Part shown: in pieces, positions 1 to 64,000 of the stretch
How positions within the stretch are numbered: the first letter of the stretch is position 1
How the letters are laid out: each line of letters begins with the position of its first letter
NCBI GenBank assembly: GCA_003169975.1
Contig: PNAA01000032.1
Coordinates: 1-64,000 of the forward strand
From: Spartobacteria bacterium
GTDB taxonomy: Bacteria; Verrucomicrobiota; Verrucomicrobiia; Chthoniobacterales; UBA10450
Direction of reading: 5' to 3'
DNA length: 64,000 nucleotides
Made by a program: the position numbers and the translations under genes
The notes under the pieces: generated by a model
Told to the model about the DNA's origin: nothing
What the model saw: only the letters and a program-made list of their open reading frames with translations
Databases searched by the model: none

Positions 1-163
1 CTATTTATGAGATGGCTTCTAGAATTTGCCGTTAGACGGGATTCAAGCTCGCCTACCGGTGAGCGATCGCGGCGGATGGGTGCCGATTGGCCCTCTTCTA
101 CGTCGGGTCCGGCGGTTTTTGAGAGAACCTTCGTTTTGTTGGATCAACGACGATTCGCTGGCG

Positions 164-820
164 ATGTTCCGCCAGACCGGCGCTTTGCTGGAAGGGCACT
201 TTGTGCTCCGGGCCGGTTTGCACAGCCGGCAATTTTTCCAGTGCGCGCTCCTCCTCCAGCACACGGACGTCGCGGCGCGGGTCTGCGCGCAGCTCGCGGA
301 CAAACTGCGAGACCTCGAATGCGATAGCGTGATCTCGCCGGCGCTCGTCGGAATCAATTTCGGCCAAGGAAGTCGGCCGCTCGTTAGGCGAGCGGCATAT
401 GTTGCCGATAAACAAGCCGGCGGCCTGGTCTTGCGCTGCGCCTTTACAATTTCGCGTGGCGAGAAGCTTATCGTGGCGAAAGATGTCGTGACGCGCGGCG
501 AGCGAGTCCGGGAGAACATCGTTATCGTGCGGCAACGGGGCGGACAGGCCGTCGGTGTCGGGCTGATCGTCGACCGCACCGGCGGAAAGCGTCCGGATTT
601 CGGCTGTCCCTTCGTCAGCCTCATTGAAATGGAGGCCGAAACTTTCTTCGCGGATGCGCTTCCCCCAGACCTGCGCGATACCCCGAATCATCAACTTACG
701 GCGCGATACGTTGAATCAGACGACGCTGATCTCTCTCACATTTTGCGCGCCGCCTGGCATGTCATTGAACCAGCAGCAGCCCTCCTGCACGAGCGTGATC
801 ATCAGCCGATAGTCACCTAA
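164..820 (+). pseudogene. pyrE: Orotate phosphoribosyltransferase-like gene, apparently damaged
   Basis: The frame from the ATG at 164 starts MFRQTGALLEGHFVLRAGLH and continues with SRQFFQCALLLQH and PFVSLIEME, which match bacterial orotate phosphoribosyltransferase (OMP synthesis from orotate and PRPP). The PRPP-binding signature, normally like VEDVVTRGG, reads VAKDVVTRGER, so one acidic residue and one glycine are lost. The SPALGG segment has become SPALVGINFGQGSRP. The reading frame then runs past the usual end into the 3' end of the convergent gene at 716. An intact ancestor is certain from the motifs; loss of function is inferred from the substitutions and the odd C-terminus. It carries the only TCGTTAGGC word (381) left of 27 kb, so it looks like core DNA at the edge of the glycan region. 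Confidence 0.72.
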
Positions 821-2521
821 GTTAGCCGGGGCTTGAATGCTCGCGTCCATTCCGCAAGTCTCCCCTGCCTCGATTACATCGGGGACGACAGTGCGAAGCC
901 CATCATAGATAATCATCCGATCGAGGTCCTTTGCCAGCCAGTGGTAAGATACGTGAATGGGATATGGCGCAATGCTTGAGATTTGTTGAGTTGAATCATT
1001 AACCAATTGAATGTGGACTTGGAATATCGCGGTGGCGCCCACCGCGGCAGGGCACTGACAGACTTCCAATCTTATGCACGAATGCACGCCGGCGGACAAT
1101 CTGCTTTGCGAAAGTAATTGTTTAGCACGCTCCAGATCGAGCGGTGAGTGGGAGGCTAGCGCATAGATTTCGGGCGCGCTGATCAACTCGCTGATGCTGC
1201 ACCGGCGCATAAGATTCTCACCCGGTGCGTCCGAACAGCCTACCCACACCTTGACGTGGGAAAAAACTTTTTTAAGACTCCGTTGTAGCAGGGCGGGCGA
1301 TTGTTCGTTAATGTGCATTAGGAGTTCGTATCGACTCCGCGGCTCCGCCGGGAGGAACGCGCCGAGTTCGCTCGCAGCGGCGCGAAGGCGCGGCCAGTGT
1401 CGTCGGTAAAACCAGGCGTTTGGATAAGTGTGAACTAGGAAAATACCATTTTGCTCCAGGTGCCATCCGACCGTTTCATGCAGTCTCGACAATTCCGTCG
1501 GGGCGAGATGTTCGATGATATCGCCGGCAATGACCACATCAAACTTGCGTCCCAGCTCAAGCCTGGTAGCATCGGCACAGATGAATTCGACTCGCTCACA
1601 CAACGCAGCGTTTTCATCTTTAAAGCACCCTTTCGCCAGTGCGATTGAGGCAGTCGAATAATCCACCGCTGTCACTTCATATCCGCGGCGGGCCAGTTGA
1701 TAAACGATTTCACCACGCCCACAACCCAAATCCAAGGCGGCATGGCCGTGCCCGAGCCGCGCTAAGCGCAGGAGCGAGATAAGCCGCCCGTCCCCCAGTT
1801 GCTTACCCCCAGAACGGCGAAAGACATCGAACCCCCCGCAATCTCTCAAATAGTAATTCGAATCATAAAAACCAACGATTTCGCGGCTCGTTCCCGCACC
1901 GGAGGAAGGAACTGACTTGACGGCTGCGAGATAATCATCTGACACCCGAATAAGCAATTCACCGGCATACCCCGGGATGGTTACGGCGTAGCGGATGATG
2001 TCCTTGTATTTGAGCAGAAAATCATTGGCATTGAAAAAGTTCTGGCGCGTCCAAAAATAGCCGTCGAGGAGAACCCATCGACCTTGGGAAACTGCGCGCC
2101 TTAAATCGTGGAAGCTCCCGAGACCGTCCTGCTGGCCGTCTACGTGGATAAGATCGTAAATCCCGCCCGGGAATCGCTTCATTTTTTGGCTGTCGCCGAC
2201 CACGAACCGAGCGTTGTGATTGGCGGTGATCCGGCGCGCCCAGTCCAACGCTCCGGCCTGGCCGCCGAATCGGCTGCAATCCAGATCGATCCCCAGGAGC
2301 TGCGCGGCCGGACTGGCCTCGAGAAATGTCCTCGCGGAGTAGCCAAAGCGAACACCGACTTCAAGTATCGACTGAGGTTGAAGTGCTTTCGCGATACAAT
2401 ACTTCAGCCGATAATAGGGAATCCATTCTTCAAAAAGCGCGGAGAGTGGATCAGAAGGATTGGCGAATTCCCGAAAATCGAACTCTGTCTTGGAGAATTC
2501 ATCAAGAACAGATTCGATCAT
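716..2521 (-). CDS. Double SAM-dependent methyltransferase with C-terminal beta domain
   Basis: A 601-residue protein with two class I methyltransferase folds in tandem. The first, about residues 45-200, has the SAM motif ILEVGVRFGYSART and an acidic post-motif (LGIDLD). The second, about 250-400, has ALDLGCGRGEIVYQLA and the typical IAGDIIEHL motif-II/III segment. The last 120 residues contain no methyltransferase motif and read as alternating hydrophobic strands, like the beta domains at the ends of glycan-modifying or export enzymes. It is the last gene of the minus-strand operon starting at 8566, 17 bases after the glycosyltransferase gene. The likely role is methylation of surface-glycan sugars; substrate unknown. 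Its 3' end overlaps the pyrE-like frame by about 100 bases. Confidence 0.8.
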   Translation of the reverse strand: MIESVLDEFSKTEFDFREFANPSDPLSALFEEWIPYYRLKYCIAKALQPQSILEVGVRFGYSARTFLEASPAAQLLGIDLDCSRFGGQAGALDWARRITANHNARFVVGDSQKMKRFPGGIYDLIHVDGQQDGLGSFHDLRRAVSQGRWVLLDGYFWTRQNFFNANDFLLKYKDIIRYAVTIPGYAGELLIRVSDDYLAAVKSVPSSGAGTSREIVGFYDSNYYLRDCGGFDVFRRSGGKQLGDGRLISLLRLARLGHGHAALDLGCGRGEIVYQLARRGYEVTAVDYSTASIALAKGCFKDENAALCERVEFICADATRLELGRKFDVVIAGDIIEHLAPTELSRLHETVGWHLEQNGIFLVHTYPNAWFYRRHWPRLRAAASELGAFLPAEPRSRYELLMHINEQSPALLQRSLKKVFSHVKVWVGCSDAPGENLMRRCSISELISAPEIYALASHSPLDLERAKQLLSQSRLSAGVHSCIRLEVCQCPAAVGATAIFQVHIQLVNDSTQQISSIAPYPIHVSYHWLAKDLDRMIIYDGLRTVVPDVIEAGETCGMDASIQAPANLGDYRLMITLVQEGCCWFNDMPGGAQNVREISVV

Positions 2522-2538
2522 CGGGTTAATAGAAGCAC

Positions 2539-4194
2539 CTATACACTGGGGACTCGGGCACAGCCCGGAATCGCGTGTTCACGGCAGATCTGGGAGAGGC
2601 GCTCCTTCATGCGGCAGCCTGCCCGTTCGATAGAGAGCTTTTGCATCACTTCAAGTTGCCCTCGTTCTGCCCGCTTCGCCGCTTCGTCACGATTGTCGAA
2701 CACCTCCCGCATTTGCGCCGCGGCGTGATCTTCCGAAGGATTTGCCCAGCAAAACCCTTTCTTATAAATCGGACCGCTTTTCTCGATCTCAATGATTTTG
2801 TAATCCACAAGAAAACTATTGTCCTGGTTCATGAAGGCGAGGTTACCAGAATAATTTGTAGCGATAACTGGCTTACCGAGAAGCATTGCTTCGGCCAAGC
2901 CTAGACCAAAGCCTTCCGCACGGTGCAATGAGACAAAGCAGTCGCACATTCCGGTATAGCCGAGAGCGCGCTCCCGCGAAGTCAGTTCGTCGAACAGAAG
3001 CACTGCGTTCTCCCGCGCCACGTCCTTCAGCATCCTCAATCCAGTAGGATCAGCGTTACCGCGGCTCGATTTAATCAGGAGACTTGCGCGGTCGTTCGGC
3101 GCAAAGGCGCGGCGAAACGCGTGGATCAGACCGATAGGATTTTTGCGCTCGATCTCGCTGCACATGTCGAACATGAATAGAAAGAGAAAATGGTTGTCCG
3201 GGATTCCCAAGGTTCCACGGGAAATCTCCTCGCTTTTGCCTAACGACACGCCCGGCAGAATATCGTACACCGGCACATGCATGGTAGCGCGCATCGCGGC
3301 GCCAACAAAGGGGGTGGGCGCCCAAATCTCATCGATTAATCCAGCGAAGTCGGACCATTCTGCGGGTGCCGTCTCCAGTTCCCAATACCAGTTGGCGATT
3401 CGATAGACACCCTCGCGCCGATGCAACCCCGCACGTAAATAGCAATTAGCGAAATGCGGCACCGGCGCCACATTGATTACTGTAATTGGGTGAGCTTCAA
3501 GTCCAAGCCAATCCGCTCTTGGCGCTAGATCCGTCGCGACTCCCGCGGGAACGTCTCGACACGAAGTAGAACAGTCCGCCGATTCAAGCGCCGCCTTGAC
3601 CGCAAGCGCCGCCTGTTGAAGCCCGGACGGATAACAAAAGTGGGCGAGTATGTTCACGCCAAAAACCTTTGCCTTTCGGTAGCACTTGGGCGAAAAGGCG
3701 TCACTGCAAAGATTGTTAATCTGGCGCAAAGACCGGAACCGCGGGAACTGTCCGCACAGCCAGCGCAAGAAGCGCCGTTGCCCATCTGGCAGCAGAGCGT
3801 ATGGAAACCTTTCCTGCCATTTTGGGTTTACCAAATAGGTCTCGATGATACCTCGGCGTAAATCAGAGGCGGTTTGATGCAGAAATCGAAAAATGTCGGC
3901 GTTGGAAACATTATGTTGAGCTCGACCTTTGCCGAAAAGCCACTTTACAAATCTCTTTTGCCCAACCGGTAGAAGACCGAGCGGATAGCGCCACTGCAGT
4001 TCCGGCGTAATGAGATAAAGCTCCCGCACTCGTTCGCCGGTGGCGACAACCTTATCCGAAGCGTCGGTTCCTCTACGCGACAACCCAAATCGGACGTGCA
4101 GCGCCAAGAGTGTCTCTCCATGGAAGACATCGAAGAAATCAGACTCAACCCGCTCACGTCGGTGGGCGCAAAAAATTCGACGAAACAGCATCAT
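2539..4194 (-). CDS. GT4-type glycosyltransferase with duplicated N-terminal motif
   Basis: A 551-residue protein. The C-terminal half is a GT-B retaining glycosyltransferase: the nucleotide-sugar site reads HRAEGFGLGLAEAM (E-x7-E type), followed by LLGKPVIATNYSGN. The N-terminal 160 residues hold two copies of a short module, one containing RYPLGLLPVGQKRFVKWL and one RFPYALLPDGQRRFLRWL, spaced about 60 residues apart. That module is not part of the catalytic fold and its role is not known to me. The gene lies between the DegT aminotransferase and the double methyltransferase in the same operon. Acceptor and donor sugars cannot be read from sequence. It most likely acts at the cytoplasmic face of the membrane in surface polysaccharide assembly. 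Confidence 0.85.
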   Translation of the reverse strand: MMLFRRIFCAHRRERVESDFFDVFHGETLLALHVRFGLSRRGTDASDKVVATGERVRELYLITPELQWRYPLGLLPVGQKRFVKWLFGKGRAQHNVSNADIFRFLHQTASDLRRGIIETYLVNPKWQERFPYALLPDGQRRFLRWLCGQFPRFRSLRQINNLCSDAFSPKCYRKAKVFGVNILAHFCYPSGLQQAALAVKAALESADCSTSCRDVPAGVATDLAPRADWLGLEAHPITVINVAPVPHFANCYLRAGLHRREGVYRIANWYWELETAPAEWSDFAGLIDEIWAPTPFVGAAMRATMHVPVYDILPGVSLGKSEEISRGTLGIPDNHFLFLFMFDMCSEIERKNPIGLIHAFRRAFAPNDRASLLIKSSRGNADPTGLRMLKDVARENAVLLFDELTSRERALGYTGMCDCFVSLHRAEGFGLGLAEAMLLGKPVIATNYSGNLAFMNQDNSFLVDYKIIEIEKSGPIYKKGFCWANPSEDHAAAQMREVFDNRDEAAKRAERGQLEVMQKLSIERAGCRMKERLSQICREHAIPGCARVPSV

Positions 4195-4301
4195 GTCATA
4201 AGCTTATTTGCGACTTTCCCTAAAGATTGACGCTTCGCGCGGATGTGTGGCCCCACAGCGGACTTCCTGTTTGCCTTGTTCACCGCACAGCCGCACGTTG
4301 G

Positions 4302-5405
4302 CTAAGTTGTGCAATCAAGCAACGCCCCACAAACGGCCGAAATCTGCGTCGGAGCTAATTCCGGGAACATCGGCAGCGACAAGCAACGCCGGCAAAGCAT
4401 TTCAGTTACGGGAAAGTCGCCAACATGATGGCCGAGATGCGCATATGCCTCCTGGAGGTGCACGGGGCGCGGGTAATGTAGGCCGGTTTCGATTCCACAA
4501 TTCAGCAGGTTCCGCCGGACCCAATCCCGCCGGTTACATTCGATCACATAACAGTGCCAGACGCATTCACTTTCAGGAAAGGTCCTTGGCAATTCATACG
4601 CCGATCCGGACAAATATTCAGCGTAACTCGCCGCGTGCCGTCTCCGCCGATCATTCCAGGCGTCAAGGCGCCTCAATTTGATGCTCAGCACCGCTCCCTG
4701 AAGACTATCGAGTCGATAGTTATACCCAATCTCATTATGTAAATACCTTTCGGTCTGAGCGTGGTCACGCAGCGAAGCAGCGCGAGCCGCTATCTTGTCA
4801 TCGTTGGTCATGAGGGCACCGCCTTCACCGTATCCGCCCAAATTCTTTCCAGGATAAAAACTGAAGCAGGCAATTTTGCCAAACTGTCCTACGCGCTTTC
4901 CGCAATAGCGCGCGCCGTGCGCTTGGGCGGCGTCCTCCACCACCGGAATACCTGCATTGTCTGCGATTCTGCAAATAGCATCCATGTCGGCCGGCATACC
5001 GTACAGATGCACTGGGATAATCGCCTTAGTGCGCGGGGTGATGGCGGCCTCTAGCTTCGCAGGATTCATGGTGCGTCGCGCTCGCTCAATATCAACCAAG
5101 ACAGGCCGCGCCCCTACATAGCTGATTGCCCAAACAGTGGCAATAAACGTCATTGCAACTGTAACAACTTCATCACCTGGCCCGACATCTAGACACCGGA
5201 GAGCCAAGTGCAGCGCACTGGAGCCCGTGTTAACACTGACGCAATGCCTGACTCCGCAATATGCCGCGAACTCTTCCTCAAATGCCGCGGAAGCCGGGCC
5301 CTGAGCATACCTGCCGGATCTGCAAATGGCTTCAAAGGCCGGAAACACTTCCCCGCGCAAGCTTTCGAATTCTCCCGGGAGGTCCAAAAAGGGAACTCTT
5401 ATCAT
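4302..5405 (-). CDS. DegT/DnrJ/EryC1/StrS family sugar aminotransferase
   Basis: A 367-residue PLP enzyme that converts a keto-sugar nucleotide to an amino sugar, usually with glutamate as amino donor. The visible family marks are the N-terminal VPFLDLPGEFESL, the phosphate-binding NTGSSALHLAL, the VVEDAAQAHGARY segment with the PLP-pyridine aspartate, and the lysine in FYPGKNLGGYGEGG that forms the Schiff base. Length is normal for the family. It is in one operon with a Gfo/Idh dehydrogenase and a left-handed beta-helix acyltransferase. That trio is known for 3-amino or 2,3-diamino sugars such as the Wbp/Wlb 2,3-diacetamido-uronate route, so it is probably a WbpE-like enzyme. The exact substrate is inference. 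Confidence 0.88.
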   Translation of the reverse strand: MIRVPFLDLPGEFESLRGEVFPAFEAICRSGRYAQGPASAAFEEEFAAYCGVRHCVSVNTGSSALHLALRCLDVGPGDEVVTVAMTFIATVWAISYVGARPVLVDIERARRTMNPAKLEAAITPRTKAIIPVHLYGMPADMDAICRIADNAGIPVVEDAAQAHGARYCGKRVGQFGKIACFSFYPGKNLGGYGEGGALMTNDDKIAARAASLRDHAQTERYLHNEIGYNYRLDSLQGAVLSIKLRRLDAWNDRRRRHAASYAEYLSGSAYELPRTFPESECVWHCYVIECNRRDWVRRNLLNCGIETGLHYPRPVHLQEAYAHLGHHVGDFPVTEMLCRRCLSLPMFPELAPTQISAVCGALLDCTT

Positions 5406-5421
5406 GCTTTTGCTCTCAAAA

Positions 5422-6135
5422 TTAACGGTGAGTATGACTCAGCCGAGCGTGATAGACAATATCACCGCCGACCAATTCGCATTCATGATCCAAGATTCCA
5501 AGGAAGGAAGCAAAATAGGCGGATGAATAGAAAAAGTGAATGTGCAAATCCAGGGTATAGCGAAAGTATCGCTGACAAGGAACAATCACAAACAGGTGTT
5601 GTCTCGCCACCCTTTTCAATTCCTCCAAAGCCATCGTCAAATTACGGACATGCTCCGCCGTGTGAAAGCAGGTAACGACATCGAAGCTGTTGTCCGCGAA
5701 GGGAAGCCGCTCAACGCTGCCAGCCACAAACGGGGCGATACCTGATCGCAGTTGCTTAGCGACATCGCAGCCGGTAACCACGTAACCCAATCGGGCGAAT
5801 CTCTCGAGACAGAACCCTCGACCGCAGCCTACGTCCAACAAAGTATGAATGTCATCGGCTTCCCCGAGCCGGTCAGTGACCCAGAGAAGGCTCTCTTCGG
5901 AGCAATCGGTGGGCCTTGTATTCGCACGACAGCGAATCTGACCGTAAAACGAAGCTAGCTCCTGGTCGTTCATGGACTGGACGACCTCCTTGAAATTGAT
6001 TACCGCCGCAATGTCTGGTGAACCCGCAAACCAATATTGGTAGAACGGATACATGAAGTAATAATTGTCGCGCACGAGAGGCGGCAGACAGCAATCCATT
6101 GCCTGCCTGACGAGGTTCGTAAGACTTCTTTTCAT
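5422..6135 (-). CDS. Class I SAM-dependent methyltransferase
   Basis: A 237-residue protein with motif I LLDVGCGRGFCLERFARLG near residue 95, motif II at FDVVTCFHTAEHV and a later LKRVARQHLFVIVPCQRY strand. These features define the Rossmann methyltransferase fold of the Methyltransf_11 type. The first 60 residues are family-specific and include an aromatic stretch (NYYFMYPFYQYWF). It is 16 bases upstream of the aminotransferase gene and reads in the same direction. It probably methylates a sugar of the cell-surface glycan, but the target (O- or N-methylation) cannot be told from the sequence. Confidence 0.82.
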   Translation of the reverse strand: MKRSLTNLVRQAMDCCLPPLVRDNYYFMYPFYQYWFAGSPDIAAVINFKEVVQSMNDQELASFYGQIRCRANTRPTDCSEESLLWVTDRLGEADDIHTLLDVGCGRGFCLERFARLGYVVTGCDVAKQLRSGIAPFVAGSVERLPFADNSFDVVTCFHTAEHVRNLTMALEELKRVARQHLFVIVPCQRYFRYTLDLHIHFFYSSAYFASFLGILDHECELVGGDIVYHARLSHTHR

Positions 6136-6259
6136 CGCGGCTTTTTCAGCCCAAATGGCACATGCCCGAAGTCTCGACTCCTAGACGAAATGTCAGGGGA
6201 AGATTGAATCCGTATGCTCGGCCAGATATGCCGTGGTAGAGGGCGGCATCCAATGCGGG

Positions 6260-7015
6260 TCATGTTTTTGGACACTGGGGTGCCGGAAAGGTCCTGCGGC
6301 TGGGGTAACGTTCCGACGTAACCGCTAGTTTCAGACAATCCCGTAAGGACGCCACCAAATTGGGAAATGTCGCTCCCAGCGCCTTGCCCCCGGATCGCGC
6401 TGCAAATTCTATCGGGACAAATGCGATTTGGTATCCGTTGCGGCGAGCGACAATGATCCGCTCTGCTTCGACGAACGGACTACGCGACCTGAGCGGCAAG
6501 ACAAATAGTTCTTTGCGACCGAGCTTAATGCTGCCGGCATCGCGGGTCGCCACGCCGAAGAGAATGAGGGGAAGGAGATTAAAAGCATGTGAGACAATTT
6601 GCCGGCGGAGATTGTAAACGGAGCGACGATTTGGGCGTTCGCCCACCACCAAATCGACGCCTCGCGGCAGCACGCTAAGCATGGTCAGGAGATTTCGTGC
6701 TGGCCACTGTCCGTCAGATCCGGTCGCATAGATATACGTCCCCCGTGCTTCGTGGTACAGATCCGCGAACGACTGGTAAATGCCTTTGTTTTCGGTGTGA
6801 CGAACTAATCGGACCCTGCTGTCGCTTCGGCTAATTCTCTCTATGATGAAGGGCGTTCGATCGCGACTACAGTCGTCCAGACAGACTATCTCACACTCCG
6901 TTACACTTGGTGGAAGTCCTCGCAAGACTGCTAAATGCTCCTCAAGCACGGCCTCGATATTGGCTTCTTCGTTGTAGGCAGGCATTACGATAGAGAGAAA
7001 TATGTAGTCACTCAT
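6260..7015 (-). CDS. GT2-family glycosyltransferase
   Basis: A 251-residue GT-A glycosyltransferase. It begins LSIVMPAYNEEANIEAVLEE, has the nucleotide-binding CLDDCSRDRT segment, then ATGSDGQWPARNL where the SDGQ is the metal-binding DXD-equivalent of the dolichyl-phosphate-mannose-synthase-like branch. No C-terminal membrane segments are visible, so it is the soluble type. Its start codon overlaps the stop of the upstream acetyltransferase gene in an ATGA arrangement, indicating translational coupling. It probably transfers one sugar of the repeating unit; donor unknown. Confidence 0.87.
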   Translation of the reverse strand: MSDYIFLSIVMPAYNEEANIEAVLEEHLAVLRGLPPSVTECEIVCLDDCSRDRTPFIIERISRSDSRVRLVRHTENKGIYQSFADLYHEARGTYIYATGSDGQWPARNLLTMLSVLPRGVDLVVGERPNRRSVYNLRRQIVSHAFNLLPLILFGVATRDAGSIKLGRKELFVLPLRSRSPFVEAERIIVARRNGYQIAFVPIEFAARSGGKALGATFPNLVASLRDCLKLAVTSERYPSRRTFPAPQCPKT

Positions 7016-7527
7016 GGCGATTTGCCGCGCCCTCCGCTCAACACGCGCGCGGGATTGCCGGCAACGACTGCACCAGTCCGGACATTTTTTGTCACCACTG
7101 CTCCTGCTCCCACGATTGCACCTCTGCCAATCGTAAGTCCGCCGAGAATCGTCGCGTTTGTGCCGATGCTTGCCCCCTGCCGCACGAGTGTCGGTTCAAC
7201 CTTCCAATCTGCTTTCGTCTGCAATCTTCCGCTTGCTGCAGTTGCCCGCGGATATTTGTCGTTAATAAATTTCACTCCATGACCCACAAAGACCTCGTCT
7301 TCGATCACCACGCCCTCGCAAATGAAGCTGTGGCTGGAGATTTTGCAATACCGACCTATTCGGGCTCCCTTCTGAATTTCCACAAAGCTGCCAATTTTCG
7401 TTCCGGCGCCTATCTCGCAACCATAAAGGTTCACGAAGCTGTAAATGGCCACTTCCGGTCCCAGCTTCACATCCTCCGCGACGACACAGAAGTCACCTCT
7501 GATGGCTGATATTTTCCGCAACTTCAT
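7012..7527 (-). CDS. Left-handed beta-helix sugar N-acyltransferase (WbpD/WlbB-like)
   Basis: A 171-residue protein when started at the internal ATG at 7527. The upstream ATG at 7587 would put the start 32 bases inside the preceding gene and adds residues without family similarity. The body is a run of hexapeptide repeats (VVAEDV, KLGPEV, IGAGTK, IGSFVE, and later IGTNATILGGLTIGRGAIVG) ending in VVAGNPARVL, typical of trimeric acetyl-CoA dependent acetyltransferases. The size and the long loop around VKFINDKYPRA fit the WbpD/WlbB or FdtC group that acetylates a 3-amino group on a UDP- or dTDP-sugar. It sits between the Gfo/Idh dehydrogenase and the GT2 gene. Confidence 0.85.
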   Translation of the reverse strand: MKLRKISAIRGDFCVVAEDVKLGPEVAIYSFVNLYGCEIGAGTKIGSFVEIQKGARIGRYCKISSHSFICEGVVIEDEVFVGHGVKFINDKYPRATAASGRLQTKADWKVEPTLVRQGASIGTNATILGGLTIGRGAIVGAGAVVTKNVRTGAVVAGNPARVLSGGRGKSP

Positions 7528-7555
7528 ACTGGATTTTGGAGAGGCAGATTGCATA

Positions 7556-8566
7556 TCAGAGCGACACGCGAGAGCCATCGTTAGCAATCGACTTACTCGC
7601 CGCCTCTAACATCTTCACGACGGCGAGTCCAGCGGCCCCGCTAGACCGAGGCACCTTTGCGCAGCGGATGCATTCGACGAAGTGCTCACACTCCACCGAA
7701 AGAGCCTCGCGCAATTCTAGCTTTGGCGACCACATGTCTCCCATTCGATAGTCGACTAATGCCTTATACATGCCTTCCGGAGAAGTGACTTGAATACCGC
7801 GGTCGTAAATCCGTACCTTTTCACTCGGCTCCATATCGTCATAGACTAGCATACGACGGCTGCCGCCGATCAGATTCTGGCGGATTTTTACGGGAGAAAG
7901 CCAATTCACGTGAAAATGCGCGATGAAGTTATTGTCAAAGTTTACCGTCATGTATGCCACATCCACAATCCCGCGTCCGGTGTGATCAGCTCCCACCGCC
8001 GAAACGAATCTCGGGGCTTGAGGGAATAGAAAAGTAAGGATCGCGAGATCGTGTGGGGCTAGGTCCCAGAGTACGTCAATATCATACTGAAAGAGGCCGA
8101 GGTTCACTCGTACAGAGTCGTAATAGTAGAGGTCGCCAAGCTCGCCTGCCTGCACGATTTCCTTGATTCTTCGGACGGCACCCGTGTAGATAAAAGTGTG
8201 GTCAACCATCAGCACAAGTTCGCGTTTCGCGGCGATCGCGATAAGTTCCTCGCTTTCCTCCACGGTGCGCGTCATCGGCTTCTCGACAAGGACGTGTTTA
8301 TCGCTTCTGAGCGCTCGTTTAGCCAGCGAGAAATGGGTTGAGACTGACGTCGCGATTACGACCGCACTCACTTCCGGATCGAGAAGAATTTTTTCTACGT
8401 CATCAGTAATCTCGAGAGTTGGGTATCGTTTGCCGGCGGCAGTGCGCCTGTCCGACCGCAAGTCCGCGCACCATTTGACCTCAACACCGTCAGTCTCGGT
8501 CAAATTCCGCAGGAGATTCGGTCCCCAATATCCGTACCCAATTAATCCAATTTTCATGGTGCTCAT
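7556..8566 (-). CDS. Gfo/Idh/MocA-type sugar-nucleotide dehydrogenase (WbpB/WlbA-like)
   Basis: A 336-residue NAD(P)-dependent oxidoreductase. The N-terminal Rossmann motif is KIGLIGYGYWGPNLLRN. The signature lysine is in KHVLVEKPMT, and the catalytic-domain histidine region reads WDLAPHDLAIL. This subfamily oxidises the C3 hydroxyl of a UDP-N-acetyl-hexuronate or a related sugar, giving the keto group that a DegT enzyme then aminates. It is the first gene of a seven-gene minus-strand operon. An alternative start is the ATG three codons in (8557), which places the glycine motif closer to the N-terminus as is usual. No UDP-sugar 6-dehydrogenase (WbpA) is present in the window, so the substrate would have to come from elsewhere. 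Confidence 0.86.
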   Translation of the reverse strand: MSTMKIGLIGYGYWGPNLLRNLTETDGVEVKWCADLRSDRRTAAGKRYPTLEITDDVEKILLDPEVSAVVIATSVSTHFSLAKRALRSDKHVLVEKPMTRTVEESEELIAIAAKRELVLMVDHTFIYTGAVRRIKEIVQAGELGDLYYYDSVRVNLGLFQYDIDVLWDLAPHDLAILTFLFPQAPRFVSAVGADHTGRGIVDVAYMTVNFDNNFIAHFHVNWLSPVKIRQNLIGGSRRMLVYDDMEPSEKVRIYDRGIQVTSPEGMYKALVDYRMGDMWSPKLELREALSVECEHFVECIRCAKVPRSSGAAGLAVVKMLEAASKSIANDGSRVSL

Positions 8567-8871
8567 GGTGCCTTAGCAAACCGCGAACATCGTTATCGAT
8601 ACATCAGCCGTCAATGCCCAATTGTTGACCGGGGCGTCACGCGCGCGCCCGTCGCCTAGGAAATCAATGTCGGCTCAGCCAGCGGGGCGATCTTCGGCAA
8701 AATCTCGGCGATTACCGCGTGCCCTCAATGCAGCGTCCCGCCGCATGGTCTGACAGTGTATGCGTATTGTCTTCGAACAGAAGATTGAATTCGAACCGGC
8801 GGCTTTACACTTGATTTGGCTTGTAGTGGGCGCCTTCAGGTTTCAAGATAGCCGGTGTTGCGCGCCCAATC
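8567..8871. other. Divergent intergenic region between the two glycan transcription units
   Basis: About 305 bases separate the start of the minus-strand operon from the plus-strand membrane-protein gene, so promoters for both must lie here. I see no convincing -35/-10 pair, riboswitch or operator. A plus-strand frame at 8760-9083 overlaps the membrane-protein gene and looks like a shadow. Confidence 0.5.
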
Positions 8872-11115
8872 ATGACCGAACCGATGAACAAGAACAATCT
8901 CCGAATTTCGCTACACATCGCGATCTATTTCGGCGGGACAATCGCCTGCTGTGGTTTCGCGTATTGGTTCTTGGATCTCCGCCATTCATGCCTCAAGCTG
9001 CCACTCACCTATCTGGGCGGGGACGAATTTCCCATCGGCATGTGGGTGAAAGAACTGCAGGAAAGAGGTTGGATCTTACATAATCCGCGGCTCGGGATGC
9101 CGTTCCCTCCAGAGATGTTCACCTATCCTGTCCCGGACACGTTCCATCTCTTGGTACTCAGGGTCCTGGGATTGGTCGCCCAACCTTTCGGCCTCGTGAT
9201 GAATCTCTTTTACCTGTTTACTTTCCCGCTGACATTTGTCTGCACTCTCTATGTCTTGCGCGATTTCGGCATCGGTTATCCCGCAGCGTTATTTTCCGCA
9301 CTCCTGTATACATTTTTGCCATTTCATTTTATGCGAGAGGAAACACATCTGCTCCTCAGTGCGTACTACATGGTCCCGCTGATCATCATGATGATGTACA
9401 GGCTTCTCTCCGAGCGGCTGCCTCTCCTGCGCAGCCAGTCGACGCCGTTTCCAACAGTCGCTATCCGCACTGGCCAAACTATTGCGGTGATCGGCATCTG
9501 TGTTTTGGTCGGTTCCACCGGAAGTGGTTATTACCCATTTTTTGCCTGCTTTTTGCTTTCGATTGCCGGAATAGGAGCGGCGATTCTGCAGCGTCGGTGG
9601 CTTCCCCTCATTAACGGCATGCTAATGGCGGCGATCATTACGTTCACAGTCGCTCTCAATCTTTCGCCGAACATCATCCACGCGTTCGAGGAAGGTCGTG
9701 GCAAAGTGTTTATTCGTTCGCCAGCTGAAGCCGAAATCTATGGGCTAAAAATCGCCCAATTACTCTTGCCGTTGTCAGGGCACCGCTTGAAGATGTTCGC
9801 GGAGATTAAGAATCGCTACAATCAGGCGCCGTTGGTCAACGAGAACGATACGGCCACATTGGGAGAAATTGGGGGAGCTGGCTTTCTCTTTCTTCTCGGC
9901 TGGCTTGGCTTTCGATTAATGCGTCCAAATGTAAATTGGCTGACGCGTGCTGATCGGGAGTTACTTGATTACACGGCGCTGCTGACAACCGCAACCACCT
10001 TGCTGGCTACGGTCGGGGGTTTCGGCTCTCTCCTGGCAATTTTCGCCTTCCCCGAAATTCGTGCCTATAATAGGATAAGCATTTACCTGGCATTTTTCTG
10101 CCTCTTAGTCGTCGCTTTGCTCATCGACCGAGTAATTGGGTCACGGATTAAAAGCAGAAATGCTTACCTTTTCTACTGCGTGGGAATGGCGATATTACTT
10201 GTTTTCGGTCTCCTTGACGAAACAGCGCGATCTTTCGCACATGATTACAGATCCCTGCGGCTCAGATTCGCAAGCGATAAACAATTTGTCCAAAGTATCG
10301 AGCGGACTTTGACGCCTGGTTCGATGATTTTCCAGTTACCATACGGGTCCTTTCCCGAAAGCTCGCCAACCTTCCGTATGACAGCTTATGATCCCTTGCT
10401 TGGTTACCTGCATTCCAGGACGCTTCGATGGAGCTTCGGCGGGATGATCGGTGGGAAGGCCGACGTGTGGCAGAAACATGTTGCGGAAGAACCGCCGACG
10501 GAGATGCTTGAAGCGCTGGCACTGGTAGGTTTTGCGGGAATTTATCTCGACCGCTACGGATATATAGATCAGGCGGAGGGGACGGAGCGCCAACTGCAAG
10601 GTTTGCTCACTCAGGCACCACTTACGAGCGAAAACGGAAGGCTGGCGTTCTACGATTTGCGGCCGTTTGCCGCGCGTTTACGAACCCGCCTTTCTGGGCA
10701 ACAATGGCGCTTGGCCGAAGCTCAGGTGAGGAATCCACCGTCGATCTCTTTTGGCGACGGCTTTTACAATGAAGAATCAAATGGTCTACGAAAATGGCGG
10801 TGGACATCCTCGAGCGAAGTTGACCTGCATCTTGCGAATTCCTCAGGCCATGACGAACATGTTCTGTTGCAGCTGACGCTGGCTACGGGTCATCCTCAAT
10901 CAAGTAGCGTCCGCCTCACCGGTCCCGGACTCGACTGCCAGGTGAAAGTCGATTTTAACGGCCTCGCAATCTCAAAGCCGATCGTCCTGCCGAAAGGCGA
11001 CGCCGTGCTTCATCTAAGCACTGATGCGCCAAAGGTGATCGCGCCGGCCGACCCGAGGACGATGTTTTTGAGAATTGAGGATGTAGGATTGTTGTCTCAG
11101 CCTGCTAATGACTGA
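8872..11115 (+). CDS. Polytopic membrane protein, probable GT-C-like glycosyltransferase
   Basis: A 747-residue protein. It has an N-terminal membrane segment, then an outside loop with LGGDEFPIGMWVKEL, the kind of acidic loop found after helix 1 in GT-C enzymes. About ten further hydrophobic segments follow (for example LVMNLFYLFTFPLTFVCTLY, TIAVIGICVLVGSTGSGYY and YLAFFCLLVVALLIDRVIG). The last 270 residues form a soluble part with a beta-rich end. The architecture resembles YfhO-type or oligosaccharide-transferring membrane enzymes that use polyprenyl-linked sugars. It is a single-gene unit divergent from the glycan operon. Assignment as a sugar transferase is inference from topology, the acidic loop and neighbours; a plain hypothetical membrane protein is the fallback. 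Confidence 0.7.
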   Translation: MTEPMNKNNLRISLHIAIYFGGTIACCGFAYWFLDLRHSCLKLPLTYLGGDEFPIGMWVKELQERGWILHNPRLGMPFPPEMFTYPVPDTFHLLVLRVLGLVAQPFGLVMNLFYLFTFPLTFVCTLYVLRDFGIGYPAALFSALLYTFLPFHFMREETHLLLSAYYMVPLIIMMMYRLLSERLPLLRSQSTPFPTVAIRTGQTIAVIGICVLVGSTGSGYYPFFACFLLSIAGIGAAILQRRWLPLINGMLMAAIITFTVALNLSPNIIHAFEEGRGKVFIRSPAEAEIYGLKIAQLLLPLSGHRLKMFAEIKNRYNQAPLVNENDTATLGEIGGAGFLFLLGWLGFRLMRPNVNWLTRADRELLDYTALLTTATTLLATVGGFGSLLAIFAFPEIRAYNRISIYLAFFCLLVVALLIDRVIGSRIKSRNAYLFYCVGMAILLVFGLLDETARSFAHDYRSLRLRFASDKQFVQSIERTLTPGSMIFQLPYGSFPESSPTFRMTAYDPLLGYLHSRTLRWSFGGMIGGKADVWQKHVAEEPPTEMLEALALVGFAGIYLDRYGYIDQAEGTERQLQGLLTQAPLTSENGRLAFYDLRPFAARLRTRLSGQQWRLAEAQVRNPPSISFGDGFYNEESNGLRKWRWTSSSEVDLHLANSSGHDEHVLLQLTLATGHPQSSSVRLTGPGLDCQVKVDFNGLAISKPIVLPKGDAVLHLSTDAPKVIAPADPRTMFLRIEDVGLLSQPAND

Positions 11116-11285
11116 ATTCAAAAGGCCGGTGGTTCTGCCCTGGCGTGTGGTTGCTTCTGCCTTGGCGCTTGACCAAAGGCTCGTCATTGAAACTTATCAA
11201 TAACGTCATCCGCACGATACGCTTCCGATTTCACAAAATCCGTCACCGCAGTTACTCCAATGAGGAAAGCGCTGCCCTACTACCG

Positions 11286-13649
11286 CTATCGTAGCGCGTA
11301 GGACTCAAATAGCGCCACTCCAGTGGAGTTTCCTGTTCCACGAACGATTGCCGTATAATTCCCGGCCGGCAAGGCAGTGACGATAGCAGCGTCGAGGTCA
11401 CTTGCCGGTTGCAAACCGGTGGCGATGATCTCAGCCTCCTGGTCCGTCCGCCAGTTGTCGTTGGAAGCCAAAACAGCACCATTGCCGTCGTGCAACTCAA
11501 GGCTCGGATCCGCTAGGTCTGCGCTGACCCCGTTTGAAGCCAAGTCTGGCCCGATCGCGCGAATGATAATGTTTTGTGGAGCGATTCCGGTAACAATCAT
11601 CCCGGCAATGAGGGCATCGTCGCCGGATCCGACAAAGCCGCGCCACGATAAATTCGCTAGCGTCGCGTTGGGCGCCTCCGAGATATCATATAGTTCAACG
11701 AGCCCGATCCCCGTCGAATCGGAGATGCCATGCAAGATCACAGTGTAGGTGTCAGAATTAAGCGTCACGAGCATCGCCGATTCCCGAGGATCCGTTGGCG
11801 CTAGACCAATCGCAGAAATCTCGCCACTTTGCGGATCGTCGGCCCAGTTGTCATTCGTTGCAACGACGGCACCGGTACTGTCGCGCAACTCTAACACCGG
11901 ATCTTGCAGCGTCCCTGCGAGTGGCAATCCACCGATGTTAAGCGATGGCCCTATGCCACGGATTACTAGCGTGCGTCCGGCGCTTCCCTCAATAATAAAA
12001 CCAGCGATCAGAACGTTGTCTCCTGTGCCTACCTGGGCCCGCGCAGAAACATTCGCCAATCTAGGAGGATTAAACAATCCAAAGACACCAGCTCCCCCCT
12101 CTGTGCCGACATAGACCTTGCCATTCGCGATCGCGGGAACGACAAATTTATTTCCCGTTCCAAACTGGTCCCGCCCGTCAGCCGCTTGGTTACTGTTATA
12201 AATTTCATTGCTTACGTCTTGTGCCTCGTATGCGTGCAAGATGGCCATTGTTGTTGTTGCCTTCTCCGCCGCCCAAACGATCCCATTGCTCGTCCCATCG
12301 GCGGAAATCGCGGGCGTCGCCCCCGGATAACCGAAGATGGTGGGCCCCATGGATACCGGCACCGGATCGAGCAGGCCATTGACGAATTGGAACGACTTCA
12401 GCGTTTCCGCCCAGACCCCGTAATAAAGGCGCCCATTGAAAAACGCCGGAGTGGAATAGCATTCGTTGGCAAACACATCGACAACATCCTGATACACATT
12501 GGCGTTGGAATCGGGATTGAATTTCCCCATGTTGTCACGATCGAATATATATATATGTCCATCTTTCCCCGCGCCAAGTCCCAAGTGGCGAGTCTGTCCG
12601 CTAGCATCATTCATATCCGGTAGTAGAATTGTGCCCCCCGAGCCCAAGTCCAGGTCACCCGCCGATTCCTCAACGGTATTAAACGGCGCGAAATAATCGG
12701 TTACGCTTAGAGCGCCGTCCGTTCCGACACCTAAGTTCACAAAGCAACCGCCGAAATCGTGGAACATTGGAAATCCGTTAGCGTCAAGAGAGGTATCAAA
12801 GGTACCGTTGGCCGTTGCCACGAATAGATGTCCGTTGCTATCAACAGCCGGCGCGGCGCCGCTCGCCCAAATGCTACCCTCGGTGCCGTTAGGCGTGAGG
12901 TTTAGAACACGGACTTGCCTGAGAGTTGTGTCATAACAGATGACCCATCCGTTGTACGGCTCCCGGTCGCAAAAAGACGACCACGTCGTGTAGATTACAC
13001 CGTCCTGCAGCACCAAACCCGCGCGATCGAATTGTTGCTTGGGATCGAATACCGTCTCCCCACCTCCTCCGGGGTAGGAGGCTGCGATATCAACCGGCCC
13101 TCCAACTAATTCTGACCCGGTGAAAATATCGAGGGCATGCAGGCGCTGGAAGTAATTCCCGCTGCCGTCTTTGCTCATAGCCTGCACATAGATTACGCCG
13201 TTATCAATTACCGGCGTGGCTGTAATGCCAATCTCCGCCATAATCAGACAACCGAAATTATCGGACGACGTCTCGCCCGCCTTCAGCAACATAACGTGCC
13301 AGAGAACGGTGCCGTCGTCTGCATCGCAAGCATAGACGCTGTCGTGCTCAGTCGCGATATAAACGATGTTGTGCATGCCTTGGCCCGGAATCTCGATTCC
13401 GGAAAGGTAGAGCGGTTGCGCGAACACCTGACCGTCCACGGGAATCTCAAACAGCTTCCCAAAATCCGTCGCATTAACGTTCGACGGAGTTAATTCCCTT
13501 TCGTTCGGATTCACTCCGGTTCGCGCAGGATCGTTGTGCCACATCACGATATTTTCCGGCGCGCTGTATCCATTAGGTGATAAGGCCATTGCGCTGCAGA
13601 ACCAGCTGCTGGCGATCAAGACAGGGCGACAAAATATTTTGCAAAACAT
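11286..13649 (-). CDS. Secreted PQQ-type beta-propeller protein with two C-terminal repeat domains
   Basis: A 787-residue protein with an N-terminal signal-like segment (VLIASSWFCSAMA). Residues about 30-520 form a propeller of PQQ/pyrrolo-quinoline-like blades: recurring IVYIATEHDSVYACDADDGT, VIYVQAMSKDGSGN and GKVYVGTEGGAG elements, each ending in a D-G turn. The remaining 260 residues are two tandem copies of a domain of about 125 residues with the pattern VGTGDNVLIAGFII, IRGIGPSL, DPVLELRD, ATNDNW, and later APTDPRESA and GIGLVELYD. The same pair ends the arylsulfotransferase-like protein at 36019. Catalytic PQQ-dehydrogenase residues are not evident, so it is more likely a binding or surface protein than an enzyme. 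It is convergent with the membrane protein at 8872. Confidence 0.78.
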   Translation of the reverse strand: MFCKIFCRPVLIASSWFCSAMALSPNGYSAPENIVMWHNDPARTGVNPNERELTPSNVNATDFGKLFEIPVDGQVFAQPLYLSGIEIPGQGMHNIVYIATEHDSVYACDADDGTVLWHVMLLKAGETSSDNFGCLIMAEIGITATPVIDNGVIYVQAMSKDGSGNYFQRLHALDIFTGSELVGGPVDIAASYPGGGGETVFDPKQQFDRAGLVLQDGVIYTTWSSFCDREPYNGWVICYDTTLRQVRVLNLTPNGTEGSIWASGAAPAVDSNGHLFVATANGTFDTSLDANGFPMFHDFGGCFVNLGVGTDGALSVTDYFAPFNTVEESAGDLDLGSGGTILLPDMNDASGQTRHLGLGAGKDGHIYIFDRDNMGKFNPDSNANVYQDVVDVFANECYSTPAFFNGRLYYGVWAETLKSFQFVNGLLDPVPVSMGPTIFGYPGATPAISADGTSNGIVWAAEKATTTMAILHAYEAQDVSNEIYNSNQAADGRDQFGTGNKFVVPAIANGKVYVGTEGGAGVFGLFNPPRLANVSARAQVGTGDNVLIAGFIIEGSAGRTLVIRGIGPSLNIGGLPLAGTLQDPVLELRDSTGAVVATNDNWADDPQSGEISAIGLAPTDPRESAMLVTLNSDTYTVILHGISDSTGIGLVELYDISEAPNATLANLSWRGFVGSGDDALIAGMIVTGIAPQNIIIRAIGPDLASNGVSADLADPSLELHDGNGAVLASNDNWRTDQEAEIIATGLQPASDLDAAIVTALPAGNYTAIVRGTGNSTGVALFESYALR

Positions 13650-13902
13650 TGCGTTAATTTAGGAGGCCGCGAATCCAAACGCAAGCGAATGTTCGCCAGC
13701 GAACGCCGCCTACCGGTCCAACGGAGGCCGGGATGTTCGTCAGAAAGAAGGCGGGCCGAGATCGTGAGAAGACGGATTGCAGTTTCTCAACCTATGCTGA
13801 TTCGATCCCGCTCGCGACTTCCGATTATGTTAAGAACTTCTGCGGTCAAGTCTGTTTATTGATGCCGCCGTGCCCACGCCATCTGCTCATCGCCATTTCT
13901 CA

Positions 13903-15324
13903 CTAGGTCAGTTGAAATTGGGGCGTGCTCATCATCAAATGGATCAAGCGGCGGATCGTCTCGTCCCCGCGGTCTGTAGCACGCGAGTTGAGGTAGGCAC
14001 GAAATATCTCGGCTTGCTTCGCCGCGAGCGGCGATTGGTAAAGACGGAGCGCCAGGTCTGTGACCAGCCTTTCGGAATTTTCGCGCAGTTCGGCCGGGAT
14101 GATCTTTCCAAGGTCGATCGGCTCGCGACGCAGCACGGGGGGAGTGTTGTGCTGGTTGGGCGATCCGTTGATCAGATAGTCCGCAAAGTTGTAGCGAAAA
14201 AGGAGTGTGGCCGTGCTTATCCACGATTTCCCGCCGTCCCAGCCCTTCACATTCGGCGGTGCGAAGAGCACCTGGCCCATTTGCTGCATCCCATTTAGTG
14301 CGCTCAAAATTGGCGGCAACTCGGATTCGAGAAGCTTGCAGCTCTGAACGAGAAACTGCACCGGACTCTTGATCTGCGCGCGAACGACCCTTGGGGCGTA
14401 AAACTCCGCCGAACTAAAGATTGCCTGCAGCACGGGCCCGAGGTTGAAGTGATGTTGGCGAAGCAGTTTAGCGACACTGTCGATCGCCGCTGGAGGTGGT
14501 TCATCTTCGACGAAGAATCGCCAGAGCTTGCGGCCGATGAACTGCGCGCAGGCAGGCTGCTCGACGATGATGTCGAGAATGTCGTCGCCCGAAAAATTGC
14601 CGCTGCGGCCCATGAATCTCTTTTGGGTCTCATCGTGCTGCCGTTTGAAGAATTGAAACTGCTCATTGGAATCGATCCGGTAACCTGTGAAAGCGCGGGC
14701 CGATTCCCGAATATCCTGCTCGGTATAATGGCCGATCCCGATGGTGAAAAGTTCCATCACTTCGCGCGCCCAGTTTTCGTTAGGGTGAGACTTCTCGCTC
14801 TCCAACAGGTCTAGATAGATCATCATCGCTGGGTCACGCGATACTTCTTTGAGAAGAGTGGTAAAGTTCCCGAACGCATACCGCCGGAATGTGTCGTTCT
14901 GGCGCCACAGCCAGTAGGTGTTGGTGACCTTTTCCGCGCTGGTCGCGAAGTGGCCGTGCCAGAAGAGCGTCATCTTTTCGACGAGGGGCGCGCGCGTGTC
15001 CTTCATCCACGTGAGCCACCAGTAGCGCAAATCGAGCAGCTCCTGGCGTTGTTCCTCGCGAATCTCGCGCAGTTTCGCCTCTTGCTCCTCCGGGTGGCCC
15101 TTTAGTCTGTCCAGTTGCCCCCGCACGTTCTTCGGAGCGCTCCAAGGCAAAGAATCAGTCCCCTTCAGTTGATCAGACGGATGAAGCAGCTCATCGACCG
15201 CGGCCTCTATGCCCTGCTGCCGGACGCGCTCGATCTCTTCGGGAGTGCCGCCGAAGCCAGCGCGATTGAGCAGGTGCGCGGCGGTCTGGAAACTCCATTC
15301 CTGGGCTGAGCACGGGGTTAACAT
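13903..15324 (-). CDS. DUF1800 family protein
   Basis: A 473-residue protein from the ATG at 15324; an in-frame upstream ATG at 15369 would add 15 residues of no family character. DUF1800 hallmarks are all present: AAHLLNRAGFGGTPEEIERV near the start, WWLTWMKDTRAPLVEKMTLF followed by WHGHFATS, the central ENWAREVMELFTIGIGHYTE block, DILDIIVEQPACAQFIGRKL, and the terminal LIHLMMSTPQFQLT. The family is abundant in Planctomycetes and Verrucomicrobia, and its molecular function is unknown. It is usually followed by a DUF1501 gene (a sulfatase-like fold), but none is next to it here. No clear signal peptide is seen with this start. Confidence 0.9.
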   Translation of the reverse strand: MLTPCSAQEWSFQTAAHLLNRAGFGGTPEEIERVRQQGIEAAVDELLHPSDQLKGTDSLPWSAPKNVRGQLDRLKGHPEEQEAKLREIREEQRQELLDLRYWWLTWMKDTRAPLVEKMTLFWHGHFATSAEKVTNTYWLWRQNDTFRRYAFGNFTTLLKEVSRDPAMMIYLDLLESEKSHPNENWAREVMELFTIGIGHYTEQDIRESARAFTGYRIDSNEQFQFFKRQHDETQKRFMGRSGNFSGDDILDIIVEQPACAQFIGRKLWRFFVEDEPPPAAIDSVAKLLRQHHFNLGPVLQAIFSSAEFYAPRVVRAQIKSPVQFLVQSCKLLESELPPILSALNGMQQMGQVLFAPPNVKGWDGGKSWISTATLLFRYNFADYLINGSPNQHNTPPVLRREPIDLGKIIPAELRENSERLVTDLALRLYQSPLAAKQAEIFRAYLNSRATDRGDETIRRLIHLMMSTPQFQLT

Positions 15325-15439
15325 GCGATTGGTTGTGAATCTATCGAGCCCGACAAAGAGATGACACAATATCGCGAATTCCGGTTACACGAATCCTTAA
15401 CGCCATTGAACCTCTCGCGCCTTTGCTGTCGCGAGCCAG

Positions 15440-15660
15440 AATTAAAAGGTACGGGAACTGGAAGTAGGCGCTGGCCAGTTAAAATCAACGTTGCCCAGCA
15501 GCAGAACAATTCCAGTCGGCGATGGCTCAACAGCAGAACGAGATTCAGGCTCTCACATTAAGCCCCGAAGAGCAGGCAGTGCAAATCCAGAAGGTGAGCG
15601 ACCAGCTTGCAGCGGACAAGCTGCGCCGCGCTTGGTCGGCAATCATTGGTAAGACCGCGT
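15440..15660 (+). pseudogene. Truncated 3' remnant of an S74 repeat-protein gene
   Basis: This stretch matches the coiled-coil 3' end of the two following paralogues. It has the shared GQLKS/QQQN segment, then EIQALT, then VQIQKVSDQLAADK followed by a one-base deletion (GACAAGCTG against GACAAAGCTG in the next copy), which shifts the frame before the end. The 325 bases after it, up to the ATG at 15976, match the spacer between the next two copies base for base over long runs. It is therefore the tail of a lost first copy in a tandem array. Confidence 0.8.
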
Positions 15661-15685
15661 AGAGAAGGTCCGCGCGCGAGCGGAG

Positions 15686-15708
15686 CAGAGCCCGGAAACA
15701 CGGCTCTG
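15686..15708 (+). terminator. Hairpin after the truncated S74 copy
   Basis: A CAGAGCC arm and a GGCTCTG arm flank CGGAAACAC. The same hairpin lies at 17567-17589 after the next copy, 30-35 bases beyond the stop in both. It is followed by TTGG rather than a long T run, so it is a weak or factor-assisted terminator at best. Confidence 0.45.
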
Positions 15709-15975
15709 TTGGAACCGGACAACACATCGCCGCGCAGAAGATCGACCGACGGTCGCTAAGGTCGTGCGGTGAGTCGCCACAGCCCGGCGCACGATTCAAC
15801 ACAGCCATCGGGCGCGACAACTTCAAGAATCATGTTGACGAGCATCGGCGCGAGCCGCCACTCTCGGCCATTAAACCAGATCTGGATCAGGCGCGGATGC
15901 TCGACCATGGGGAGTTTCTTCCGTCTTTCAGACCTCAACCAGCAGATAAACCACCAGGTGAAAGAAAAACTCCAT

Positions 15976-17535
15976 ATGTATCATTCGATTCGACTAACAA
16001 TTCCAATTCCATCCGTCAGAACTTCGACCAACCGGCCTCTTCGGCAGCGCGGTCTTTTTTCCACCGCGCTTGCGCTCGCCCTTGCCTGGTTTGCGCTTTC
16101 GCCCACGGCCGGAGCGGTCACGCCACCGCCCGATGGTGGCTATCCCAACCAAAACACCGCGGAGGGTGATAACGCGCTCTTTAGCCTCACCACCGGGGCA
16201 AATAACACGGCCAGCGGATTTGATGCGCTCTTGCACAACACCACCGGCTTCAACAACACAGCTACCGGTGTGAGTGCGCTCTTGAGCAACACCACTGGCG
16301 CCAACAACACAGCCAACGGTCTTCAAACGCTCTTTCACAACACCACTGGCTTCACCAACACGGCTAACGGTGTCTCAGCGCTCCAAAACAACACCACCGG
16401 CAGCAATAACACAGCCACCGGTGTGAGCGCGCTCTTGAACAACACCAATGGCGCCAACAACACGGCGACCGGCCTTCAATCGCTCTTGGACAACACGGCT
16501 GGCGGCGAGAACACGGCTAACGGTGTTAATGCGCTCCAAAACAACTCCACTGGCAACGACAACACGGCTAGCGGTGTCTCAGCCCTTTTTTTAAACTCAT
16601 TTGGCTCCGCTAACACGGCCACAGGCGTTAGTGCACTCTATAGGAACACGCTCGGTAATAATAACACGGCCACCGGTCGTAGTGCACTCAATTTCAACAC
16701 CATAGGCGAAGGCAACACGGCCATCGGTGCCACAGCGCTCGACCAGAACGATACTGGCGTCAACAACACGGCCAGCGGCTTTCAAGCGCTCTATCTTAAC
16801 ATAACTGGCGACAATAACATTGCCTTAGGTTTTAACGCGGGTTACAATACGACGGGGAGTAATAACATCGAGATTGGTAACAGTGGAGTCGCGGGCGAGG
16901 GCCAAACGATCCGTATCGGCTCGGCAGGCACTCAGAGCGCCACCTTTATTGCTGGTATCAGTGGGAAAACGATTGCCGGTGGGGTGACAGTCATCATCGA
17001 TGCCAACGGTCATCTGGGCACGGTCGTCTCCTCCGAACGTTTCAAGGACGCGATCCAGCCGATGGACAAAACTAGCGAAGCGATTCTCGCGCTGCACCCC
17101 GTGACCTTCCGCTATAAGCACGAGCTGGACCCCGCTGGCATCCCGCAGTTTGGCCTCGTGGCCGAGCAAGTGGAAAAGGTGGACCCAGACTTAGTGGCGC
17201 GCGATGGCCAGGGGAAAGCCTATACCGTACGGTATGAGGCCGTGAACGCGATGTTGCTCAACGAGTTCCTCAAAGAACACCGCAAGGTCGAGATACAGTA
17301 TCGCAAAATGCAGGAACAGGAAGCGGCGATCACGCGACTAAAGTCAGCGGGCGCAAAGCAGGAAGTAGCCATCGCTCAGCAGAAAAACGATTTCCAGTCA
17401 GTCCTCGCGGAGCAGCAGAAGGAAATCAAAGCCCTCACCGCAGCCCTCAAAGAGCAGGCGTTTCAAATCCAGAAGGTGAGCGCTCGACTGGCCGCGGACA
17501 AAGCTGCGCCGCGCTTGGTCGGCAACAATCGGTAA
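15976..17535 (+). CDS. Secreted 17-residue-repeat protein with S74 chaperone tail
   Basis: A 519-residue protein. The start at 15976 is chosen because it gives a signal peptide (LALALAWFALSPTAGA) and because CCAGGTGAAA precedes it exactly as it precedes the start of the paralogue at 17860. Residues about 73-293 are 13 copies of a 17-residue unit of the form TGxNNTAxGxxALxxNT, a YadA-head-like beta-roll. Next come a short linker and a Peptidase_S74 intramolecular chaperone domain (SSERFKDAIQPMD, LHPVTFRYK, PQFGLVAEQVEKV, YEAVNAMLLNEF). The last 80 residues are a coiled coil. Such domains drive trimer assembly in phage tailspikes and in bacterial surface fibres and cleave themselves off in some cases. 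There are no phage genes nearby, so a surface fibre is more likely. Confidence 0.85.
   Translation: MYHSIRLTIPIPSVRTSTNRPLRQRGLFSTALALALAWFALSPTAGAVTPPPDGGYPNQNTAEGDNALFSLTTGANNTASGFDALLHNTTGFNNTATGVSALLSNTTGANNTANGLQTLFHNTTGFTNTANGVSALQNNTTGSNNTATGVSALLNNTNGANNTATGLQSLLDNTAGGENTANGVNALQNNSTGNDNTASGVSALFLNSFGSANTATGVSALYRNTLGNNNTATGRSALNFNTIGEGNTAIGATALDQNDTGVNNTASGFQALYLNITGDNNIALGFNAGYNTTGSNNIEIGNSGVAGEGQTIRIGSAGTQSATFIAGISGKTIAGGVTVIIDANGHLGTVVSSERFKDAIQPMDKTSEAILALHPVTFRYKHELDPAGIPQFGLVAEQVEKVDPDLVARDGQGKAYTVRYEAVNAMLLNEFLKEHRKVEIQYRKMQEQEAAITRLKSAGAKQEVAIAQQKNDFQSVLAEQQKEIKALTAALKEQAFQIQKVSARLAADKAAPRLVGNNR
16192..16854 (+). repeat. 13 tandem 51-bp units coding for 17-residue repeats
   Basis: Each unit codes for a T-G-x-x-N-T-A-x-G motif, with the AACACGGC core the most constant DNA stretch. 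Unit length is uniformly 51 bases with no frame break. Neighbouring units differ at many third positions, so the array is old rather than freshly expanded. Confidence 0.85.
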
Positions 17536-17566
17536 GACGGCGTAGAGAGATCGGCGGGCGAGCGGG

Positions 17567-17589
17567 CAGAGCCCGGAAACCCGGCTCTG
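17567..17589 (+). terminator. Hairpin after the second S74 gene
   Basis: A CAGAGCCCGG arm pairs with CCGGCTCTG around AAAC, 32 bases after the stop codon. It is conserved with the hairpin at 15686, and TTGAAT follows. This may terminate the gene or stabilise its mRNA end. Confidence 0.45.
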
Positions 17590-17859
17590 TTGAATCAGGG
17601 GCAACGCATCGCCATGCAGGAGATTGACAGACGGTCGGCTGAAATCGTTCGGTTGGGCTGCCACAGCCGGCGCACGATTCAAGATGGCCATCGGGCGCGA
17701 CCGTTTGAAGAATTATGTTGACGAGCATCGGCGCGAGCCGCCACTCTCAGCTAAATAAGAAAAGATCTGGATCTGGCGCGGTCGCTTTGACCTGGGAGCT
17801 TCCTCCCACTTTCAGACCTGTAGTCGCAGGTTAACCTCCAGGTGAAAAGGAAGACTGCA

Positions 17860-19341
17860 ATGCAAAATCCAGTTCAACGAACAAAAGCAATTGATCCGAT
17901 CAGAAACTCGCTCAACCGCTCGCCTTGGCGGCGCGGTTTTCTCCTCATCCCGCTCGCGTTCACCGCGGCATGCTTGGCGCTTTCGCCGCAGGCGCGAGCC
18001 GTTTGTCAAGAAGGCTGCGGCACCAGCAACCACAACACGTTCCTGGGTGATGACGCTCTCATTTCCAACACAACCGGCAGCGATAACACGGCAATCGGTG
18101 ATGGAGCGCTCGCCAGCAATACCATCGGCTCTGGTAACACGGCTAGCGGTGATGAAGCGCTCGTTTTCAACACCACCGGCAGCAATAACACAGCTAACGG
18201 CGTTGCTGCGCTTCTTCTTAACAAGAGCGGTAGCGACAACACGGCAATCGGTTATGTTGCGCTGAACCAGAACTACACGGGCAAGGACAACACGGCCGCC
18301 GGGGCTTCGGCGCTCGTTTCCAACAGCATCGGCAACTTCAACACGGCGACTGGCTACCAGGCGCTCTATTACAACACCATAGGCAACGCCAACACGGCCA
18401 ACGGGGTTAGCGCGCTTCAAACCAATAGCAGTGGCAACAATAACACGGCGAATGGTGTGAGTGCGCTCTTGAACAACAGCACCGGCAGCTTCAACACGGC
18501 CAACGGTTGGCAATCGCTCTATGGCAACACCACTGGCTACGACAATACAGCCGACGGTGTCTTTGCGCTTTCTAGCAACACCACCGGGGGCAATAATACC
18601 GCGACAGGGTTCCATGCGTTCGCCGGCAATACAACCGGCAGCAATAACATTGCCTTGGGAGTTTTGGCTGGTTCAGCTCTCACGACGGGAAGCAACAATA
18701 TCGAGATCGGCAATATAGGTGTGACTGGCGAATCGGGTCGGATTCGCATCGGCAAGGTCGGAACTCAGAGCGCCACCTTTGTCGCCGGCATTAGTGGAGT
18801 AACGGTTGCAGGAGGGGTAACCGTAGTGGTCGATAGCAACGGCCAACTTGGTACGGTCACTTCCTCGGCGCGTTTCAAGGACAAGGTTCAGCCGATGGAC
18901 AAGGCGAGCGAAGCGATCCTTTCGCTCCACCCGGTCACCTTCCGCTACAAGCACGAGCTTGACCCTGAGGACATCCCACAGTTTGGATTGGTGGCCGAGG
19001 AAGTAGAAAAGGTAAGTCCCGATTTAGTGGCCCGCGACGGTCAAGGCAAGCCTTACACTGTGCGGTACGAAGCGGTGAACGCGATGCTGCTGAATGAGTT
19101 TCTTAAAGAACACCGCAAGGTCGCGGAACAGAACCGAAAGGTAGAGGAACTGGAAGCGACCGTCGGGCAGTTAAAATCAACGGTGGTCCAGCAAAAGGAC
19201 TTGCAGGCGATCGTGGCCCAGCAAGAGTACGAAATCAAGACTCTGACAGCCAGCTTGAAACAGCAGGCCTCACAAATCCAAAAGGTGAGCGACCGGCTTG
19301 AAGTAAGCAAACCTGCCGCGCGAGTAGTCGCCAACAATTAG
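17860..19341 (+). CDS. Secreted 17-residue-repeat protein with S74 chaperone tail, second copy
   Basis: A 493-residue paralogue of the preceding gene. It has a signal peptide (LLIPLAFTAACLALSPQARA), then VCQEGCGT with two cysteines that the neighbour lacks, then 12 units of the 17-residue repeat (18073-18684). The S74 domain (SSARFKDKVQPMD, LHPVTFRYK, PQFGLVAEEVEKV, YEAVNAMLLNEF) and a coiled coil ending SDRLEVSK follow. The S74 domains of the two copies are nearly identical in protein while the repeat regions differ, which suggests diversifying heads on a constant tail. The start at 17860 follows the same CCAGGTGAAA ribosome-binding context as the first copy. It is probably a trimeric surface or extracellular fibre. 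Confidence 0.85.
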   Translation: MQNPVQRTKAIDPIRNSLNRSPWRRGFLLIPLAFTAACLALSPQARAVCQEGCGTSNHNTFLGDDALISNTTGSDNTAIGDGALASNTIGSGNTASGDEALVFNTTGSNNTANGVAALLLNKSGSDNTAIGYVALNQNYTGKDNTAAGASALVSNSIGNFNTATGYQALYYNTIGNANTANGVSALQTNSSGNNNTANGVSALLNNSTGSFNTANGWQSLYGNTTGYDNTADGVFALSSNTTGGNNTATGFHAFAGNTTGSNNIALGVLAGSALTTGSNNIEIGNIGVTGESGRIRIGKVGTQSATFVAGISGVTVAGGVTVVVDSNGQLGTVTSSARFKDKVQPMDKASEAILSLHPVTFRYKHELDPEDIPQFGLVAEEVEKVSPDLVARDGQGKPYTVRYEAVNAMLLNEFLKEHRKVAEQNRKVEELEATVGQLKSTVVQQKDLQAIVAQQEYEIKTLTASLKQQASQIQKVSDRLEVSKPAARVVANN

Positions 19342-19353
19342 TAAAGCGCAGGG

Positions 19354-19986
19354 CTACGGCGCCTTTTCAATCACCAAGTCGAAACAGCCCAGACCCAAGA
19401 GTCGCGGATCTGCGCTTTGGCCGATAAGCTTTGGGGACGTCGCCTTCGGAATTCGAAGTTCAATCTTCAATGTGCCATCGTTCGATACAACATTAGCAGG
19501 AATCGTTGCCGTGTATTCGCCTCTGTCGCTTACCTGCCAATCGGCGACCTTTTGGCCGTTTGCATACACTTCAGTAGGCTGTGCGACCAGGCCCGGCGGA
19601 TTGGTCAGGCCGAGGAGTGTCATCTGAAGCTGGAAGGACTCTCCCGCAGGGAGAGCGGTAAAACTTAGAATCGCACTGTTGCCTTCTGTCCATGTCTTGT
19701 CCGTTTCCGTCTGGCTCCAACCCGAGCCGCGAAAGCGCTCGGAGTCTCCGGCATCTCCGAAACTAACTTTCGTTCCAAGTTGATAGTGAGTGTCGGGAAC
19801 TGCTTGAACAGAAGAAGGCGTGTTCTGTGCTCCAGATGCTGAAAGAGAAGGTGACGCATTGACAGAGGTCAGTTTTTCGTCAGATGGGCCGGTTTTAGAA
19901 CAGCCGGCGAACCAGAGTGACGTCGGAATCATGATAAGAAGTAGTGCAGATCGAGCAGAGAGGACACCGCGGATTACAGTGATCAT
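19354..19986 (-). CDS. Lipoprotein of unknown function
   Basis: A 210-residue protein with a type II signal peptide whose lipobox is LWFAGC, so it is a predicted lipoprotein. A Ser/Thr/Pro-rich linker follows. The folded part contains GSGWSQTETDKTWTEGNSAI, a motif seen in beta-sandwich domains attached to membrane glycosyltransferases, and ends with PRLLGLGCFDLVIEKAP. I cannot name the family with certainty. It is convergent with the second S74 gene, 12 bases from its stop codon. Confidence 0.7.
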   Translation of the reverse strand: MITVIRGVLSARSALLLIMIPTSLWFAGCSKTGPSDEKLTSVNASPSLSASGAQNTPSSVQAVPDTHYQLGTKVSFGDAGDSERFRGSGWSQTETDKTWTEGNSAILSFTALPAGESFQLQMTLLGLTNPPGLVAQPTEVYANGQKVADWQVSDRGEYTATIPANVVSNDGTLKIELRIPKATSPKLIGQSADPRLLGLGCFDLVIEKAP

Positions 19987-20352
19987 TCTTTAGCCTTCTT
20001 CCCGGCCTGCCAACAAGTCAAGTCCCGAGTGAGGATTTTTGTGCCGCGACCAGTCCAACCAGACAGTTTGATGAATTTAGCCAGTGGTTTCAGAGGCCGC
20101 AGCGCCTTTCTTCCGTGCTCGTCAGAGCAGAGCGGTCGGCCGCGCGATGCCGACCAGGTCATGTGCTTCGGCACGCGGTCTCTTTAATGGCGGCATCATT
20201 TTCCGGCTCACGGCGTCACGGTTGATAGATTCGCATACTGACCTGATTGTCCCGTAGTCCACTTTTGTCTTAAATTGCTTGATTCCGCTCGGAATAGCGA
20301 CTAGCTCCTCCACGTCGGCCATATTCGTCGATATTTTGGCGACTCTATTTCA
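19987..20352. other. Intergenic stretch with weak decayed-gene character
   Basis: Two minus-strand frames (20322 to 20122 and 20174 to 19983) overlap end to end and could be one frameshifted small gene; the second contains FIKLSGWTGRGTKIL. I do not recognise a family and cannot show that either is real. The region also must hold the promoters of the lipoprotein gene and the plus-strand methyltransferase gene. Confidence 0.3.
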
Positions 20353-21099
20353 ATGCCTGAAATTCCGCTTCATCAGCAAATAAGCGAGCCTGGATACGTC
20401 CGCTGGGCCGTAGCGAATGCAATCGACATACATTTGTTCATGCTCCATAACGCGCGCGTCAAACTCGTTGCCACTCGCCTGCCCAAGGCTGAGGTGATCG
20501 TTGACCTGGGCGGAGCCGCCGGCTCGATTTATGCCATGGGATACCCTCATGAGTTCGAAAAGCTGATCGTGGTTGATCTTCCTCCGGATGCGCGACACGA
20601 CATGTATCGCGATTTGATGCTGTCGGACGTGCGGACCCCTCAGGGCCCTATTTATACTCTCCTGACGACTATGACTAATCTTAGCGCAATCCCGGCCGGT
20701 TCGGTCGGTCTTGTTTGGTCTGGACAAAGCATCGAACATATCAACGAAGAGGAAGCTAGAGAGGTTTACGCCGAGGTGCTCCGGATCCTAAAGCCGGGGG
20801 GGCATTTCTGCCTTGATACGCCTAATCGTCTCATCACGGCAATCCATACTGGCACCGACGAGTGGATCCATCCTGAACACAAGATCGAATACTATCCCAA
20901 ACATCTTCAGCGCAACCTCAGAGAGGCCGGATTCACCATCATCGAGCAGATTGGTGTGGTTGAGATGATTAATACTCGCCAGCAAGGTCAGATCGACTAC
21001 CGAGATTTTTATGTTAGTTCGGGGCTGAATACAAATTTGGAGGATTCATACATCCAATACTACCACTGCGTGCGTAGCGCTGACCTTCGAGTTCCGTAG
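20353..21099 (+). CDS. SAM-dependent methyltransferase
   Basis: A 248-residue class I methyltransferase. Motif I is VIVDLGGAAGSIYAMGYP, the motif-IV region is VGLVWSGQSIEHI, and the core ends with LKPGGHFCLDTPNRL. The double alanine in LGGAAGS instead of the usual GxG is slightly unusual but seen in the family. It stands alone on the plus strand between minus-strand glycan genes. By context it probably modifies a glycan or its carrier; substrate unknown. The 200 bases after it, up to 21311, show no gene I can support. Confidence 0.78.
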   Translation: MPEIPLHQQISEPGYVRWAVANAIDIHLFMLHNARVKLVATRLPKAEVIVDLGGAAGSIYAMGYPHEFEKLIVVDLPPDARHDMYRDLMLSDVRTPQGPIYTLLTTMTNLSAIPAGSVGLVWSGQSIEHINEEEAREVYAEVLRILKPGGHFCLDTPNRLITAIHTGTDEWIHPEHKIEYYPKHLQRNLREAGFTIIEQIGVVEMINTRQQGQIDYRDFYVSSGLNTNLEDSYIQYYHCVRSADLRVP

Positions 21100-21311
21100 G
21101 ACAGTCTTTGGTAGATTCAAGAGCAGTTATCGTAGGCTGGCAGGGAAGTGCAACGGCCCAATCTTCGTCGAATCCAACGGCAGGTTCGCGAATGCGCCGG
21201 GGGAACAGGGCCGCGGCAGCAGCATCGTTTGGAAGCCGTGCCGCGAGAGCACCGTCAGCGAGTTTGAGACTCCTCCGTTACGACGCGACCCGCCAATCCA
21301 CACTTGCCGCT

Positions 21312-22625
21312 TCATTGGACTGCCGCTTCAATTGCAACTCGAAGGTGTGGAGGCAAGCAGCGATCTAACGATTGACGGAGAAATTCCGCCGGGACGCGCA
21401 CATTGCAGACGTCCTTCGCAGCGGCGATCAGATTCCCCTGGGCACGGTCCAGAATATCCCTTTCAATAACGTTCTTGAATAGCCCCGCTACTGTATCCCC
21501 GCGCAGATGGGCATTGACGAATGCCTTCGCGGCGTTTCCCACCGTATCCCGAAGCGTCCAGTCAGTCACCAGTCGCTCGATCGCCTGCGCCAAGTCATTC
21601 ACCTCGCTTGCGCCGATGCCAATTTTGATTGCGCAATCGTCTGGAATCTCGCTAAAAGATGCGTCATTGGTAATGATGCATGCTTTGCCCATCGACATCG
21701 CTTTCGTGAGTGTCGCGGAAGATTCCCCCATACTAGGAAATCGCAGGTTCACTACTATATCGGTTAACGCCAGATACCGAGAGAAGTCCACATCGCTGAC
21801 AAAGTAAGTACGAATCGTGCATTCGGTCAATCCCGCCGTCTCTATCAGGTGGGTAAGATCATCGCCTTGTCCGACGACCAGGAATCGAAACGCTAGCTTT
21901 CCCTTGAGCCTCGACAATGCCTGCGCCACCTGTTCGATTCGCTTGGTGGGTCCGATAAATCCCAAGCAAGCGATCACCAATTCCCCCTTACCGATACCGT
22001 GTTTTTCACGAAACTCATACACCGCACCTCCGCTAGGAACGGGCTGCGCTGGTGTAGAAGCCAGCAGCGGCACGACATGCACCGAGCGCTCATAGCCTAG
22101 CGCGACCAGCCGATCATGAGCCCAGCGATTATGCACAACAATCGAGGAAGCACCCGAAAAAATTGAAGCTACGAGGGGGTAATTCTCGGGATGCTTGTAT
22201 CGCAGTATATCGCCTTCTGCCGCGTCAGCAATAATCAAATCGATATCCGACGCTCGCTCCATTCCATAGTTTAACCACAAGTGTTTGATTAAGCCCGACC
22301 TCCCCAAGCCAGCAAAAAGGTAGTAGAGAACGACGTCATGGAGCACCACGATCCCGGGGAATTGCCGAAGCATATGGAAAATATCGAGATGAAAATGCGG
22401 GTTGTTGCCCAGATGGTAAATCACCGCATCATAAATTCTGAGATGGCTGACTCGGCCAATCTGCTCAAAGTCGCCACAACTGTTCGAAGGATCTTGAGCT
22501 TCTCTATTTCGAAAGTCGTAACAATCGACGGCCATTAATTTGCGGAGGCCCTCAACCAGGGCGACCGAATAAGCCGCGATTCCCGTCTGTTTCGGCGGGA
22601 ACGGAGAGAAGTAGGCGATTTTCAT
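21312..22625 (-). CDS. GT4-family glycosyltransferase
   Basis: A 437-residue GT-B protein, last gene of the second minus-strand glycan operon. It begins KIAYFSPFPPKQTGIAAYS, the usual N-terminal glycine-rich loop of GT4. The C-terminal nucleotide-binding half starts LVIACLGFIGPTKRIEQV and has RFPSMGESSATLTKAMSMGK where the E-x7-E catalytic motif is expected; SMGESSATLTKAM keeps the first glutamate but has lysine near the second position. The final 50 residues lie beyond the GT fold. The start codon overlaps the stop of the upstream glycosyltransferase gene by four bases. Confidence 0.85.
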   Translation of the reverse strand: MKIAYFSPFPPKQTGIAAYSVALVEGLRKLMAVDCYDFRNREAQDPSNSCGDFEQIGRVSHLRIYDAVIYHLGNNPHFHLDIFHMLRQFPGIVVLHDVVLYYLFAGLGRSGLIKHLWLNYGMERASDIDLIIADAAEGDILRYKHPENYPLVASIFSGASSIVVHNRWAHDRLVALGYERSVHVVPLLASTPAQPVPSGGAVYEFREKHGIGKGELVIACLGFIGPTKRIEQVAQALSRLKGKLAFRFLVVGQGDDLTHLIETAGLTECTIRTYFVSDVDFSRYLALTDIVVNLRFPSMGESSATLTKAMSMGKACIITNDASFSEIPDDCAIKIGIGASEVNDLAQAIERLVTDWTLRDTVGNAAKAFVNAHLRGDTVAGLFKNVIERDILDRAQGNLIAAAKDVCNVRVPAEFLRQSLDRCLPPHLRVAIEAAVQ

Positions 22626-23668
22626 GAACTCAGCAAGTTGTCGACGACATGGTCCCAGGAGATACCTAGAGTTTGCAGTGTGTCCCTGCCGTTACGACCA
22701 AGTTGCTGTGCTTTCGCCCGATCTTTCGCGAGCGAGTTGATCGCACTTGCGAGGTGCGTGGCATCTGGCTTTGTGATGAATCCATTATGTCCATCGACCA
22801 CAAACTCAAGCGGGCCGCCCGAATCGGTGTGTGTTATGACCGGCTTGCTGGCGTAGAATGCCTCGAGAGTTGCGTAGCCATAATCCTCCTCAACGACACC
22901 ATTGTACACAGCGAGGCAATTGGCATACAGGTCAAGCTTTTCCGCTTCGGTTATCCGCCCAAGGATCCGAACACGCGATGCGATTGGAGAAGCTCTAATT
23001 CGAGCCACGAGGTCTTCACCGTACTTAGAGTCATACTGGCCGCACAACACCAGTTGAAGGTCCAGCGGCAGGCTTTGAATGGCATCAAAAATGAGGTGTT
23101 GTCGTTTCATCTGGTCGAAACGGCCGGGATATAAGATGTAGTCATCAAATCTGCCGGTCCTAAACTTATCGTAGTTCGCCGGCGGATGGTAAAGTGGGGT
23201 GGATTCGATTGAGTTAAACCGAAGCAAACGCGCAGCCACAATCTTGGACTCGGCGAATACTGCTGAACTCTGCGGGATAAAGTAATCGTCCCAGCGCTTT
23301 ATCTCTGCGGCGACATCTTGGCCCTGTACGGTCTGCCATAAATCACTATATTGGGTGCCATAGAGGTCATAGGCTTGGCGATGCTGATGGATGATCCAGC
23401 ATACCTTGTGGGGATGTGGCGCGTAGTAAGCGGGGAATTTCAGCCCGATAACGCGGTCGATCTTGTTGCCATTGACTTCCTCCACGTCGACAAGCCGGGC
23501 CATTAGCATGCAATCGAGAATACGCTCAGGCGGGTACCATTTGAATGGAATCAGAACGATTTCGGTTTGGCATCCGCGTTTGGTGAGTTCTTCCTTTAAC
23601 GAGGCCGCCTGCATCTCCGCACCGCCCGTTATGAAGGGCACTTGAACGGAGAGGATACAGACCTTCAC
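22622..23668 (-). CDS. GT4-family glycosyltransferase
   Basis: A 348-residue GT-B enzyme beginning KVCILSVQVPFITGGAEMQA, the GG-x-E acceptor-site loop of GT4. In the C-terminal half, DDYILYPGRFDQMKRQHLI starts the nucleotide-sugar domain, and VVEEDYGYATLEAFYASKPV carries the E-x7-E motif, followed by THTDSGGPLEFV. Four-base ATGA overlaps with both neighbours indicate translational coupling within a four-gene operon. Donor and acceptor are not predictable from sequence. Confidence 0.88.
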   Translation of the reverse strand: MKVCILSVQVPFITGGAEMQAASLKEELTKRGCQTEIVLIPFKWYPPERILDCMLMARLVDVEEVNGNKIDRVIGLKFPAYYAPHPHKVCWIIHQHRQAYDLYGTQYSDLWQTVQGQDVAAEIKRWDDYFIPQSSAVFAESKIVAARLLRFNSIESTPLYHPPANYDKFRTGRFDDYILYPGRFDQMKRQHLIFDAIQSLPLDLQLVLCGQYDSKYGEDLVARIRASPIASRVRILGRITEAEKLDLYANCLAVYNGVVEEDYGYATLEAFYASKPVITHTDSGGPLEFVVDGHNGFITKPDATHLASAINSLAKDRAKAQQLGRNGRDTLQTLGISWDHVVDNLLSS

Positions 23669-24765
23669 GAACTGTGGAGAAGGTTGTGCACCGCCCCGAC
23701 AAAGGCATTCTCGATCGGCTCGTCCGTAAATCGCTCCCGGACGTTTCGCTCACCGTCTCTGACGATCTGTTCGCGCAGCTTTCCGTCGTCTATTACTTGC
23801 TCAGCGAGGGCGGCATAGAACGCATAATCTTCCTCGGCCCTAGGCGGATCAGAAAGCAGTTGATCGGGTCCGGCGGTTTCTCCCATCGCCGTAGCGGCGG
23901 ATCCGATCACCGGCAAGCCGATGGCCTGTGCTTCCACGATAGGAACACAAAATCCCTCATGTTCGCTAAAACAGACATAGATGTGTGATCGACGGAACAG
24001 ATCGATTAGTTCGGCATCAGAGCAATGTGATCGCAGTTCAATACAACCTTCCAGGCCGAGTCGGCTTCTCTCTGTTCGAATGACATTGTAATAGCCGTCC
24101 ACTTCCGGATCGCTCGCGCCAACGAGCGTCACATGAACTTTTCGCGCTCGAGAACGGAAGGCCTGCGCAACCCGCAGCAATTGAACGTGCCCTTTATTTG
24201 GCGCAAGCCGGCCCACCAGCAGCCAGTTCACCGTTTCGGCGGAGTAATCAGCGCAATGCTCGAGGCCGAGCAAAGCCTGGCTCCGGTTGAAGGGCGGCGC
24301 CACAAACAAGCGAGACGGATGGGCGCCGCTTTGCTCCAGTTCATCGCGGTTGTAAATTGAATCGGCTAACCAAATGTGCTTCCGGTCGATGGCGAGAAAG
24401 CGCTGCGTCAGTTTCCGCCCCTCAACACAAACCGAGGAATGGCGCGCGCTATAGGGGGCGAAGAAATGGGCCGGCGTGATGTTATGATATCGGAAGATAA
24501 CGGGGCAACTCGTCTTGTGAACAAGGCTTTCGCCCGCAGCCCAATACTGGCTGTGATGATAGATCAAGAGGGAGAGCGAAGCGCAATCGAGCTCCTCTGG
24601 CCGGATCGATTTCAACTCCCCGGACTGGCGCCGGTGCGATTCGCAAACGATCACCGGCTCGCCGCCAAGTCTTTCGAGCAAGCCATACATCCTGGCGATA
24701 TCATGGCCGATGGCGTCGCCCCAAGTCACCGTCTGGTGACAAAGGGCGACTTTGAAGGCACTCAT
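23665..24765 (-). CDS. GT4-family glycosyltransferase
   Basis: A 366-residue GT-B protein. The N-terminus (FKVALCHQTVTWGDAIGHDI) has the loop of the acceptor domain, the middle has WLLVGRLAPNKGHVQLLRV, and the catalytic motif reads SEHEGFCVPIVEAQAIGLPV with both glutamates present. It is related to the mannosyltransferase group of O-antigen operons, though no specificity can be assigned. It is 20 bases downstream of the coiled-coil methyltransferase gene and overlaps the next gene by four bases. Confidence 0.87.
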   Translation of the reverse strand: MSAFKVALCHQTVTWGDAIGHDIARMYGLLERLGGEPVIVCESHRRQSGELKSIRPEELDCASLSLLIYHHSQYWAAGESLVHKTSCPVIFRYHNITPAHFFAPYSARHSSVCVEGRKLTQRFLAIDRKHIWLADSIYNRDELEQSGAHPSRLFVAPPFNRSQALLGLEHCADYSAETVNWLLVGRLAPNKGHVQLLRVAQAFRSRARKVHVTLVGASDPEVDGYYNVIRTERSRLGLEGCIELRSHCSDAELIDLFRRSHIYVCFSEHEGFCVPIVEAQAIGLPVIGSAATAMGETAGPDQLLSDPPRAEEDYAFYAALAEQVIDDGKLREQIVRDGERNVRERFTDEPIENAFVGAVHNLLHSS

Positions 24766-24785
24766 AATCGCACAAAGGTGAGAGG

Positions 24786-26528
24786 TTACTTCCTCCCGAT
24801 GACGGCGTAGTCCTGCGCTCCGAAAAACATTTGGTTGATGAATCGCTCCATTGGAGGTGATCCCTCGGAGACTGGCAATGCGTTGTGATCTGGGTGAAGC
24901 GGAAGAATCTCCAGAGAAGTAAAGCCGGCCGTGGCCATCGCGAACTTAGTGAACTCCTTTGGCAACGGGCGGAGGTGAGTTGGGTCCGAATAGAATCGAT
25001 TGCTTCCGACTTGGACGTTGTCTGGATTCGGTGTCTCAAAAATACAGACACCGCCTGGACGTAACACACGGAGAGATTCGGCGAAAAGATTCATGAGCGA
25101 TGGGAAGGGAAGATGTTCAATGAGATGGAATGCGGTAATGGCTCCCTGACTGTTGGAACGAAGCGAACCGAGGTGCTGGAGCACGTCAGCTTGTGTTACC
25201 AGTAGCTTGCGCGCCGCGCATTCCTCTACCATAAACCCATTCAGGTCTACTCCGTGTCCGACTAAGCCCTCCTCCCGCAGCAGCTCGAGCCATTCGCCGC
25301 GCCCGCAACCGAGATCAAGAAGCGGTTTGCGGCGCTTGGCAAGACCGGCCTCCTTAACAAGTGGTAAATAAACGCGCACGCGCCGTTTAATGTCCGCCCG
25401 CGCTCCCCGGAACTTGTTCTCGAACGCGACGTAAAAGGCGTCAAACTCGTGTTTGCTGTCGCCGTTGAGATCAGCCGCTGATTCATGCTTGCCTCTGCGC
25501 CGCCGCGCTTGTCCAGCGTCATTGCTCGACAGAGCGACATCGTGCGCGCGCAATTGCAACTCTCTTTTTAGATAGCTGGAATCCGCAACTTGTCTTTCGT
25601 CGAGATTGGTTAGCAGATTCTGGAGAAGCGTCGCCGCGGATTTCGCCTGCTCTAGTTTTTCATTCTGGCCCTCCACGCGCCCTTCCACTTTTTCGCGCGC
25701 TTTCGCTTCGCCCGTCAACGCCGCGCTAACCGCTTCGAGAGTGCTCCCAAACGAGTCGAGCCTTTCGTGCTGTCCCTGCACGCGCCCTTCCACTTCTTCG
25801 CGCGCTTTCGCTTCGCCCGTCAGCGCGACACGGGCAGCTTCAAGCACGTTCTCAAAAAAGTCGAGCCTCTCATGCTGAACTCGCACCCGCTCTTCCACTT
25901 CTTCGCGCGCTTTCGCTTCGCCCGTCAGCGCGACACGGGCAGCTTCAAGCACGTTCTCAAAAAAGTCGAGCCTCTCATGCTGAACTCGCACCCGCTCTTC
26001 CACTTCTTCGCGCGCTCTCGCTTCGCCCGTCAGCGCGGTGCGGACGCTTACCTCCAGCTGCTGAAGTATCGACCCCGCGGATCTCATCCACGTGCTATCT
26101 GCAGTCCGATGGGCCGACACGATATGGAGCCAGCGATTTTGGGACTCCAGAGCGGAACTTATCTCCCGCAGGCGGTTGCTCAGCTCGGCCGTGTTCTTGA
26201 CCACCGACGTCACGACGTCGAGGAGGTGACGATCATAGGCGCCTTGTTTGCGAAAAAGGCGCCGCAAAGGCTTTGGAATCCATCTCCGGACTTCCACCTT
26301 CGCGCGCGCTTCGCCCAGAATCTGATCGAGACGCTCTTTCTTCACGTTCACGGGTCGAATCGAGACGGGAGCAGGCGGCGGGGGCAGGACAGTTACACCG
26401 GGCAGCACAGTGCCGGCGCCATGATTCCGCTGGTACGGGAGACCCAGTGCTAGCGCTTTGCCAGTTTCAACGCGCGTGCGTTCCATTAAGGCGCGGACGT
26501 CGATTTTTGGATTGTCAGATTCAATCAT
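24786..26528 (-). CDS. Coiled-coil protein with C-terminal methyltransferase, WbdD-like chain terminator candidate
   Basis: A 580-residue protein and first gene of the operon. The N-terminal 160 residues are proline-rich and then helical. Residues about 162-300 are four tandem 35-residue repeats (ALTGEAKAREEVEERVRVQH plus a 15-residue remainder); 35 is exactly five heptads and the repeats are charged, so they form a continuous coiled coil. Residues about 400-580 are a class I methyltransferase (PLLDLGCGRGEWLELLREEG, AFHLIEHLPFPSL, VLRPGGVCIFETPNPDN), of the type found in O-antigen terminating methyltransferases. In E. coli WbdD a coiled coil fixes polysaccharide length. Here the domain order is reversed and no kinase domain is seen. 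The ruler role is inference. Confidence 0.75.
   Translation of the reverse strand: MIESDNPKIDVRALMERTRVETGKALALGLPYQRNHGAGTVLPGVTVLPPPPAPVSIRPVNVKKERLDQILGEARAKVEVRRWIPKPLRRLFRKQGAYDRHLLDVVTSVVKNTAELSNRLREISSALESQNRWLHIVSAHRTADSTWMRSAGSILQQLEVSVRTALTGEARAREEVEERVRVQHERLDFFENVLEAARVALTGEAKAREEVEERVRVQHERLDFFENVLEAARVALTGEAKAREEVEGRVQGQHERLDSFGSTLEAVSAALTGEAKAREKVEGRVEGQNEKLEQAKSAATLLQNLLTNLDERQVADSSYLKRELQLRAHDVALSSNDAGQARRRRGKHESAADLNGDSKHEFDAFYVAFENKFRGARADIKRRVRVYLPLVKEAGLAKRRKPLLDLGCGRGEWLELLREEGLVGHGVDLNGFMVEECAARKLLVTQADVLQHLGSLRSNSQGAITAFHLIEHLPFPSLMNLFAESLRVLRPGGVCIFETPNPDNVQVGSNRFYSDPTHLRPLPKEFTKFAMATAGFTSLEILPLHPDHNALPVSEGSPPMERFINQMFFGAQDYAVIGRK
25626..26045 (-). repeat. Four tandem 105-bp units inside the coiled-coil gene
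   Basis: The two central units are almost identical at DNA level; the flanking units are diverged. Each codes for 35 residues, five heptads, so gain or loss of a unit changes coiled-coil length without changing its phase. Confidence 0.8.
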
Positions 26529-26877
26529 AGACGACTCAAGGCCGCACTTCGCAGCGACCGCTGCGAAGCGTCGTATAATGCGTTGTGTAAGTCATTCGTC
26601 AAGCTGTGCGAGCGCGCAGACCCGCCGGACGGCCGTTATCGTTTTTCGCAAACTTGCGCGATGGGGCCAACTTCCCCTCAAAGCTAGTTGCAACTCGATA
26701 TTAATTCCTCGCAGCCAGAAGGATTGCACGCCGGGGCCGGAGAGGCAGTTCGACCGCGGCAGAATAGGCAAACGCCATTGCGCGTCATAATCCCCCTAGA
26801 GCGGTGTTGACTGCCTAAAACCGGCATCCCATAGTCTCATTCTGGCGCGCCATCCGATTTGACGCAACAAATTTCGC
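26529..26877. other. Intergenic region between glycan operon and sdh operon
   Basis: About 350 bases that must hold the divergent promoters of the minus-strand glycan operon and the sdh genes. A short inverted repeat, CGCAGCG/CGCTGCG near 26550, is the only structure I notice. It is also the point where base composition and the TCGTTAGGC word change. Confidence 0.45.
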
Positions 26878-27573
26878 TTGAATACTCCATCCGCTTTCCA
26901 CCGCTCATCCGTCGGCCGGAAGATGATCGTGGCGGTGACAGGAATCATTCTGATTCTGTTCGTCATTGGCCACCTTCTCGGCAACCTCCAGATCTTCCTC
27001 GGGCCGGAGTGGATCAATGGCTACGCGCAGCACCTGCGCGACCTTGGGCCGCTCCTTTGGATCATTCGGGGCGCGCTCCTCGTCGTGGTCATTCTGCACA
27101 TTTATTTCACGATCCAGCTCGTGATCGAGAACCGCCGTGCCCGGCCGGACCATTACAAGCGCAAAGACTTCGTCAAGGCCACCCTCGCCTCGCGCAGCAT
27201 GGCCATCAGCGGGCTCATCGTCCTCGCCTTCATCATATTTCACCTGCTCCACTTTTCCTTTCGCACGACCGATCCGCGCTTTGCGCAGCTGGCGCATGAT
27301 CCCCTCGGGCATGACGACGTTTACTCGATGATGGTGCTCGGCTTCTCGAACCCGCTCGTCTCGGGGTTCTACATCCTTGCGCTCTTCCTCCTCGCTCTGC
27401 ATCTGAGCCACGGCGCCTCCAGCTTTTTCCAATCGTTAGGCTTGAACGATCAGAAACTCGCCCCACGGCTTGCGTCGGCGGGAAGGATTTTCGCCTGGCT
27501 GCTTTTCTTCGGTTACAGTTCCATTCCCGCCGCCGTTCTCATCGGCTGGGTGAAATTACGAACTCACTCATGA
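26878..27573 (+). CDS. sdhC: Succinate dehydrogenase cytochrome b558 subunit
   Basis: A 231-residue membrane anchor of the b558 type (single large subunit, two haems), with five hydrophobic segments. The sequence after the start, [19 protein letters not shown], matches the family N-terminus. Haem-ligand histidines are visible in [26 protein letters not shown] and LALHLSHGA. The start is a TTG at 26878, chosen because the family motif begins a few codons later and no ATG fits. The stop overlaps the ATG of the flavoprotein gene by four bases. Together with the next two genes it forms complex II, passing electrons from succinate to quinone. Confidence 0.92.
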
Positions 27574-29492
27574 TCGGCACTCTCGATTCCAGAGTCCCGG
27601 CCGGCCCGCTGCCGGAAAAATGGCGGAGGCACCAGAACAATTCCAAGCTGGTCGCGCCGAACAATCGCCGCCGTTTCGAGATCATCATCGTCGGCACAGG
27701 ACTGGCCGGCGGCTCGGCCGCGGCGACTTTGGCCGAGCAGGGTTACAACATCAAATCGTTCTGTTATCAGGACAGCCCGCGTCGCGCGCACAGCATCGCC
27801 GCGCAGGGCGGGATCAACGCCGCGAAAAATTACCAGAACGACGGCGACAGCGTTTACCGGCTCTTCTACGACACGATCAAGGGCGGCGACTTCCGCTCGC
27901 GTGAAGCGAACGTTTATCGCCTCGCCGAGGTCAGCAATTCCATCATCGATCAGTGCGTGGAGCAGGGCGTCCCGTTTGCCCGCGAATATGGCGGGCTGCT
28001 CGCCAACCGTTCCTTCGGCGGCGCGCAGGTCTCGCGCACCTTCTACGCCCGCGGTCAGACGGGACAACAGTTATTGTTAGGCGCCTACCAGGCGCTCTGC
28101 CGCCAGATCGCGGCCGGCACCGTGACGATGTTTCCGCAGACCGAAATGCTCGACCTCGTCCTCGTCGACGGCCACGCCAAGGGCATCATCACGCGCGACC
28201 TCATCACCGGCGAAATTGTTAGGCACGCGGCCGACGCCGTCGTCCTCGCGACCGGCGGCTACGGCAATGTCTTTTATCTCTCGACCAACGCCCGCGGCTG
28301 CAACGTCACCGCCACCTATCGCGCCTACAAGAAAGGCGCGCTCTTTGCCAACCCTTGCTACACCCAGATCCACCCCACCTGCATCCCGGTGAGCGGCGAC
28401 TACCAATCGAAGCTCACGCTCATGTCGGAGTCGCTCCGCAACGACGGCCGCGTCTGGGTGCCGAAGCGGAAGGAAGATTGCGGGAAGCCGCCTAACGATA
28501 TCCCGGAGGCCGATCGTGACTACTATCTCGAGCGCAAATATCCGAGCTACGGCAACCTCGCCCCGCGCGACATCTCCTCCCGCAGCGCGAAGGAAGTGTG
28601 CGACGAGGGACGCGGCGTCGGCCCGGGCGGGCGCGGCGTTTACCTCGATTTTAAGGATGCGATCGCGCGGCTCGGTGAAGCCACCATCCGCGAGCGCTAC
28701 GGAAACCTTTTCGATATCTACGAGAAGATCACCGGCGACAATGCCTACAAGGCGCCGATGCGCATTTACCCCGCGGTCCACTACACGATGGGCGGGCTCT
28801 GGGTGGATTACAATTTAATGAGCAACGTCCCCGGTTTGCACGTGATCGGCGAAGCGAATTTCTCCGATCACGGCGCCAATCGCCTCGGCGCGAGCGCCCT
28901 CATGCAAGGGCTCGCGGATGGTTATTTCGTTCTCCCCTACACGCTGCCTAACTATCTCGCCGGCCAGATCGGCAAGCGCCCGTCGACCGATCATCCGGAG
29001 TTCGTCAAGGCGGAGAGCGAAGTGCGCGAGCGGACTAAACGGATGCTCGACGTCGACGGCAAACGTTCCGTCGATTCGTTCCATCGCGAACTCGGCCTGC
29101 TCCTCTGGGACAAGTGCGGCATGGCGCGCAACGCCCCGGGACTGCAGGAAGCGATCGCCAGAATTCCGCAACTGCGCGAAGAATTCTGGAACAACGTCAC
29201 CGTCCCCGGCTATGGCGAAAATTTCAATCAATCGCTCGAGCGCGCCGGCCGGGTCGCCGATTTCCTCGAGTTCGGGGAGCTGATGTGTCGCGATGCGCTG
29301 GCCCGCGATGAATCGTGCGGCGGGCATTTCCGCCAGGAACATCAAACGCCTGATGGCGAAGCGGTGCGCGACGACGAAAATTTCGCCGACGTTTTCGCCT
29401 GGGAATATCAGGGCGACGGGGCCGAGCCGAAATTGCATCCCGAGCCGCTCGTTTTCGAATCGGTTCATCTCGCCACGAGAAGCTACAAATGA
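27570..29492 (+). CDS. sdhA: Succinate dehydrogenase flavoprotein subunit
   Basis: A 640-residue flavoprotein of the b558-complex class. The FAD-binding motif is [20 protein letters not shown]. The histidine for covalent FAD attachment is in [17 protein letters not shown]. Substrate-site residues follow in [20 protein letters not shown] and [17 protein letters not shown]. Length and the extended central region fit the Bacillus/Chlorobi-type enzyme. It catalyses oxidation of succinate to fumarate at the cytoplasmic face. Four variants or copies of the 9-mer discussed in the findings fall inside this gene. Confidence 0.95.
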
Positions 29493-29495
29493 GCA

Positions 29496-29591
29496 CGTCA
29501 TCCCGAGCGGAGCGCAGCGGAGTCGAGAGATCCCGTGGAATTTGCCTTTCCGGTAACGCCGCGGGATCCCTCGACTCCGCTCGGGATGACG
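29496..29591. repeat. Palindromic repeat between sdhA and sdhB
   Basis: Arms GTCATCCCGAGCGGAGC and CGACTCCGCTCGGGATGAC, with an inner GAGATCCCG/CGGGATCCC pair, can fold into a hairpin of almost 100 bases. It occupies nearly the whole spacer between two genes of one complex. It belongs to a class of dispersed palindromes seen in many bacteria with this GTCATCCCGAG theme, and could act as an mRNA stabiliser or attenuator between the two genes. Confidence 0.8.
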
Positions 29592-29622
29592 GCATTCGCG
29601 GGCGCGTCTTTTGCCTAACGAA

Positions 29623-30378
29623 ATGAATTTTAAACTCAAGATCTGGCGCCAGCTCGGCCGCGATTCCAAGGGCAAACTCAAGCCCTACGAGATCAGCGGC
29701 ATCTCGCCCGCAACGTCGTTCCTCGAGATGCTCGACATTCTTAACGAGCAGCTCACCGCGCACGGCACCGAGCCGGTCGCCTTCGACTCCGATTGTCGCG
29801 AAGGCATCTGCGGCACCTGCAGCCTAACGATCAACGGCGAAGCGCACGGCCCCTCGCATCCCGCCGCTGCCTGCCAGCTCTACATGCGCGAGTTCAAGGA
29901 TGGCGCGACGATCACGATCGAACCGTTCCGCGCCCGCTCTTTCCCGATCGTGAAGGATCTCGTCATCAATCGCTCCGCGCTCGATCGCATCGTGCAGGCG
30001 GGCGGATTCGTCAGCGCGCGCACCGGTTCGGCGCCGGAAGCCAACTCCACGCCCGTCCCAAAACACAAAGCCGACCTCGCGATGGAAGCAGCCGCCTGCA
30101 TCGGTTGCGGCGCCTGCGCGGCGGCTTGCCCGAATGCTTCTGCGATGCTCTTCACCTCCGCGAAAATTTCCCACCTCGCGCTCCTGCCTCAGGGTCAACC
30201 GGAACGGAGACGGCGCGTTCTCCGGATGGTTCGCCAGATGGACGCCGAGGGCTTCGGCAACTGCACCAACACCTACGAATGCGAAGCGGTTTGCCCCGCG
30301 GAAATCAGCGTCAGCTTCATCGCGAAAATGAATCGCGAATACGCCATTGCCAGCCTGGGCGAACGGTTAGGCGAGTAG
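29623..30378 (+). CDS. sdhB: Succinate dehydrogenase iron-sulfur subunit
   Basis: A 251-residue protein from the ATG at 29623 (a TTG at 29611 is in frame but adds four residues made by the 9-mer). The 2Fe-2S cluster ligands are in CREGICGTC with a later cysteine in AAACQLY. The 4Fe-4S motif is CIGCGACAAACP, and the remaining ligands are in FGNCTNTYECEAVCPAE. It carries electrons from FAD to haem and quinone. It is separated from sdhA by a palindromic repeat instead of the tight spacing of sdhC-sdhA. A GCCTAACGA word sits immediately before the start codon. Confidence 0.94.
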   Translation: MNFKLKIWRQLGRDSKGKLKPYEISGISPATSFLEMLDILNEQLTAHGTEPVAFDSDCREGICGTCSLTINGEAHGPSHPAAACQLYMREFKDGATITIEPFRARSFPIVKDLVINRSALDRIVQAGGFVSARTGSAPEANSTPVPKHKADLAMEAAACIGCGACAAACPNASAMLFTSAKISHLALLPQGQPERRRRVLRMVRQMDAEGFGNCTNTYECEAVCPAEISVSFIAKMNREYAIASLGERLGE

Positions 30379-30487
30379 CGAAAGTCCAGCGGAACTGCGG
30401 GGCCTGGGGTGAAGCGTCCCGGCGAGTCTGCTCCGGAAGCGGACAATCTCTACGCCGCTGATACAAGAGACTCGCGAAAGGTGTCAT

Positions 30488-30522
30488 TGCGGCGCGTAAA
30501 CAAAAAATTTTGGCGCGCCGCA
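30488..30522 (+). promoter_or_regulatory. GC-rich hairpin upstream of pdhA
   Basis: The nine-base arms TGCGGCGCG and CGCGCCGCA enclose a 17-base A/T-rich loop, 23 bases before the E1-alpha start codon. It may be an sdhB terminator or a 5'-leader element; no T run follows, so I cannot decide. Confidence 0.35.
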
Positions 30523-30544
30523 CGTTGCTGGTTTAAGTCCTCCG

Positions 30545-31579
30545 ATGCTGCAAACTGCGAAACGCGCCGGCGACTCCGCCTCGCACAAGGCCGTGCCGCA
30601 CGAGCGTTATCTCGAAGCTTTTCGCTGGATGCTGCAGACGCGGATCTTCGAGGACAAACTGGCCAGTCTCTACCGCGGCGGCATGATCACCGGCGGCGTT
30701 TACATCGGGCGTGGACAGGAAGCGGTGAGTACGGCGTGCGGTTTGTTTTTGCAAAAGGGCGACGTCTTGGCGCCGCTCATCCGCGACCAGGCGGCTCGCG
30801 CCACGTTTGGCGAACCACTCTTAAATGTGACGCGCACTTATCTCGGCTCGCGCCAGGGGTCGATGCGCGGGCGCGATGGCAACATCCACCGCGGTTATCC
30901 CGAGGCCGGGCAGCTCGCGATGATCAGTCATCTCGGCGCGATGATTCCGGTCGTCGTTGGCAAACTGCTCGCCAAACGGATGAAGGGCGAGGAGGGTTTT
31001 GTTGGCCTAACGACGATCGGCGAAGGCGGCATGCAAACCGGCGCCACGCACGAGGGGATGAACATCGCCGCGGTGGAAAAGGTTCCGTTCGTCCTCGTGG
31101 CGTCGAACAATCATTTCGCCTACTCCACGCCGAACGATCGTGAATTTGCCTGCGCTCACCTGGTCGATCGCGCGCGGGGCTACGGATACGAAGGCCACCA
31201 AATCGATGGCACCGATTTGGCCGCCTGCCTCGAAGTAATCGGCGGCGCGGTGGAACGCGCGCGCGCCGGCGGGCCGCCGCAACTGGTCGTTGCCCAGCTC
31301 CTGCGCCTCGCGGGCCACGGCGAACACGACGACGCCAGCTACGTGCCGCCGGAGATGAAGAAGGAACGCTGGGCGCAGGATTGTGTCGCGCTCACCGAGC
31401 AGTTGGCCCTCAAGAACAACTGGCTCGATGCCGAGGCGCTCAAGCAATGGCGCACGGAAATTTCCGCCGAAGTGGACAAAGCGGTCGAGACGGCCCAGCG
31501 CGAAGCGGCGCCGGTCGGAAGTGAGGAAGATTGGTGCGCAATGTCAACGCGCGAACTGGTGGATGTGGTGGGGGAATGA
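30545..31579 (+). CDS. pdhA: Pyruvate (2-oxoacid) dehydrogenase E1 component alpha subunit
   Basis: A 344-residue protein with the E1-alpha layout: FRWMLQTRIFEDKLASLYRG at the start of the fold, GGVYIGRGQEAVSTACGLFL, and the TPP/Mg site TIGEGGMQTGATHEGMNIAA followed by FVLVASNN. The usual GDG is GEG here, a conservative change in the metal ligand region. The DHxH-type loop near SRQGSMRGRDGNIHRG is also present. With the next gene it decarboxylates a 2-oxoacid, most likely pyruvate, and reductively acylates E2. The acetoin and branched-chain enzymes share these motifs, and no E3 gene is in the window to help separate them. Confidence 0.88.
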   Translation: MLQTAKRAGDSASHKAVPHERYLEAFRWMLQTRIFEDKLASLYRGGMITGGVYIGRGQEAVSTACGLFLQKGDVLAPLIRDQAARATFGEPLLNVTRTYLGSRQGSMRGRDGNIHRGYPEAGQLAMISHLGAMIPVVVGKLLAKRMKGEEGFVGLTTIGEGGMQTGATHEGMNIAAVEKVPFVLVASNNHFAYSTPNDREFACAHLVDRARGYGYEGHQIDGTDLAACLEVIGGAVERARAGGPPQLVVAQLLRLAGHGEHDDASYVPPEMKKERWAQDCVALTEQLALKNNWLDAEALKQWRTEISAEVDKAVETAQREAAPVGSEEDWCAMSTRELVDVVGE

Positions 31580-31582
31580 CGA

Positions 31583-31692
31583 ATTCCGAATCAATGACAA
31601 ATGGCGAAGCCCGAGATCGGTCTCGCGCCCTCACGTCTTGTCATTCGTTATTGGTTATTCCTTCGTCATTCGTCATTCGTCATTCGTCATTG
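31583..31692. repeat. TGACGAAT/ATTCGTCA repeat element between pdhA and pdhB
   Basis: One arm is near TGACGAATTCCGAATCAATG. The other has four consecutive CGTCATT units (31663-31691) plus earlier GTCATTCGTTATT variants, so a long imperfect hairpin can form. It fills the spacer between the two E1 genes and ends six bases before the pdhB start codon, close enough to affect ribosome binding. Confidence 0.75.
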
Positions 31693-31697
31693 TTCCC

Positions 31698-32666
31698 ATG
31701 AGCATCACTTATCTCGAAGCGATCCGCGAAGCCCAGGCGCATCTCCTGCGTGAGGACGAACGCGTTTTCATTTATGGGCAGGATGTGAGCGGAAAGTTTG
31801 GGGGCGCCTTCAAAGCCACGAAAGGTCTCGCGGCGGAATTCCCGGGCCGCGTCTTGAACACCCCGATCAGCGAAGACGCGATGGTCGGGACGGCGATCGG
31901 CGCGGCCATGGAAGGGATGCGACCGATTGTCGAGATGCAGTTCGCCGATTTCTCCAGCGTGGCACTCAATCAGATTCTGAATAACGCCGGCACACAGTAC
32001 TGGCGGACGAATATCCCCTGCCCGATCACGGTGCGTTTGCCCTCCGGCGGAACGAAGGGCAGCGGACCGTTTCACAGCCAGAGCATGGAAGCGATTTACT
32101 CGCACTACCCGGGGCTCGTCGTCGTCGCGCCCGCGACGGTCGAAGACGCCTACACGATGCTGATCGACGCGGTCGCGATCGATGACCCGGTCATCTACTG
32201 CGAGCACAAGTACCTTTATTACCATCTCAAGGCGGACGCGCTGCCGAAGGATCGGCTGCCAATCGGGAAAGCACGGATCGTTAGGCCAGGGCGCGATCTG
32301 AGCATCGTCACCTACAGCGCGATGGTGCACGAAGCGCTCGCGGTCGCGAAACAGTTCAGCGCCGATGGCATCGAGATCGAAGTGGTCGATCTGCGCAGCG
32401 TGAAGCCGCTCGATACCGATACCGTGCTCGCCTCGGTCGCACGGACGGGCCGGTTGCTGTGCGTGGGCGAATCGTTCCCGTGGGGCGGCGCGACGGCCGA
32501 GATCGTCGCGCGTGTCGCGACGGAAGGATTCCATCTGCTCGACGCAGCGCCCGCGCGGATTAACGCCAAGGACACGCCGATTCCCTATCATCCGAATCTT
32601 TGGAGCGAGCATCGCCCGAACGCGAAATCGATTGCCGCCAAAGCGCGCCAGGTCCTGGCCGAATAG
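31698..32666 (+). CDS. pdhB: Pyruvate (2-oxoacid) dehydrogenase E1 component beta subunit
   Basis: A 322-residue protein started at the ATG at 31698, where the family N-terminus SITYLEAIREAQAHLLREDE begins; longer frames upstream only translate the repeat. Typical E1-beta blocks are VFIYGQDVSGKFGGAFKATK, NTPISEDAMVGTAIGAAMEG, the catalytic-site histidine in GPFHSQSMEAIYSHYPGL, and LRSVKPLDTDTVLASVART. It forms the alpha2beta2 E1 with the preceding gene and is followed four bases later by the E2 gene. Confidence 0.92.
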   Translation: MSITYLEAIREAQAHLLREDERVFIYGQDVSGKFGGAFKATKGLAAEFPGRVLNTPISEDAMVGTAIGAAMEGMRPIVEMQFADFSSVALNQILNNAGTQYWRTNIPCPITVRLPSGGTKGSGPFHSQSMEAIYSHYPGLVVVAPATVEDAYTMLIDAVAIDDPVIYCEHKYLYYHLKADALPKDRLPIGKARIVRPGRDLSIVTYSAMVHEALAVAKQFSADGIEIEVVDLRSVKPLDTDTVLASVARTGRLLCVGESFPWGGATAEIVARVATEGFHLLDAAPARINAKDTPIPYHPNLWSEHRPNAKSIAAKARQVLAE

Positions 32667-32670
32667 TCTT

Positions 32671-33927
32671 ATGCCGAAAGTTCCAATCACCATGCCGCAG
32701 CTCGGCGAATCGATGGCCGAGGCGACGATTGTCGCGATCAAGGTACAGCCTGGCGACAAGGTCGCGGCCGACCAGGAAATCATCGAAGTCGAAACCGACA
32801 AAGCCGTGATGGGTGTGACCACGCCCTGTCCCGGTGAGATCGCGAAGATCGACGCGGAGGTGAAGGGAGTCTACGCGGTCGGCGCCGTCCTCGGATATGT
32901 CGAGGCGAGCGAAGCGGACGCGGCGCGTTTCGTAAAGCAGGCACCAGAGCCGCCCCAGGGCGAGGTCGCGAAGGAAGTGCCCGGCCGCGAAGAAGAATCC
33001 AAGCAAAACGGAAGCGGCTCGCACTTCCAGGTGGATGAAACGAGTTTGCCGCGGGTAGCAGCCGGTTCGCATTTCCAAGTCGATCAAAAAGGCGTGTTGA
33101 CCGTGCCCGCGGGCGCGAAAGGCGCGGGCTATCTTTCGCCACGCGTGAAAGCGCGCATGGCCGAACTGCAATTGACGCAGTCTGATCTCGCGGCCATCCA
33201 GGGAAGCGGCAACGCCGGGCGCGTCACGATCAAAGATCTGGAAACATTTCTCGGCGGCCTGGAAAAACAGACGTCGGAGGACGCGAGCGCGATTCGCACC
33301 GGCGTGGCCGATGCGATGAGGCGCAGTTGGACGCGACCGCTTGCCACGGTGGGCGTTTCCGTTTGTCTCGATCCCGTGCTGGAAGACCGGAAAAAGCGCG
33401 ATCCAAAACCGGGTCCTGCTTTGTATGTTCTGCGCTCGCTCGCTTTGGCTCTGGCGGAAACGCCGGCCGCGGCCTCGCGCCTGATCGGCGGCCGCGCACT
33501 CCGCTCCGAGTCGATCGACATCGGCGTGGCGGTGGAGGCGCAGGACGGGATCATGGTTCCGGTCATTCGCAACGCGGATAAGACTTCGCTCGCTGACCTA
33601 ACGAGTCGCTATACCGAGCTGGTTGATCTGGCCCGTCGCCGCCGCGTGACTTCCGAGATGACATCCGGCGGCATCGCGTCCGTTTCAAATTTCGGCACCT
33701 TTGGCCTGGATTGGGGAACGCCCATTCCTCTACCCGATCAGACGCTTCTGCTCGGTCTAGGCGCCGGAAAAAAAGCGCCCACTTGGAGCGAGGAGAAAAA
33801 GCAGTTCGTTCCCACAACGCAAGCCGAACTCACGCTCAGCTTCGATCATCGCAGCCTCGACGGCGGCGGGGCGGGGCGTTTGCTCAAGCGCGTGATCGAG
33901 TTGCTGAGCGATCCCGCGAAGCTCTAG
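32671..33927 (+). CDS. pdhC: Dihydrolipoamide acyltransferase (E2) of the 2-oxoacid dehydrogenase complex
   Basis: A 418-residue E2. Residues 1-80 are one lipoyl domain with the lipoylated lysine in VETDKAVMGV. A linker of about 60 residues follows, in which GSHFQVD occurs twice, 47 bases apart in the DNA. Residues about 150-195 are the E1/E3-binding domain (YLSPRVKARMAELQL). The rest is the catalytic domain with FDHRSLDGGGAGRLLKRV near the C-terminus, matching the DHRxxDG active site. It transfers the acyl group to CoA and forms the complex core. The catalytic domain is somewhat short and its start near AMRRSWTRPLATVGVSV is unusual for the family. Confidence 0.88.
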   Translation: MPKVPITMPQLGESMAEATIVAIKVQPGDKVAADQEIIEVETDKAVMGVTTPCPGEIAKIDAEVKGVYAVGAVLGYVEASEADAARFVKQAPEPPQGEVAKEVPGREEESKQNGSGSHFQVDETSLPRVAAGSHFQVDQKGVLTVPAGAKGAGYLSPRVKARMAELQLTQSDLAAIQGSGNAGRVTIKDLETFLGGLEKQTSEDASAIRTGVADAMRRSWTRPLATVGVSVCLDPVLEDRKKRDPKPGPALYVLRSLALALAETPAAASRLIGGRALRSESIDIGVAVEAQDGIMVPVIRNADKTSLADLTSRYTELVDLARRRRVTSEMTSGGIASVSNFGTFGLDWGTPIPLPDQTLLLGLGAGKKAPTWSEEKKQFVPTTQAELTLSFDHRSLDGGGAGRLLKRVIELLSDPAKL

Positions 33928-33946
33928 CGCGTTGCGAGAGAGTCCC

Positions 33947-34093
33947 GGTAGCGCACGCGTCCCGCGCGCTGGTTGCGGCGTCCCGCCGAAACGAACTTTT
34001 CTTGAGGAATCATATCGCTATGAGGCGAGTGACTATCGAGAAAGTCCGCAACGGCGGAACGCCATTGCCAGCACGCGGGACGCATGCGCTACC
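33947..34093. repeat. Palindromic repeat of the GGTAGCGCACGCGTC family, intergenic copy
   Basis: The outer arms GGTAGCGCACGCGTCCCG and CGGGACGCATGCGCTACC enclose an inner pair around GGCGTCCCGCCG/CGGCGGAACGCC. The element lies between the E2 gene and the rhodanese-like gene. A second member of the same family is inserted in metH (57134-57288). Confidence 0.85.
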
Positions 34094-34153
34094 CGGGCTT
34101 TTGCCTCCGCGCGTCTTGCGAAAAAGCGGTCCGCCCTTAGGTTTGGTGCGCCA

Positions 34154-34702
34154 ATGAATTCCACCGCCGCGATCGATCCCAGCATCTCCATGCGCGAGCT
34201 GCTCGAGCAATTTCCCGGGGCGCAACGCGCGCTCTTTCGTCGCTATCACATCGGCGGCTGCGCGAGCTGCGGCTTTAGCGCGGACGAAACCCTGGCCGGG
34301 GTCTGCGCACGCAACGAAAACCTCGATGTCGATGAAGTGACCGAACACATCCTCGCAAGCGACGCGGTCGATCGCGCGATACAGATCGAGCCCGTCGAGC
34401 TGTCTCAGCGTCTCGCGGCCGGAGAAAACATTCATCTGCTCGACGTCCGGACGCGCGAGGAATTCGAGACGGTAAAACTCCCGGGCGCCCATCTCTTCAC
34501 CCAGGAGTTCATGCAGGAAATTCTGGCCCACTGGTCGCGCACGGATCTGCTCGTGATCTACGATCATCAAGGGATTCGCAGCATGGATGCGGCCGCTTAT
34601 TTTCAGGGTCACGGATTCGAACAAATCAAGAGTTTGCGCGGCGGGATCGACGCTTGGAGCGCCGAGGTGGATCCGAAATTGCGCCGCTACCATTTGGAAT
34701 AG
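34154..34702 (+). CDS. Rhodanese-fold protein without the catalytic cysteine, with CxxC N-terminal domain
   Basis: A 182-residue protein. Residues about 10-70 form a small helical domain with HIGGCASCGFSADETLAG, similar to DUF1858/DUF542-type domains linked to iron-sulfur repair. Residues 75-175 are a rhodanese fold (LLDVRTREEFETVKLPGAHL and ending SLRGGIDAWSAEVDP). The active loop reads VIYDHQGIRSM where sulfurtransferases have a cysteine (VYCHHGxRS), so an aspartate replaces it and thiosulfate-type transfer is not expected. It ends seven bases before the NifU-like gene, whose start codon overlaps a GCCTAACGA word, and SufT follows. A role in handling or sensing Fe-S clusters or persulfide carriers is inferred from context. 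Confidence 0.8.
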   Translation: MNSTAAIDPSISMRELLEQFPGAQRALFRRYHIGGCASCGFSADETLAGVCARNENLDVDEVTEHILASDAVDRAIQIEPVELSQRLAAGENIHLLDVRTREEFETVKLPGAHLFTQEFMQEILAHWSRTDLLVIYDHQGIRSMDAAAYFQGHGFEQIKSLRGGIDAWSAEVDPKLRRYHLE

Positions 34703-34709
34703 CCTAACG

Positions 34710-35186
34710 ATGAACAACGAACTGGAAAAGCGCATCGAAGCAGCGGTCAAAAATCCACAGAACCTCGGCGAAATGGAAAACGCCGACGCCATCGGCACGG
34801 TCGGCAACCCCGACTGCGGCGACATGTTGCGGATGTGGGTCAAGTTCAAGGAGGAAGACGGCCGCAAGGTGATCGATCGCGCGACCTTTCAAACCTTTGG
34901 CTGCCAGACGGCGATCGCCGTCGCCAGCGTCGCGACGGAAATGCTCGCCGGCAAAACCGTGGCCGAGGCGATGTCGATGTCGGGCGAAGAGCTGGCCGCG
35001 CCGTTAGGCGCGCTGCCGCCGGTCAAGATTCATTGCGCCCAGCTCGTCGAGGGCGCGTTGCGTTCCGCCCTCGGCGGCGAGGTCGCGCCACGCCCGCCGG
35101 CCGCGGCTACTGCGCCGACCTTGCTCGAATCTTTCACCCCGCCATCTGCCCCGCAGACCAAATTAAAAATCGTCCTCGATCCCTAG
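34710..35186 (+). CDS. NifU/IscU-like Fe-S cluster scaffold
   Basis: A 158-residue protein. The three cluster-ligand cysteines of the IscU fold are present in GNPDCGDMLRM (with the neighbouring aspartate), TFGCQTAIAVAS and KIHCAQLVEGAL. The C-terminal 40 residues are a Pro/Ala-rich tail ending LKIVLDP, not part of the scaffold. The N-terminal PQNLGEMENADAIG matches the branch found in anaerobes and Verrucomicrobia. It receives sulfide and iron to build 2Fe-2S or 4Fe-4S clusters. It is transcribed between the rhodanese-like gene and sufT, so the three likely form one assembly unit; the nearby sdhB would be an obvious client. Confidence 0.88.
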   Translation: MNNELEKRIEAAVKNPQNLGEMENADAIGTVGNPDCGDMLRMWVKFKEEDGRKVIDRATFQTFGCQTAIAVASVATEMLAGKTVAEAMSMSGEELAAPLGALPPVKIHCAQLVEGALRSALGGEVAPRPPAAATAPTLLESFTPPSAPQTKLKIVLDP

Positions 35187-35203
35187 CCTAACGACTTCGA
35201 CCC

Positions 35204-35761
35204 ATGCACGAAAATACTGAATTCACCCTCAGCCGCGACTGCGAAGCGATCCAAATCCCCAGCGGCGACAAGACCACCATCCCCGCCGGCACACCCGGCG
35301 TTGTGACTCAAACGCTCGGTGGCAGCTATACGATCGCGACCTACCAGGGCCTCGCGCGCATCGCCGAGAAAGACCTCGACGCGCTCGGGCTGGAAAAACC
35401 GGCGAGCTCGAATGGAGCGCCGAAAGCCGACGCGAGTGCGGCCGGGCCGGCCGACGAAAAGGCGGTCTGGGAACAATTGAAGCAATGCTTCGACCCGGAG
35501 ATTCCGGTCAACATTGTCGACTTGGGCCTCGTCTACGATTGCCAGCTGATCCACAAGCCCGAAGGCGGTTCGAAAGTAGAAGTAAAAATGACACTGACCG
35601 CCCCTGGCTGCGGGATGGGCCCGGCAATCGCACACGACGCGCAGAGCAAGATTCTGAGCATCGAAGGCGTTGACGAGGCGGACGTGCAACTCGTCTGGGA
35701 TCCGCCCTGGAACCAGAACATGATCAGCGAAGCCGGCCGAATGAAGCTCGGGATGATCTAG
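35204..35761 (+). CDS. sufT: SufT-type Fe-S cluster maturation protein (DUF59/MIP18 domain)
   Basis: A 185-residue protein in two parts. Residues 1-65 are a small beta domain (TTIPAGTPGVVTQTLGGSYT). Residues about 80-185 are a DUF59 domain with CFDPEIPVNIVDLGLVYDC, MTLTAPGCGMGPAIAHDA with the reactive cysteine, and QLVWDPPWNQNMISEAGRM. This two-domain form with the long N-terminal segment is the putative SufT described for Fe-S protein maturation under high cluster demand. It starts 17 bases after the NifU-like gene. Confidence 0.9.
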   Translation: MHENTEFTLSRDCEAIQIPSGDKTTIPAGTPGVVTQTLGGSYTIATYQGLARIAEKDLDALGLEKPASSNGAPKADASAAGPADEKAVWEQLKQCFDPEIPVNIVDLGLVYDCQLIHKPEGGSKVEVKMTLTAPGCGMGPAIAHDAQSKILSIEGVDEADVQLVWDPPWNQNMISEAGRMKLGMI

Positions 35762-36018
35762 CGCGGGTTGGGCTCGGTCTCTCTTTCGCGTTCCCAACCC
35801 CGTAACTTCCCGGCGCGGTAATCGCAGCCGCCATAGCAGCGTTTCGCAGATCGATCTCTACCTCGAGAGATCCAGTCTGGCAGTTCGCCACGACTTTGGC
35901 TTCAGAAGTTGCGAAAAACGATAACGGCGCAAGTTTCTTCTGGACTCGAACCTACGCGGCTGCCAGACTCGGATCATTTACCGCAAACGAAGCTCTTACA
36001 ATAGCAAGTAAAACGTTT

Positions 36019-38289
36019 ATGAAAGCATCCTCGCTAATTATCGCTATCGCGCTCCTCGCCGTCTTCTCCCGTTGCGCCTTCGCAAGCCAGGCCGATGACA
36101 CCACAATCACCATCACCGCACAAATTGCGGGGGCCACCCCATTTATCGATCAGCTTACCCTGGACGCTAGCAACACTGACGTCATAAAAAGTGTTCAATT
36201 CACGATCACGCCGAAGTCAGGGTCCGTCACCCGTCCTTTATCCGGCACTTATTCCCATGACTACCTGGTTAACCGCGGCTTCCTCCTGCCAGGAACTGAA
36301 CAAATCTTCCTGCCCATCTATGGGCTCTATGCTGACTTCACGAACCCAGTGACTCTCACGTACCGTTTCCTCGACGGCTCCTCCAAGCAAGATACGGCGA
36401 CGATAACGACGGCGACTTTTGATGAACCATGCGGATATCAAAACCCGACGGTCTTGCAAGCTCGTACCGACGATACGGATCTAAGCTACGATTACATCAT
36501 GATAAGAGGCAGCTGCAGCAGTTTCTCGCCTGCGATCATCGATACCGATGGAGCCCTTCGGTGGGTCGGCCCGGCTGGCATCGCGGAGGCCCAGTCGTTC
36601 TTCTTCGATAATGCCGTTTACATTGCCAAAGGGGCTCAATTGTACCGCATAGATTTGGATGGCACGGTCACCTTCCTTCATGACTACAGCGACATCGGCG
36701 TCGTCTTTCTTCATCACAATATCGATCGCGGCAAATTTGGTCTGATTCTGGAAGCGGACACCACCTCCTTCGTTGAGTCGGTAGACATTGAAGTGGATAG
36801 CGCCGGCAATGTCCTCAAGATGTGGAACCTCGCCGATATCATCAGCGCTGCCATGATAGCCGGCGGAGACGACCCAAGTCAGTTCGTCTTTCCGACACCG
36901 AGTGATTGGTTCCATAACAACTCAGTCGCATACAACCGGGCGGATGACTCGTTGCTCGTTTCGAGCCGGGAAAATTTTGTCATTTGCCTCGATTATGAGA
37001 CGAGCGCGATTAAATGGATTCTAGGAGATACGACGAAAAAGTGGGGCCAATTCCCCTCTTTGCAGCAATTCGCGCTCGCGCTCGCGCCGGGCAGTCTGCC
37101 GCCAATCGGTCAGCATGCTCTTTCGTTCAGCTATGATCAAAACCTGTTACTTTTCGATAATGGCTTAAATAGCTTATTCCAAGATCCACCAGGAGTTCTG
37201 CGTAACTACGCCAGCCCTCGCAAATATCAATTGGACTTGGATGCAAGAGTGGCCACTGAGGTCTGGAACTTCGAGATGGATCAAACTATCCTCAGTCCTG
37301 TCTGCGGAAGTGTTTACGAAGACGGACCGCTTAATTACCTGATTGATTATGCGTTCGTTGGCGGCTTTGCCGCAGAGCATCCGACTGCGCAAATCTTAGG
37401 CTTAAACGCAGCGGGCGGGAAGATATTCTATTATGAGTATCCGACTACATTCTGTGCCGTAGCTTATAATTCCATTCCGCTCCATCTGGAGAATACCTCC
37501 TTCCCGACAGTGGGACCCCAGGCGCTTAACCTATCCACCCGCGGGATGGTTGGAACGGGGGATAACTCACTCATCGGCGGCTTCATTGTCACGGGCACCG
37601 ACTCGAAGACGCTGGTACTGCGAGCGCTCGGTCCGTCGCTGAGCAGCACTGGGCTTTCCGAAACGGTCGCCGACCCGGTGCTCACGCTCTATGATTCTTC
37701 AGGTGTGGTGATCGCGACAAACGACGATTGGCAATCCGACCCAGGCGCGTCTCAGATCATGGCCGATGGACTTGCCCCGACCGATTCGCTCGAAGCTGCC
37801 ACTGTCCAGACTCTGGCGCCCGGCGCCTATACCTTTGTCGTTACCGGGAAAGACACGACGCCCGGAATCGGCCTGGTGGAAGCCTATGATCTCTCGCCAC
37901 TGTCCGTTTCCAAGCTGGCGAACATCAGCACTCGCGGCTCGGTCGGCGCGGGCGATGATGTGCTCATCAGCGGATTCATCGTGGGCGACGTCGCCAGCAA
38001 CACCGTGGTGGTTCGAGCCCTGGGGCCGTCGCTCGCGTCAGCCGGAATCACCGACCCGCTCGGTGATCCGATGCTGACGGTCTACGACAGCAACGGCACC
38101 GCCATCGCCAACAATGATAACTGGCAAGACGACATCAGCGAGTTGGACATCGAGAAAAACGGCCTCGCGCCGACCGATAGCGCCGAATCCGCCACGATTC
38201 TTCAATTGCCGGCCGGTTCCTATACGGCGATCGTCACCGGGGTGAACGATACCACGGGGGTGGGCCTGCTCGAAGTATTCGACCTCTAA
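36019..38289 (+). CDS. Secreted arylsulfotransferase-like propeller protein with two C-terminal repeat domains
   Basis: A 756-residue protein from the ATG at 36019, which begins a clear signal peptide (SSLIIAIALLAVFSRCAFAS); the frame open from 35896 would bury it. Residues about 30-490 resemble bacterial arylsulfate sulfotransferase: DWFHNNSVAYNRADDSLLVS and SRENFVICLDYETSAIKWIL are the characteristic central strands, and SFSPAIIDTDGALRWVGPAG an earlier blade. Catalytic histidines of the family would be around HHNID, FHNNS and GQHALSFS. Residues about 500-756 are two copies of the VGTGDNSLIGGFIVTG domain shared with the protein at 11286. A surface or extracellular enzyme is likely. A sulfate-ester substrate is inference. 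Confidence 0.75.
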   Translation: MKASSLIIAIALLAVFSRCAFASQADDTTITITAQIAGATPFIDQLTLDASNTDVIKSVQFTITPKSGSVTRPLSGTYSHDYLVNRGFLLPGTEQIFLPIYGLYADFTNPVTLTYRFLDGSSKQDTATITTATFDEPCGYQNPTVLQARTDDTDLSYDYIMIRGSCSSFSPAIIDTDGALRWVGPAGIAEAQSFFFDNAVYIAKGAQLYRIDLDGTVTFLHDYSDIGVVFLHHNIDRGKFGLILEADTTSFVESVDIEVDSAGNVLKMWNLADIISAAMIAGGDDPSQFVFPTPSDWFHNNSVAYNRADDSLLVSSRENFVICLDYETSAIKWILGDTTKKWGQFPSLQQFALALAPGSLPPIGQHALSFSYDQNLLLFDNGLNSLFQDPPGVLRNYASPRKYQLDLDARVATEVWNFEMDQTILSPVCGSVYEDGPLNYLIDYAFVGGFAAEHPTAQILGLNAAGGKIFYYEYPTTFCAVAYNSIPLHLENTSFPTVGPQALNLSTRGMVGTGDNSLIGGFIVTGTDSKTLVLRALGPSLSSTGLSETVADPVLTLYDSSGVVIATNDDWQSDPGASQIMADGLAPTDSLEAATVQTLAPGAYTFVVTGKDTTPGIGLVEAYDLSPLSVSKLANISTRGSVGAGDDVLISGFIVGDVASNTVVVRALGPSLASAGITDPLGDPMLTVYDSNGTAIANNDNWQDDISELDIEKNGLAPTDSAESATILQLPAGSYTAIVTGVNDTTGVGLLEVFDL

Positions 38290-38441
38290 AAGCCGCAACC
38301 TCACGCTCGCGGAGTGCTTGGTCTCGTGTCGCCATTCATGAATGTTCCAACGTTGACATGAATTCGTCGCGTCTTATAATCCTTTCCCCCGCGCCTTCCA
38401 CCATCCGGGCGGTGCGCGTCGCAATGCAGCTGTAAAATCTC

Positions 38442-38969
38442 ATGCCTTCCACTCAAATCATCTTGACCGAAAACGTGCCCGGCCTTGGCGCTGAGGCCGA
38501 CGTCGTGAAAGTGCGCCGCGGTTACGCGCGCAACTTCCTCCTGCCGACCGGCAAGGCGCACGAAGTCACGCCGCGCGCCATGCGCCAGATTGACATGTTG
38601 AAAGCCAAGCGCGCCGAGCGCGAAGCGCGCGAATTGAACGAGGCCGAGGATCTGGCCCGCCGGATTGGCAAACTCAAGGTCACCTTCCTTCTCCACACCG
38701 GCGAAACCGGGAAGGCTTTCGGCTCCATCACCGCGCACGATCTGGCCGAGCGCCTGAAAAACGAAATCGGCCGCGACATCGACCGGCACCTCCTCGTACT
38801 CGAGCATCCGATCAAGACGACGGGCGAACACGAAGTGGGCATCAAGTTGCACCACGACGTGACGGCGAAATTTAAGTTCAACGTCAAATCTTCCGAGGAG
38901 CCAAAACCGGAAACGCCGGTCGAAGAAGTCACGGAAAAATCCCGCGGTCCCCACAAACGAGCCAAATAA
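38442..38969 (+). CDS. rplI: 50S ribosomal protein L9
   Basis: A 175-residue protein. The first 50 residues show the L9 signature (VPGLGAEADVVKVRRGYARN followed by FLLPTGKAHEVT), then the long helix and a C-terminal domain with TGKAFGSITAHDLAERLK. The protein carries a tail of about 25 residues rich in Glu/Pro/Lys not found in short L9 forms. It lies five bases before dnaB, the conserved bacterial order, but rpsF, ssb and rpsR, which usually precede rplI, are absent and replaced by the arylsulfotransferase-like gene. Confidence 0.97.
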   Translation: MPSTQIILTENVPGLGAEADVVKVRRGYARNFLLPTGKAHEVTPRAMRQIDMLKAKRAEREARELNEAEDLARRIGKLKVTFLLHTGETGKAFGSITAHDLAERLKNEIGRDIDRHLLVLEHPIKTTGEHEVGIKLHHDVTAKFKFNVKSSEEPKPETPVEEVTEKSRGPHKRAK

Positions 38970-38974
38970 ATTAA

Positions 38975-41956
38975 ATGCCGGGAGATTCTCGAGGCTCGAG
39001 CAGAGCCGCAGAGAAAACTCGGAAAGAACCCGGAAACGGGTCCGGCCGAGGCTGGCCGGAGCGAGCGGGCGACGCGGAACGCCAGAAGCTCACAGCTTCT
39101 TCACCGGATATTCACCGCGCCCTTCCCCACAGCGTCGAAGCGGAGCAGGGTGTGCTCGGCTCAATGCTCATCTCGCCGCGCGACGTTATCGCCGAAGCGG
39201 TCGAGAAAATTAACGAAAACTATTTTTACATCCCGGCGCATCAGACGATCTACACCGTCCTGGTCGATCTCTGGAACTCGAGCCAAGGCATCGACCTGAT
39301 CACCTTCACCCAGGTCTTGCGCGACCGGAACCTGCTCGATACCGTCGGCGGAGCATCGTTCGTCACCAGCCTGTTTACCTTCGTCCCGACCGCAGCCAAC
39401 GTCGGTTACTACCTCGAGATCGTTCGCGACAAATACATCCTGCGCGAGATCATCAGCGCCTGCACCGAGGGCGCGCGGCGCTCCTACGAAGAGCAGGACG
39501 AAGTCGAAAACCTGCTCGACGAGGTGGAACAAAGAATCTACGCGGTCGGGGAAGATCGTTTCAAAGACCAAAGCCTGACCATGAAGGACCAGGTCATGGA
39601 CGCGATCGAGGCGATCGAAAAACTCTGGGAACAGAAGGGCAGTCTCACCGGCATGGCGACCGGCTTTATCGAGTTCGATCGCATGACGAGCGGCCTGCAT
39701 CCCTCCGAGATGATCGTCATCGCCGCGCGGCCAAGCATGGGGAAATGTCTCGCTTTCGACTCTAGGATTTTGCTGTCCGACGGCCGCGTTGCCACAATTG
39801 AAGAGATTTATCGGAAGCAACAAGCCAGGCTTCTCACATTGCAAGAGAATTGGAAACTCGATCTGGCGAGCCCGAGCCATTTTATTGATGACGGTTTGAA
39901 ACCCGTTTTCCGGGTCACGACGCGGCTGGGAAAGACCGTTGAAGCGACGTTGCCGCACCCTTTTCTGACGATCAACGGCTGGACGCAACTGGCCCGGCTA
40001 AGAGCTGGAGATCGAATCGCGGTGCCGCGAAAACTAAACGTTTTTGGCCGGCTCAAATGGCGGGAATGCGAAGTAAAACTTTTGGCGTATTTGATTGGCG
40101 ATGGCTGTCTAACAGGAAGTAACCCGCGATTCACCAGCGGAAATCCAATCCTGCAAGAGGAATTCGCGACGGCGGTCGTCGAATTTGGGGGATTGAAAAC
40201 TCAGCTATTCGATTCCAATGGGAGTCGGACGCCGTCTTTTCGCGTAGCGAGCAATCGGGAGCTGATTCGAAAAGGGCGCCTGGATTTTGGCGCAACCCTG
40301 AGCAAAGCAATTGTGGCCAGTGGACAGTCATCGCGCCAGGTCGCGTTGGCTGCGGGGGTGAGTCCGGTTTCAATTCACGAATGGAAAAGAGGGAACTGCG
40401 TTCCGACGAAACAAGCGTTTTTGAGTTTGTGCGGGGTCTTGGAATCGTCTCCCGCGATTTTGGCGCCGGCCGGACTTGAGGCAATTAGCAAGAACAGCAG
40501 GAACTCGCTCACGGTGTGGCTCGATCAATTAGAAATTTGGGGGAAGGACGCGCATACCAAGCAAATTCCGGCGCCCATCTTTACTCTGGTTCGGCCGCAA
40601 CTGGCGCTTTTCCTGAATCGTCTGTTTGCGACCGACGGCTGGGCAACGGTCTTACGCAGCGGCCAGGCTCAACTGGGATACGCGACCGTCAGCGAAGAAC
40701 TTGCCCGGCAGGTGCAGCATCTTCTTTTGAGATTTGGCGTCATTGCTTCGCTGCGCACGCGATCCGTCAAATACAATTCCACCCGCCGGACCGCGTGGCA
40801 ACTCGACGTCACGGACAAACTCTCAATTCAAACCTTTATTTCTGAAATCGGAATATTCGGAAAAGAAAAGGCGACAGAAGCAGTGCTGCGCGTTCTGGAA
40901 AACCGAAAATATCAGACCAACCGTGATTTGATTCCGCGCGATATCTGGGCGTCGATCGCAAAAAACAAAGGCCGTGAATCCTGGGCGGCGCTGGCTAGAC
41001 GCGCAGGAATAAGGGGACATACGAACATTCATGTCGGCCGGCGTTCTCCAACTCGTCAACGTCTCGCAACCTTGGCTGCCGTATTGAAGAATGAGTCGCT
41101 TCGGAGCATTGGCGAAAGCGACGTCTATTGGGATGAGATTGTTTCCATTGAACCCGTCGGACTAAAGCACGTCTACGATTTGACCATTCCTGAAACACAC
41201 AACTTTATCGCCAACGACATTTGCGTGCACAACACCGCATTGGCTATGAACATCGTCGAGCACGTCGCAGTGCACGAGAAAAAGCCGGTGGCGGTGTTCA
41301 GCCTGGAAATGAGCAGCCAGCAACTGGTGCAGCGGATGCTTTGTTCCCGCGCGCGGGTGAACCTCCGGAAAGCGCGCGACGGCTTTCTCGCCGATAGCGA
41401 TTTCGACAAACTCACGACCGCGGCGGCCAAGCTGGCCGAAGCCGAGATTTACATCGATGACACCGCCGGCCTGAACATTCTGGAACTGCGCGCCAAGGCC
41501 CGCCGTCTCAAATCGAAGCACAACATAGAGCTGATCGTGATCGATTACTTGCAGCTGCTCCGCTCGACCTCACGGCGCGGCCAGGATAATCGACAGATCG
41601 AAATCTCGGAAATTTCCGCCGGGATCAAGGGCCTCGCCAAGGAGCTGAACATCCCGATCATCGTCGCGGCGCAGCTCAATCGAAATCCGGAAAACCGCAC
41701 CGGCGACAGCAAAGGCCGGCCGCGGCTGAGCGATCTCCGCGAATCGGGCAGCATCGAACAGGACGCGGACCTCGTCGGACTGCTCGTTAGGCAGGAATAC
41801 TATGCCGATACCGAGGAGGAAAAAGACGAGACCGAAGGGAAGGCGGAGCTGATCATTGCCAAGCAACGCAACGGCCCGACGGGCGACGTCCCTCTCACTT
41901 TCCGGAAAGAATTCACCCGCTTCGAAGACCGCGCGCGCGAAGAGCGCGAGCCTTAA
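38975..41956 (+). CDS. dnaB: Replicative DNA helicase DnaB containing an intein
   Basis: A 993-residue precursor. After a charged N-terminal extension of about 50 residues, the DnaB N-domain starts at LPHSVEAEQGVLGSMLISP. The RecA-like helicase domain is split by an intein exactly inside Walker A: RPSMGK is followed by the intein cysteine, and the host sequence resumes with TALAMNIVEH. Removing the 496 intein residues gives a normal helicase of 497 residues with VFSLEMSSQQLVQRML, VIDYLQLLR (Walker B), QLNRNPENR and DLRESGSIEQDADLV. It unwinds DNA at the fork. Function depends on splicing, because the uninterrupted P-loop exists only after excision. A degenerate copy of the last 33 codons occurs at 44130. 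Confidence 0.96.
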   Translation: MPGDSRGSSRAAEKTRKEPGNGSGRGWPERAGDAERQKLTASSPDIHRALPHSVEAEQGVLGSMLISPRDVIAEAVEKINENYFYIPAHQTIYTVLVDLWNSSQGIDLITFTQVLRDRNLLDTVGGASFVTSLFTFVPTAANVGYYLEIVRDKYILREIISACTEGARRSYEEQDEVENLLDEVEQRIYAVGEDRFKDQSLTMKDQVMDAIEAIEKLWEQKGSLTGMATGFIEFDRMTSGLHPSEMIVIAARPSMGKCLAFDSRILLSDGRVATIEEIYRKQQARLLTLQENWKLDLASPSHFIDDGLKPVFRVTTRLGKTVEATLPHPFLTINGWTQLARLRAGDRIAVPRKLNVFGRLKWRECEVKLLAYLIGDGCLTGSNPRFTSGNPILQEEFATAVVEFGGLKTQLFDSNGSRTPSFRVASNRELIRKGRLDFGATLSKAIVASGQSSRQVALAAGVSPVSIHEWKRGNCVPTKQAFLSLCGVLESSPAILAPAGLEAISKNSRNSLTVWLDQLEIWGKDAHTKQIPAPIFTLVRPQLALFLNRLFATDGWATVLRSGQAQLGYATVSEELARQVQHLLLRFGVIASLRTRSVKYNSTRRTAWQLDVTDKLSIQTFISEIGIFGKEKATEAVLRVLENRKYQTNRDLIPRDIWASIAKNKGRESWAALARRAGIRGHTNIHVGRRSPTRQRLATLAAVLKNESLRSIGESDVYWDEIVSIEPVGLKHVYDLTIPETHNFIANDICVHNTALAMNIVEHVAVHEKKPVAVFSLEMSSQQLVQRMLCSRARVNLRKARDGFLADSDFDKLTTAAAKLAEAEIYIDDTAGLNILELRAKARRLKSKHNIELIVIDYLQLLRSTSRRGQDNRQIEISEISAGIKGLAKELNIPIIVAAQLNRNPENRTGDSKGRPRLSDLRESGSIEQDADLVGLLVRQEYYADTEEEKDETEGKAELIIAKQRNGPTGDVPLTFRKEFTRFEDRAREEREP
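39746..41233 (+). mobile_element. Intein with LAGLIDADG homing endonuclease in the DnaB P-loop
   Basis: The 496 residues begin with Cys (CLAFDSRILLSDG, block A). Block B is ATLPHPFLTING with the Thr-x-x-His, block F is VYDLTIPETHNFIAND and the end is ICVHN with the penultimate His and terminal Asn; the first downstream residue is Thr. All residues needed for splicing are present. The endonuclease has two DOD motifs, LLAYLIGDGCL and LFLNRLFATDGW. Between them lies an Xre-like helix-turn-helix (SRQVALAAGVSPVSIHEWKR), and a second similar segment (SWAALARRAGIRGHTN) lies after them. Base composition is more A/T-rich than the flanking dnaB, which suggests horizontal arrival. The insertion point is the known Walker-A position of DnaB inteins. 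Confidence 0.93.
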
Positions 41957-42002
41957 GGGACTCCCAGTCCGCCGCAGACCAATGCGGCCGGCTCGAAAGT
42001 TG

Positions 42003-42080
42003 GACAGGATTAACGCGATTTAACAGGATGACTTCGGAATCTGTTCCTCTCCAAATCCTGTAAATCTTGTAAATCCTGTC
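42003..42080. repeat. GACAGGATT/AATCCTGTC palindromic repeat
   Basis: GACAGGATTAACGCGATTTAACAGGAT on one arm pairs imperfectly with an arm ending AATCTTGTAAATCCTGTC. It lies 45 bases after the dnaB stop. This type of sequence is widely dispersed in bacterial genomes and could also stop dnaB transcription. Confidence 0.7.
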
Positions 42081-42154
42081 TACTCCTCAGACTCTTCGTG
42101 TCCTTGGAAAGCCCGGCCTCGCCCCGCCACTGCGGGCTGCGTTACGGGTGGTAA

Positions 42155-42208
42155 TTATCGCACCGCCGTGAGCGTGAGATCATTCCCGTCGCCGCCTTCG
42201 TCGCCGGC
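42155..42208 (-). pseudogene. C-terminal remnant of a second beta-strand-repeat autotransporter gene
   Basis: Read on the minus strand, the stretch codes for GDEGGDGNDLTLTAVR and a stop. This nearly repeats the end of the larger pseudogene beside it (EGGDGNNLTLTVVP and stop). Only the final 18 codons are recognisable. Confidence 0.65.
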
Positions 42209-42210
42209 CC

Positions 42211-42304
42211 TGTAGCCGCCGCCCTGTGGGCGGCGCGGACATCGGCGGGGTGGCAAGCTGCGCTCAGGCCCCTCTCCCGCGCTTCGCACAGCGAAGCGGC
42301 TACA
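42211..42304. repeat. TGTAGCCGC/GCGGCTACA palindromic repeat
   Basis: TGTAGCCGCCGCCCTGTGGG at the left and GCACAGCGAAGCGGCTACA at the right form the outer arms; further GC-rich pairs lie inside. It separates the two autotransporter remnants. Confidence 0.65.
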
Positions 42305-42305
42305 A

Positions 42306-43962
42306 CTATGGCACAACCGTTAGGGTAAGATTATTGCCATCGCCGCCTTCGTAGTTCGCTTGGAAATTATTCCCATTTACGCTGATTATCGCGCCATCGG
42401 CCAGGTTGCTGAAGGTGCCGCTGATCGGCGTGGAGGCGGTGTTGCTGATGACGGTGAAGGTGAGGCCTTGCTTTAAGGTTCCCTGCGCGGTGCCGCTCAG
42501 GTTAAAGCTCGCTCCGCTGTTCATCGTCACTCCATTGGCAATCACTTTGTCGGTCCTGGCCTTGTTCTTCTTGGCTTTGAACGTGTAGGTGTAGGTCGAA
42601 TCGGAGTTAAAGGTAAGGCCGCTTTGAATGGTGAGGATAGCTTGCTTATTGCTTCCAACCGCTGGAGCCAGGAAGGCTCCCGTGCCGCCGCCAGTTCCGA
42701 TCGTTACCGCACCGGAGACAGTGCCACTGCCGCCTAGCGTGCCCGCAGTGACACTGACTGCGCCGGTGCCTGTGCCTGAACCGGTCGTGTAGTGAGGACT
42801 AAAGTGCCGGCGCTGACTGTTGTCCCGGCCGTGTAGACGTTGGCTCCGCTCAGCGTGAGCGTGCCGTTGCCGGTTTTCGTGAGCGATCCACTCTCCTGAA
42901 TGATGCCGCTAAAGGTCGTGCTAAGGCCGCTAGCGCCAATCGTGAGGTCATTACTCCCGAGAAAGACCTGGCCGTCGCCCTCCAAGGAGCCGATCGTGAC
43001 CAGACCACTATGCTGGCTGATGTCCAGACTCCCGTTACCGAAGACCTCGACCCGCGCCATGCCGCCATTGGCTTCACCGAGAAACTGAATCAACCCGCCA
43101 CCACCGCCATTAGTTCCGCCGTTGGCAATCAAAGTCGCGCTCGCTGCCATGGCTCTGTCCTGGAAAAGCGTCATCCCCCCGCCGGCTCCGGTCACGCTCG
43201 CCCCTTCGGAGGTAATGACTGCGGCTCCGGCCGTCGGTGGTTGAAACAAGAACCAGGTAAGACCGCCGGTCGCTCCGCTAACCAACCCAGCCTGATTCGT
43301 AATCGTCGCCGTGGCGGCCGTGGCCGAGTCTTCAAATTGAAGCTCGCCACCGACCGCACCACTCGCGAGTCCGCCTTGGTTAACAAACGTCGCCCCGCCG
43401 GCGTTCGCGCTGATGTCCAGGAGAACACATACCGCTCTCCCCGCCAGCCACTGCGCCGCCTTCAGTCGTGAATACGGTGGAGTCGCCCGCGCTTCCCCCG
43501 GTAAGATGAAACCCAGAGTTACCAACTTCGTCCATCGCTGCGACGAAATTTTGTGTGACATTCGAGCCTTGGAGAATACCGCCGTTCCCGATCGTGAAAA
43601 GGGTCCCTGGAGGACCTAATCGTGTAAGCGCTCGTGTTTGACATGAACTCAAGAGAAAACACGATTGTCGACGCTGATATAGAAATATCAGTTACATTCG
43701 ACAGCTCGAAAAAAGCAGTATCGAAACCTGAGTTGGGCACCGTATCGGAAGACCAGTTAGCGGCAGTGTTCCAGTCGCCGCTGCTGCGATTAGAAAGCCA
43801 TGTTCCGTCGGCGGCCGTAGCTCCTGACAGGCTCAGCCCGAGGAATAGCCCTAAACAAGATATCTCTAAGAGCCGATAACTAAGAGGTTGAGAGATGGGT
43901 CTTCGGTGGATTTCATTATGGTGGACGGTTTGGGATGGTTCTGCGGCGGAGAAAAGCGTCAA
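42306..43962 (-). pseudogene. Frameshifted secreted protein with autotransporter-associated beta-strand repeats
   Basis: Four overlapping minus-strand frames together read as one gene. The 5' part (43962 down) has a signal segment and GTWLSNRSSGDWNTAANWSS, the usual start of these proteins. The frame then shifts near 43620, again near 43430 and again near 42790. The middle carries repeats such as LTKTGNGTLTLSGANVYTAG and TTVSAGTLVL, the hallmark of autotransporter-associated repeats in Verrucomicrobia. The 3' end is EGGDGNNLTLTVVP. Three shifts in about 1.65 kb make a functional product very unlikely unless they are sequencing errors. A long repeat-rich passenger with no visible beta-barrel suggests export by another route in the intact ancestor. 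Confidence 0.8.
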
Positions 43963-44129
43963 GGCCGCTGGGCGGAGAAAAGGATGCGCGCTTCATAGGG
44001 CGATCGAATCGCGAACCCGAGGAGAACATAAGCGGCGGACAACAGTCAAGCTTGTTTTTCTAATGTTTTCGTAATTGCGTTTGAATCTCTGTGGCCACCG
44101 GTTCTTCAGTCTCTCGAGATTGTTCGACG

Positions 44130-44228
44130 GAGCTGATCATCGCCAAGCAGCGCAACGGCCCAACGGGCGACGTGCCGCTCACTTTCCGCAAGGAATTCAC
44201 CCGCTGCGAAGAGCGCGAGCCGCTCTAG
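44130..44228 (+). pseudogene. Second, diverged 3' end of dnaB
   Basis: Codes in frame for [20 protein letters not shown], then KEFTR, and ends EEREPL plus stop, matching the last 33 codons of dnaB (from 41848). Differences are mostly at third codon positions (ATT/ATC, CAA/CAG, CCG/CCA, GTC/GTG, CCT/CCG, CGG/CGC, AAA/AAG), with one replacement (F to C) and a 12-base gap. No start or other dnaB sequence lies upstream. The silent pattern shows it diverged while it was still under selection as part of a working dnaB. Confidence 0.85.
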
Positions 44229-44292
44229 CGATTCGCCCGGCGCGGGAATTGCCTTGCCCCCTGAGGGCATCCATCGTTAGACTCGAAGAATC

Positions 44293-45033
44293 GTGAACTC
44301 CTCCACGGGTTCGTTAGGGCAGGGCGGCGCCACTTTTCTCACGACGCATTGGAGCGTGGTGCTGACAGCGCAAGGCCGAACGCCTGCCGCCGAGGAAGCG
44401 CTCGACCAGCTCTGCCGCAGTTACTGGCTGCCTTTGTATGCGTTCGTTAGGCGAGAAGGTCATTCACCGGAGGAGGCCAAGGACCTGACCCAGGACTTTT
44501 TCGCTCGTCTTCTGCAACGCGGGGACTTCGACGCCGTCCGCCGCGAGAAAGGCCGTCTCCGATCCTATCTTTTGGTCGCGCTCAAGCACTTTCTCAGCAA
44601 CGAGCGTCAACGCGCCGGTGCGATCAAGCGGGGCCACGGTAAACAACCCATTTCCCTCGACGAAATCCTCGCGCACCAGCGGAGCGAACCGGAACCGGCT
44701 GTGACCATGACGGCGGAGCAGATCTACGAGCGACGCTGGGCGTTGCGTGTCCTCGAGCAGGTGCTCGCGCATCTGGGCGATGAATTTCGCGCGAGCGGGA
44801 AAACCGTTCTCTTCGAGCGTCTCAAGGACCAGCTGGTCGACGAGCCGGGCCGCTCTTCGCAAGCTGAAATCGGCCGGGAATTGGGGATGAGCGAAAACGC
44901 GGTCAAGCAGGCGTTTCATCGCCTGCGCGAACGCTACCGCCAGCTTTTGCGCGAGCAGATCGCCCACACGGTTGCCACGCCGGGAGAAATCGAAGATGAG
45001 CTGCGGCATTTAATCGCCGTTCTGCGCACGTAA
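44293..45033 (+). CDS. ECF-type RNA polymerase sigma factor
   Basis: A 246-residue sigma factor with a GTG start at 44293. Region 2 covers LCRSYWLPLYAFVRREG and EEAKDLTQDFFARLL, followed by RREKGRLRSYLLVALKHFLS. Region 4 is SQAEIGRELGMSENAVKQAF followed by HRLRERYRQLLR, the DNA-binding helix-turn-helix. The insertion of about 50 residues between the regions and the length above 200 fit the large ECF-like class common in Planctomycetes and Verrucomicrobia. The kinase gene starts 16 bases after its stop, and no anti-sigma gene is visible. The activity is therefore probably controlled through the kinase, which is inference from known sigma/kinase gene pairs. Confidence 0.9.
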   Translation: MNSSTGSLGQGGATFLTTHWSVVLTAQGRTPAAEEALDQLCRSYWLPLYAFVRREGHSPEEAKDLTQDFFARLLQRGDFDAVRREKGRLRSYLLVALKHFLSNERQRAGAIKRGHGKQPISLDEILAHQRSEPEPAVTMTAEQIYERRWALRVLEQVLAHLGDEFRASGKTVLFERLKDQLVDEPGRSSQAEIGRELGMSENAVKQAFHRLRERYRQLLREQIAHTVATPGEIEDELRHLIAVLRT

Positions 45034-45049
45034 CCCGGGAAGAAATCTC

Positions 45050-47875
45050 ATGCATTATCCAGTGGAGATGTCGAACGATCACGCCACTGAAACCGGTCAC
45101 ACCTGTCGGAAGTGTGGCGCCAGGATTCTTCCGGATGCGCCGCCGGGTGTTTGTCCGGCCTGCCTCCTCGAGACCGGGCTGAAATTGCTTTCCGGCGAGG
45201 ACGATCCGCCGGGCCGACGGAGCACACCTTTGCTGAGTGACTTCGGCGATTATGAATTGCTCGGGGAAATCGGCCGCGGCGGTCAAGGCGTTGTCTATCG
45301 CGCCCGACAGAAAAGTTTGAACCGCATGGTAGCGCTCAAGGTCATCGGCCTCGGGCATTGGGCAACCGAAATACACCTGAAGCGGTTTCGCCGTGAAGCG
45401 GAAGCGGCCGCAAGTCTGGAGCACCCGCGGATCGTTCCGATCTACGAGATCGGCGAGCGCGACGGCGCGTGCTATTTCAGCATGAAACTCGAGGAGGGCG
45501 GTCAGCTCGATCAACTTGCCTCGCGCGAAGTGATTCCGCTGCGGCGGGCCGCAGAGATCATTGCCAGCCTCGCGCGCACCGTGCAGTACGCGCATGAGCG
45601 CGGCATCCTGCATCGCGACATCAAGCCGGGAAACGTTTTGCTCGACGCTCAGGGCGAGCCGCATTTGGCCGACTTTGGTTTGGCGCGTTTGGTTGAAAAG
45701 GAGAGCACGGTGACGCGCACGATGGAGGTCTTGGGAACGCCGAGCTACATCGCGCCGGAACAGGCCGCCGGAGAGAGCGCGCAGCTCACGAGTGCGACCG
45801 ACGTCTACGGGCTCGGCGCCGTTTTCTACCAATTGCTGACCGGCCATCCACCTTTCGCCGGTGGCACAACTTACGAAACCATCCGGCTGGTCCTGGAGAC
45901 GGAACCGCGGAATCCGCGCCTCTGGAATCCAAAAGTCGACCGCGACCTGACAACGATCTGTTTGAAATGCATCGAGAAAGATCCCCAGCGTCGTTATCCG
46001 TCGGCCCTCGCTCTGGCGGAAGATCTCGAACGCTGGTTGCGGCACGAACCGATTCAGGCGCGTCGCACTGGCATCTTCACGCGAGGCCGCAAATGGATTC
46101 GACGGAATCCGACAATGGCGGTGCTGCTCCCGCTGTTGGTAGCTTTGTCAACGGCCGTTGGGGCGTTGTTTTGGAATCGCGCGCCGGAGCCTCCACCGGC
46201 GGGCATCGCAGTCCTGCCGTTTGAAAATCTCGATGGCGACAAGCAAGACACGACCTTTGCCGACGGCATTCAGGATGACATCCTGACGAAGCTAGCCAAG
46301 GTAGCAGATCTAAAAGTCATCAGCCGCACCAGCGTGATGTCGTATCGTGGTGCGCGGAATAGCCGGCAAATCGGCAACGCCTTGCACGTTTCGCATCTGC
46401 TCGAAGGCAGCGTGCGCCGGGAGGGCCGACGAATTCGATTAAACGTCGTGCTTGTCGATACGCGGACCGACGAGCAGGTCTGGGCCGAGGAATACAATCG
46501 CGATCTGGACGATTTTTTCACCACCCAGGCTGAGATCGCGCAACAGGTCGCCGATGAGTTGCACGTCAAACTTTCGCCTAACGAAAAGGCGGCGCTCGCG
46601 GCGCGGCCGACGAAAGATTCCCAAGCCTACGATTTTTATGTTTGCGGCGACACTCTGATCGGTCCACCACCTTTTCCTTCGCAGTCCGAGAGGGATCTTC
46701 TTCGTGGCATCGAGTTCCAGGAAAAAGCAATCGCGCGCGATCCCGCTTTTCTGCTCGCGTATTGCAAACTGGCGGAGGCGCATGATTTTCTTTATCTCGG
46801 AACTCATACACCCGAGCATTTCGCGAAGGCAAACTCCGCGGTAAATTCCGCACTGCGGCTGGCGCCGGACTCAGGGGAGGCGCATCTCGCCCTGGCCTTG
46901 CATCTTTATTGGGCCAAATCGGATTACGAGCGCGCCCGCGCCGAGCTTAAGGTCGCGGCGCGCGCTTTGCCTAACGACGCTCGAATTGCCGCAGTGGCCG
47001 GCCTGATCGATCGACGACAAGGGCGTTGGGACGAAGCCTTGCGCGAAATGAAACGCGCCTCTGAGCTCGATCCGCGAAATCCGTTTACCCTTCGGATTCT
47101 GAGCACGACATATACGCAGCTGCGCGCCTACCCGCAGGCGGAAGATGTAGACGATCGCGCCATCGCCCTCAAACCCGATGATATCGGAGCTCGACTCGAC
47201 CGGGCCAGTCTCGATGTCGCCTGGCGAGCCGACTTCCGACCAATGAAAGCGATCGAGAAAGAAATTCTGCGCAACAATCCCGCGCTCGCGGAAGAAAGGG
47301 CCACCATTGGCTTTTGCATCGGACTTTATCAGCGCGATGCAGAGGCGGCAGAGCAGGTGCTGGCGACGGTGGACGAAAATTGGGTCTTCAGTATGGGAGC
47401 CGCTACCCTGCGGCGTTCGTTTTTCGCTGGTTGGGTCGCGCGAATGAAGGGAAACTCGGCCGCAGCGCGCAATGATTTCATCAAAGCGCGCACCGAGCAG
47501 GAAAAAATTGTTCACGACGAGCCGGAATTCGGGCCGGCCGTTTGCGCCCTGGGTCTGATCGACGCTCAGCTTGGTCGCAATGCAGACGCACTCCGGGAAG
47601 GTCGGCGCGCGCTCGAGCTGATGCCGCTGGAAAAAAATGCGTTTGATGGTGCGGGCGTTCTCTATTGTTTTGCGATGATTTGCGCGTGGACCGGCCAACG
47701 CGATCTGGCCCTCGAGCAAATTGAGAAGTCGGCGAAAATTCCGGCGGGCGCGTCCTACGGCGACCTGCGCCTCGACCCGTCGTGGGATTCGCTCCGCGGT
47801 GATCCGCGTTTCCAGAAACTCGTCGCCTCACTCGCGCCTAACGCCGCCGAAACCTTTTCTCCACGTTTCCCGTAA
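45050..47875 (+). CDS. Zn-ribbon serine/threonine protein kinase with TolB-like and TPR domains
   Basis: A 941-residue protein. Residues about 18-45 hold two CxxC pairs (CRKCGARILPDAPPGVCPAC), a zinc ribbon. A Hanks-type kinase follows at about 65-340: IGRGGQGVVYRA, MVALKVI lysine, HRDIKPGNVLLD and ADFGLARL, all catalytic residues present. One membrane helix follows (TMAVLLPLLVALSTAVGALF). Outside it is a TolB/adenylate-cyclase-associated domain (GIAVLPFENLDGDKQDTTFA) and then about 400 residues of tetratricopeptide repeats. It is an obvious partner of the sigma factor 16 bases upstream. A signal sensed by the outer TPR region may control phosphorylation inside the cell. Confidence 0.9.
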   Translation: MHYPVEMSNDHATETGHTCRKCGARILPDAPPGVCPACLLETGLKLLSGEDDPPGRRSTPLLSDFGDYELLGEIGRGGQGVVYRARQKSLNRMVALKVIGLGHWATEIHLKRFRREAEAAASLEHPRIVPIYEIGERDGACYFSMKLEEGGQLDQLASREVIPLRRAAEIIASLARTVQYAHERGILHRDIKPGNVLLDAQGEPHLADFGLARLVEKESTVTRTMEVLGTPSYIAPEQAAGESAQLTSATDVYGLGAVFYQLLTGHPPFAGGTTYETIRLVLETEPRNPRLWNPKVDRDLTTICLKCIEKDPQRRYPSALALAEDLERWLRHEPIQARRTGIFTRGRKWIRRNPTMAVLLPLLVALSTAVGALFWNRAPEPPPAGIAVLPFENLDGDKQDTTFADGIQDDILTKLAKVADLKVISRTSVMSYRGARNSRQIGNALHVSHLLEGSVRREGRRIRLNVVLVDTRTDEQVWAEEYNRDLDDFFTTQAEIAQQVADELHVKLSPNEKAALAARPTKDSQAYDFYVCGDTLIGPPPFPSQSERDLLRGIEFQEKAIARDPAFLLAYCKLAEAHDFLYLGTHTPEHFAKANSAVNSALRLAPDSGEAHLALALHLYWAKSDYERARAELKVAARALPNDARIAAVAGLIDRRQGRWDEALREMKRASELDPRNPFTLRILSTTYTQLRAYPQAEDVDDRAIALKPDDIGARLDRASLDVAWRADFRPMKAIEKEILRNNPALAEERATIGFCIGLYQRDAEAAEQVLATVDENWVFSMGAATLRRSFFAGWVARMKGNSAAARNDFIKARTEQEKIVHDEPEFGPAVCALGLIDAQLGRNADALREGRRALELMPLEKNAFDGAGVLYCFAMICAWTGQRDLALEQIEKSAKIPAGASYGDLRLDPSWDSLRGDPRFQKLVASLAPNAAETFSPRFP

Positions 47876-47950
47876 CCTTGCCCCCGTTTTGTTGCATTAC
47901 CTGGTGACAGGGAAACAACAAAACTAAACAAAGCGAAAGGAAACTTAATC

Positions 47951-48418
47951 ATGCAAAATCAGAACACTCGTTATACGAAGACCCTCCCGGCGCTCGTCAT
48001 CGCATTGCTGCTGGCCTGCTTCGGGCTATCACCTGCGACCCAGGCCGCCGGGCATCCATCCATCGTCGGCTTATGGAACGTCCATTACTTCCAAGGCTCG
48101 ACCCAGTTATTCGAGACCTACGACCAATGGCACAGCGATGGCTTGGAATTCGAAGTCAATTCCATCGCCCCGGGTGCAGTCTGCCAGGGGACCTTCAAAG
48201 AAGGCGGCGGAACCGTCCAGCTCTTCCACGTGATCTATACGTTCGATGCGAGCGGCGTGTTCAACGGGCGCATTTTGGAAACGCAAACCAATACCGTCAG
48301 CGCCGACGGCAACAGCTATGCAGGCACCTTCGACCAAAAGTTCTACGACCTGAGTGGGAACTTCCTGTTTGAGGCTACCGGCACGCTCACGGCCACCCGC
48401 CTGACAGTGACCCATTGA
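47951..48418 (+). CDS. Small secreted protein of unknown function
   Basis: A 155-residue protein with a signal peptide (LVIALLLACFGLSPATQA) and a mature part of alternating beta strands beginning SIVGLWNVHYFQGSTQLFET, reminiscent of lipocalin-like or DUF-type beta barrels starting GLW. No catalytic motif is seen. It has its own likely ribosome-binding site (GAAAGGAAAC before the ATG), so it may be transcribed alone or with the kinase. The signal-peptide end resembles those of the S74 proteins. Confidence 0.75.
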   Translation: MQNQNTRYTKTLPALVIALLLACFGLSPATQAAGHPSIVGLWNVHYFQGSTQLFETYDQWHSDGLEFEVNSIAPGAVCQGTFKEGGGTVQLFHVIYTFDASGVFNGRILETQTNTVSADGNSYAGTFDQKFYDLSGNFLFEATGTLTATRLTVTH

Positions 48419-48460
48419 TCGGAAGCAGGCGCCTTAGTATCGCAGTCCTCGAATAGATCT

Positions 48461-48487
48461 GGAGCACAGGCGAGACGCCTGTGCTCC
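48461..48487. terminator. Perfect hairpin between convergent genes
   Basis: The 12-base arms GGAGCACAGGCG and CGCCTGTGCTCC flank an AGA loop, four bases before the end of the transketolase gene and 43 after the secreted-protein gene. It suits a bidirectional terminator although no T run follows. It may equally be a member of the dispersed palindrome families. Confidence 0.6.
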
Positions 48488-48490
48488 ACT

Positions 48491-50482
48491 CTAATTACCT
48501 AACGAACGCGCGGCGTCGATCACGTGCTGGGCGTCGATCCCGAGTTCTTTCATCACTTCGTTGCCCGGCGCGCTCATCCCGAACCGATGCAGCGCGACGA
48601 TCTTCCCATCCAGACCGACGTACTGCGACCAGATTTCCGGCACGCCCGCTTCGATCGCGACCCGTTTCCGGCATTCGTTAGGCAAGACTTCCGCGCGATA
48701 GCTTTCCGGTTGCCGCGCGAACCGTTCGAAGCACGGCATCGAGACAACGCGGGTCCCCTCGCCCAGTTCCTTCGCCGCCGCGAGGGCGTGCTGCAGCTCG
48801 CTCCCGCAGGAAAGCAGGATCAGATCGAGTTTCGCCGTTTCCTTCTGCGCGATGTAGCCGCCACGGAGCACGCCTTCGCGCCGCAATTTCACATCGATGC
48901 CGTTCAAAACCGGCACGACCTGCCGGGTCAGCGCAAGCAAGGTCGGACCATCGGTGCGCTGCGCCGCGGCGACGAATGCGCCGACCGTTTCTTCCGGATC
49001 CGCCGGACGGATCACGTCGATCTGCGGCATCAACCGCACGCTGCTCACCGTCTCGACCGGCTCGTGCGTCGGGCCGTCCTCCCCGACCGCGATCGAGTCG
49101 TGGGTGAAGATGTAGATGTTCGGCAAATGCGAAAGCGCGGCGAGGCGAATCGAGGCGCGGCAGTAATCGGTAAAAACCAGGAACGTCGCGCCCGAAGCGC
49201 GGAGGAGGCCGTGATAGCTGACTCCGTTCATGATCGCGCACATGCCGTGTTCGCGGATGCCGAAATGAATGTTGCGCCCAGCCGGAGTGACGCGGGTGAA
49301 ATCGCCGCCGTCCTTGATATAATTGAGGGTGGAGCCGTGCAGGTCAGCGCTCCCGCTGATCAGGAACGGCAGCGCCTGGGCTAGGGGCTGGAGCACTTCG
49401 CTCCCGGCCTTGCGCGTGGCGATTTTTGAGTCGTTAGGGAAATTCGGAATCTTGTCGAAAAGATCGGCCGGGACCTTTTTTGCGATCGCGTCCTCGAGCA
49501 TCTGCGCCTTATCGGAATTCTTTTTGCGCCAATCGCTGTAGGTCTTTTCCCAGCGATCGTATTCCGCGAGCAGGTCTTTCTTGTGCTGCGCGAAGTACTC
49601 GCGCACGTCGCCCGAAACGAAGTAATGCTCCTCCGGCAGCCCGAGACCTTTGCGCGCGGCCTCGGCGTACTTGGCGCCGCCTTCGCCGTGCGCCTTGGAC
49701 GTGCCGGCGACTTCCGGAATCCCTTTCCCGATCAAGGTGTGCGCGATGATCATCTGCGGTTTTCCGTTGTCGCGCTCCTTCGCGACGTTGAGCGCGTCGA
49801 GGAATTGCTGCATGTCCTGGCCGTCGATTTCCTGCACGTCGAAGCCGTAGGCGCGGAAGCGCATCCCGGCATCTTCGCTCTGCGTTTCCTTCGCCATCGC
49901 GTCGAGCGTGACCGCGTTCGAATCGTAGATCAGAATCAAATTATCGAGCCCGAAATGTCCGGCGAACGCGCTCGCTTCCGCCGAGACGCCCTCCTGCAAA
50001 CAGCCATCGCCCGCGAGGCAGATGACGTGCTGATCGAAAATCCGGTGCTCATCGGTATTGAAACGCGCCGCGGCCATTTTGCAGGCCATCGCGATGCCGG
50101 CCGCGTTGGCCACGCCCTGGCCTAACGGGCCGGTCGTGCATTCGACACCCGGCGTTTCCATGAATTCCGGATGCCCGGGCGTCTTGCTGTGCAGTTGCCG
50201 GAAACGCTTGATTTCCGCCATCGGCAAATCGTAGCCGCTCAGATGGAGCCAGGCGTAAAGGAACATGCTCCCGTGCCCGGCCGAGAGGACGAAGTAATCG
50301 CGATTGATCCAGCGCGGCTGGTCGGGGTTGTGCTTGAGCGCGTAGCCGTAAAGGACGGCGCCCATTTCGGCACAGCCTAACGGCAACCCGAGATGGCCGG
50401 ATTGCGAGGCGTGGACGGCATCGATGCAAAGGCCGCGGGCCTCGTCGGCCGCGCGCGAGAGGACTGCGAGATTTAAGCTCAT
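48491..50482 (-). CDS. tkt: Transketolase
   Basis: A 663-residue TPP enzyme of the non-oxidative pentose phosphate pathway. The N-terminal part has [20 protein letters not shown], the TPP/Mg motif [20 protein letters not shown] followed by LILIYDSN, and the central part has [14 protein letters not shown] with the catalytic glutamate. The active-site histidines are in SGHLGLP, SAGHGSM and [18 protein letters not shown]. The last residues (DAARSLGN) are made partly by a TCGTTAGG word. The gene is convergent with the plus-strand secreted-protein gene and probably monocistronic. Confidence 0.96.
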
Positions 50483-50560
50483 TTTGCCAGCTTATATGCG
50501 TCAGCGGCCGCGATGAAAGCAGAGAGTTTAGGCATTCCCAGCCTAACGAATTCCTCCCTG

Positions 50561-50643
50561 TCGGAGGGACGTGCTTCCGCACGTCTAGATTCCACGGTGG
50601 CGCTCCCCAAAGATCATGGACGTGCGGAAGCACGTCCCTCCGA
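50561..50643. repeat. GGAGGGACGTGCTTCCGCACGTC palindromic repeat (arms given to 20 bases)
   Basis: Left arm TCGGAGGGACGTGCTTCCGC and right arm GCGGAAGCACGTCCCTCCGA are perfect complements around a centre of about 40 bases. It lies between the deacetylase stop and the transketolase start, so it could end deacetylase transcription before the tkt gene or lie in the tkt leader. Confidence 0.85.
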
Positions 50644-50650
50644 ATGAAGC

Positions 50651-51910
50651 CTACTTCTTCGGCGTCGGCTGAGCGGAGGCGGGCGCGTCCTTTGCTCTCA
50701 CGGCGCCTTCTTTCAAGCTGAACGCCCAGTGCGCCTCCGCTTTTTTCCCGCCGATTTTTGCTTCGACGATGACCGAACAGGAATCGCCATGCAGCGCTTG
50801 CGTCACCTGATACGAAATCATCTTGCTCGCCGCGTCATAGTGGGCCGGCACGATGCCGAGTCCGCTGACGCGCATTTTCACCGAGCCCGGCTCGATCCCG
50901 CCGATCGCGCCGAGGTTGGCCTTGATCAATGGCTTCGAAGTGGCCGTCGACCCATCGGCCGGCTGCGGGTTGATGCTGGTGAGCGGCAGCTCCTCGACCG
51001 GCGCACTGCCGGCGCCCGACGATCCGCCAAAGTTGATCGCGTCCTCAAACACCTTTGGTTTGTTCGCCTCGATCATGTAACGGCCTAACGATTCGTTGGA
51101 CGAACCGTAAGTCAGTTTCTGGCCATAGACGGTGAAGACCGCGTCGAAGTGCGCACCTTTGGTCGCTTCCTTCACGCGGTCATTATAGTACCCGAATGGC
51201 ACCGCGAAACAGTCCACGCGGATGCCGAGCTTCTGCTCGAGCGTCGCTTTCGATCCGCCGACCTCGGCGTTGAGCCACGCGGTGTATTCCTCCGGGTTGA
51301 GCCTGCGCTTGGTCACTTTGTCATACGGCTTGCGCAAATCCTGGTGCGTCGCGCTGTGTGCCTCGATGTCGACCCCCGCGTCGCGCATTTCCGCGAGCTG
51401 TTCCCAACTCATCGCTTCGCCGCCGCCGAATTTCCCGCCTTTGATTCCCTCGGTGTAAATGAAAAGCGTCAACGGGTAGCCGTATTTTTTCAGAATCGGC
51501 CAGGCCACTTCGTAGCCCGACTTGTAGCCGTCATCGATCGTGATGATCGCGCAGCGTAACGGGATGGCTTTTTCGCCGCGTTTCCAGGCGAGGAAATCCT
51601 GCATTCCGATGACCGCGATTTTACGATCCTGCAGCTCTTTCATCTGCGCCTCGAAGGCTTCCGGCGTGATCTCGGTGTCGGGGCGCCGGATCTTTTCCTG
51701 GAAACGATGATAACCGAACACGACTACCTGCGCGCGCTGGTCGATCGCCGGTTTGCTCGGCTCGGGGGTGGGCGTCGGCAGGGCGGCGACGGCGACGGTC
51801 GGCGCCGGGCTCGCGGTGACGGGTTTCACTTTTCCGGCCAGGCTTCCCTTCTTGCAGCCGCTCAAAGCCAGCCCGCCCAGCAGCAAAATAATGGTCAACC
51901 GGTTGCGCAT
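50651..51910 (-). CDS. Polysaccharide deacetylase lipoprotein
   Basis: A 419-residue protein from the ATG at 51910, chosen because the next residues form a lipoprotein signal (RLTIILLLGGLALSGC); the frame open to 52015 has no such start. The NodB domain occupies about residues 80-270: ITIDDGYKSGYEVAWPILKK contains the DD motif and HSATHQDL the two zinc histidines. A C-terminal beta domain follows, with ISYQVTQALHGDSCSVIVEA. It should deacetylate N-acetylglucosamine polymers such as peptidoglycan or an exopolysaccharide in the periplasm. It is divergent from the amidase gene, and the two may share a promoter region of 127 bases. Confidence 0.88.
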   Translation of the reverse strand: MRNRLTIILLLGGLALSGCKKGSLAGKVKPVTASPAPTVAVAALPTPTPEPSKPAIDQRAQVVVFGYHRFQEKIRRPDTEITPEAFEAQMKELQDRKIAVIGMQDFLAWKRGEKAIPLRCAIITIDDGYKSGYEVAWPILKKYGYPLTLFIYTEGIKGGKFGGGEAMSWEQLAEMRDAGVDIEAHSATHQDLRKPYDKVTKRRLNPEEYTAWLNAEVGGSKATLEQKLGIRVDCFAVPFGYYNDRVKEATKGAHFDAVFTVYGQKLTYGSSNESLGRYMIEANKPKVFEDAINFGGSSGAGSAPVEELPLTSINPQPADGSTATSKPLIKANLGAIGGIEPGSVKMRVSGLGIVPAHYDAASKMISYQVTQALHGDSCSVIVEAKIGGKKAEAHWAFSLKEGAVRAKDAPASAQPTPKK

Positions 51911-52037
51911 AAATTGACGGTAGCCATCGGGTGCGACCGCGGAAAATACAAGCGGTTTTCGCGGTCCATCTGCGGAAGTTGGCCGCGCCCGGGTAGCTTT
52001 CACTTTGCCCGGCACGCGATTCGCTTTACTTGTCCTG

Positions 52038-52739
52038 ATGCAGCGATCGATCGCCTACCGCACCGCCCTGGCCTGGGTGGCCACTTTCTTTCTCGGCGGC
52101 TGCGCGACCGTCGCCACCAATACGAGTCACACCTTCGACACCGTCGTGGTCGACGCCGGCCACGGCGGCAAGGACAGCGGCGCCTACCGGCGCAACGCCC
52201 CGCCGGAAAAAATGGTCGCGCTCGATGTCGCCTTGCGGGTCGATCGCAAACTGCGCGAGTCGCACTTGAAGACCGTTCTCACGCGCTCCAACGACACTTT
52301 CATCCCGCTCGACAGCCGGGTCGCGCTCGGCAACGCGGAGCAGAATTCGATCTTCGTCAGCATCCATTTCAACGACTCGCGCCGGCGCGGCGTCGAGGGT
52401 TTTGAAACCTATTATCATTCACCCTACGCTTACGATCTCGCGGCGGCGATCGAGCGCACTTTGTCCACACTTCCGGGCACGGTAAATCGCGGGGTGCATA
52501 CGGCGCGTTTCCGCGTCCTGCGCAACGCCCACTATCCCTCCGTCCTGGTGGAATGCGGATATCTCAGCAACCGCTCGGAGGCGCGCGATGCCGCGGACGC
52601 CGATTACCGCGAAATGCTGGCGGACAGGATCGCCGAGGCGATCGTCGATTATCGTTACGGCAATGGAACCTATCACCGCCCCGCAGCCGTGGTGACGCGC
52701 GCCGGCGGCGCTGCCTCGTCTCTCCCGAGCTTCCGCTAA
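52038..52739 (+). CDS. N-acetylmuramoyl-L-alanine amidase (Amidase_3)
   Basis: A 233-residue protein from the ATG at 52038; this gives a lipoprotein-type signal (WVATFFLGGC). Zinc ligands of the AmiC fold are visible: the histidine in VVDAGHGGKDSGA, the histidine in FVSIHFNDS and the catalytic glutamate in VLVECGYLSN. LRVDRKLRESHLKTVLTRSN is the usual middle segment. The enzyme cleaves the amide between N-acetylmuramate and the stem peptide. Its stop overlaps the stop of the convergent MFS gene by four bases. Confidence 0.92.
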   Translation: MQRSIAYRTALAWVATFFLGGCATVATNTSHTFDTVVVDAGHGGKDSGAYRRNAPPEKMVALDVALRVDRKLRESHLKTVLTRSNDTFIPLDSRVALGNAEQNSIFVSIHFNDSRRRGVEGFETYYHSPYAYDLAAAIERTLSTLPGTVNRGVHTARFRVLRNAHYPSVLVECGYLSNRSEARDAADADYREMLADRIAEAIVDYRYGNGTYHRPAAVVTRAGGAASSLPSFR

Positions 52740-53977
52740 AATTCGATCCCGCGCGCCTCGCGCCCGAGTGCGGCGAGCAGGATGAGAGCCGAAAAAACCA
52801 CCAGCAGCACGCAGGCCATGGTGAGAGCATAATCCGGCTGACCGTTTGGCCTAACGAAATGCTCGGCCAGCCTGGCCTGCAACATCGCCGCATTCGCGGA
52901 GAAGAAATTTCCCAGTTGATAGACGACGCCGGGAAAAGTCCCGCGCCAGGCCGGCGGCGAGAGTTCGTTCAGGTGCACCGGCACGACACCCCACGCGCCT
53001 TGCACCATGAATTGCATCAGGAAACCGCCCGCGATCAGGAGCGGCAGGGTCGGCGAAAAGATCCAGGCCGGGATGAGCAGGATGCCGAGCGCCGCCGCGA
53101 TGATGATCGTCCGCCGGCGGCCCCAGCGTTGCGAGTAAAAGCCGAGGAGCGTGCCGCCGCAGATCGCGCCCAGGTTGTAGATGATCGCAATCGACGCGGT
53201 TTGGTTAACCGAAAGCCCGCGCTGTTTCTGCAGGAAAGTCGGATAGAGATCCTGCGTGCCGTGCGACATGTAGTTAAACGCGGTCATCAGGAGCACGGCA
53301 TAAATTAGCAGCCGCCAGTTCGCGGTCACCATCCGCCAGACGCCTAACGACTTCTCCGTCGCCCTTTCGCGTTGCCGTTGCCAGACCGCCGATTCCGGAA
53401 CGTGGGCGCGAATGTAAATCACCAGCGCCGCCGGGAGCGCGCCGACGACGAAAAGCGCGCGCCAGCCGAAATGCGGAAAGACGAGCCAGTAAGCCACCGC
53501 CGCGAGGAGGAACCCGAAGGAATAACCCTGCTGCAAGATGCCCGAGGCCAGCCCGCGAGCCCGCGCCGGCAGACTCTCCATCGCGAGCGACGCGCCCAAT
53601 CCCCATTCGCCTCCCATCCCGATGCCATAGAGCGCGCGGAAGATGAGGAAGACCGTGTAGTTAGGCGAAAACGCCGTCAGCAGCTCCATTACCGAATAGA
53701 AAATGATGTCGATCATCAACGGCACCCGCCGGCCGAAACGGTCGCCGAGCATGCCAAAAATGAGCGCGCCCAGCGGGCGCATCATCAGAGTGAGCGTGAT
53801 CGCGAAGGTCACCTTCACGATCGAGACCGAGAAATCGGCGGATACTTCCCTAACGACAAAGGTAAGCAGGAAAAAATCGAGCGCGTCCAACGTCCAGCCG
53901 AGGAAACAGGCGAGGAAGGTCTTGCGCTGGGCGCGATCGAGCGAGCGATAAATTCGGATCGCTTCCACGGCTGGCAT
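52736..53977 (-). CDS. MFS transporter, sialate/lactate-type (SHS) family
   Basis: A 413-residue protein with 12 predicted hydrophobic segments. The MFS signature loop between helices 2 and 3 is FGMLGDRFGRRVPLMID, and its counterpart after helix 8 is LGFYSQRWGRRRTIII. The N-terminal segment FLGWTLDALDFFLLTFVVRE has the acidic residues typical of the NanT/JEN1-like proton symporters for monocarboxylates or sialic acid. GALYGIGMGGEWGLG-type helix 4 is RALYGIGMGGEWGLGASLAM. The substrate is uncertain. The gene is divergent from metH, with the candidate operator at 54125 between them. Confidence 0.88.
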   Translation of the reverse strand: MPAVEAIRIYRSLDRAQRKTFLACFLGWTLDALDFFLLTFVVREVSADFSVSIVKVTFAITLTLMMRPLGALIFGMLGDRFGRRVPLMIDIIFYSVMELLTAFSPNYTVFLIFRALYGIGMGGEWGLGASLAMESLPARARGLASGILQQGYSFGFLLAAVAYWLVFPHFGWRALFVVGALPAALVIYIRAHVPESAVWQRQRERATEKSLGVWRMVTANWRLLIYAVLLMTAFNYMSHGTQDLYPTFLQKQRGLSVNQTASIAIIYNLGAICGGTLLGFYSQRWGRRRTIIIAAALGILLIPAWIFSPTLPLLIAGGFLMQFMVQGAWGVVPVHLNELSPPAWRGTFPGVVYQLGNFFSANAAMLQARLAEHFVRPNGQPDYALTMACVLLVVFSALILLAALGREARGIEF

Positions 53978-54008
53978 TTAACTTTTGCCGCGGCGCGAAG
54001 GGAAGCCT

Positions 54009-54114
54009 GTAGACGCTTCGCTCTGCGAAGCGCGGGGGGGAAGCGCAGTTTCCGCAATGGCACTCCTTCATCGGCGACGCCTCCGCCCGCGCCGCCCAGA
54101 GGGCGGCGTCTACA
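54009..54114. repeat. TGTAGACGC/GCGTCTACA palindromic repeat upstream of metH
   Basis: The nine-base outer arms enclose smaller hairpins (CGCTTCGCTCTGCGAAGCG and GCCGCCCAGAGGGCGGC). It lies in the divergent MFS/metH region and is built like the TGTAGCCGC element at 42211. Confidence 0.65.
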
Positions 54115-54124
54115 TCCGAACGCA

Positions 54125-54146
54125 TTGACGCATCATGATACGTCAA
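54125..54146. promoter_or_regulatory. Near-perfect 22-base palindrome, candidate metH operator
   Basis: Half-sites TTGACG and CGTCAA flank a perfect ATCATGAT centre; a single pair (C at 54131, A at 54140) breaks the symmetry. It is 48 bases before the metH start and 147 before the divergent transporter start. The form is that of a dimeric repressor site, and sulfur-metabolism genes are often under such control. No regulator gene is nearby, so the identity of any binding protein is unknown. Confidence 0.5.
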
Positions 54147-54194
54147 TTTGTTAGTTGCTGACCGCGTCCGCCTGTCGTTAATTGCCCCTTCGCT

Positions 54195-58205
<4,011 letters not shown>

Positions 58206-58221
58206 GCGCGGACGCCCCAGT

Positions 58222-58461
58222 CTAATGCGTGCTGCGAACGGCGAGGGTTTCCTGCGCGCGCAGCAGATCATGCAGGGTGATGATGCCAGCCGGTTTGTCG
58301 CCGGCTTCCAGAACCGCAAACCCACCCGGAGCATCGATCAACAGGCGCGCCACCTCGCCGATGGTGAAGCTACGGCGGCAGGTCGCGGCCTTTTCTGAGA
58401 CGGCGCGGTCCCGTGACCAGACACGGACGGGGCGGAGCCCGTCCCTCCAATCGTTAGGCAA
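58222..58461 (-). pseudogene. Fragment of a CBS-domain protein
   Basis: The reading frame codes for FTIGEVARLLIDAPGGFAVL followed by KPAGIITLHDLLRAQETL, the second half of a CBS domain as found at the C-terminus of ClC-type chloride channels. The first 30 codons are just the translation of the adjacent palindromes and have no family match. Only the end of the domain survives, 16 bases past metH. Confidence 0.65.
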
Positions 58462-58477
58462 GCGGAGCGCTTGCCTA
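58425..58477. repeat. Two small adjacent hairpins with a TCGTTAGGC word
   Basis: GGACGGGGCGGAGCCCGTCC (58425-58444) and TAGGCAAGCG/CGCTTGCCTA (58455-58477) each fold with a GAG-type loop. The second overlaps the stop of the desaturase gene and starts inside a TCGTTAGGC word. It may end transcription from the desaturase gene. Confidence 0.6.
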
Positions 58478-59371
58478 CAACACCGAGTTTGGATCGGCGC
58501 TCGTGATCAGCATGGTGCCGGCTTCGTCGGCGGAGAGTTCTTCCGTCTCTTTTCCAGCCGCGGCAGGCTCGGGCCAGACGACGTTCCAGGCGAGATGCAG
58601 CTTCTCCAGCGTCCAGATGGTGTAGCGGGTAAAATCGAACTCCCACCACTTCAACCCGTGCGCCGCGCAACGCGGCTTGGCGTGATGATTATTGTGATAG
58701 CCCTCGCCGAGCGCGCCCAAGCCGACCCAGAAGTTGTTCTTGCTCTCATCGGACGTTTCGAAACTGCGATAGCCAAACTGCTTCATGTGGCAGATCGAAT
58801 TCACCGCCCAGGTGCAGTTGTAGATGATCAGGATCGGCACATAAAGACACCAGAGCATCCCGGCCAGCCCGAGGGTGACGAAAAGGAGGCTGGCGACCGC
58901 GAGATGCGGGAGCACATAAAGCGCAGAATTTTCCCACAGTTTGCAGTACCAAATCTTGCGCACATCGGCCGCATAACGCAGCGAACGCTCGCGGAAGGAT
59001 GCCGGCTTGCGGATCAGCCACATCATGTGGGCGTAGGGAAATCCGTGCCGCGGGCTATGGATATCCTCTTCGGTGTCGGATTTGAGATGATGAAAACGAT
59101 GATCGCCGACCCAGGTGACCGGGTCACCCGAGAGACCGATAGCCGAGCCGGTCGCGAAAATAAATTTTAACCAACCCGGCATTTCGAATCCGCGGTGGGT
59201 CAGGTAACGATGCAAATAAAGCGTGGTCCCGAGCCCGATCCAAAGATAGAGGACGGCCATGATCGGCAGATAGAAAAAATGAAAGCGGGTCCAGACAGCA
59301 ACGACACCGAGCAGCTGCAGCACGACGAGAATCGTGAAAATGGCGATATTGATTTTTTCGTTTTTGAACAT
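58475..59371 (-). CDS. Acyl-CoA/acyl-lipid fatty acid desaturase
   Basis: A 298-residue di-iron membrane desaturase. The three histidine boxes are HRYLTHRG, HRFHHLKSD and GYHNNHHAKP. Four membrane segments surround them (INIAIFTILVVLQLLGVVAV, ALYVLPHLAVASLLFVTLGL and others). The size and the spacing of the boxes match the delta-9-type acyl-CoA or acyl-lipid desaturases that introduce a cis double bond into membrane fatty acids. The tail of about 30 residues after the catalytic part is Glu/Ala-rich. The gene starts opposite the tRNA-Pro gene. Confidence 0.93.
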   Translation of the reverse strand: MFKNEKINIAIFTILVVLQLLGVVAVWTRFHFFYLPIMAVLYLWIGLGTTLYLHRYLTHRGFEMPGWLKFIFATGSAIGLSGDPVTWVGDHRFHHLKSDTEEDIHSPRHGFPYAHMMWLIRKPASFRERSLRYAADVRKIWYCKLWENSALYVLPHLAVASLLFVTLGLAGMLWCLYVPILIIYNCTWAVNSICHMKQFGYRSFETSDESKNNFWVGLGALGEGYHNNHHAKPRCAAHGLKWWEFDFTRYTIWTLEKLHLAWNVVWPEPAAAGKETEELSADEAGTMLITSADPNSVL

Positions 59372-59559
59372 AAACAGGGCTTAGCAGATTGCCGGCCGTC
59401 GGAAGAAGAAGGTCGGAGTGTCGCTGGGAAGTGCCTGAAGCGCAACCAGTATTTGCCCGACCTTGCGGGCCGAATCGGCATCTTCCGGGATGGCGTGCGA
59501 GATTTCCAGATGCGCACTGTGGCTCGGCATGGTAGACAACGCGCAGACTCTGCAACCCC

Positions 59560-59633
59560 CGGGGTGTAGCTTAGCTTGGTAGAGCGCCTGGTTTGGGACC
59601 AGGAGGTCGCAGGTTCGAATCCTGTCACCCCGA
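59560..59633 (+). tRNA. tRNA-Pro (anticodon TGG)
   Basis: A 74-base cloverleaf: acceptor arms CGGGGTG/CACCCCG, discriminator A, anticodon stem CCTGG/CCAGG with loop TTTGGGA (TGG at 59594-59596), and T arm GCAGG-TTCGAAT-CCTGT. No CCA is encoded. Confidence 0.96.
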
Positions 59634-59656
59634 TGGAGTTTGCCGCTCGAAGTCAG

Positions 59657-60271
59657 ATGAACGTTTTCCAGCAGATCGGTATCGGGGCGATGATGGGTTT
59701 GGCGACGCTTTCATTGGCGCAATCTCCGTCGAATACTTCGGCCCAGGCGACCGATGCGCAGCTCGCGACGCCTTCGCCATCGCCCACGGCCCCGATCGAA
59801 CCGCCCTCTCTCATCCCGCCGAACATCCTGCCGGGCCCGGGAGCCGGAGCGCTTCCCCAGATTCCCGCCGCCGCCGATTTGCAGATGCTCAATGCGCTCT
59901 TCAAACAGTCATCGCTCGGCAAGGCCGCCGATGAACATCTGCTGCACCTCCAGGTGGTGCGACTCGAAAGCCAGATTCGAAACGACGCGGAACTTCAGAC
60001 AAAAAGAGCCTCGGCCGAGCAAGCGGCGACCGATCTCGAGAAGCGAAAGCGGCTGAAGGAGTATTATCACCAATACTACAACCGGCTCCGGACGATGTCC
60101 GACACGCCGGACTTAAAGACGTATCTCGACGGGCAGGAAGCCGCGCACGTCGGGCTGCTCGCACAGCCGCGAGTGCGCCCGGACACAAATCCCGCCCCGG
60201 CCGGCGCCACGGCGACGCCGCTGCCGACGCCAGTGCAGGCGCACGCCGGCGCCGCGCGGCGGCACCCCTGA
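59657..60271 (+). CDS. Proline-rich exported protein of unknown function
   Basis: A 204-residue protein from the ATG at 59657; earlier in-frame starts lie in the tRNA gene. A signal-like segment (IGIGAMMGLATLSLAQ) is followed by a Pro/Ala/Thr-rich linker (PSPSPTAPIEPPSLIPPNIL), a charged helical part about 70-150 (LLHLQVVRLESQIRNDAELQ, then KRLKEYYHQYYNRL), and another Pro/Ala tail. No family is recognised. The codon use looks native. Confidence 0.65.
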   Translation: MNVFQQIGIGAMMGLATLSLAQSPSNTSAQATDAQLATPSPSPTAPIEPPSLIPPNILPGPGAGALPQIPAAADLQMLNALFKQSSLGKAADEHLLHLQVVRLESQIRNDAELQTKRASAEQAATDLEKRKRLKEYYHQYYNRLRTMSDTPDLKTYLDGQEAAHVGLLAQPRVRPDTNPAPAGATATPLPTPVQAHAGAARRHP

Positions 60272-60356
60272 GCGGGAGGCGCGCGACGAACCCGGCGGAA
60301 CCAAATCGGAGGGTTGCTGCCGCGAGGGAGCGCGGCTAGGATGGCGGAGCGAAAAC

Positions 60357-60428
60357 GGCGCATTCGTCTAGTGGTTAGGACACAGCCCTCTCAAGGCTGG
60401 TGCACGGGTTCGATCCCCGTATGCGCTG
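60357..60428 (+). tRNA. tRNA-Glu (anticodon CTC)
   Basis: A 72-base cloverleaf: acceptor GGCGCAT/ATGCGCT with a G-U pair at the end, anticodon stem CAGCC/GGCTG with loop CTCTCAA (CTC at 60390-60392), and T arm ACGGG-TTCGATC-CCCGT. CCA is not encoded. Confidence 0.93.
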
Positions 60429-60557
60429 CGAGAGCATTTTCGCTGTGTACCTTTGCGGAATATTTGAGTACTTTCGCGAATAAGCGGAATCAAACGGAAA
60501 TAGCCGGAAAGCCCTTGATTTTGCGGTACTTACAAATCGCAATTCGGTAAGGGCCTT

Positions 60558-60690
60558 CAGAATATTTGAGCACTTTTTTCGGACTTGAGCTTTTTCCGTG
60601 TTCAAATTGCTTCACACCCCTGCCGCCGTTTTCACGAGGAAAATCGCTGCTTTTGGACATCCTCCCGACGGAATTGGCTCAAATATTCTG
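60558..60690. repeat. 133-base segment bounded by 14-base inverted repeats
   Basis: CAGAATATTTGAGC (60558-60571) and GCTCAAATATTCTG (60677-60690) are exact complements. A related direct copy, GAATATTTGAGTACTTT, lies at about 60459. The segment is 130 bases downstream of tRNA-Glu and A/T-rich. It could be a small non-autonomous element or an old attachment region; no integrase gene is seen. Confidence 0.5.
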
Positions 60691-60757
60691 TAAATCTGGA
60701 GGGTGTGAGGTGTGATGCTCTTTCTGCTTGTGCAGTTTCTTTGCACTCTCTGTGCCT

Positions 60758-60982
60758 TACCCAAAGTTGTGCGATGTCTGCGCAGTCAGCTACGGGACAG
60801 TCGCTCGATTAGCCGAAACTCTGCTGGGGCCGCCCCGAGTGGTGAACCTGAAGCCGTCAAGTCTCGGCGATATTTTCAACGACATTCGGCGCGTCGGGAA
60901 AGCGTGCGCTCTGTCGGAGCGAGCGGAGGAAGTCGTTCAAAGTTTATTGGCGCGCGTAGAATTGCGCGGAAGATTGAACCGC
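60758..60982 (+). pseudogene. Fragment of a cobalamin-type periplasmic binding protein gene
   Basis: In frame it codes for KLCDVCAVSYGTVARLAETL, then PPRVVNLKPSSLGDIFNDIR and RVGKACALSERAEEV. This matches the middle of BtuF-like binding proteins, where QCEVCAVS, the EPxSLxD strand and DIRRVG occur in that order. The N-terminal binding lobe and the C-terminal lobe are missing. Intact relatives bind vitamin B12, the cofactor of metH upstream. Confidence 0.65.
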
Positions 60983-61115
60983 GAAAGATCGGCACCACCT
61001 CGCAAAGGTCTTGCAGCGGCCTTGCAACACCGCTGCAATAGCTGCCGGGTATCTTTGGCTGCGGACGGGCGCGCTCCAATCCAGCGGTCATCGTTTGTGC
61101 GTCTGATGGGGTGAG

Positions 61116-61654
61116 GACTTGATGGGAGATCCTTCGACCGCGTGTCCTTGTGGTATGGCTTGATCAGGCGAGCGCAAATAAAGGACGAGCTTAACTCAAC
61201 GCGCAACAGGAGGGGGAGCTGCAAATCCCCAAAACCGGTCGCTGTTTGCTTCAGCTGATTGATCGCAATTTCGCGATTTCGAAATCACAGCCGGGTTGGC
61301 CGTGTCCTAATTTGAGATTGCGAGCATTGCCAAAGCGGTAATCCGCTGGCGCATGAGATGTGCTGTTTTCATGAGACAATTATGGTCAAACCCATTCATG
61401 TTGGCTGGGGAAATGTGTCCGCCAGCGAAGTGATCAAACTCCTCGTGGTCGTGGCGGCTTTGCTTTCCGCTTTGTCGCCAAGTCCACTCGCGATCTGGTG
61501 GCGGTTCGTCTGCGGCTTTTAGCTACTTCAGCGGTCGCTGGCAATCAGAGCGCGCACCGCCGTTTGGGGAGAATCGACTGGCGACAATTCGAGAACGCCG
61601 ACGTAACGGGTTTTGCCATCGCCCTCTTTGGAGCGCCGCGCATAGCATTGTTTC
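61116..61654. other. Gene-poor stretch in the decayed region
   Basis: No frame here has recognisable family features on either strand. The base composition is mixed and the frames are short. It appears to be degraded sequence between gene fragments. Confidence 0.5.
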
Positions 61655-61707
61655 GCCTTGGGATTACCGGCGCGAGCAGCGGAATAGGCGAGGCGGCTGC
61701 GGTCTAG
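61655..61707 (+). pseudogene. Tiny fragment resembling a short-chain dehydrogenase N-terminus
   Basis: The last codons of a plus-strand frame read LGITGASSGIGEAAAV and stop. TGASSGIGEA is the NAD(P)-binding glycine motif of short-chain dehydrogenases. Nothing of the rest of the enzyme follows, so this is a remnant or chance. Confidence 0.35.
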
Positions 61708-61715
61708 CTTAGCAA

Positions 61716-62141
61716 TTACGGCGGCGGATCATTCGCGCCCACCGTGATGTAAAGCGTGTCATTCTTCCGACGCCGCGGATTGATTCTCGTGACGACGGCT
61801 ACTCCGGCACGGCGAAACGCGCACATGATCCGATTGGCATGGATCGGTCGAACCGTTTCCTCCTTGATTGTCATCTCAACGCCGGTCGGGATTGCCTCCG
61901 AAGGCGTGTTCGCCTTTACGTTCTCAATTTCGACTTTGCATCCCATGTCTTGGAGGACGCTCGCGATTTCGCTTTCATAACCAACTGCTTCCTTGTCGGA
62001 TGCTGCGGCGACAATCGAGACTGGCGGTCCTGCGGTCGAACCCTTCAAGTCGCCCAGGATGTCTTCTCGCTGGTCCGAGGTGAGATGCCGAGCGTCTGAG
62101 GTTTCTTGCTTTTCTTCCATTCCGCTGTCACCAGGGAGCAC
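61716..62141 (-). CDS. Hypothetical protein
   Basis: A 141-residue protein. After a hydrophilic N-terminus comes a mixed alpha/beta domain (GPPVSIVAAASDKEAVGYES, IASVLQDMGCKVEIENVKAN, and ending RRKNDTLYITVGANDPPP). It resembles the small domain often found after one or two membrane helices in uncharacterised bacterial proteins, where a VSI strand is followed by an aspartate-rich helix, but the membrane part is absent here. It could be a short independent gene or the surviving end of a longer one. Confidence 0.55.
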   Translation of the reverse strand: MLPGDSGMEEKQETSDARHLTSDQREDILGDLKGSTAGPPVSIVAAASDKEAVGYESEIASVLQDMGCKVEIENVKANTPSEAIPTGVEMTIKEETVRPIHANRIMCAFRRAGVAVVTRINPRRRKNDTLYITVGANDPPP

Positions 62142-62538
62142 GAATTGAGCCGTTTAACCTACTCTGCTGTTAATCGCCTGCTCAACCGCAGGTCATACCT
62201 CATCACCCGATCATTCAAAAGACTGCCTTTCGCGCAGATGCCGCGCCATTCCCTAAAGAAACACGGACTTCTTGTAGAAATCGCCGCGCCGTATGGTGAG
62301 CGACGTTCAATAAAGCCGACTTCTGGGCGTTACTGGTGAGTCCGCGGTCGATATGCGCTTTAATTGCGACCAGCCGATTGCCTTTTCACCTAAGCGGTCC
62401 GGTTCATGCTCAGGGAACAGCATAATTCGCGTGTCGGTTTTCTTTCGTGTCCTTTGAAGACAGTCCCCGGAAAATCCGCGCTAACTGGACAGCCCGTGAA
62501 GAACGAAAACCGCGGCTGTCAAATAGGGATGACCGACA
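62142..62538. other. Intergenic, no gene recognised
   Basis: About 400 bases between the hypothetical protein and the response-regulator gene. One short frame at 62106-62339 has no family features. I see no terminator or operator that stands out. Confidence 0.45.
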
Positions 62539-63408
62539 TTGAACATCTTGATCGCCGATGATGACGACATTTCGCGTCTGCTCCTCCGCTCCGCGCTGAC
62601 GAAACTCGGGCACTCGGTAATTGAAGCCGGCAATGGCCGCGAAGCATGGGACACATGGTACGGTGGCGGGTTTCCTCTCGTCATCTCTGACTGGATGATG
62701 CCCGGGTTGGACGGGCTTGATATCTGTCGCCGGATCCGCGCCGAGCCGCGCGCGGTCTATACTTATATCGTTCTGCTCACCTCTCGCGAAGGGAAGGTCG
62801 ACCAACTCGAAGGGATGAAAGCGGGTGCGGACGACTTTATTACGAAGCCTTTTGAAAAAGATGCACTGACGGCGCGGGTGCGCGTGGCCGAACGCATCCT
62901 CATGCTGCACGCGAACCTGCGCGCGGCCAACGCGGATCTCGAGCGTCGGGTCGACGAACGCACGACTGAGCTGGCGACCGCTTTGCGGGCCAAAGAGCAA
63001 TTTCTCTCCCGCGCGAGTCACGAGCTGCGCACGCCGATGAATCACGTGCTCGGTTTCGCGCAACTGTTGGAAAGGGATCCTCTCACCAGTTCCCAAGCTG
63101 TGGGTGTGAAACATATTCTCACCAGCGGTCATCACTTGCTCCGACTGATCGATCAGATCCTGGAGGTGGCAGAAAGTTCGTCGATGGATTCGGGTTTCCT
63201 TGGGGCAAGGAAGATCGGGAAGGAAGTTGTGGCATCCGGCCTGTCGCCGGAAATCCGGGAGGACGAAAGAAGGAGTCTACCCGTCGGCATTCTGTCGAAC
63301 ACGGATGCCGTCTCGACACTGCTCCCACTCGAACCTGTAATTAGATCGTTCATTCCCAAATCCGGCGACGCAGCTTCATCACGTGACCGGTTTATCAGGG
63401 GGAGGTGA
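62539..63408 (+). CDS. Response regulator receiver fused to a histidine-kinase dimerisation domain, ATPase missing
   Basis: A 289-residue protein with a TTG start. Residues 1-120 are a receiver: ILIADDDDISRLLLRSAL with the acidic pocket, the phospho-aspartate in VISDWMMPGLDGLD, the switch Thr in LLTSREGK, and the lysine in DDFITKPFEKDALTARV. A coiled linker follows, then a HisKA segment with the phospho-histidine in LSRASHELRTPMNHVLGFAQ. After LLRLIDQILEVAESSS the usual N-, G1- and G2-box ATPase domain is absent. The next 60 residues are unlike any kinase and the frame stops. It is either a truncated hybrid kinase or a phospho-acceptor working with a separate kinase. The membrane sensor gene starts 27 bases downstream. 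Confidence 0.8.
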   Translation: MNILIADDDDISRLLLRSALTKLGHSVIEAGNGREAWDTWYGGGFPLVISDWMMPGLDGLDICRRIRAEPRAVYTYIVLLTSREGKVDQLEGMKAGADDFITKPFEKDALTARVRVAERILMLHANLRAANADLERRVDERTTELATALRAKEQFLSRASHELRTPMNHVLGFAQLLERDPLTSSQAVGVKHILTSGHHLLRLIDQILEVAESSSMDSGFLGARKIGKEVVASGLSPEIREDERRSLPVGILSNTDAVSTLLPLEPVIRSFIPKSGDAASSRDRFIRGR

Positions 63409-63435
63409 ACTGGTGGCGCGGGAACGGATCTTGCA

Positions 63436-64000
63436 ATGACCAAAGACTTTCCGAAAGACAGCAACATGGAGACTAAAAGCCGCCCTACGAGCCGATTGTC
63501 CGAAAAGCTCCGTCACTGGACTGGCGACTGGGGCGGCAAGCTCATGCTCATCTTCGGGGCACTTACTATAGCACAGTTCTTATGTTTCCGGTACCGCTGG
63601 GGCGGGGACGAGTATCTCGACGTCATCACTGATATTATCCCAATCCTTATCTACTTCGGCGCTTTCCTGATGGCCCTGAGAGTCTCAAGGCACAAGGCGC
63701 TGCCCCTTCGAACTCGCCGCGCGTGGAGGCTCCTGGCACTCGCCCACCTATTTTATATGGCGGGCTCGGTGCTATGGGCTTACTTCGAACTGGTCACACA
63801 CACGAAGCCGTTCCCGTCGTGGGCAGACGCTGCATACCTGAGCTACTACCCGCTCATGCTTTCGGGGCTGCTCCTGCTCGTCTCCAACCTACAGACTCTG
63901 GAGGAGCGCGCCACACTCGCGCTGGATGCCGGGATAGTGACATTGGGTGGGGGGATGCTCATTTGGTATTTCCTCCTCCAGCCGATTGCGCAGGCCACTA
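63436..64000 (+). CDS. Membrane sensor protein, N-terminal part only
   Basis: The frame from the ATG at 63436 stays open to the end of the window (188 codons). After a charged start it shows repeated membrane helices (KLMLIFGALTIAQFLCFRY, IIPILIYFGAFLMALRV, LLALAHLFYMAGSVLWAYF, PLMLSGLLLLVSNL, GIVTLGGGMLIWYFLLQPIA). The loop KPFPSWADAAYLSYYPLMLS is typical of the multi-helix sensor module found in front of GGDEF, PAS or histidine-kinase domains. The output domain lies beyond the window. It may be the signalling partner of the preceding receiver protein. Confidence 0.75.
   Translation, partial: MTKDFPKDSNMETKSRPTSRLSEKLRHWTGDWGGKLMLIFGALTIAQFLCFRYRWGGDEYLDVITDIIPILIYFGAFLMALRVSRHKALPLRTRRAWRLLALAHLFYMAGSVLWAYFELVTHTKPFPSWADAAYLSYYPLMLSGLLLLVSNLQTLEERATLALDAGIVTLGGGMLIWYFLLQPIAQAT

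What the first reader, a model, noticed from the sequence alone, without database searches (positions are those of the whole stretch)
25626..26045. Exact five-heptad repeat units in a methyltransferase, a candidate glycan length ruler
The four 35-residue units keep coiled-coil phase, and the two central units are almost identical in DNA, so copy number could change easily. In E. coli O9a the coiled-coil length of WbdD sets polysaccharide length. Here a methyltransferase follows the coiled coil at the head of an operon with three glycosyltransferases. If the same logic applies, chain length could be tuned in 35-residue steps, by a protein with reversed domain order.
Basis: inference. Interest (0 to 1): 0.62.

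Follow-up and report, generated by a model that had tools for sequence, protein, structure and literature searches.

The report
Coiled-coil methyltransferase, candidate glycan ruler
A soil Verrucomicrobia bacterium carries a methyltransferase at the end of a long, tandemly duplicated coiled coil, whose relatives across many phyla sit beside polysaccharide exporters and differ between close relatives mostly by whole coil units, as a sugar-chain 'ruler' that evolves in steps would, though its effect on chain length is unproven.

Summary
The repeat is real. ORF 24786-26528(-), 580 aa, has 35-residue units starting at aa 165, 200, 235 and 270. Units 1 and 2 differ by 1 of 105 nt; the fourth is half diverged. 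The near-identical pair is the first two, not the central two. Heptad periodicity and an AlphaFold model support one long coil (aa 86-343) ending in a class I methyltransferase.

That methyltransferase is specifically related to the MT domain encoded between wzt and the mannosyltransferases in E. coli O8 clusters (50% identity over 155 aa), the WbdD of O8. The domain order is inverted: head and basic helix, coil, MT. The inverted architecture is widespread; among 41 loci with full flanks, 30 carry Wzt, often the adjacent gene. Coil length varies in whole units between near-identical relatives: 112 (8x14), 22, 14, 7 and 21 residues, and 14 between two Pseudomonas monteilii strains.

Against the ruler here: no exporter lies in this locus, and in its own family carriers hold Wzm no more often than non-carriers (3/9 vs 22/74); two relatives lack the MT. 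No chain-length data exist.

Verdict: an inverted variant of the WbdD terminator/ruler type. Ruler logic is plausible for the family and unproven for this gene.

The parts
24786..26528 (-). CDS, 580 aa: conserved head, basic amphipathic stretch, long coiled coil, C-terminal class I SAM methyltransferase
26448..26528 (-). head motif aa 1-27 (MIESDNPKIDVRALMERTRVE...), shared with relatives that are linked to Wzm/Wzt
   Evidence: profile of 34 ABC-linked heads scores the window head 20.3 bits, E 5e-6; best of 200 shuffles 6.1 bits
26241..26294 (-). basic amphipathic stretch aa 79-96 (EVRRWIPKPLRRLFRKQG, net charge +6), candidate membrane anchor
   Evidence: highest hydrophobic moment of the first 345 aa, but only borderline against shuffles (p 0.046)
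25500..26237 (-). long helix / coiled coil aa 98-343, about 37 nm if straight
   Evidence: heptad periodicity p<0.001; AlphaFold helices 86-236 and 246-343
25932..26036 (-). 35-aa unit 1 (aa 165-199)
25827..25931 (-). 35-aa unit 2 (aa 200-234), 1 nt different from unit 1
25722..25826 (-). 35-aa unit 3 (aa 235-269), 23 nt different from unit 2
25617..25721 (-). degenerate unit 4 (aa 270-304), 39-42 nt different
24789..25469 (-). methyltransferase domain aa 354-580, related to the MT of the E. coli O8-type cluster
23665..24765 (-). GT4-type glycosyltransferase, 366 aa
22622..23668 (-). GT4-type glycosyltransferase, 348 aa; homologue lies beside the coil-MT gene in G010 contig C8, G011 and G018
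21312..22625 (-). GT4-type glycosyltransferase, 437 aa

Best explanation
The protein is an inverted-order counterpart of the WbdD terminators of ABC-transporter-type glycan pathways. Its N-terminal head and basic stretch hold it at the cytoplasmic membrane beside the glycosyltransferases of its operon (inferred). A parallel oligomeric coil (helix predicted; oligomer inferred) carries the methyltransferase some tens of nanometres away. The MT methylates the non-reducing end of the growing lipid-linked glycan once the chain is long enough to reach it, and this stops growth (inferred from WbdD). Coil length therefore sets the minimum or modal chain length, and it evolves mainly by tandem gain or loss of coil units (variation shown in relatives; effect on glycan not shown). 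In this genome the capped glycan would leave through the unlinked Wzm/Wzt_C exporter (speculative).
For: MT domain specifically related to the MT of E. coli O8-type clusters, encoded right after wzt and before the mannosyltransferase genes; PMC3482155 calls O8 WbdD a simple methyltransferase that terminates and regulates chain length. The inverted architecture occurs in about ten phyla; 45 of 80 loci, and 30 of 41 with at least 7.5 kb on each side, hold a Wzt-like gene, often within about 130 nt on the same strand. The head motif is shared with ABC-linked members. Heptad periodicity and AlphaFold long helix. Coil repeats in 31 of 81 relatives, 17 with a unit of 7n residues and 5 of 22. Pairs that differ by whole units: 112 = 8x14 with MT 96% and head 99% identical, 14 with MT 100%, 22 and 7; Pseudomonas plasmids 463/477/484 aa with an ABC ATPase gene overlapping upstream. 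The genome has Wzm and Wzt with a Wzt_C domain on another contig.
Against: No exporter in the window locus. In the same bacterial family Wzm occurs in 3 of 9 carriers and 22 of 74 non-carriers (Fisher p=1); G010, 98% complete with two copies, has none. Window and its two nearest relatives form a clade without ABC linkage. Two relatives have head and coil but no MT (L046, L047), which points to a scaffold role. Repeat units carry polar a/d residues and a Gly, and AlphaFold breaks the helix at 237-245. Some relatives have unit lengths that do not fit a coil (10, 13, 16, 27). Neither the glycan nor its length is known.
Confidence: 0.48

Rival explanations
1. Scaffold: head and coil tether glycosyltransferases and methyltransferase in one membrane-bound complex; coil length is selected loosely or is neutral, and the MT decorates the glycan without setting its length.
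For: Carriers in this family mostly lack Wzm. Two members lack the MT but keep head and coil, one overlapping a dual GT4 gene. A 348-aa GT4 homologue is a conserved neighbour in four genomes. Coil lengths vary widely, 56 to 365 residues.
Against: Does not explain why relatives so often sit beside Wzm/Wzt, why the MT is related to a terminating WbdD, or why most of the length changes are multiples of 7 or 22 residues, although any coil would tolerate in-phase changes best.
Confidence: 0.32
2. Protein glycosylation: the operon builds and methylates a glycan for a secreted repeat protein, such as the Asn/Thr-rich Peptidase_S74 proteins encoded at 15769-19341, and the coil only positions the enzymes.
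For: Two Asn/Thr-rich secreted-type proteins lie 2 kb from the operon. Related MT genes on roseobacter plasmids lie beside type I secretion and/or DUF4214 genes.
Against: The pattern used for these repeats found none near the coil-MT genes of relatives; no oligosaccharyltransferase was sought or found.
Confidence: 0.12
3. The repeats are recent, near-neutral slippage in an unimportant stretch, and the gene works as an ordinary sugar methyltransferase.
For: Units 1/2 are almost identical in DNA; the gene is sporadic, 9 of 83 family genomes at E 1e-25.
Against: Arrays of different unit sequence in 31 of 81 relatives, most with coil-compatible length, while head and MT stay conserved.
Confidence: 0.08

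Closest known systems
WbdD of E. coli O8 (terminating methyltransferase; gene order wzm-wzt-MT-mannosyltransferases)
   Same: Homologous MT domain (50% identity over 155 aa, E 1e-45), adjacent coil region, basic stretch at the far end from the MT; relatives of the window protein share the wzm-wzt-MT gene order.
   Different: O8 protein has the MT first and the coil after it; window protein has head, coil, then MT. No exporter beside the window gene.
WbdD of E. coli O9a (the coiled-coil ruler)
   Same: Long coil that separates a terminating enzyme from the membrane end; engineered insertions and truncations change O-antigen length (PMC5082667).
   Different: [quoted passage not shown] no kinase here, and its chains were not among the listed sequence matches to the window protein.
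Klebsiella O7 ORF6 and O12 WbbB multidomain terminators (PMC11231755)
   Same: Terminating enzyme at the distal end of a coil, polymerising enzymes at the other end.
   Different: Catalytic terminator is N-terminal there and GT modules are fused C-terminally; here the GTs are separate genes and the MT is C-terminal.
E. coli O101/O162 MT with C-terminal coiled coil (PMC13168486)
   Same: MT plus coil in an O-antigen cluster, proposed as a ruler by its authors.
   Different: MT is N-terminal; it was not compared here by sequence.
3DLI, Archaeoglobus fulgidus SAM methyltransferase
   Same: Nearest solved structure of the MT domain (Z 28.2, 35% identity).
   Different: Function not described in the tool output; the chain listed covers only an MT-sized stretch.

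Membership tests
WbdD-type chain terminators (O8 type) | Methyltransferase domain homologous to O8 WbdD MT | tested here: met
   BLASTP E 1e-45, profile 238 bits against at most 37 for other MTs
WbdD-type chain terminators (O8 type) | Extended coiled coil joined to the MT | tested here: met
WbdD-type chain terminators (O8 type) | MT N-terminal, coil C-terminal | tested here: not met
   order is inverted here
WbdD-type chain terminators (O8 type) | Gene in a cluster with wzm and wzt | tested here: not met
   none in the window locus; exporters on contigs C2 and C16; met in many relatives
WbdD-type chain terminators (O8 type) | Membrane-associated amphipathic region at the coil end away from the enzyme | tested here: inconclusive
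   basic amphipathic stretch aa 79-96, borderline against shuffles
WbdD-type chain terminators (O8 type) | Caps the non-reducing end and sets chain length | not testable with these tools
   no glycan data
O9a WbdD kinase-methyltransferase | Kinase domain beside the MT | tested here: not met
   only methyltransferase families found
Inverted coil-MT family of ABC-linked glycan clusters (described here) | Head motif, coil and C-terminal MT of one kind | tested here: met
Inverted coil-MT family of ABC-linked glycan clusters (described here) | Unit number varies between close relatives | tested here: met
   (in relatives; not testable in this species)

The most novel reading that the evidence does not exclude
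A class of inverted coiled-coil terminators, spread over many phyla, whose length is digital: coil units of 7, 14, 22 or 35 residues are gained and lost as tandem repeats between strains and sister species, so that surface glycan length is tuned in discrete genetic steps while anchor and enzyme stay constant.
Probability: 0.4. Interest if true: 0.72.

Novelty: new variant of a known kind. Interest (0 to 1): 0.56.

Why it matters
The coil ruler rests on a few enterobacterial proteins and engineered mutants. If the inverted family works alike, nature has already run the length experiment: sister species and strains with near-identical anchors and enzymes but coils that differ by 1 to 8 whole units. 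The idea then becomes testable by measuring glycans from existing isolates, and it would show how bacteria change surface-sugar length by simple repeat slippage. It would also assign a role to a very common protein annotated only as 'class I SAM-dependent methyltransferase'.

Tried and rejected
A first scan of genome contigs with the single protein found no relatives; the alignment query did. The second ABC2-type hit on contig C9 is not a polysaccharide exporter locus. Polysacc_synt_3 flippases occur in every carrier but also in all 14 control genomes, so this says nothing. WbdD of O9a did not appear among listed sequence matches, so the O9a protein is treated as analogue only; absence from the list is no proof. 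A look for a coil protein next to the Wzm loci of three genomes found none. The idea that the repeat is chance was rejected. Same-genus genomes lack the gene at E 1e-25, so strain comparison in this lineage was impossible; a misassembled copy number in this genome cannot be excluded.

Full report
OBSERVATION. The ORF at 24786-26528(-) encodes 580 aa. TRF finds a 105-bp array at 25674-26037, 3.5 copies, score 525. The 35-aa units begin at aa 165, 200, 235 and 270; nucleotide differences are 1 (units 1/2), 23 (2/3) and 39 (3/4) of 105. So the near-identical pair is the first two, not the central two, and the fourth unit is degenerate. The array is not chance: its self-match score is 69 against at most 5 for shuffles.

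ANATOMY. Hydrophobic periodicity at 3.5 residues is significant in every unit, in the whole array and in the preceding coil (aa 100-164), with core positions a = LRVLL and d = EVQFA. AlphaFold (42 sequences, mean pLDDT 77.7) gives helices 86-236 and 246-343 and a confident methyltransferase fold from about 352. The MT is class I (Pfam Methyltransf_23/11/25); its nearest solved structure is 3DLI. Ahead of the coil lies a conserved head (aa 1-27) and a basic amphipathic stretch (aa 79-96, net +6), whose moment is only borderline against shuffles. Three GT4-type genes follow with a 20-nt gap and two 4-nt overlaps, so one operon is likely. The 348-aa GT has homologues beside coil-MT genes in three other genomes.

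RELATIVES. In the same bacterial family nine of 83 genomes carry the gene at E 1e-25. They share head and MT but their coils differ, with other repeat periods: 14 aa in L037, 18/36 in L045, 30 in L047. Two proteins in G006 (L046, L047) have head and coil but no MT. In nearly all of them the MT is C-terminal behind a stretch of about 100 to 630 aa.

LINK TO EXPORTERS. A Wzt-like gene (Walker A plus YSSGM-type motif; a motif definition, not a curated model) lies in 45 of 80 loci and in 30 of 41 that have at least 7.5 kb on both sides; in about half of the 45 it is within 130 nt, directly upstream on the same strand, with a Wzm-sized hydrophobic ORF ahead of it. A profile of these Wzm ORFs and the window genome's own Wzm was run over 83 family genomes. 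Here the link vanishes: 3 of 9 carriers and 22 of 74 non-carriers have Wzm (Fisher p=1). The window genome does have Wzm plus Wzt with a Wzt_C domain on contig C2 and a second Wzm on C16, both away from this locus and without a neighbouring coil protein. In the MT tree the window joins two Verrucomicrobiota sequences (97/92 support), none ABC-linked; a second Chthoniobacterales clade is sister to an ABC-linked Verrucomicrobia gene, L142. Loss of linkage in this lineage is an inference.

LINK TO A CHARACTERISED ENZYME. Plasmid records led to E. coli clusters annotated as O8 family wzm and wzt followed by an MT gene and mannosyltransferase genes. The window MT matches this MT at 50% identity over 155 aa, E 1e-45. 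A profile of the family's MT scores it 238 bits, against at most 37 for eight other methyltransferases from these genomes. PMC3482155 describes O8 WbdD as a simple methyltransferase among the terminating, chain-length-regulating WbdD proteins; that this gene is wbdD rests on gene order and that paper, not on an annotation in the record. In the O8 protein the MT is first and the coil follows, so the window protein has the same enzyme with the coil on the other side.

VARIATION. 31 of 81 pre-MT stretches show tandem repeats above shuffles (thresholds set by hand; related sequences are not independent); lags are 14 in twelve, 22 in five, and 35, 28, 56, 7 and others; four lags (10, 13, 16, 27) do not fit a coil. 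Near-identical pairs isolate the change: Anabaenopsis elenkinii against a Nodularia MAG, 112 residues = 8 units of 14, MT 96% and head 99% identical; Brasilonema bromeliae against Scytonema tolypothrichoides, 14 residues, MT 100%; Microcystis species, 22; two Brasilonema, 7. Other pairs show indels that are not whole units, for instance 31 and 37. On Pseudomonas plasmids the protein is 463, 477 or 484 aa, all steps multiples of 7, including two P. monteilii strains 14 apart. In E. coli O8, 303 genomes match; the listed sample of 60 shows one fixed length except a plasmid copy with a perfect 156-bp (52-aa) coil duplication, which is not in heptad phase, and one partial match. MAG repeats may be collapsed by assembly.

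MECHANISM. Shown: repeat, helix prediction, MT fold and homology, operon-like order, exporter linkage and unit variation in relatives. Inferred: membrane anchoring by the N-terminus, oligomeric coil, capping at the non-reducing end, chain-length control. The ruler mechanism of O9a WbdD is described in PMC5082667 and PMC11231755; [quoted passage not shown] The inverted proteins keep this geometry if the N-terminus binds the membrane. The main rival is a scaffold with no measuring role, favoured by the absence of Wzm in most carriers of this family and by MT-less members.

LITERATURE. Nine searches of the open library found no report of the inverted order or of natural tandem-unit variation. The main review of the field and the original O9a ruler paper could not be read, so priority is not claimed.

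VERDICT. Observation partly confirmed; interpretation partly supported; new variant of a known kind. For this very gene the ruler reading stands near even odds; for the wider ABC-linked family it is better supported.

Noticed in passing
window 15769-17535(+) and 17842-19341(+): Two Asn/Thr-rich proteins with 17-aa repeats (51-bp units), signal-like N-terminus and a shared C-terminal part; a Peptidase_S74 chaperone domain was found by scan in the first only.
   Followed up: partly
window 716-8566(-): Second glycan-type cluster (two MTs, GT4, GT2, DegT aminotransferase, Gfo/Idh oxidoreductase) near the contig edge at base 1.
   Followed up: no
window 8872-11115(+): 747-aa polytopic membrane protein without a Pfam match.
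   Followed up: no
L046:7249-7848(-) and L047:7940-9076(-): Proteins with the same head and a coil but no methyltransferase; the first overlaps a dual GT4 gene by 4 nt.
   Followed up: partly
L186:2831-4264(+): E. coli O8-type MT gene on plasmid pECO-5e72 with a perfect 156-bp tandem duplication in the coil, against one length in the other complete matches of the listed sample.
   Followed up: yes
L179, L180, L181, L187: Pseudomonas plasmid cargo: ABC ATPase, coil-MT, GT, GDP-mannose dehydratase; DUF4214 genes seen nearby in L181; coil lengths differ by 7, 14 and 21 residues.
   Followed up: yes
L182, L183: Roseobacter plasmids: short relatives of the MT beside GT and DUF4214 genes, with type I secretion genes in L182, suggesting a different use of the enzyme.
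   Followed up: no
L041:2094-5573(+): Triple GT4-domain protein of 1159 aa that looks like an internal duplication of the dual GT4 partner of other coil-MT genes.
   Followed up: no
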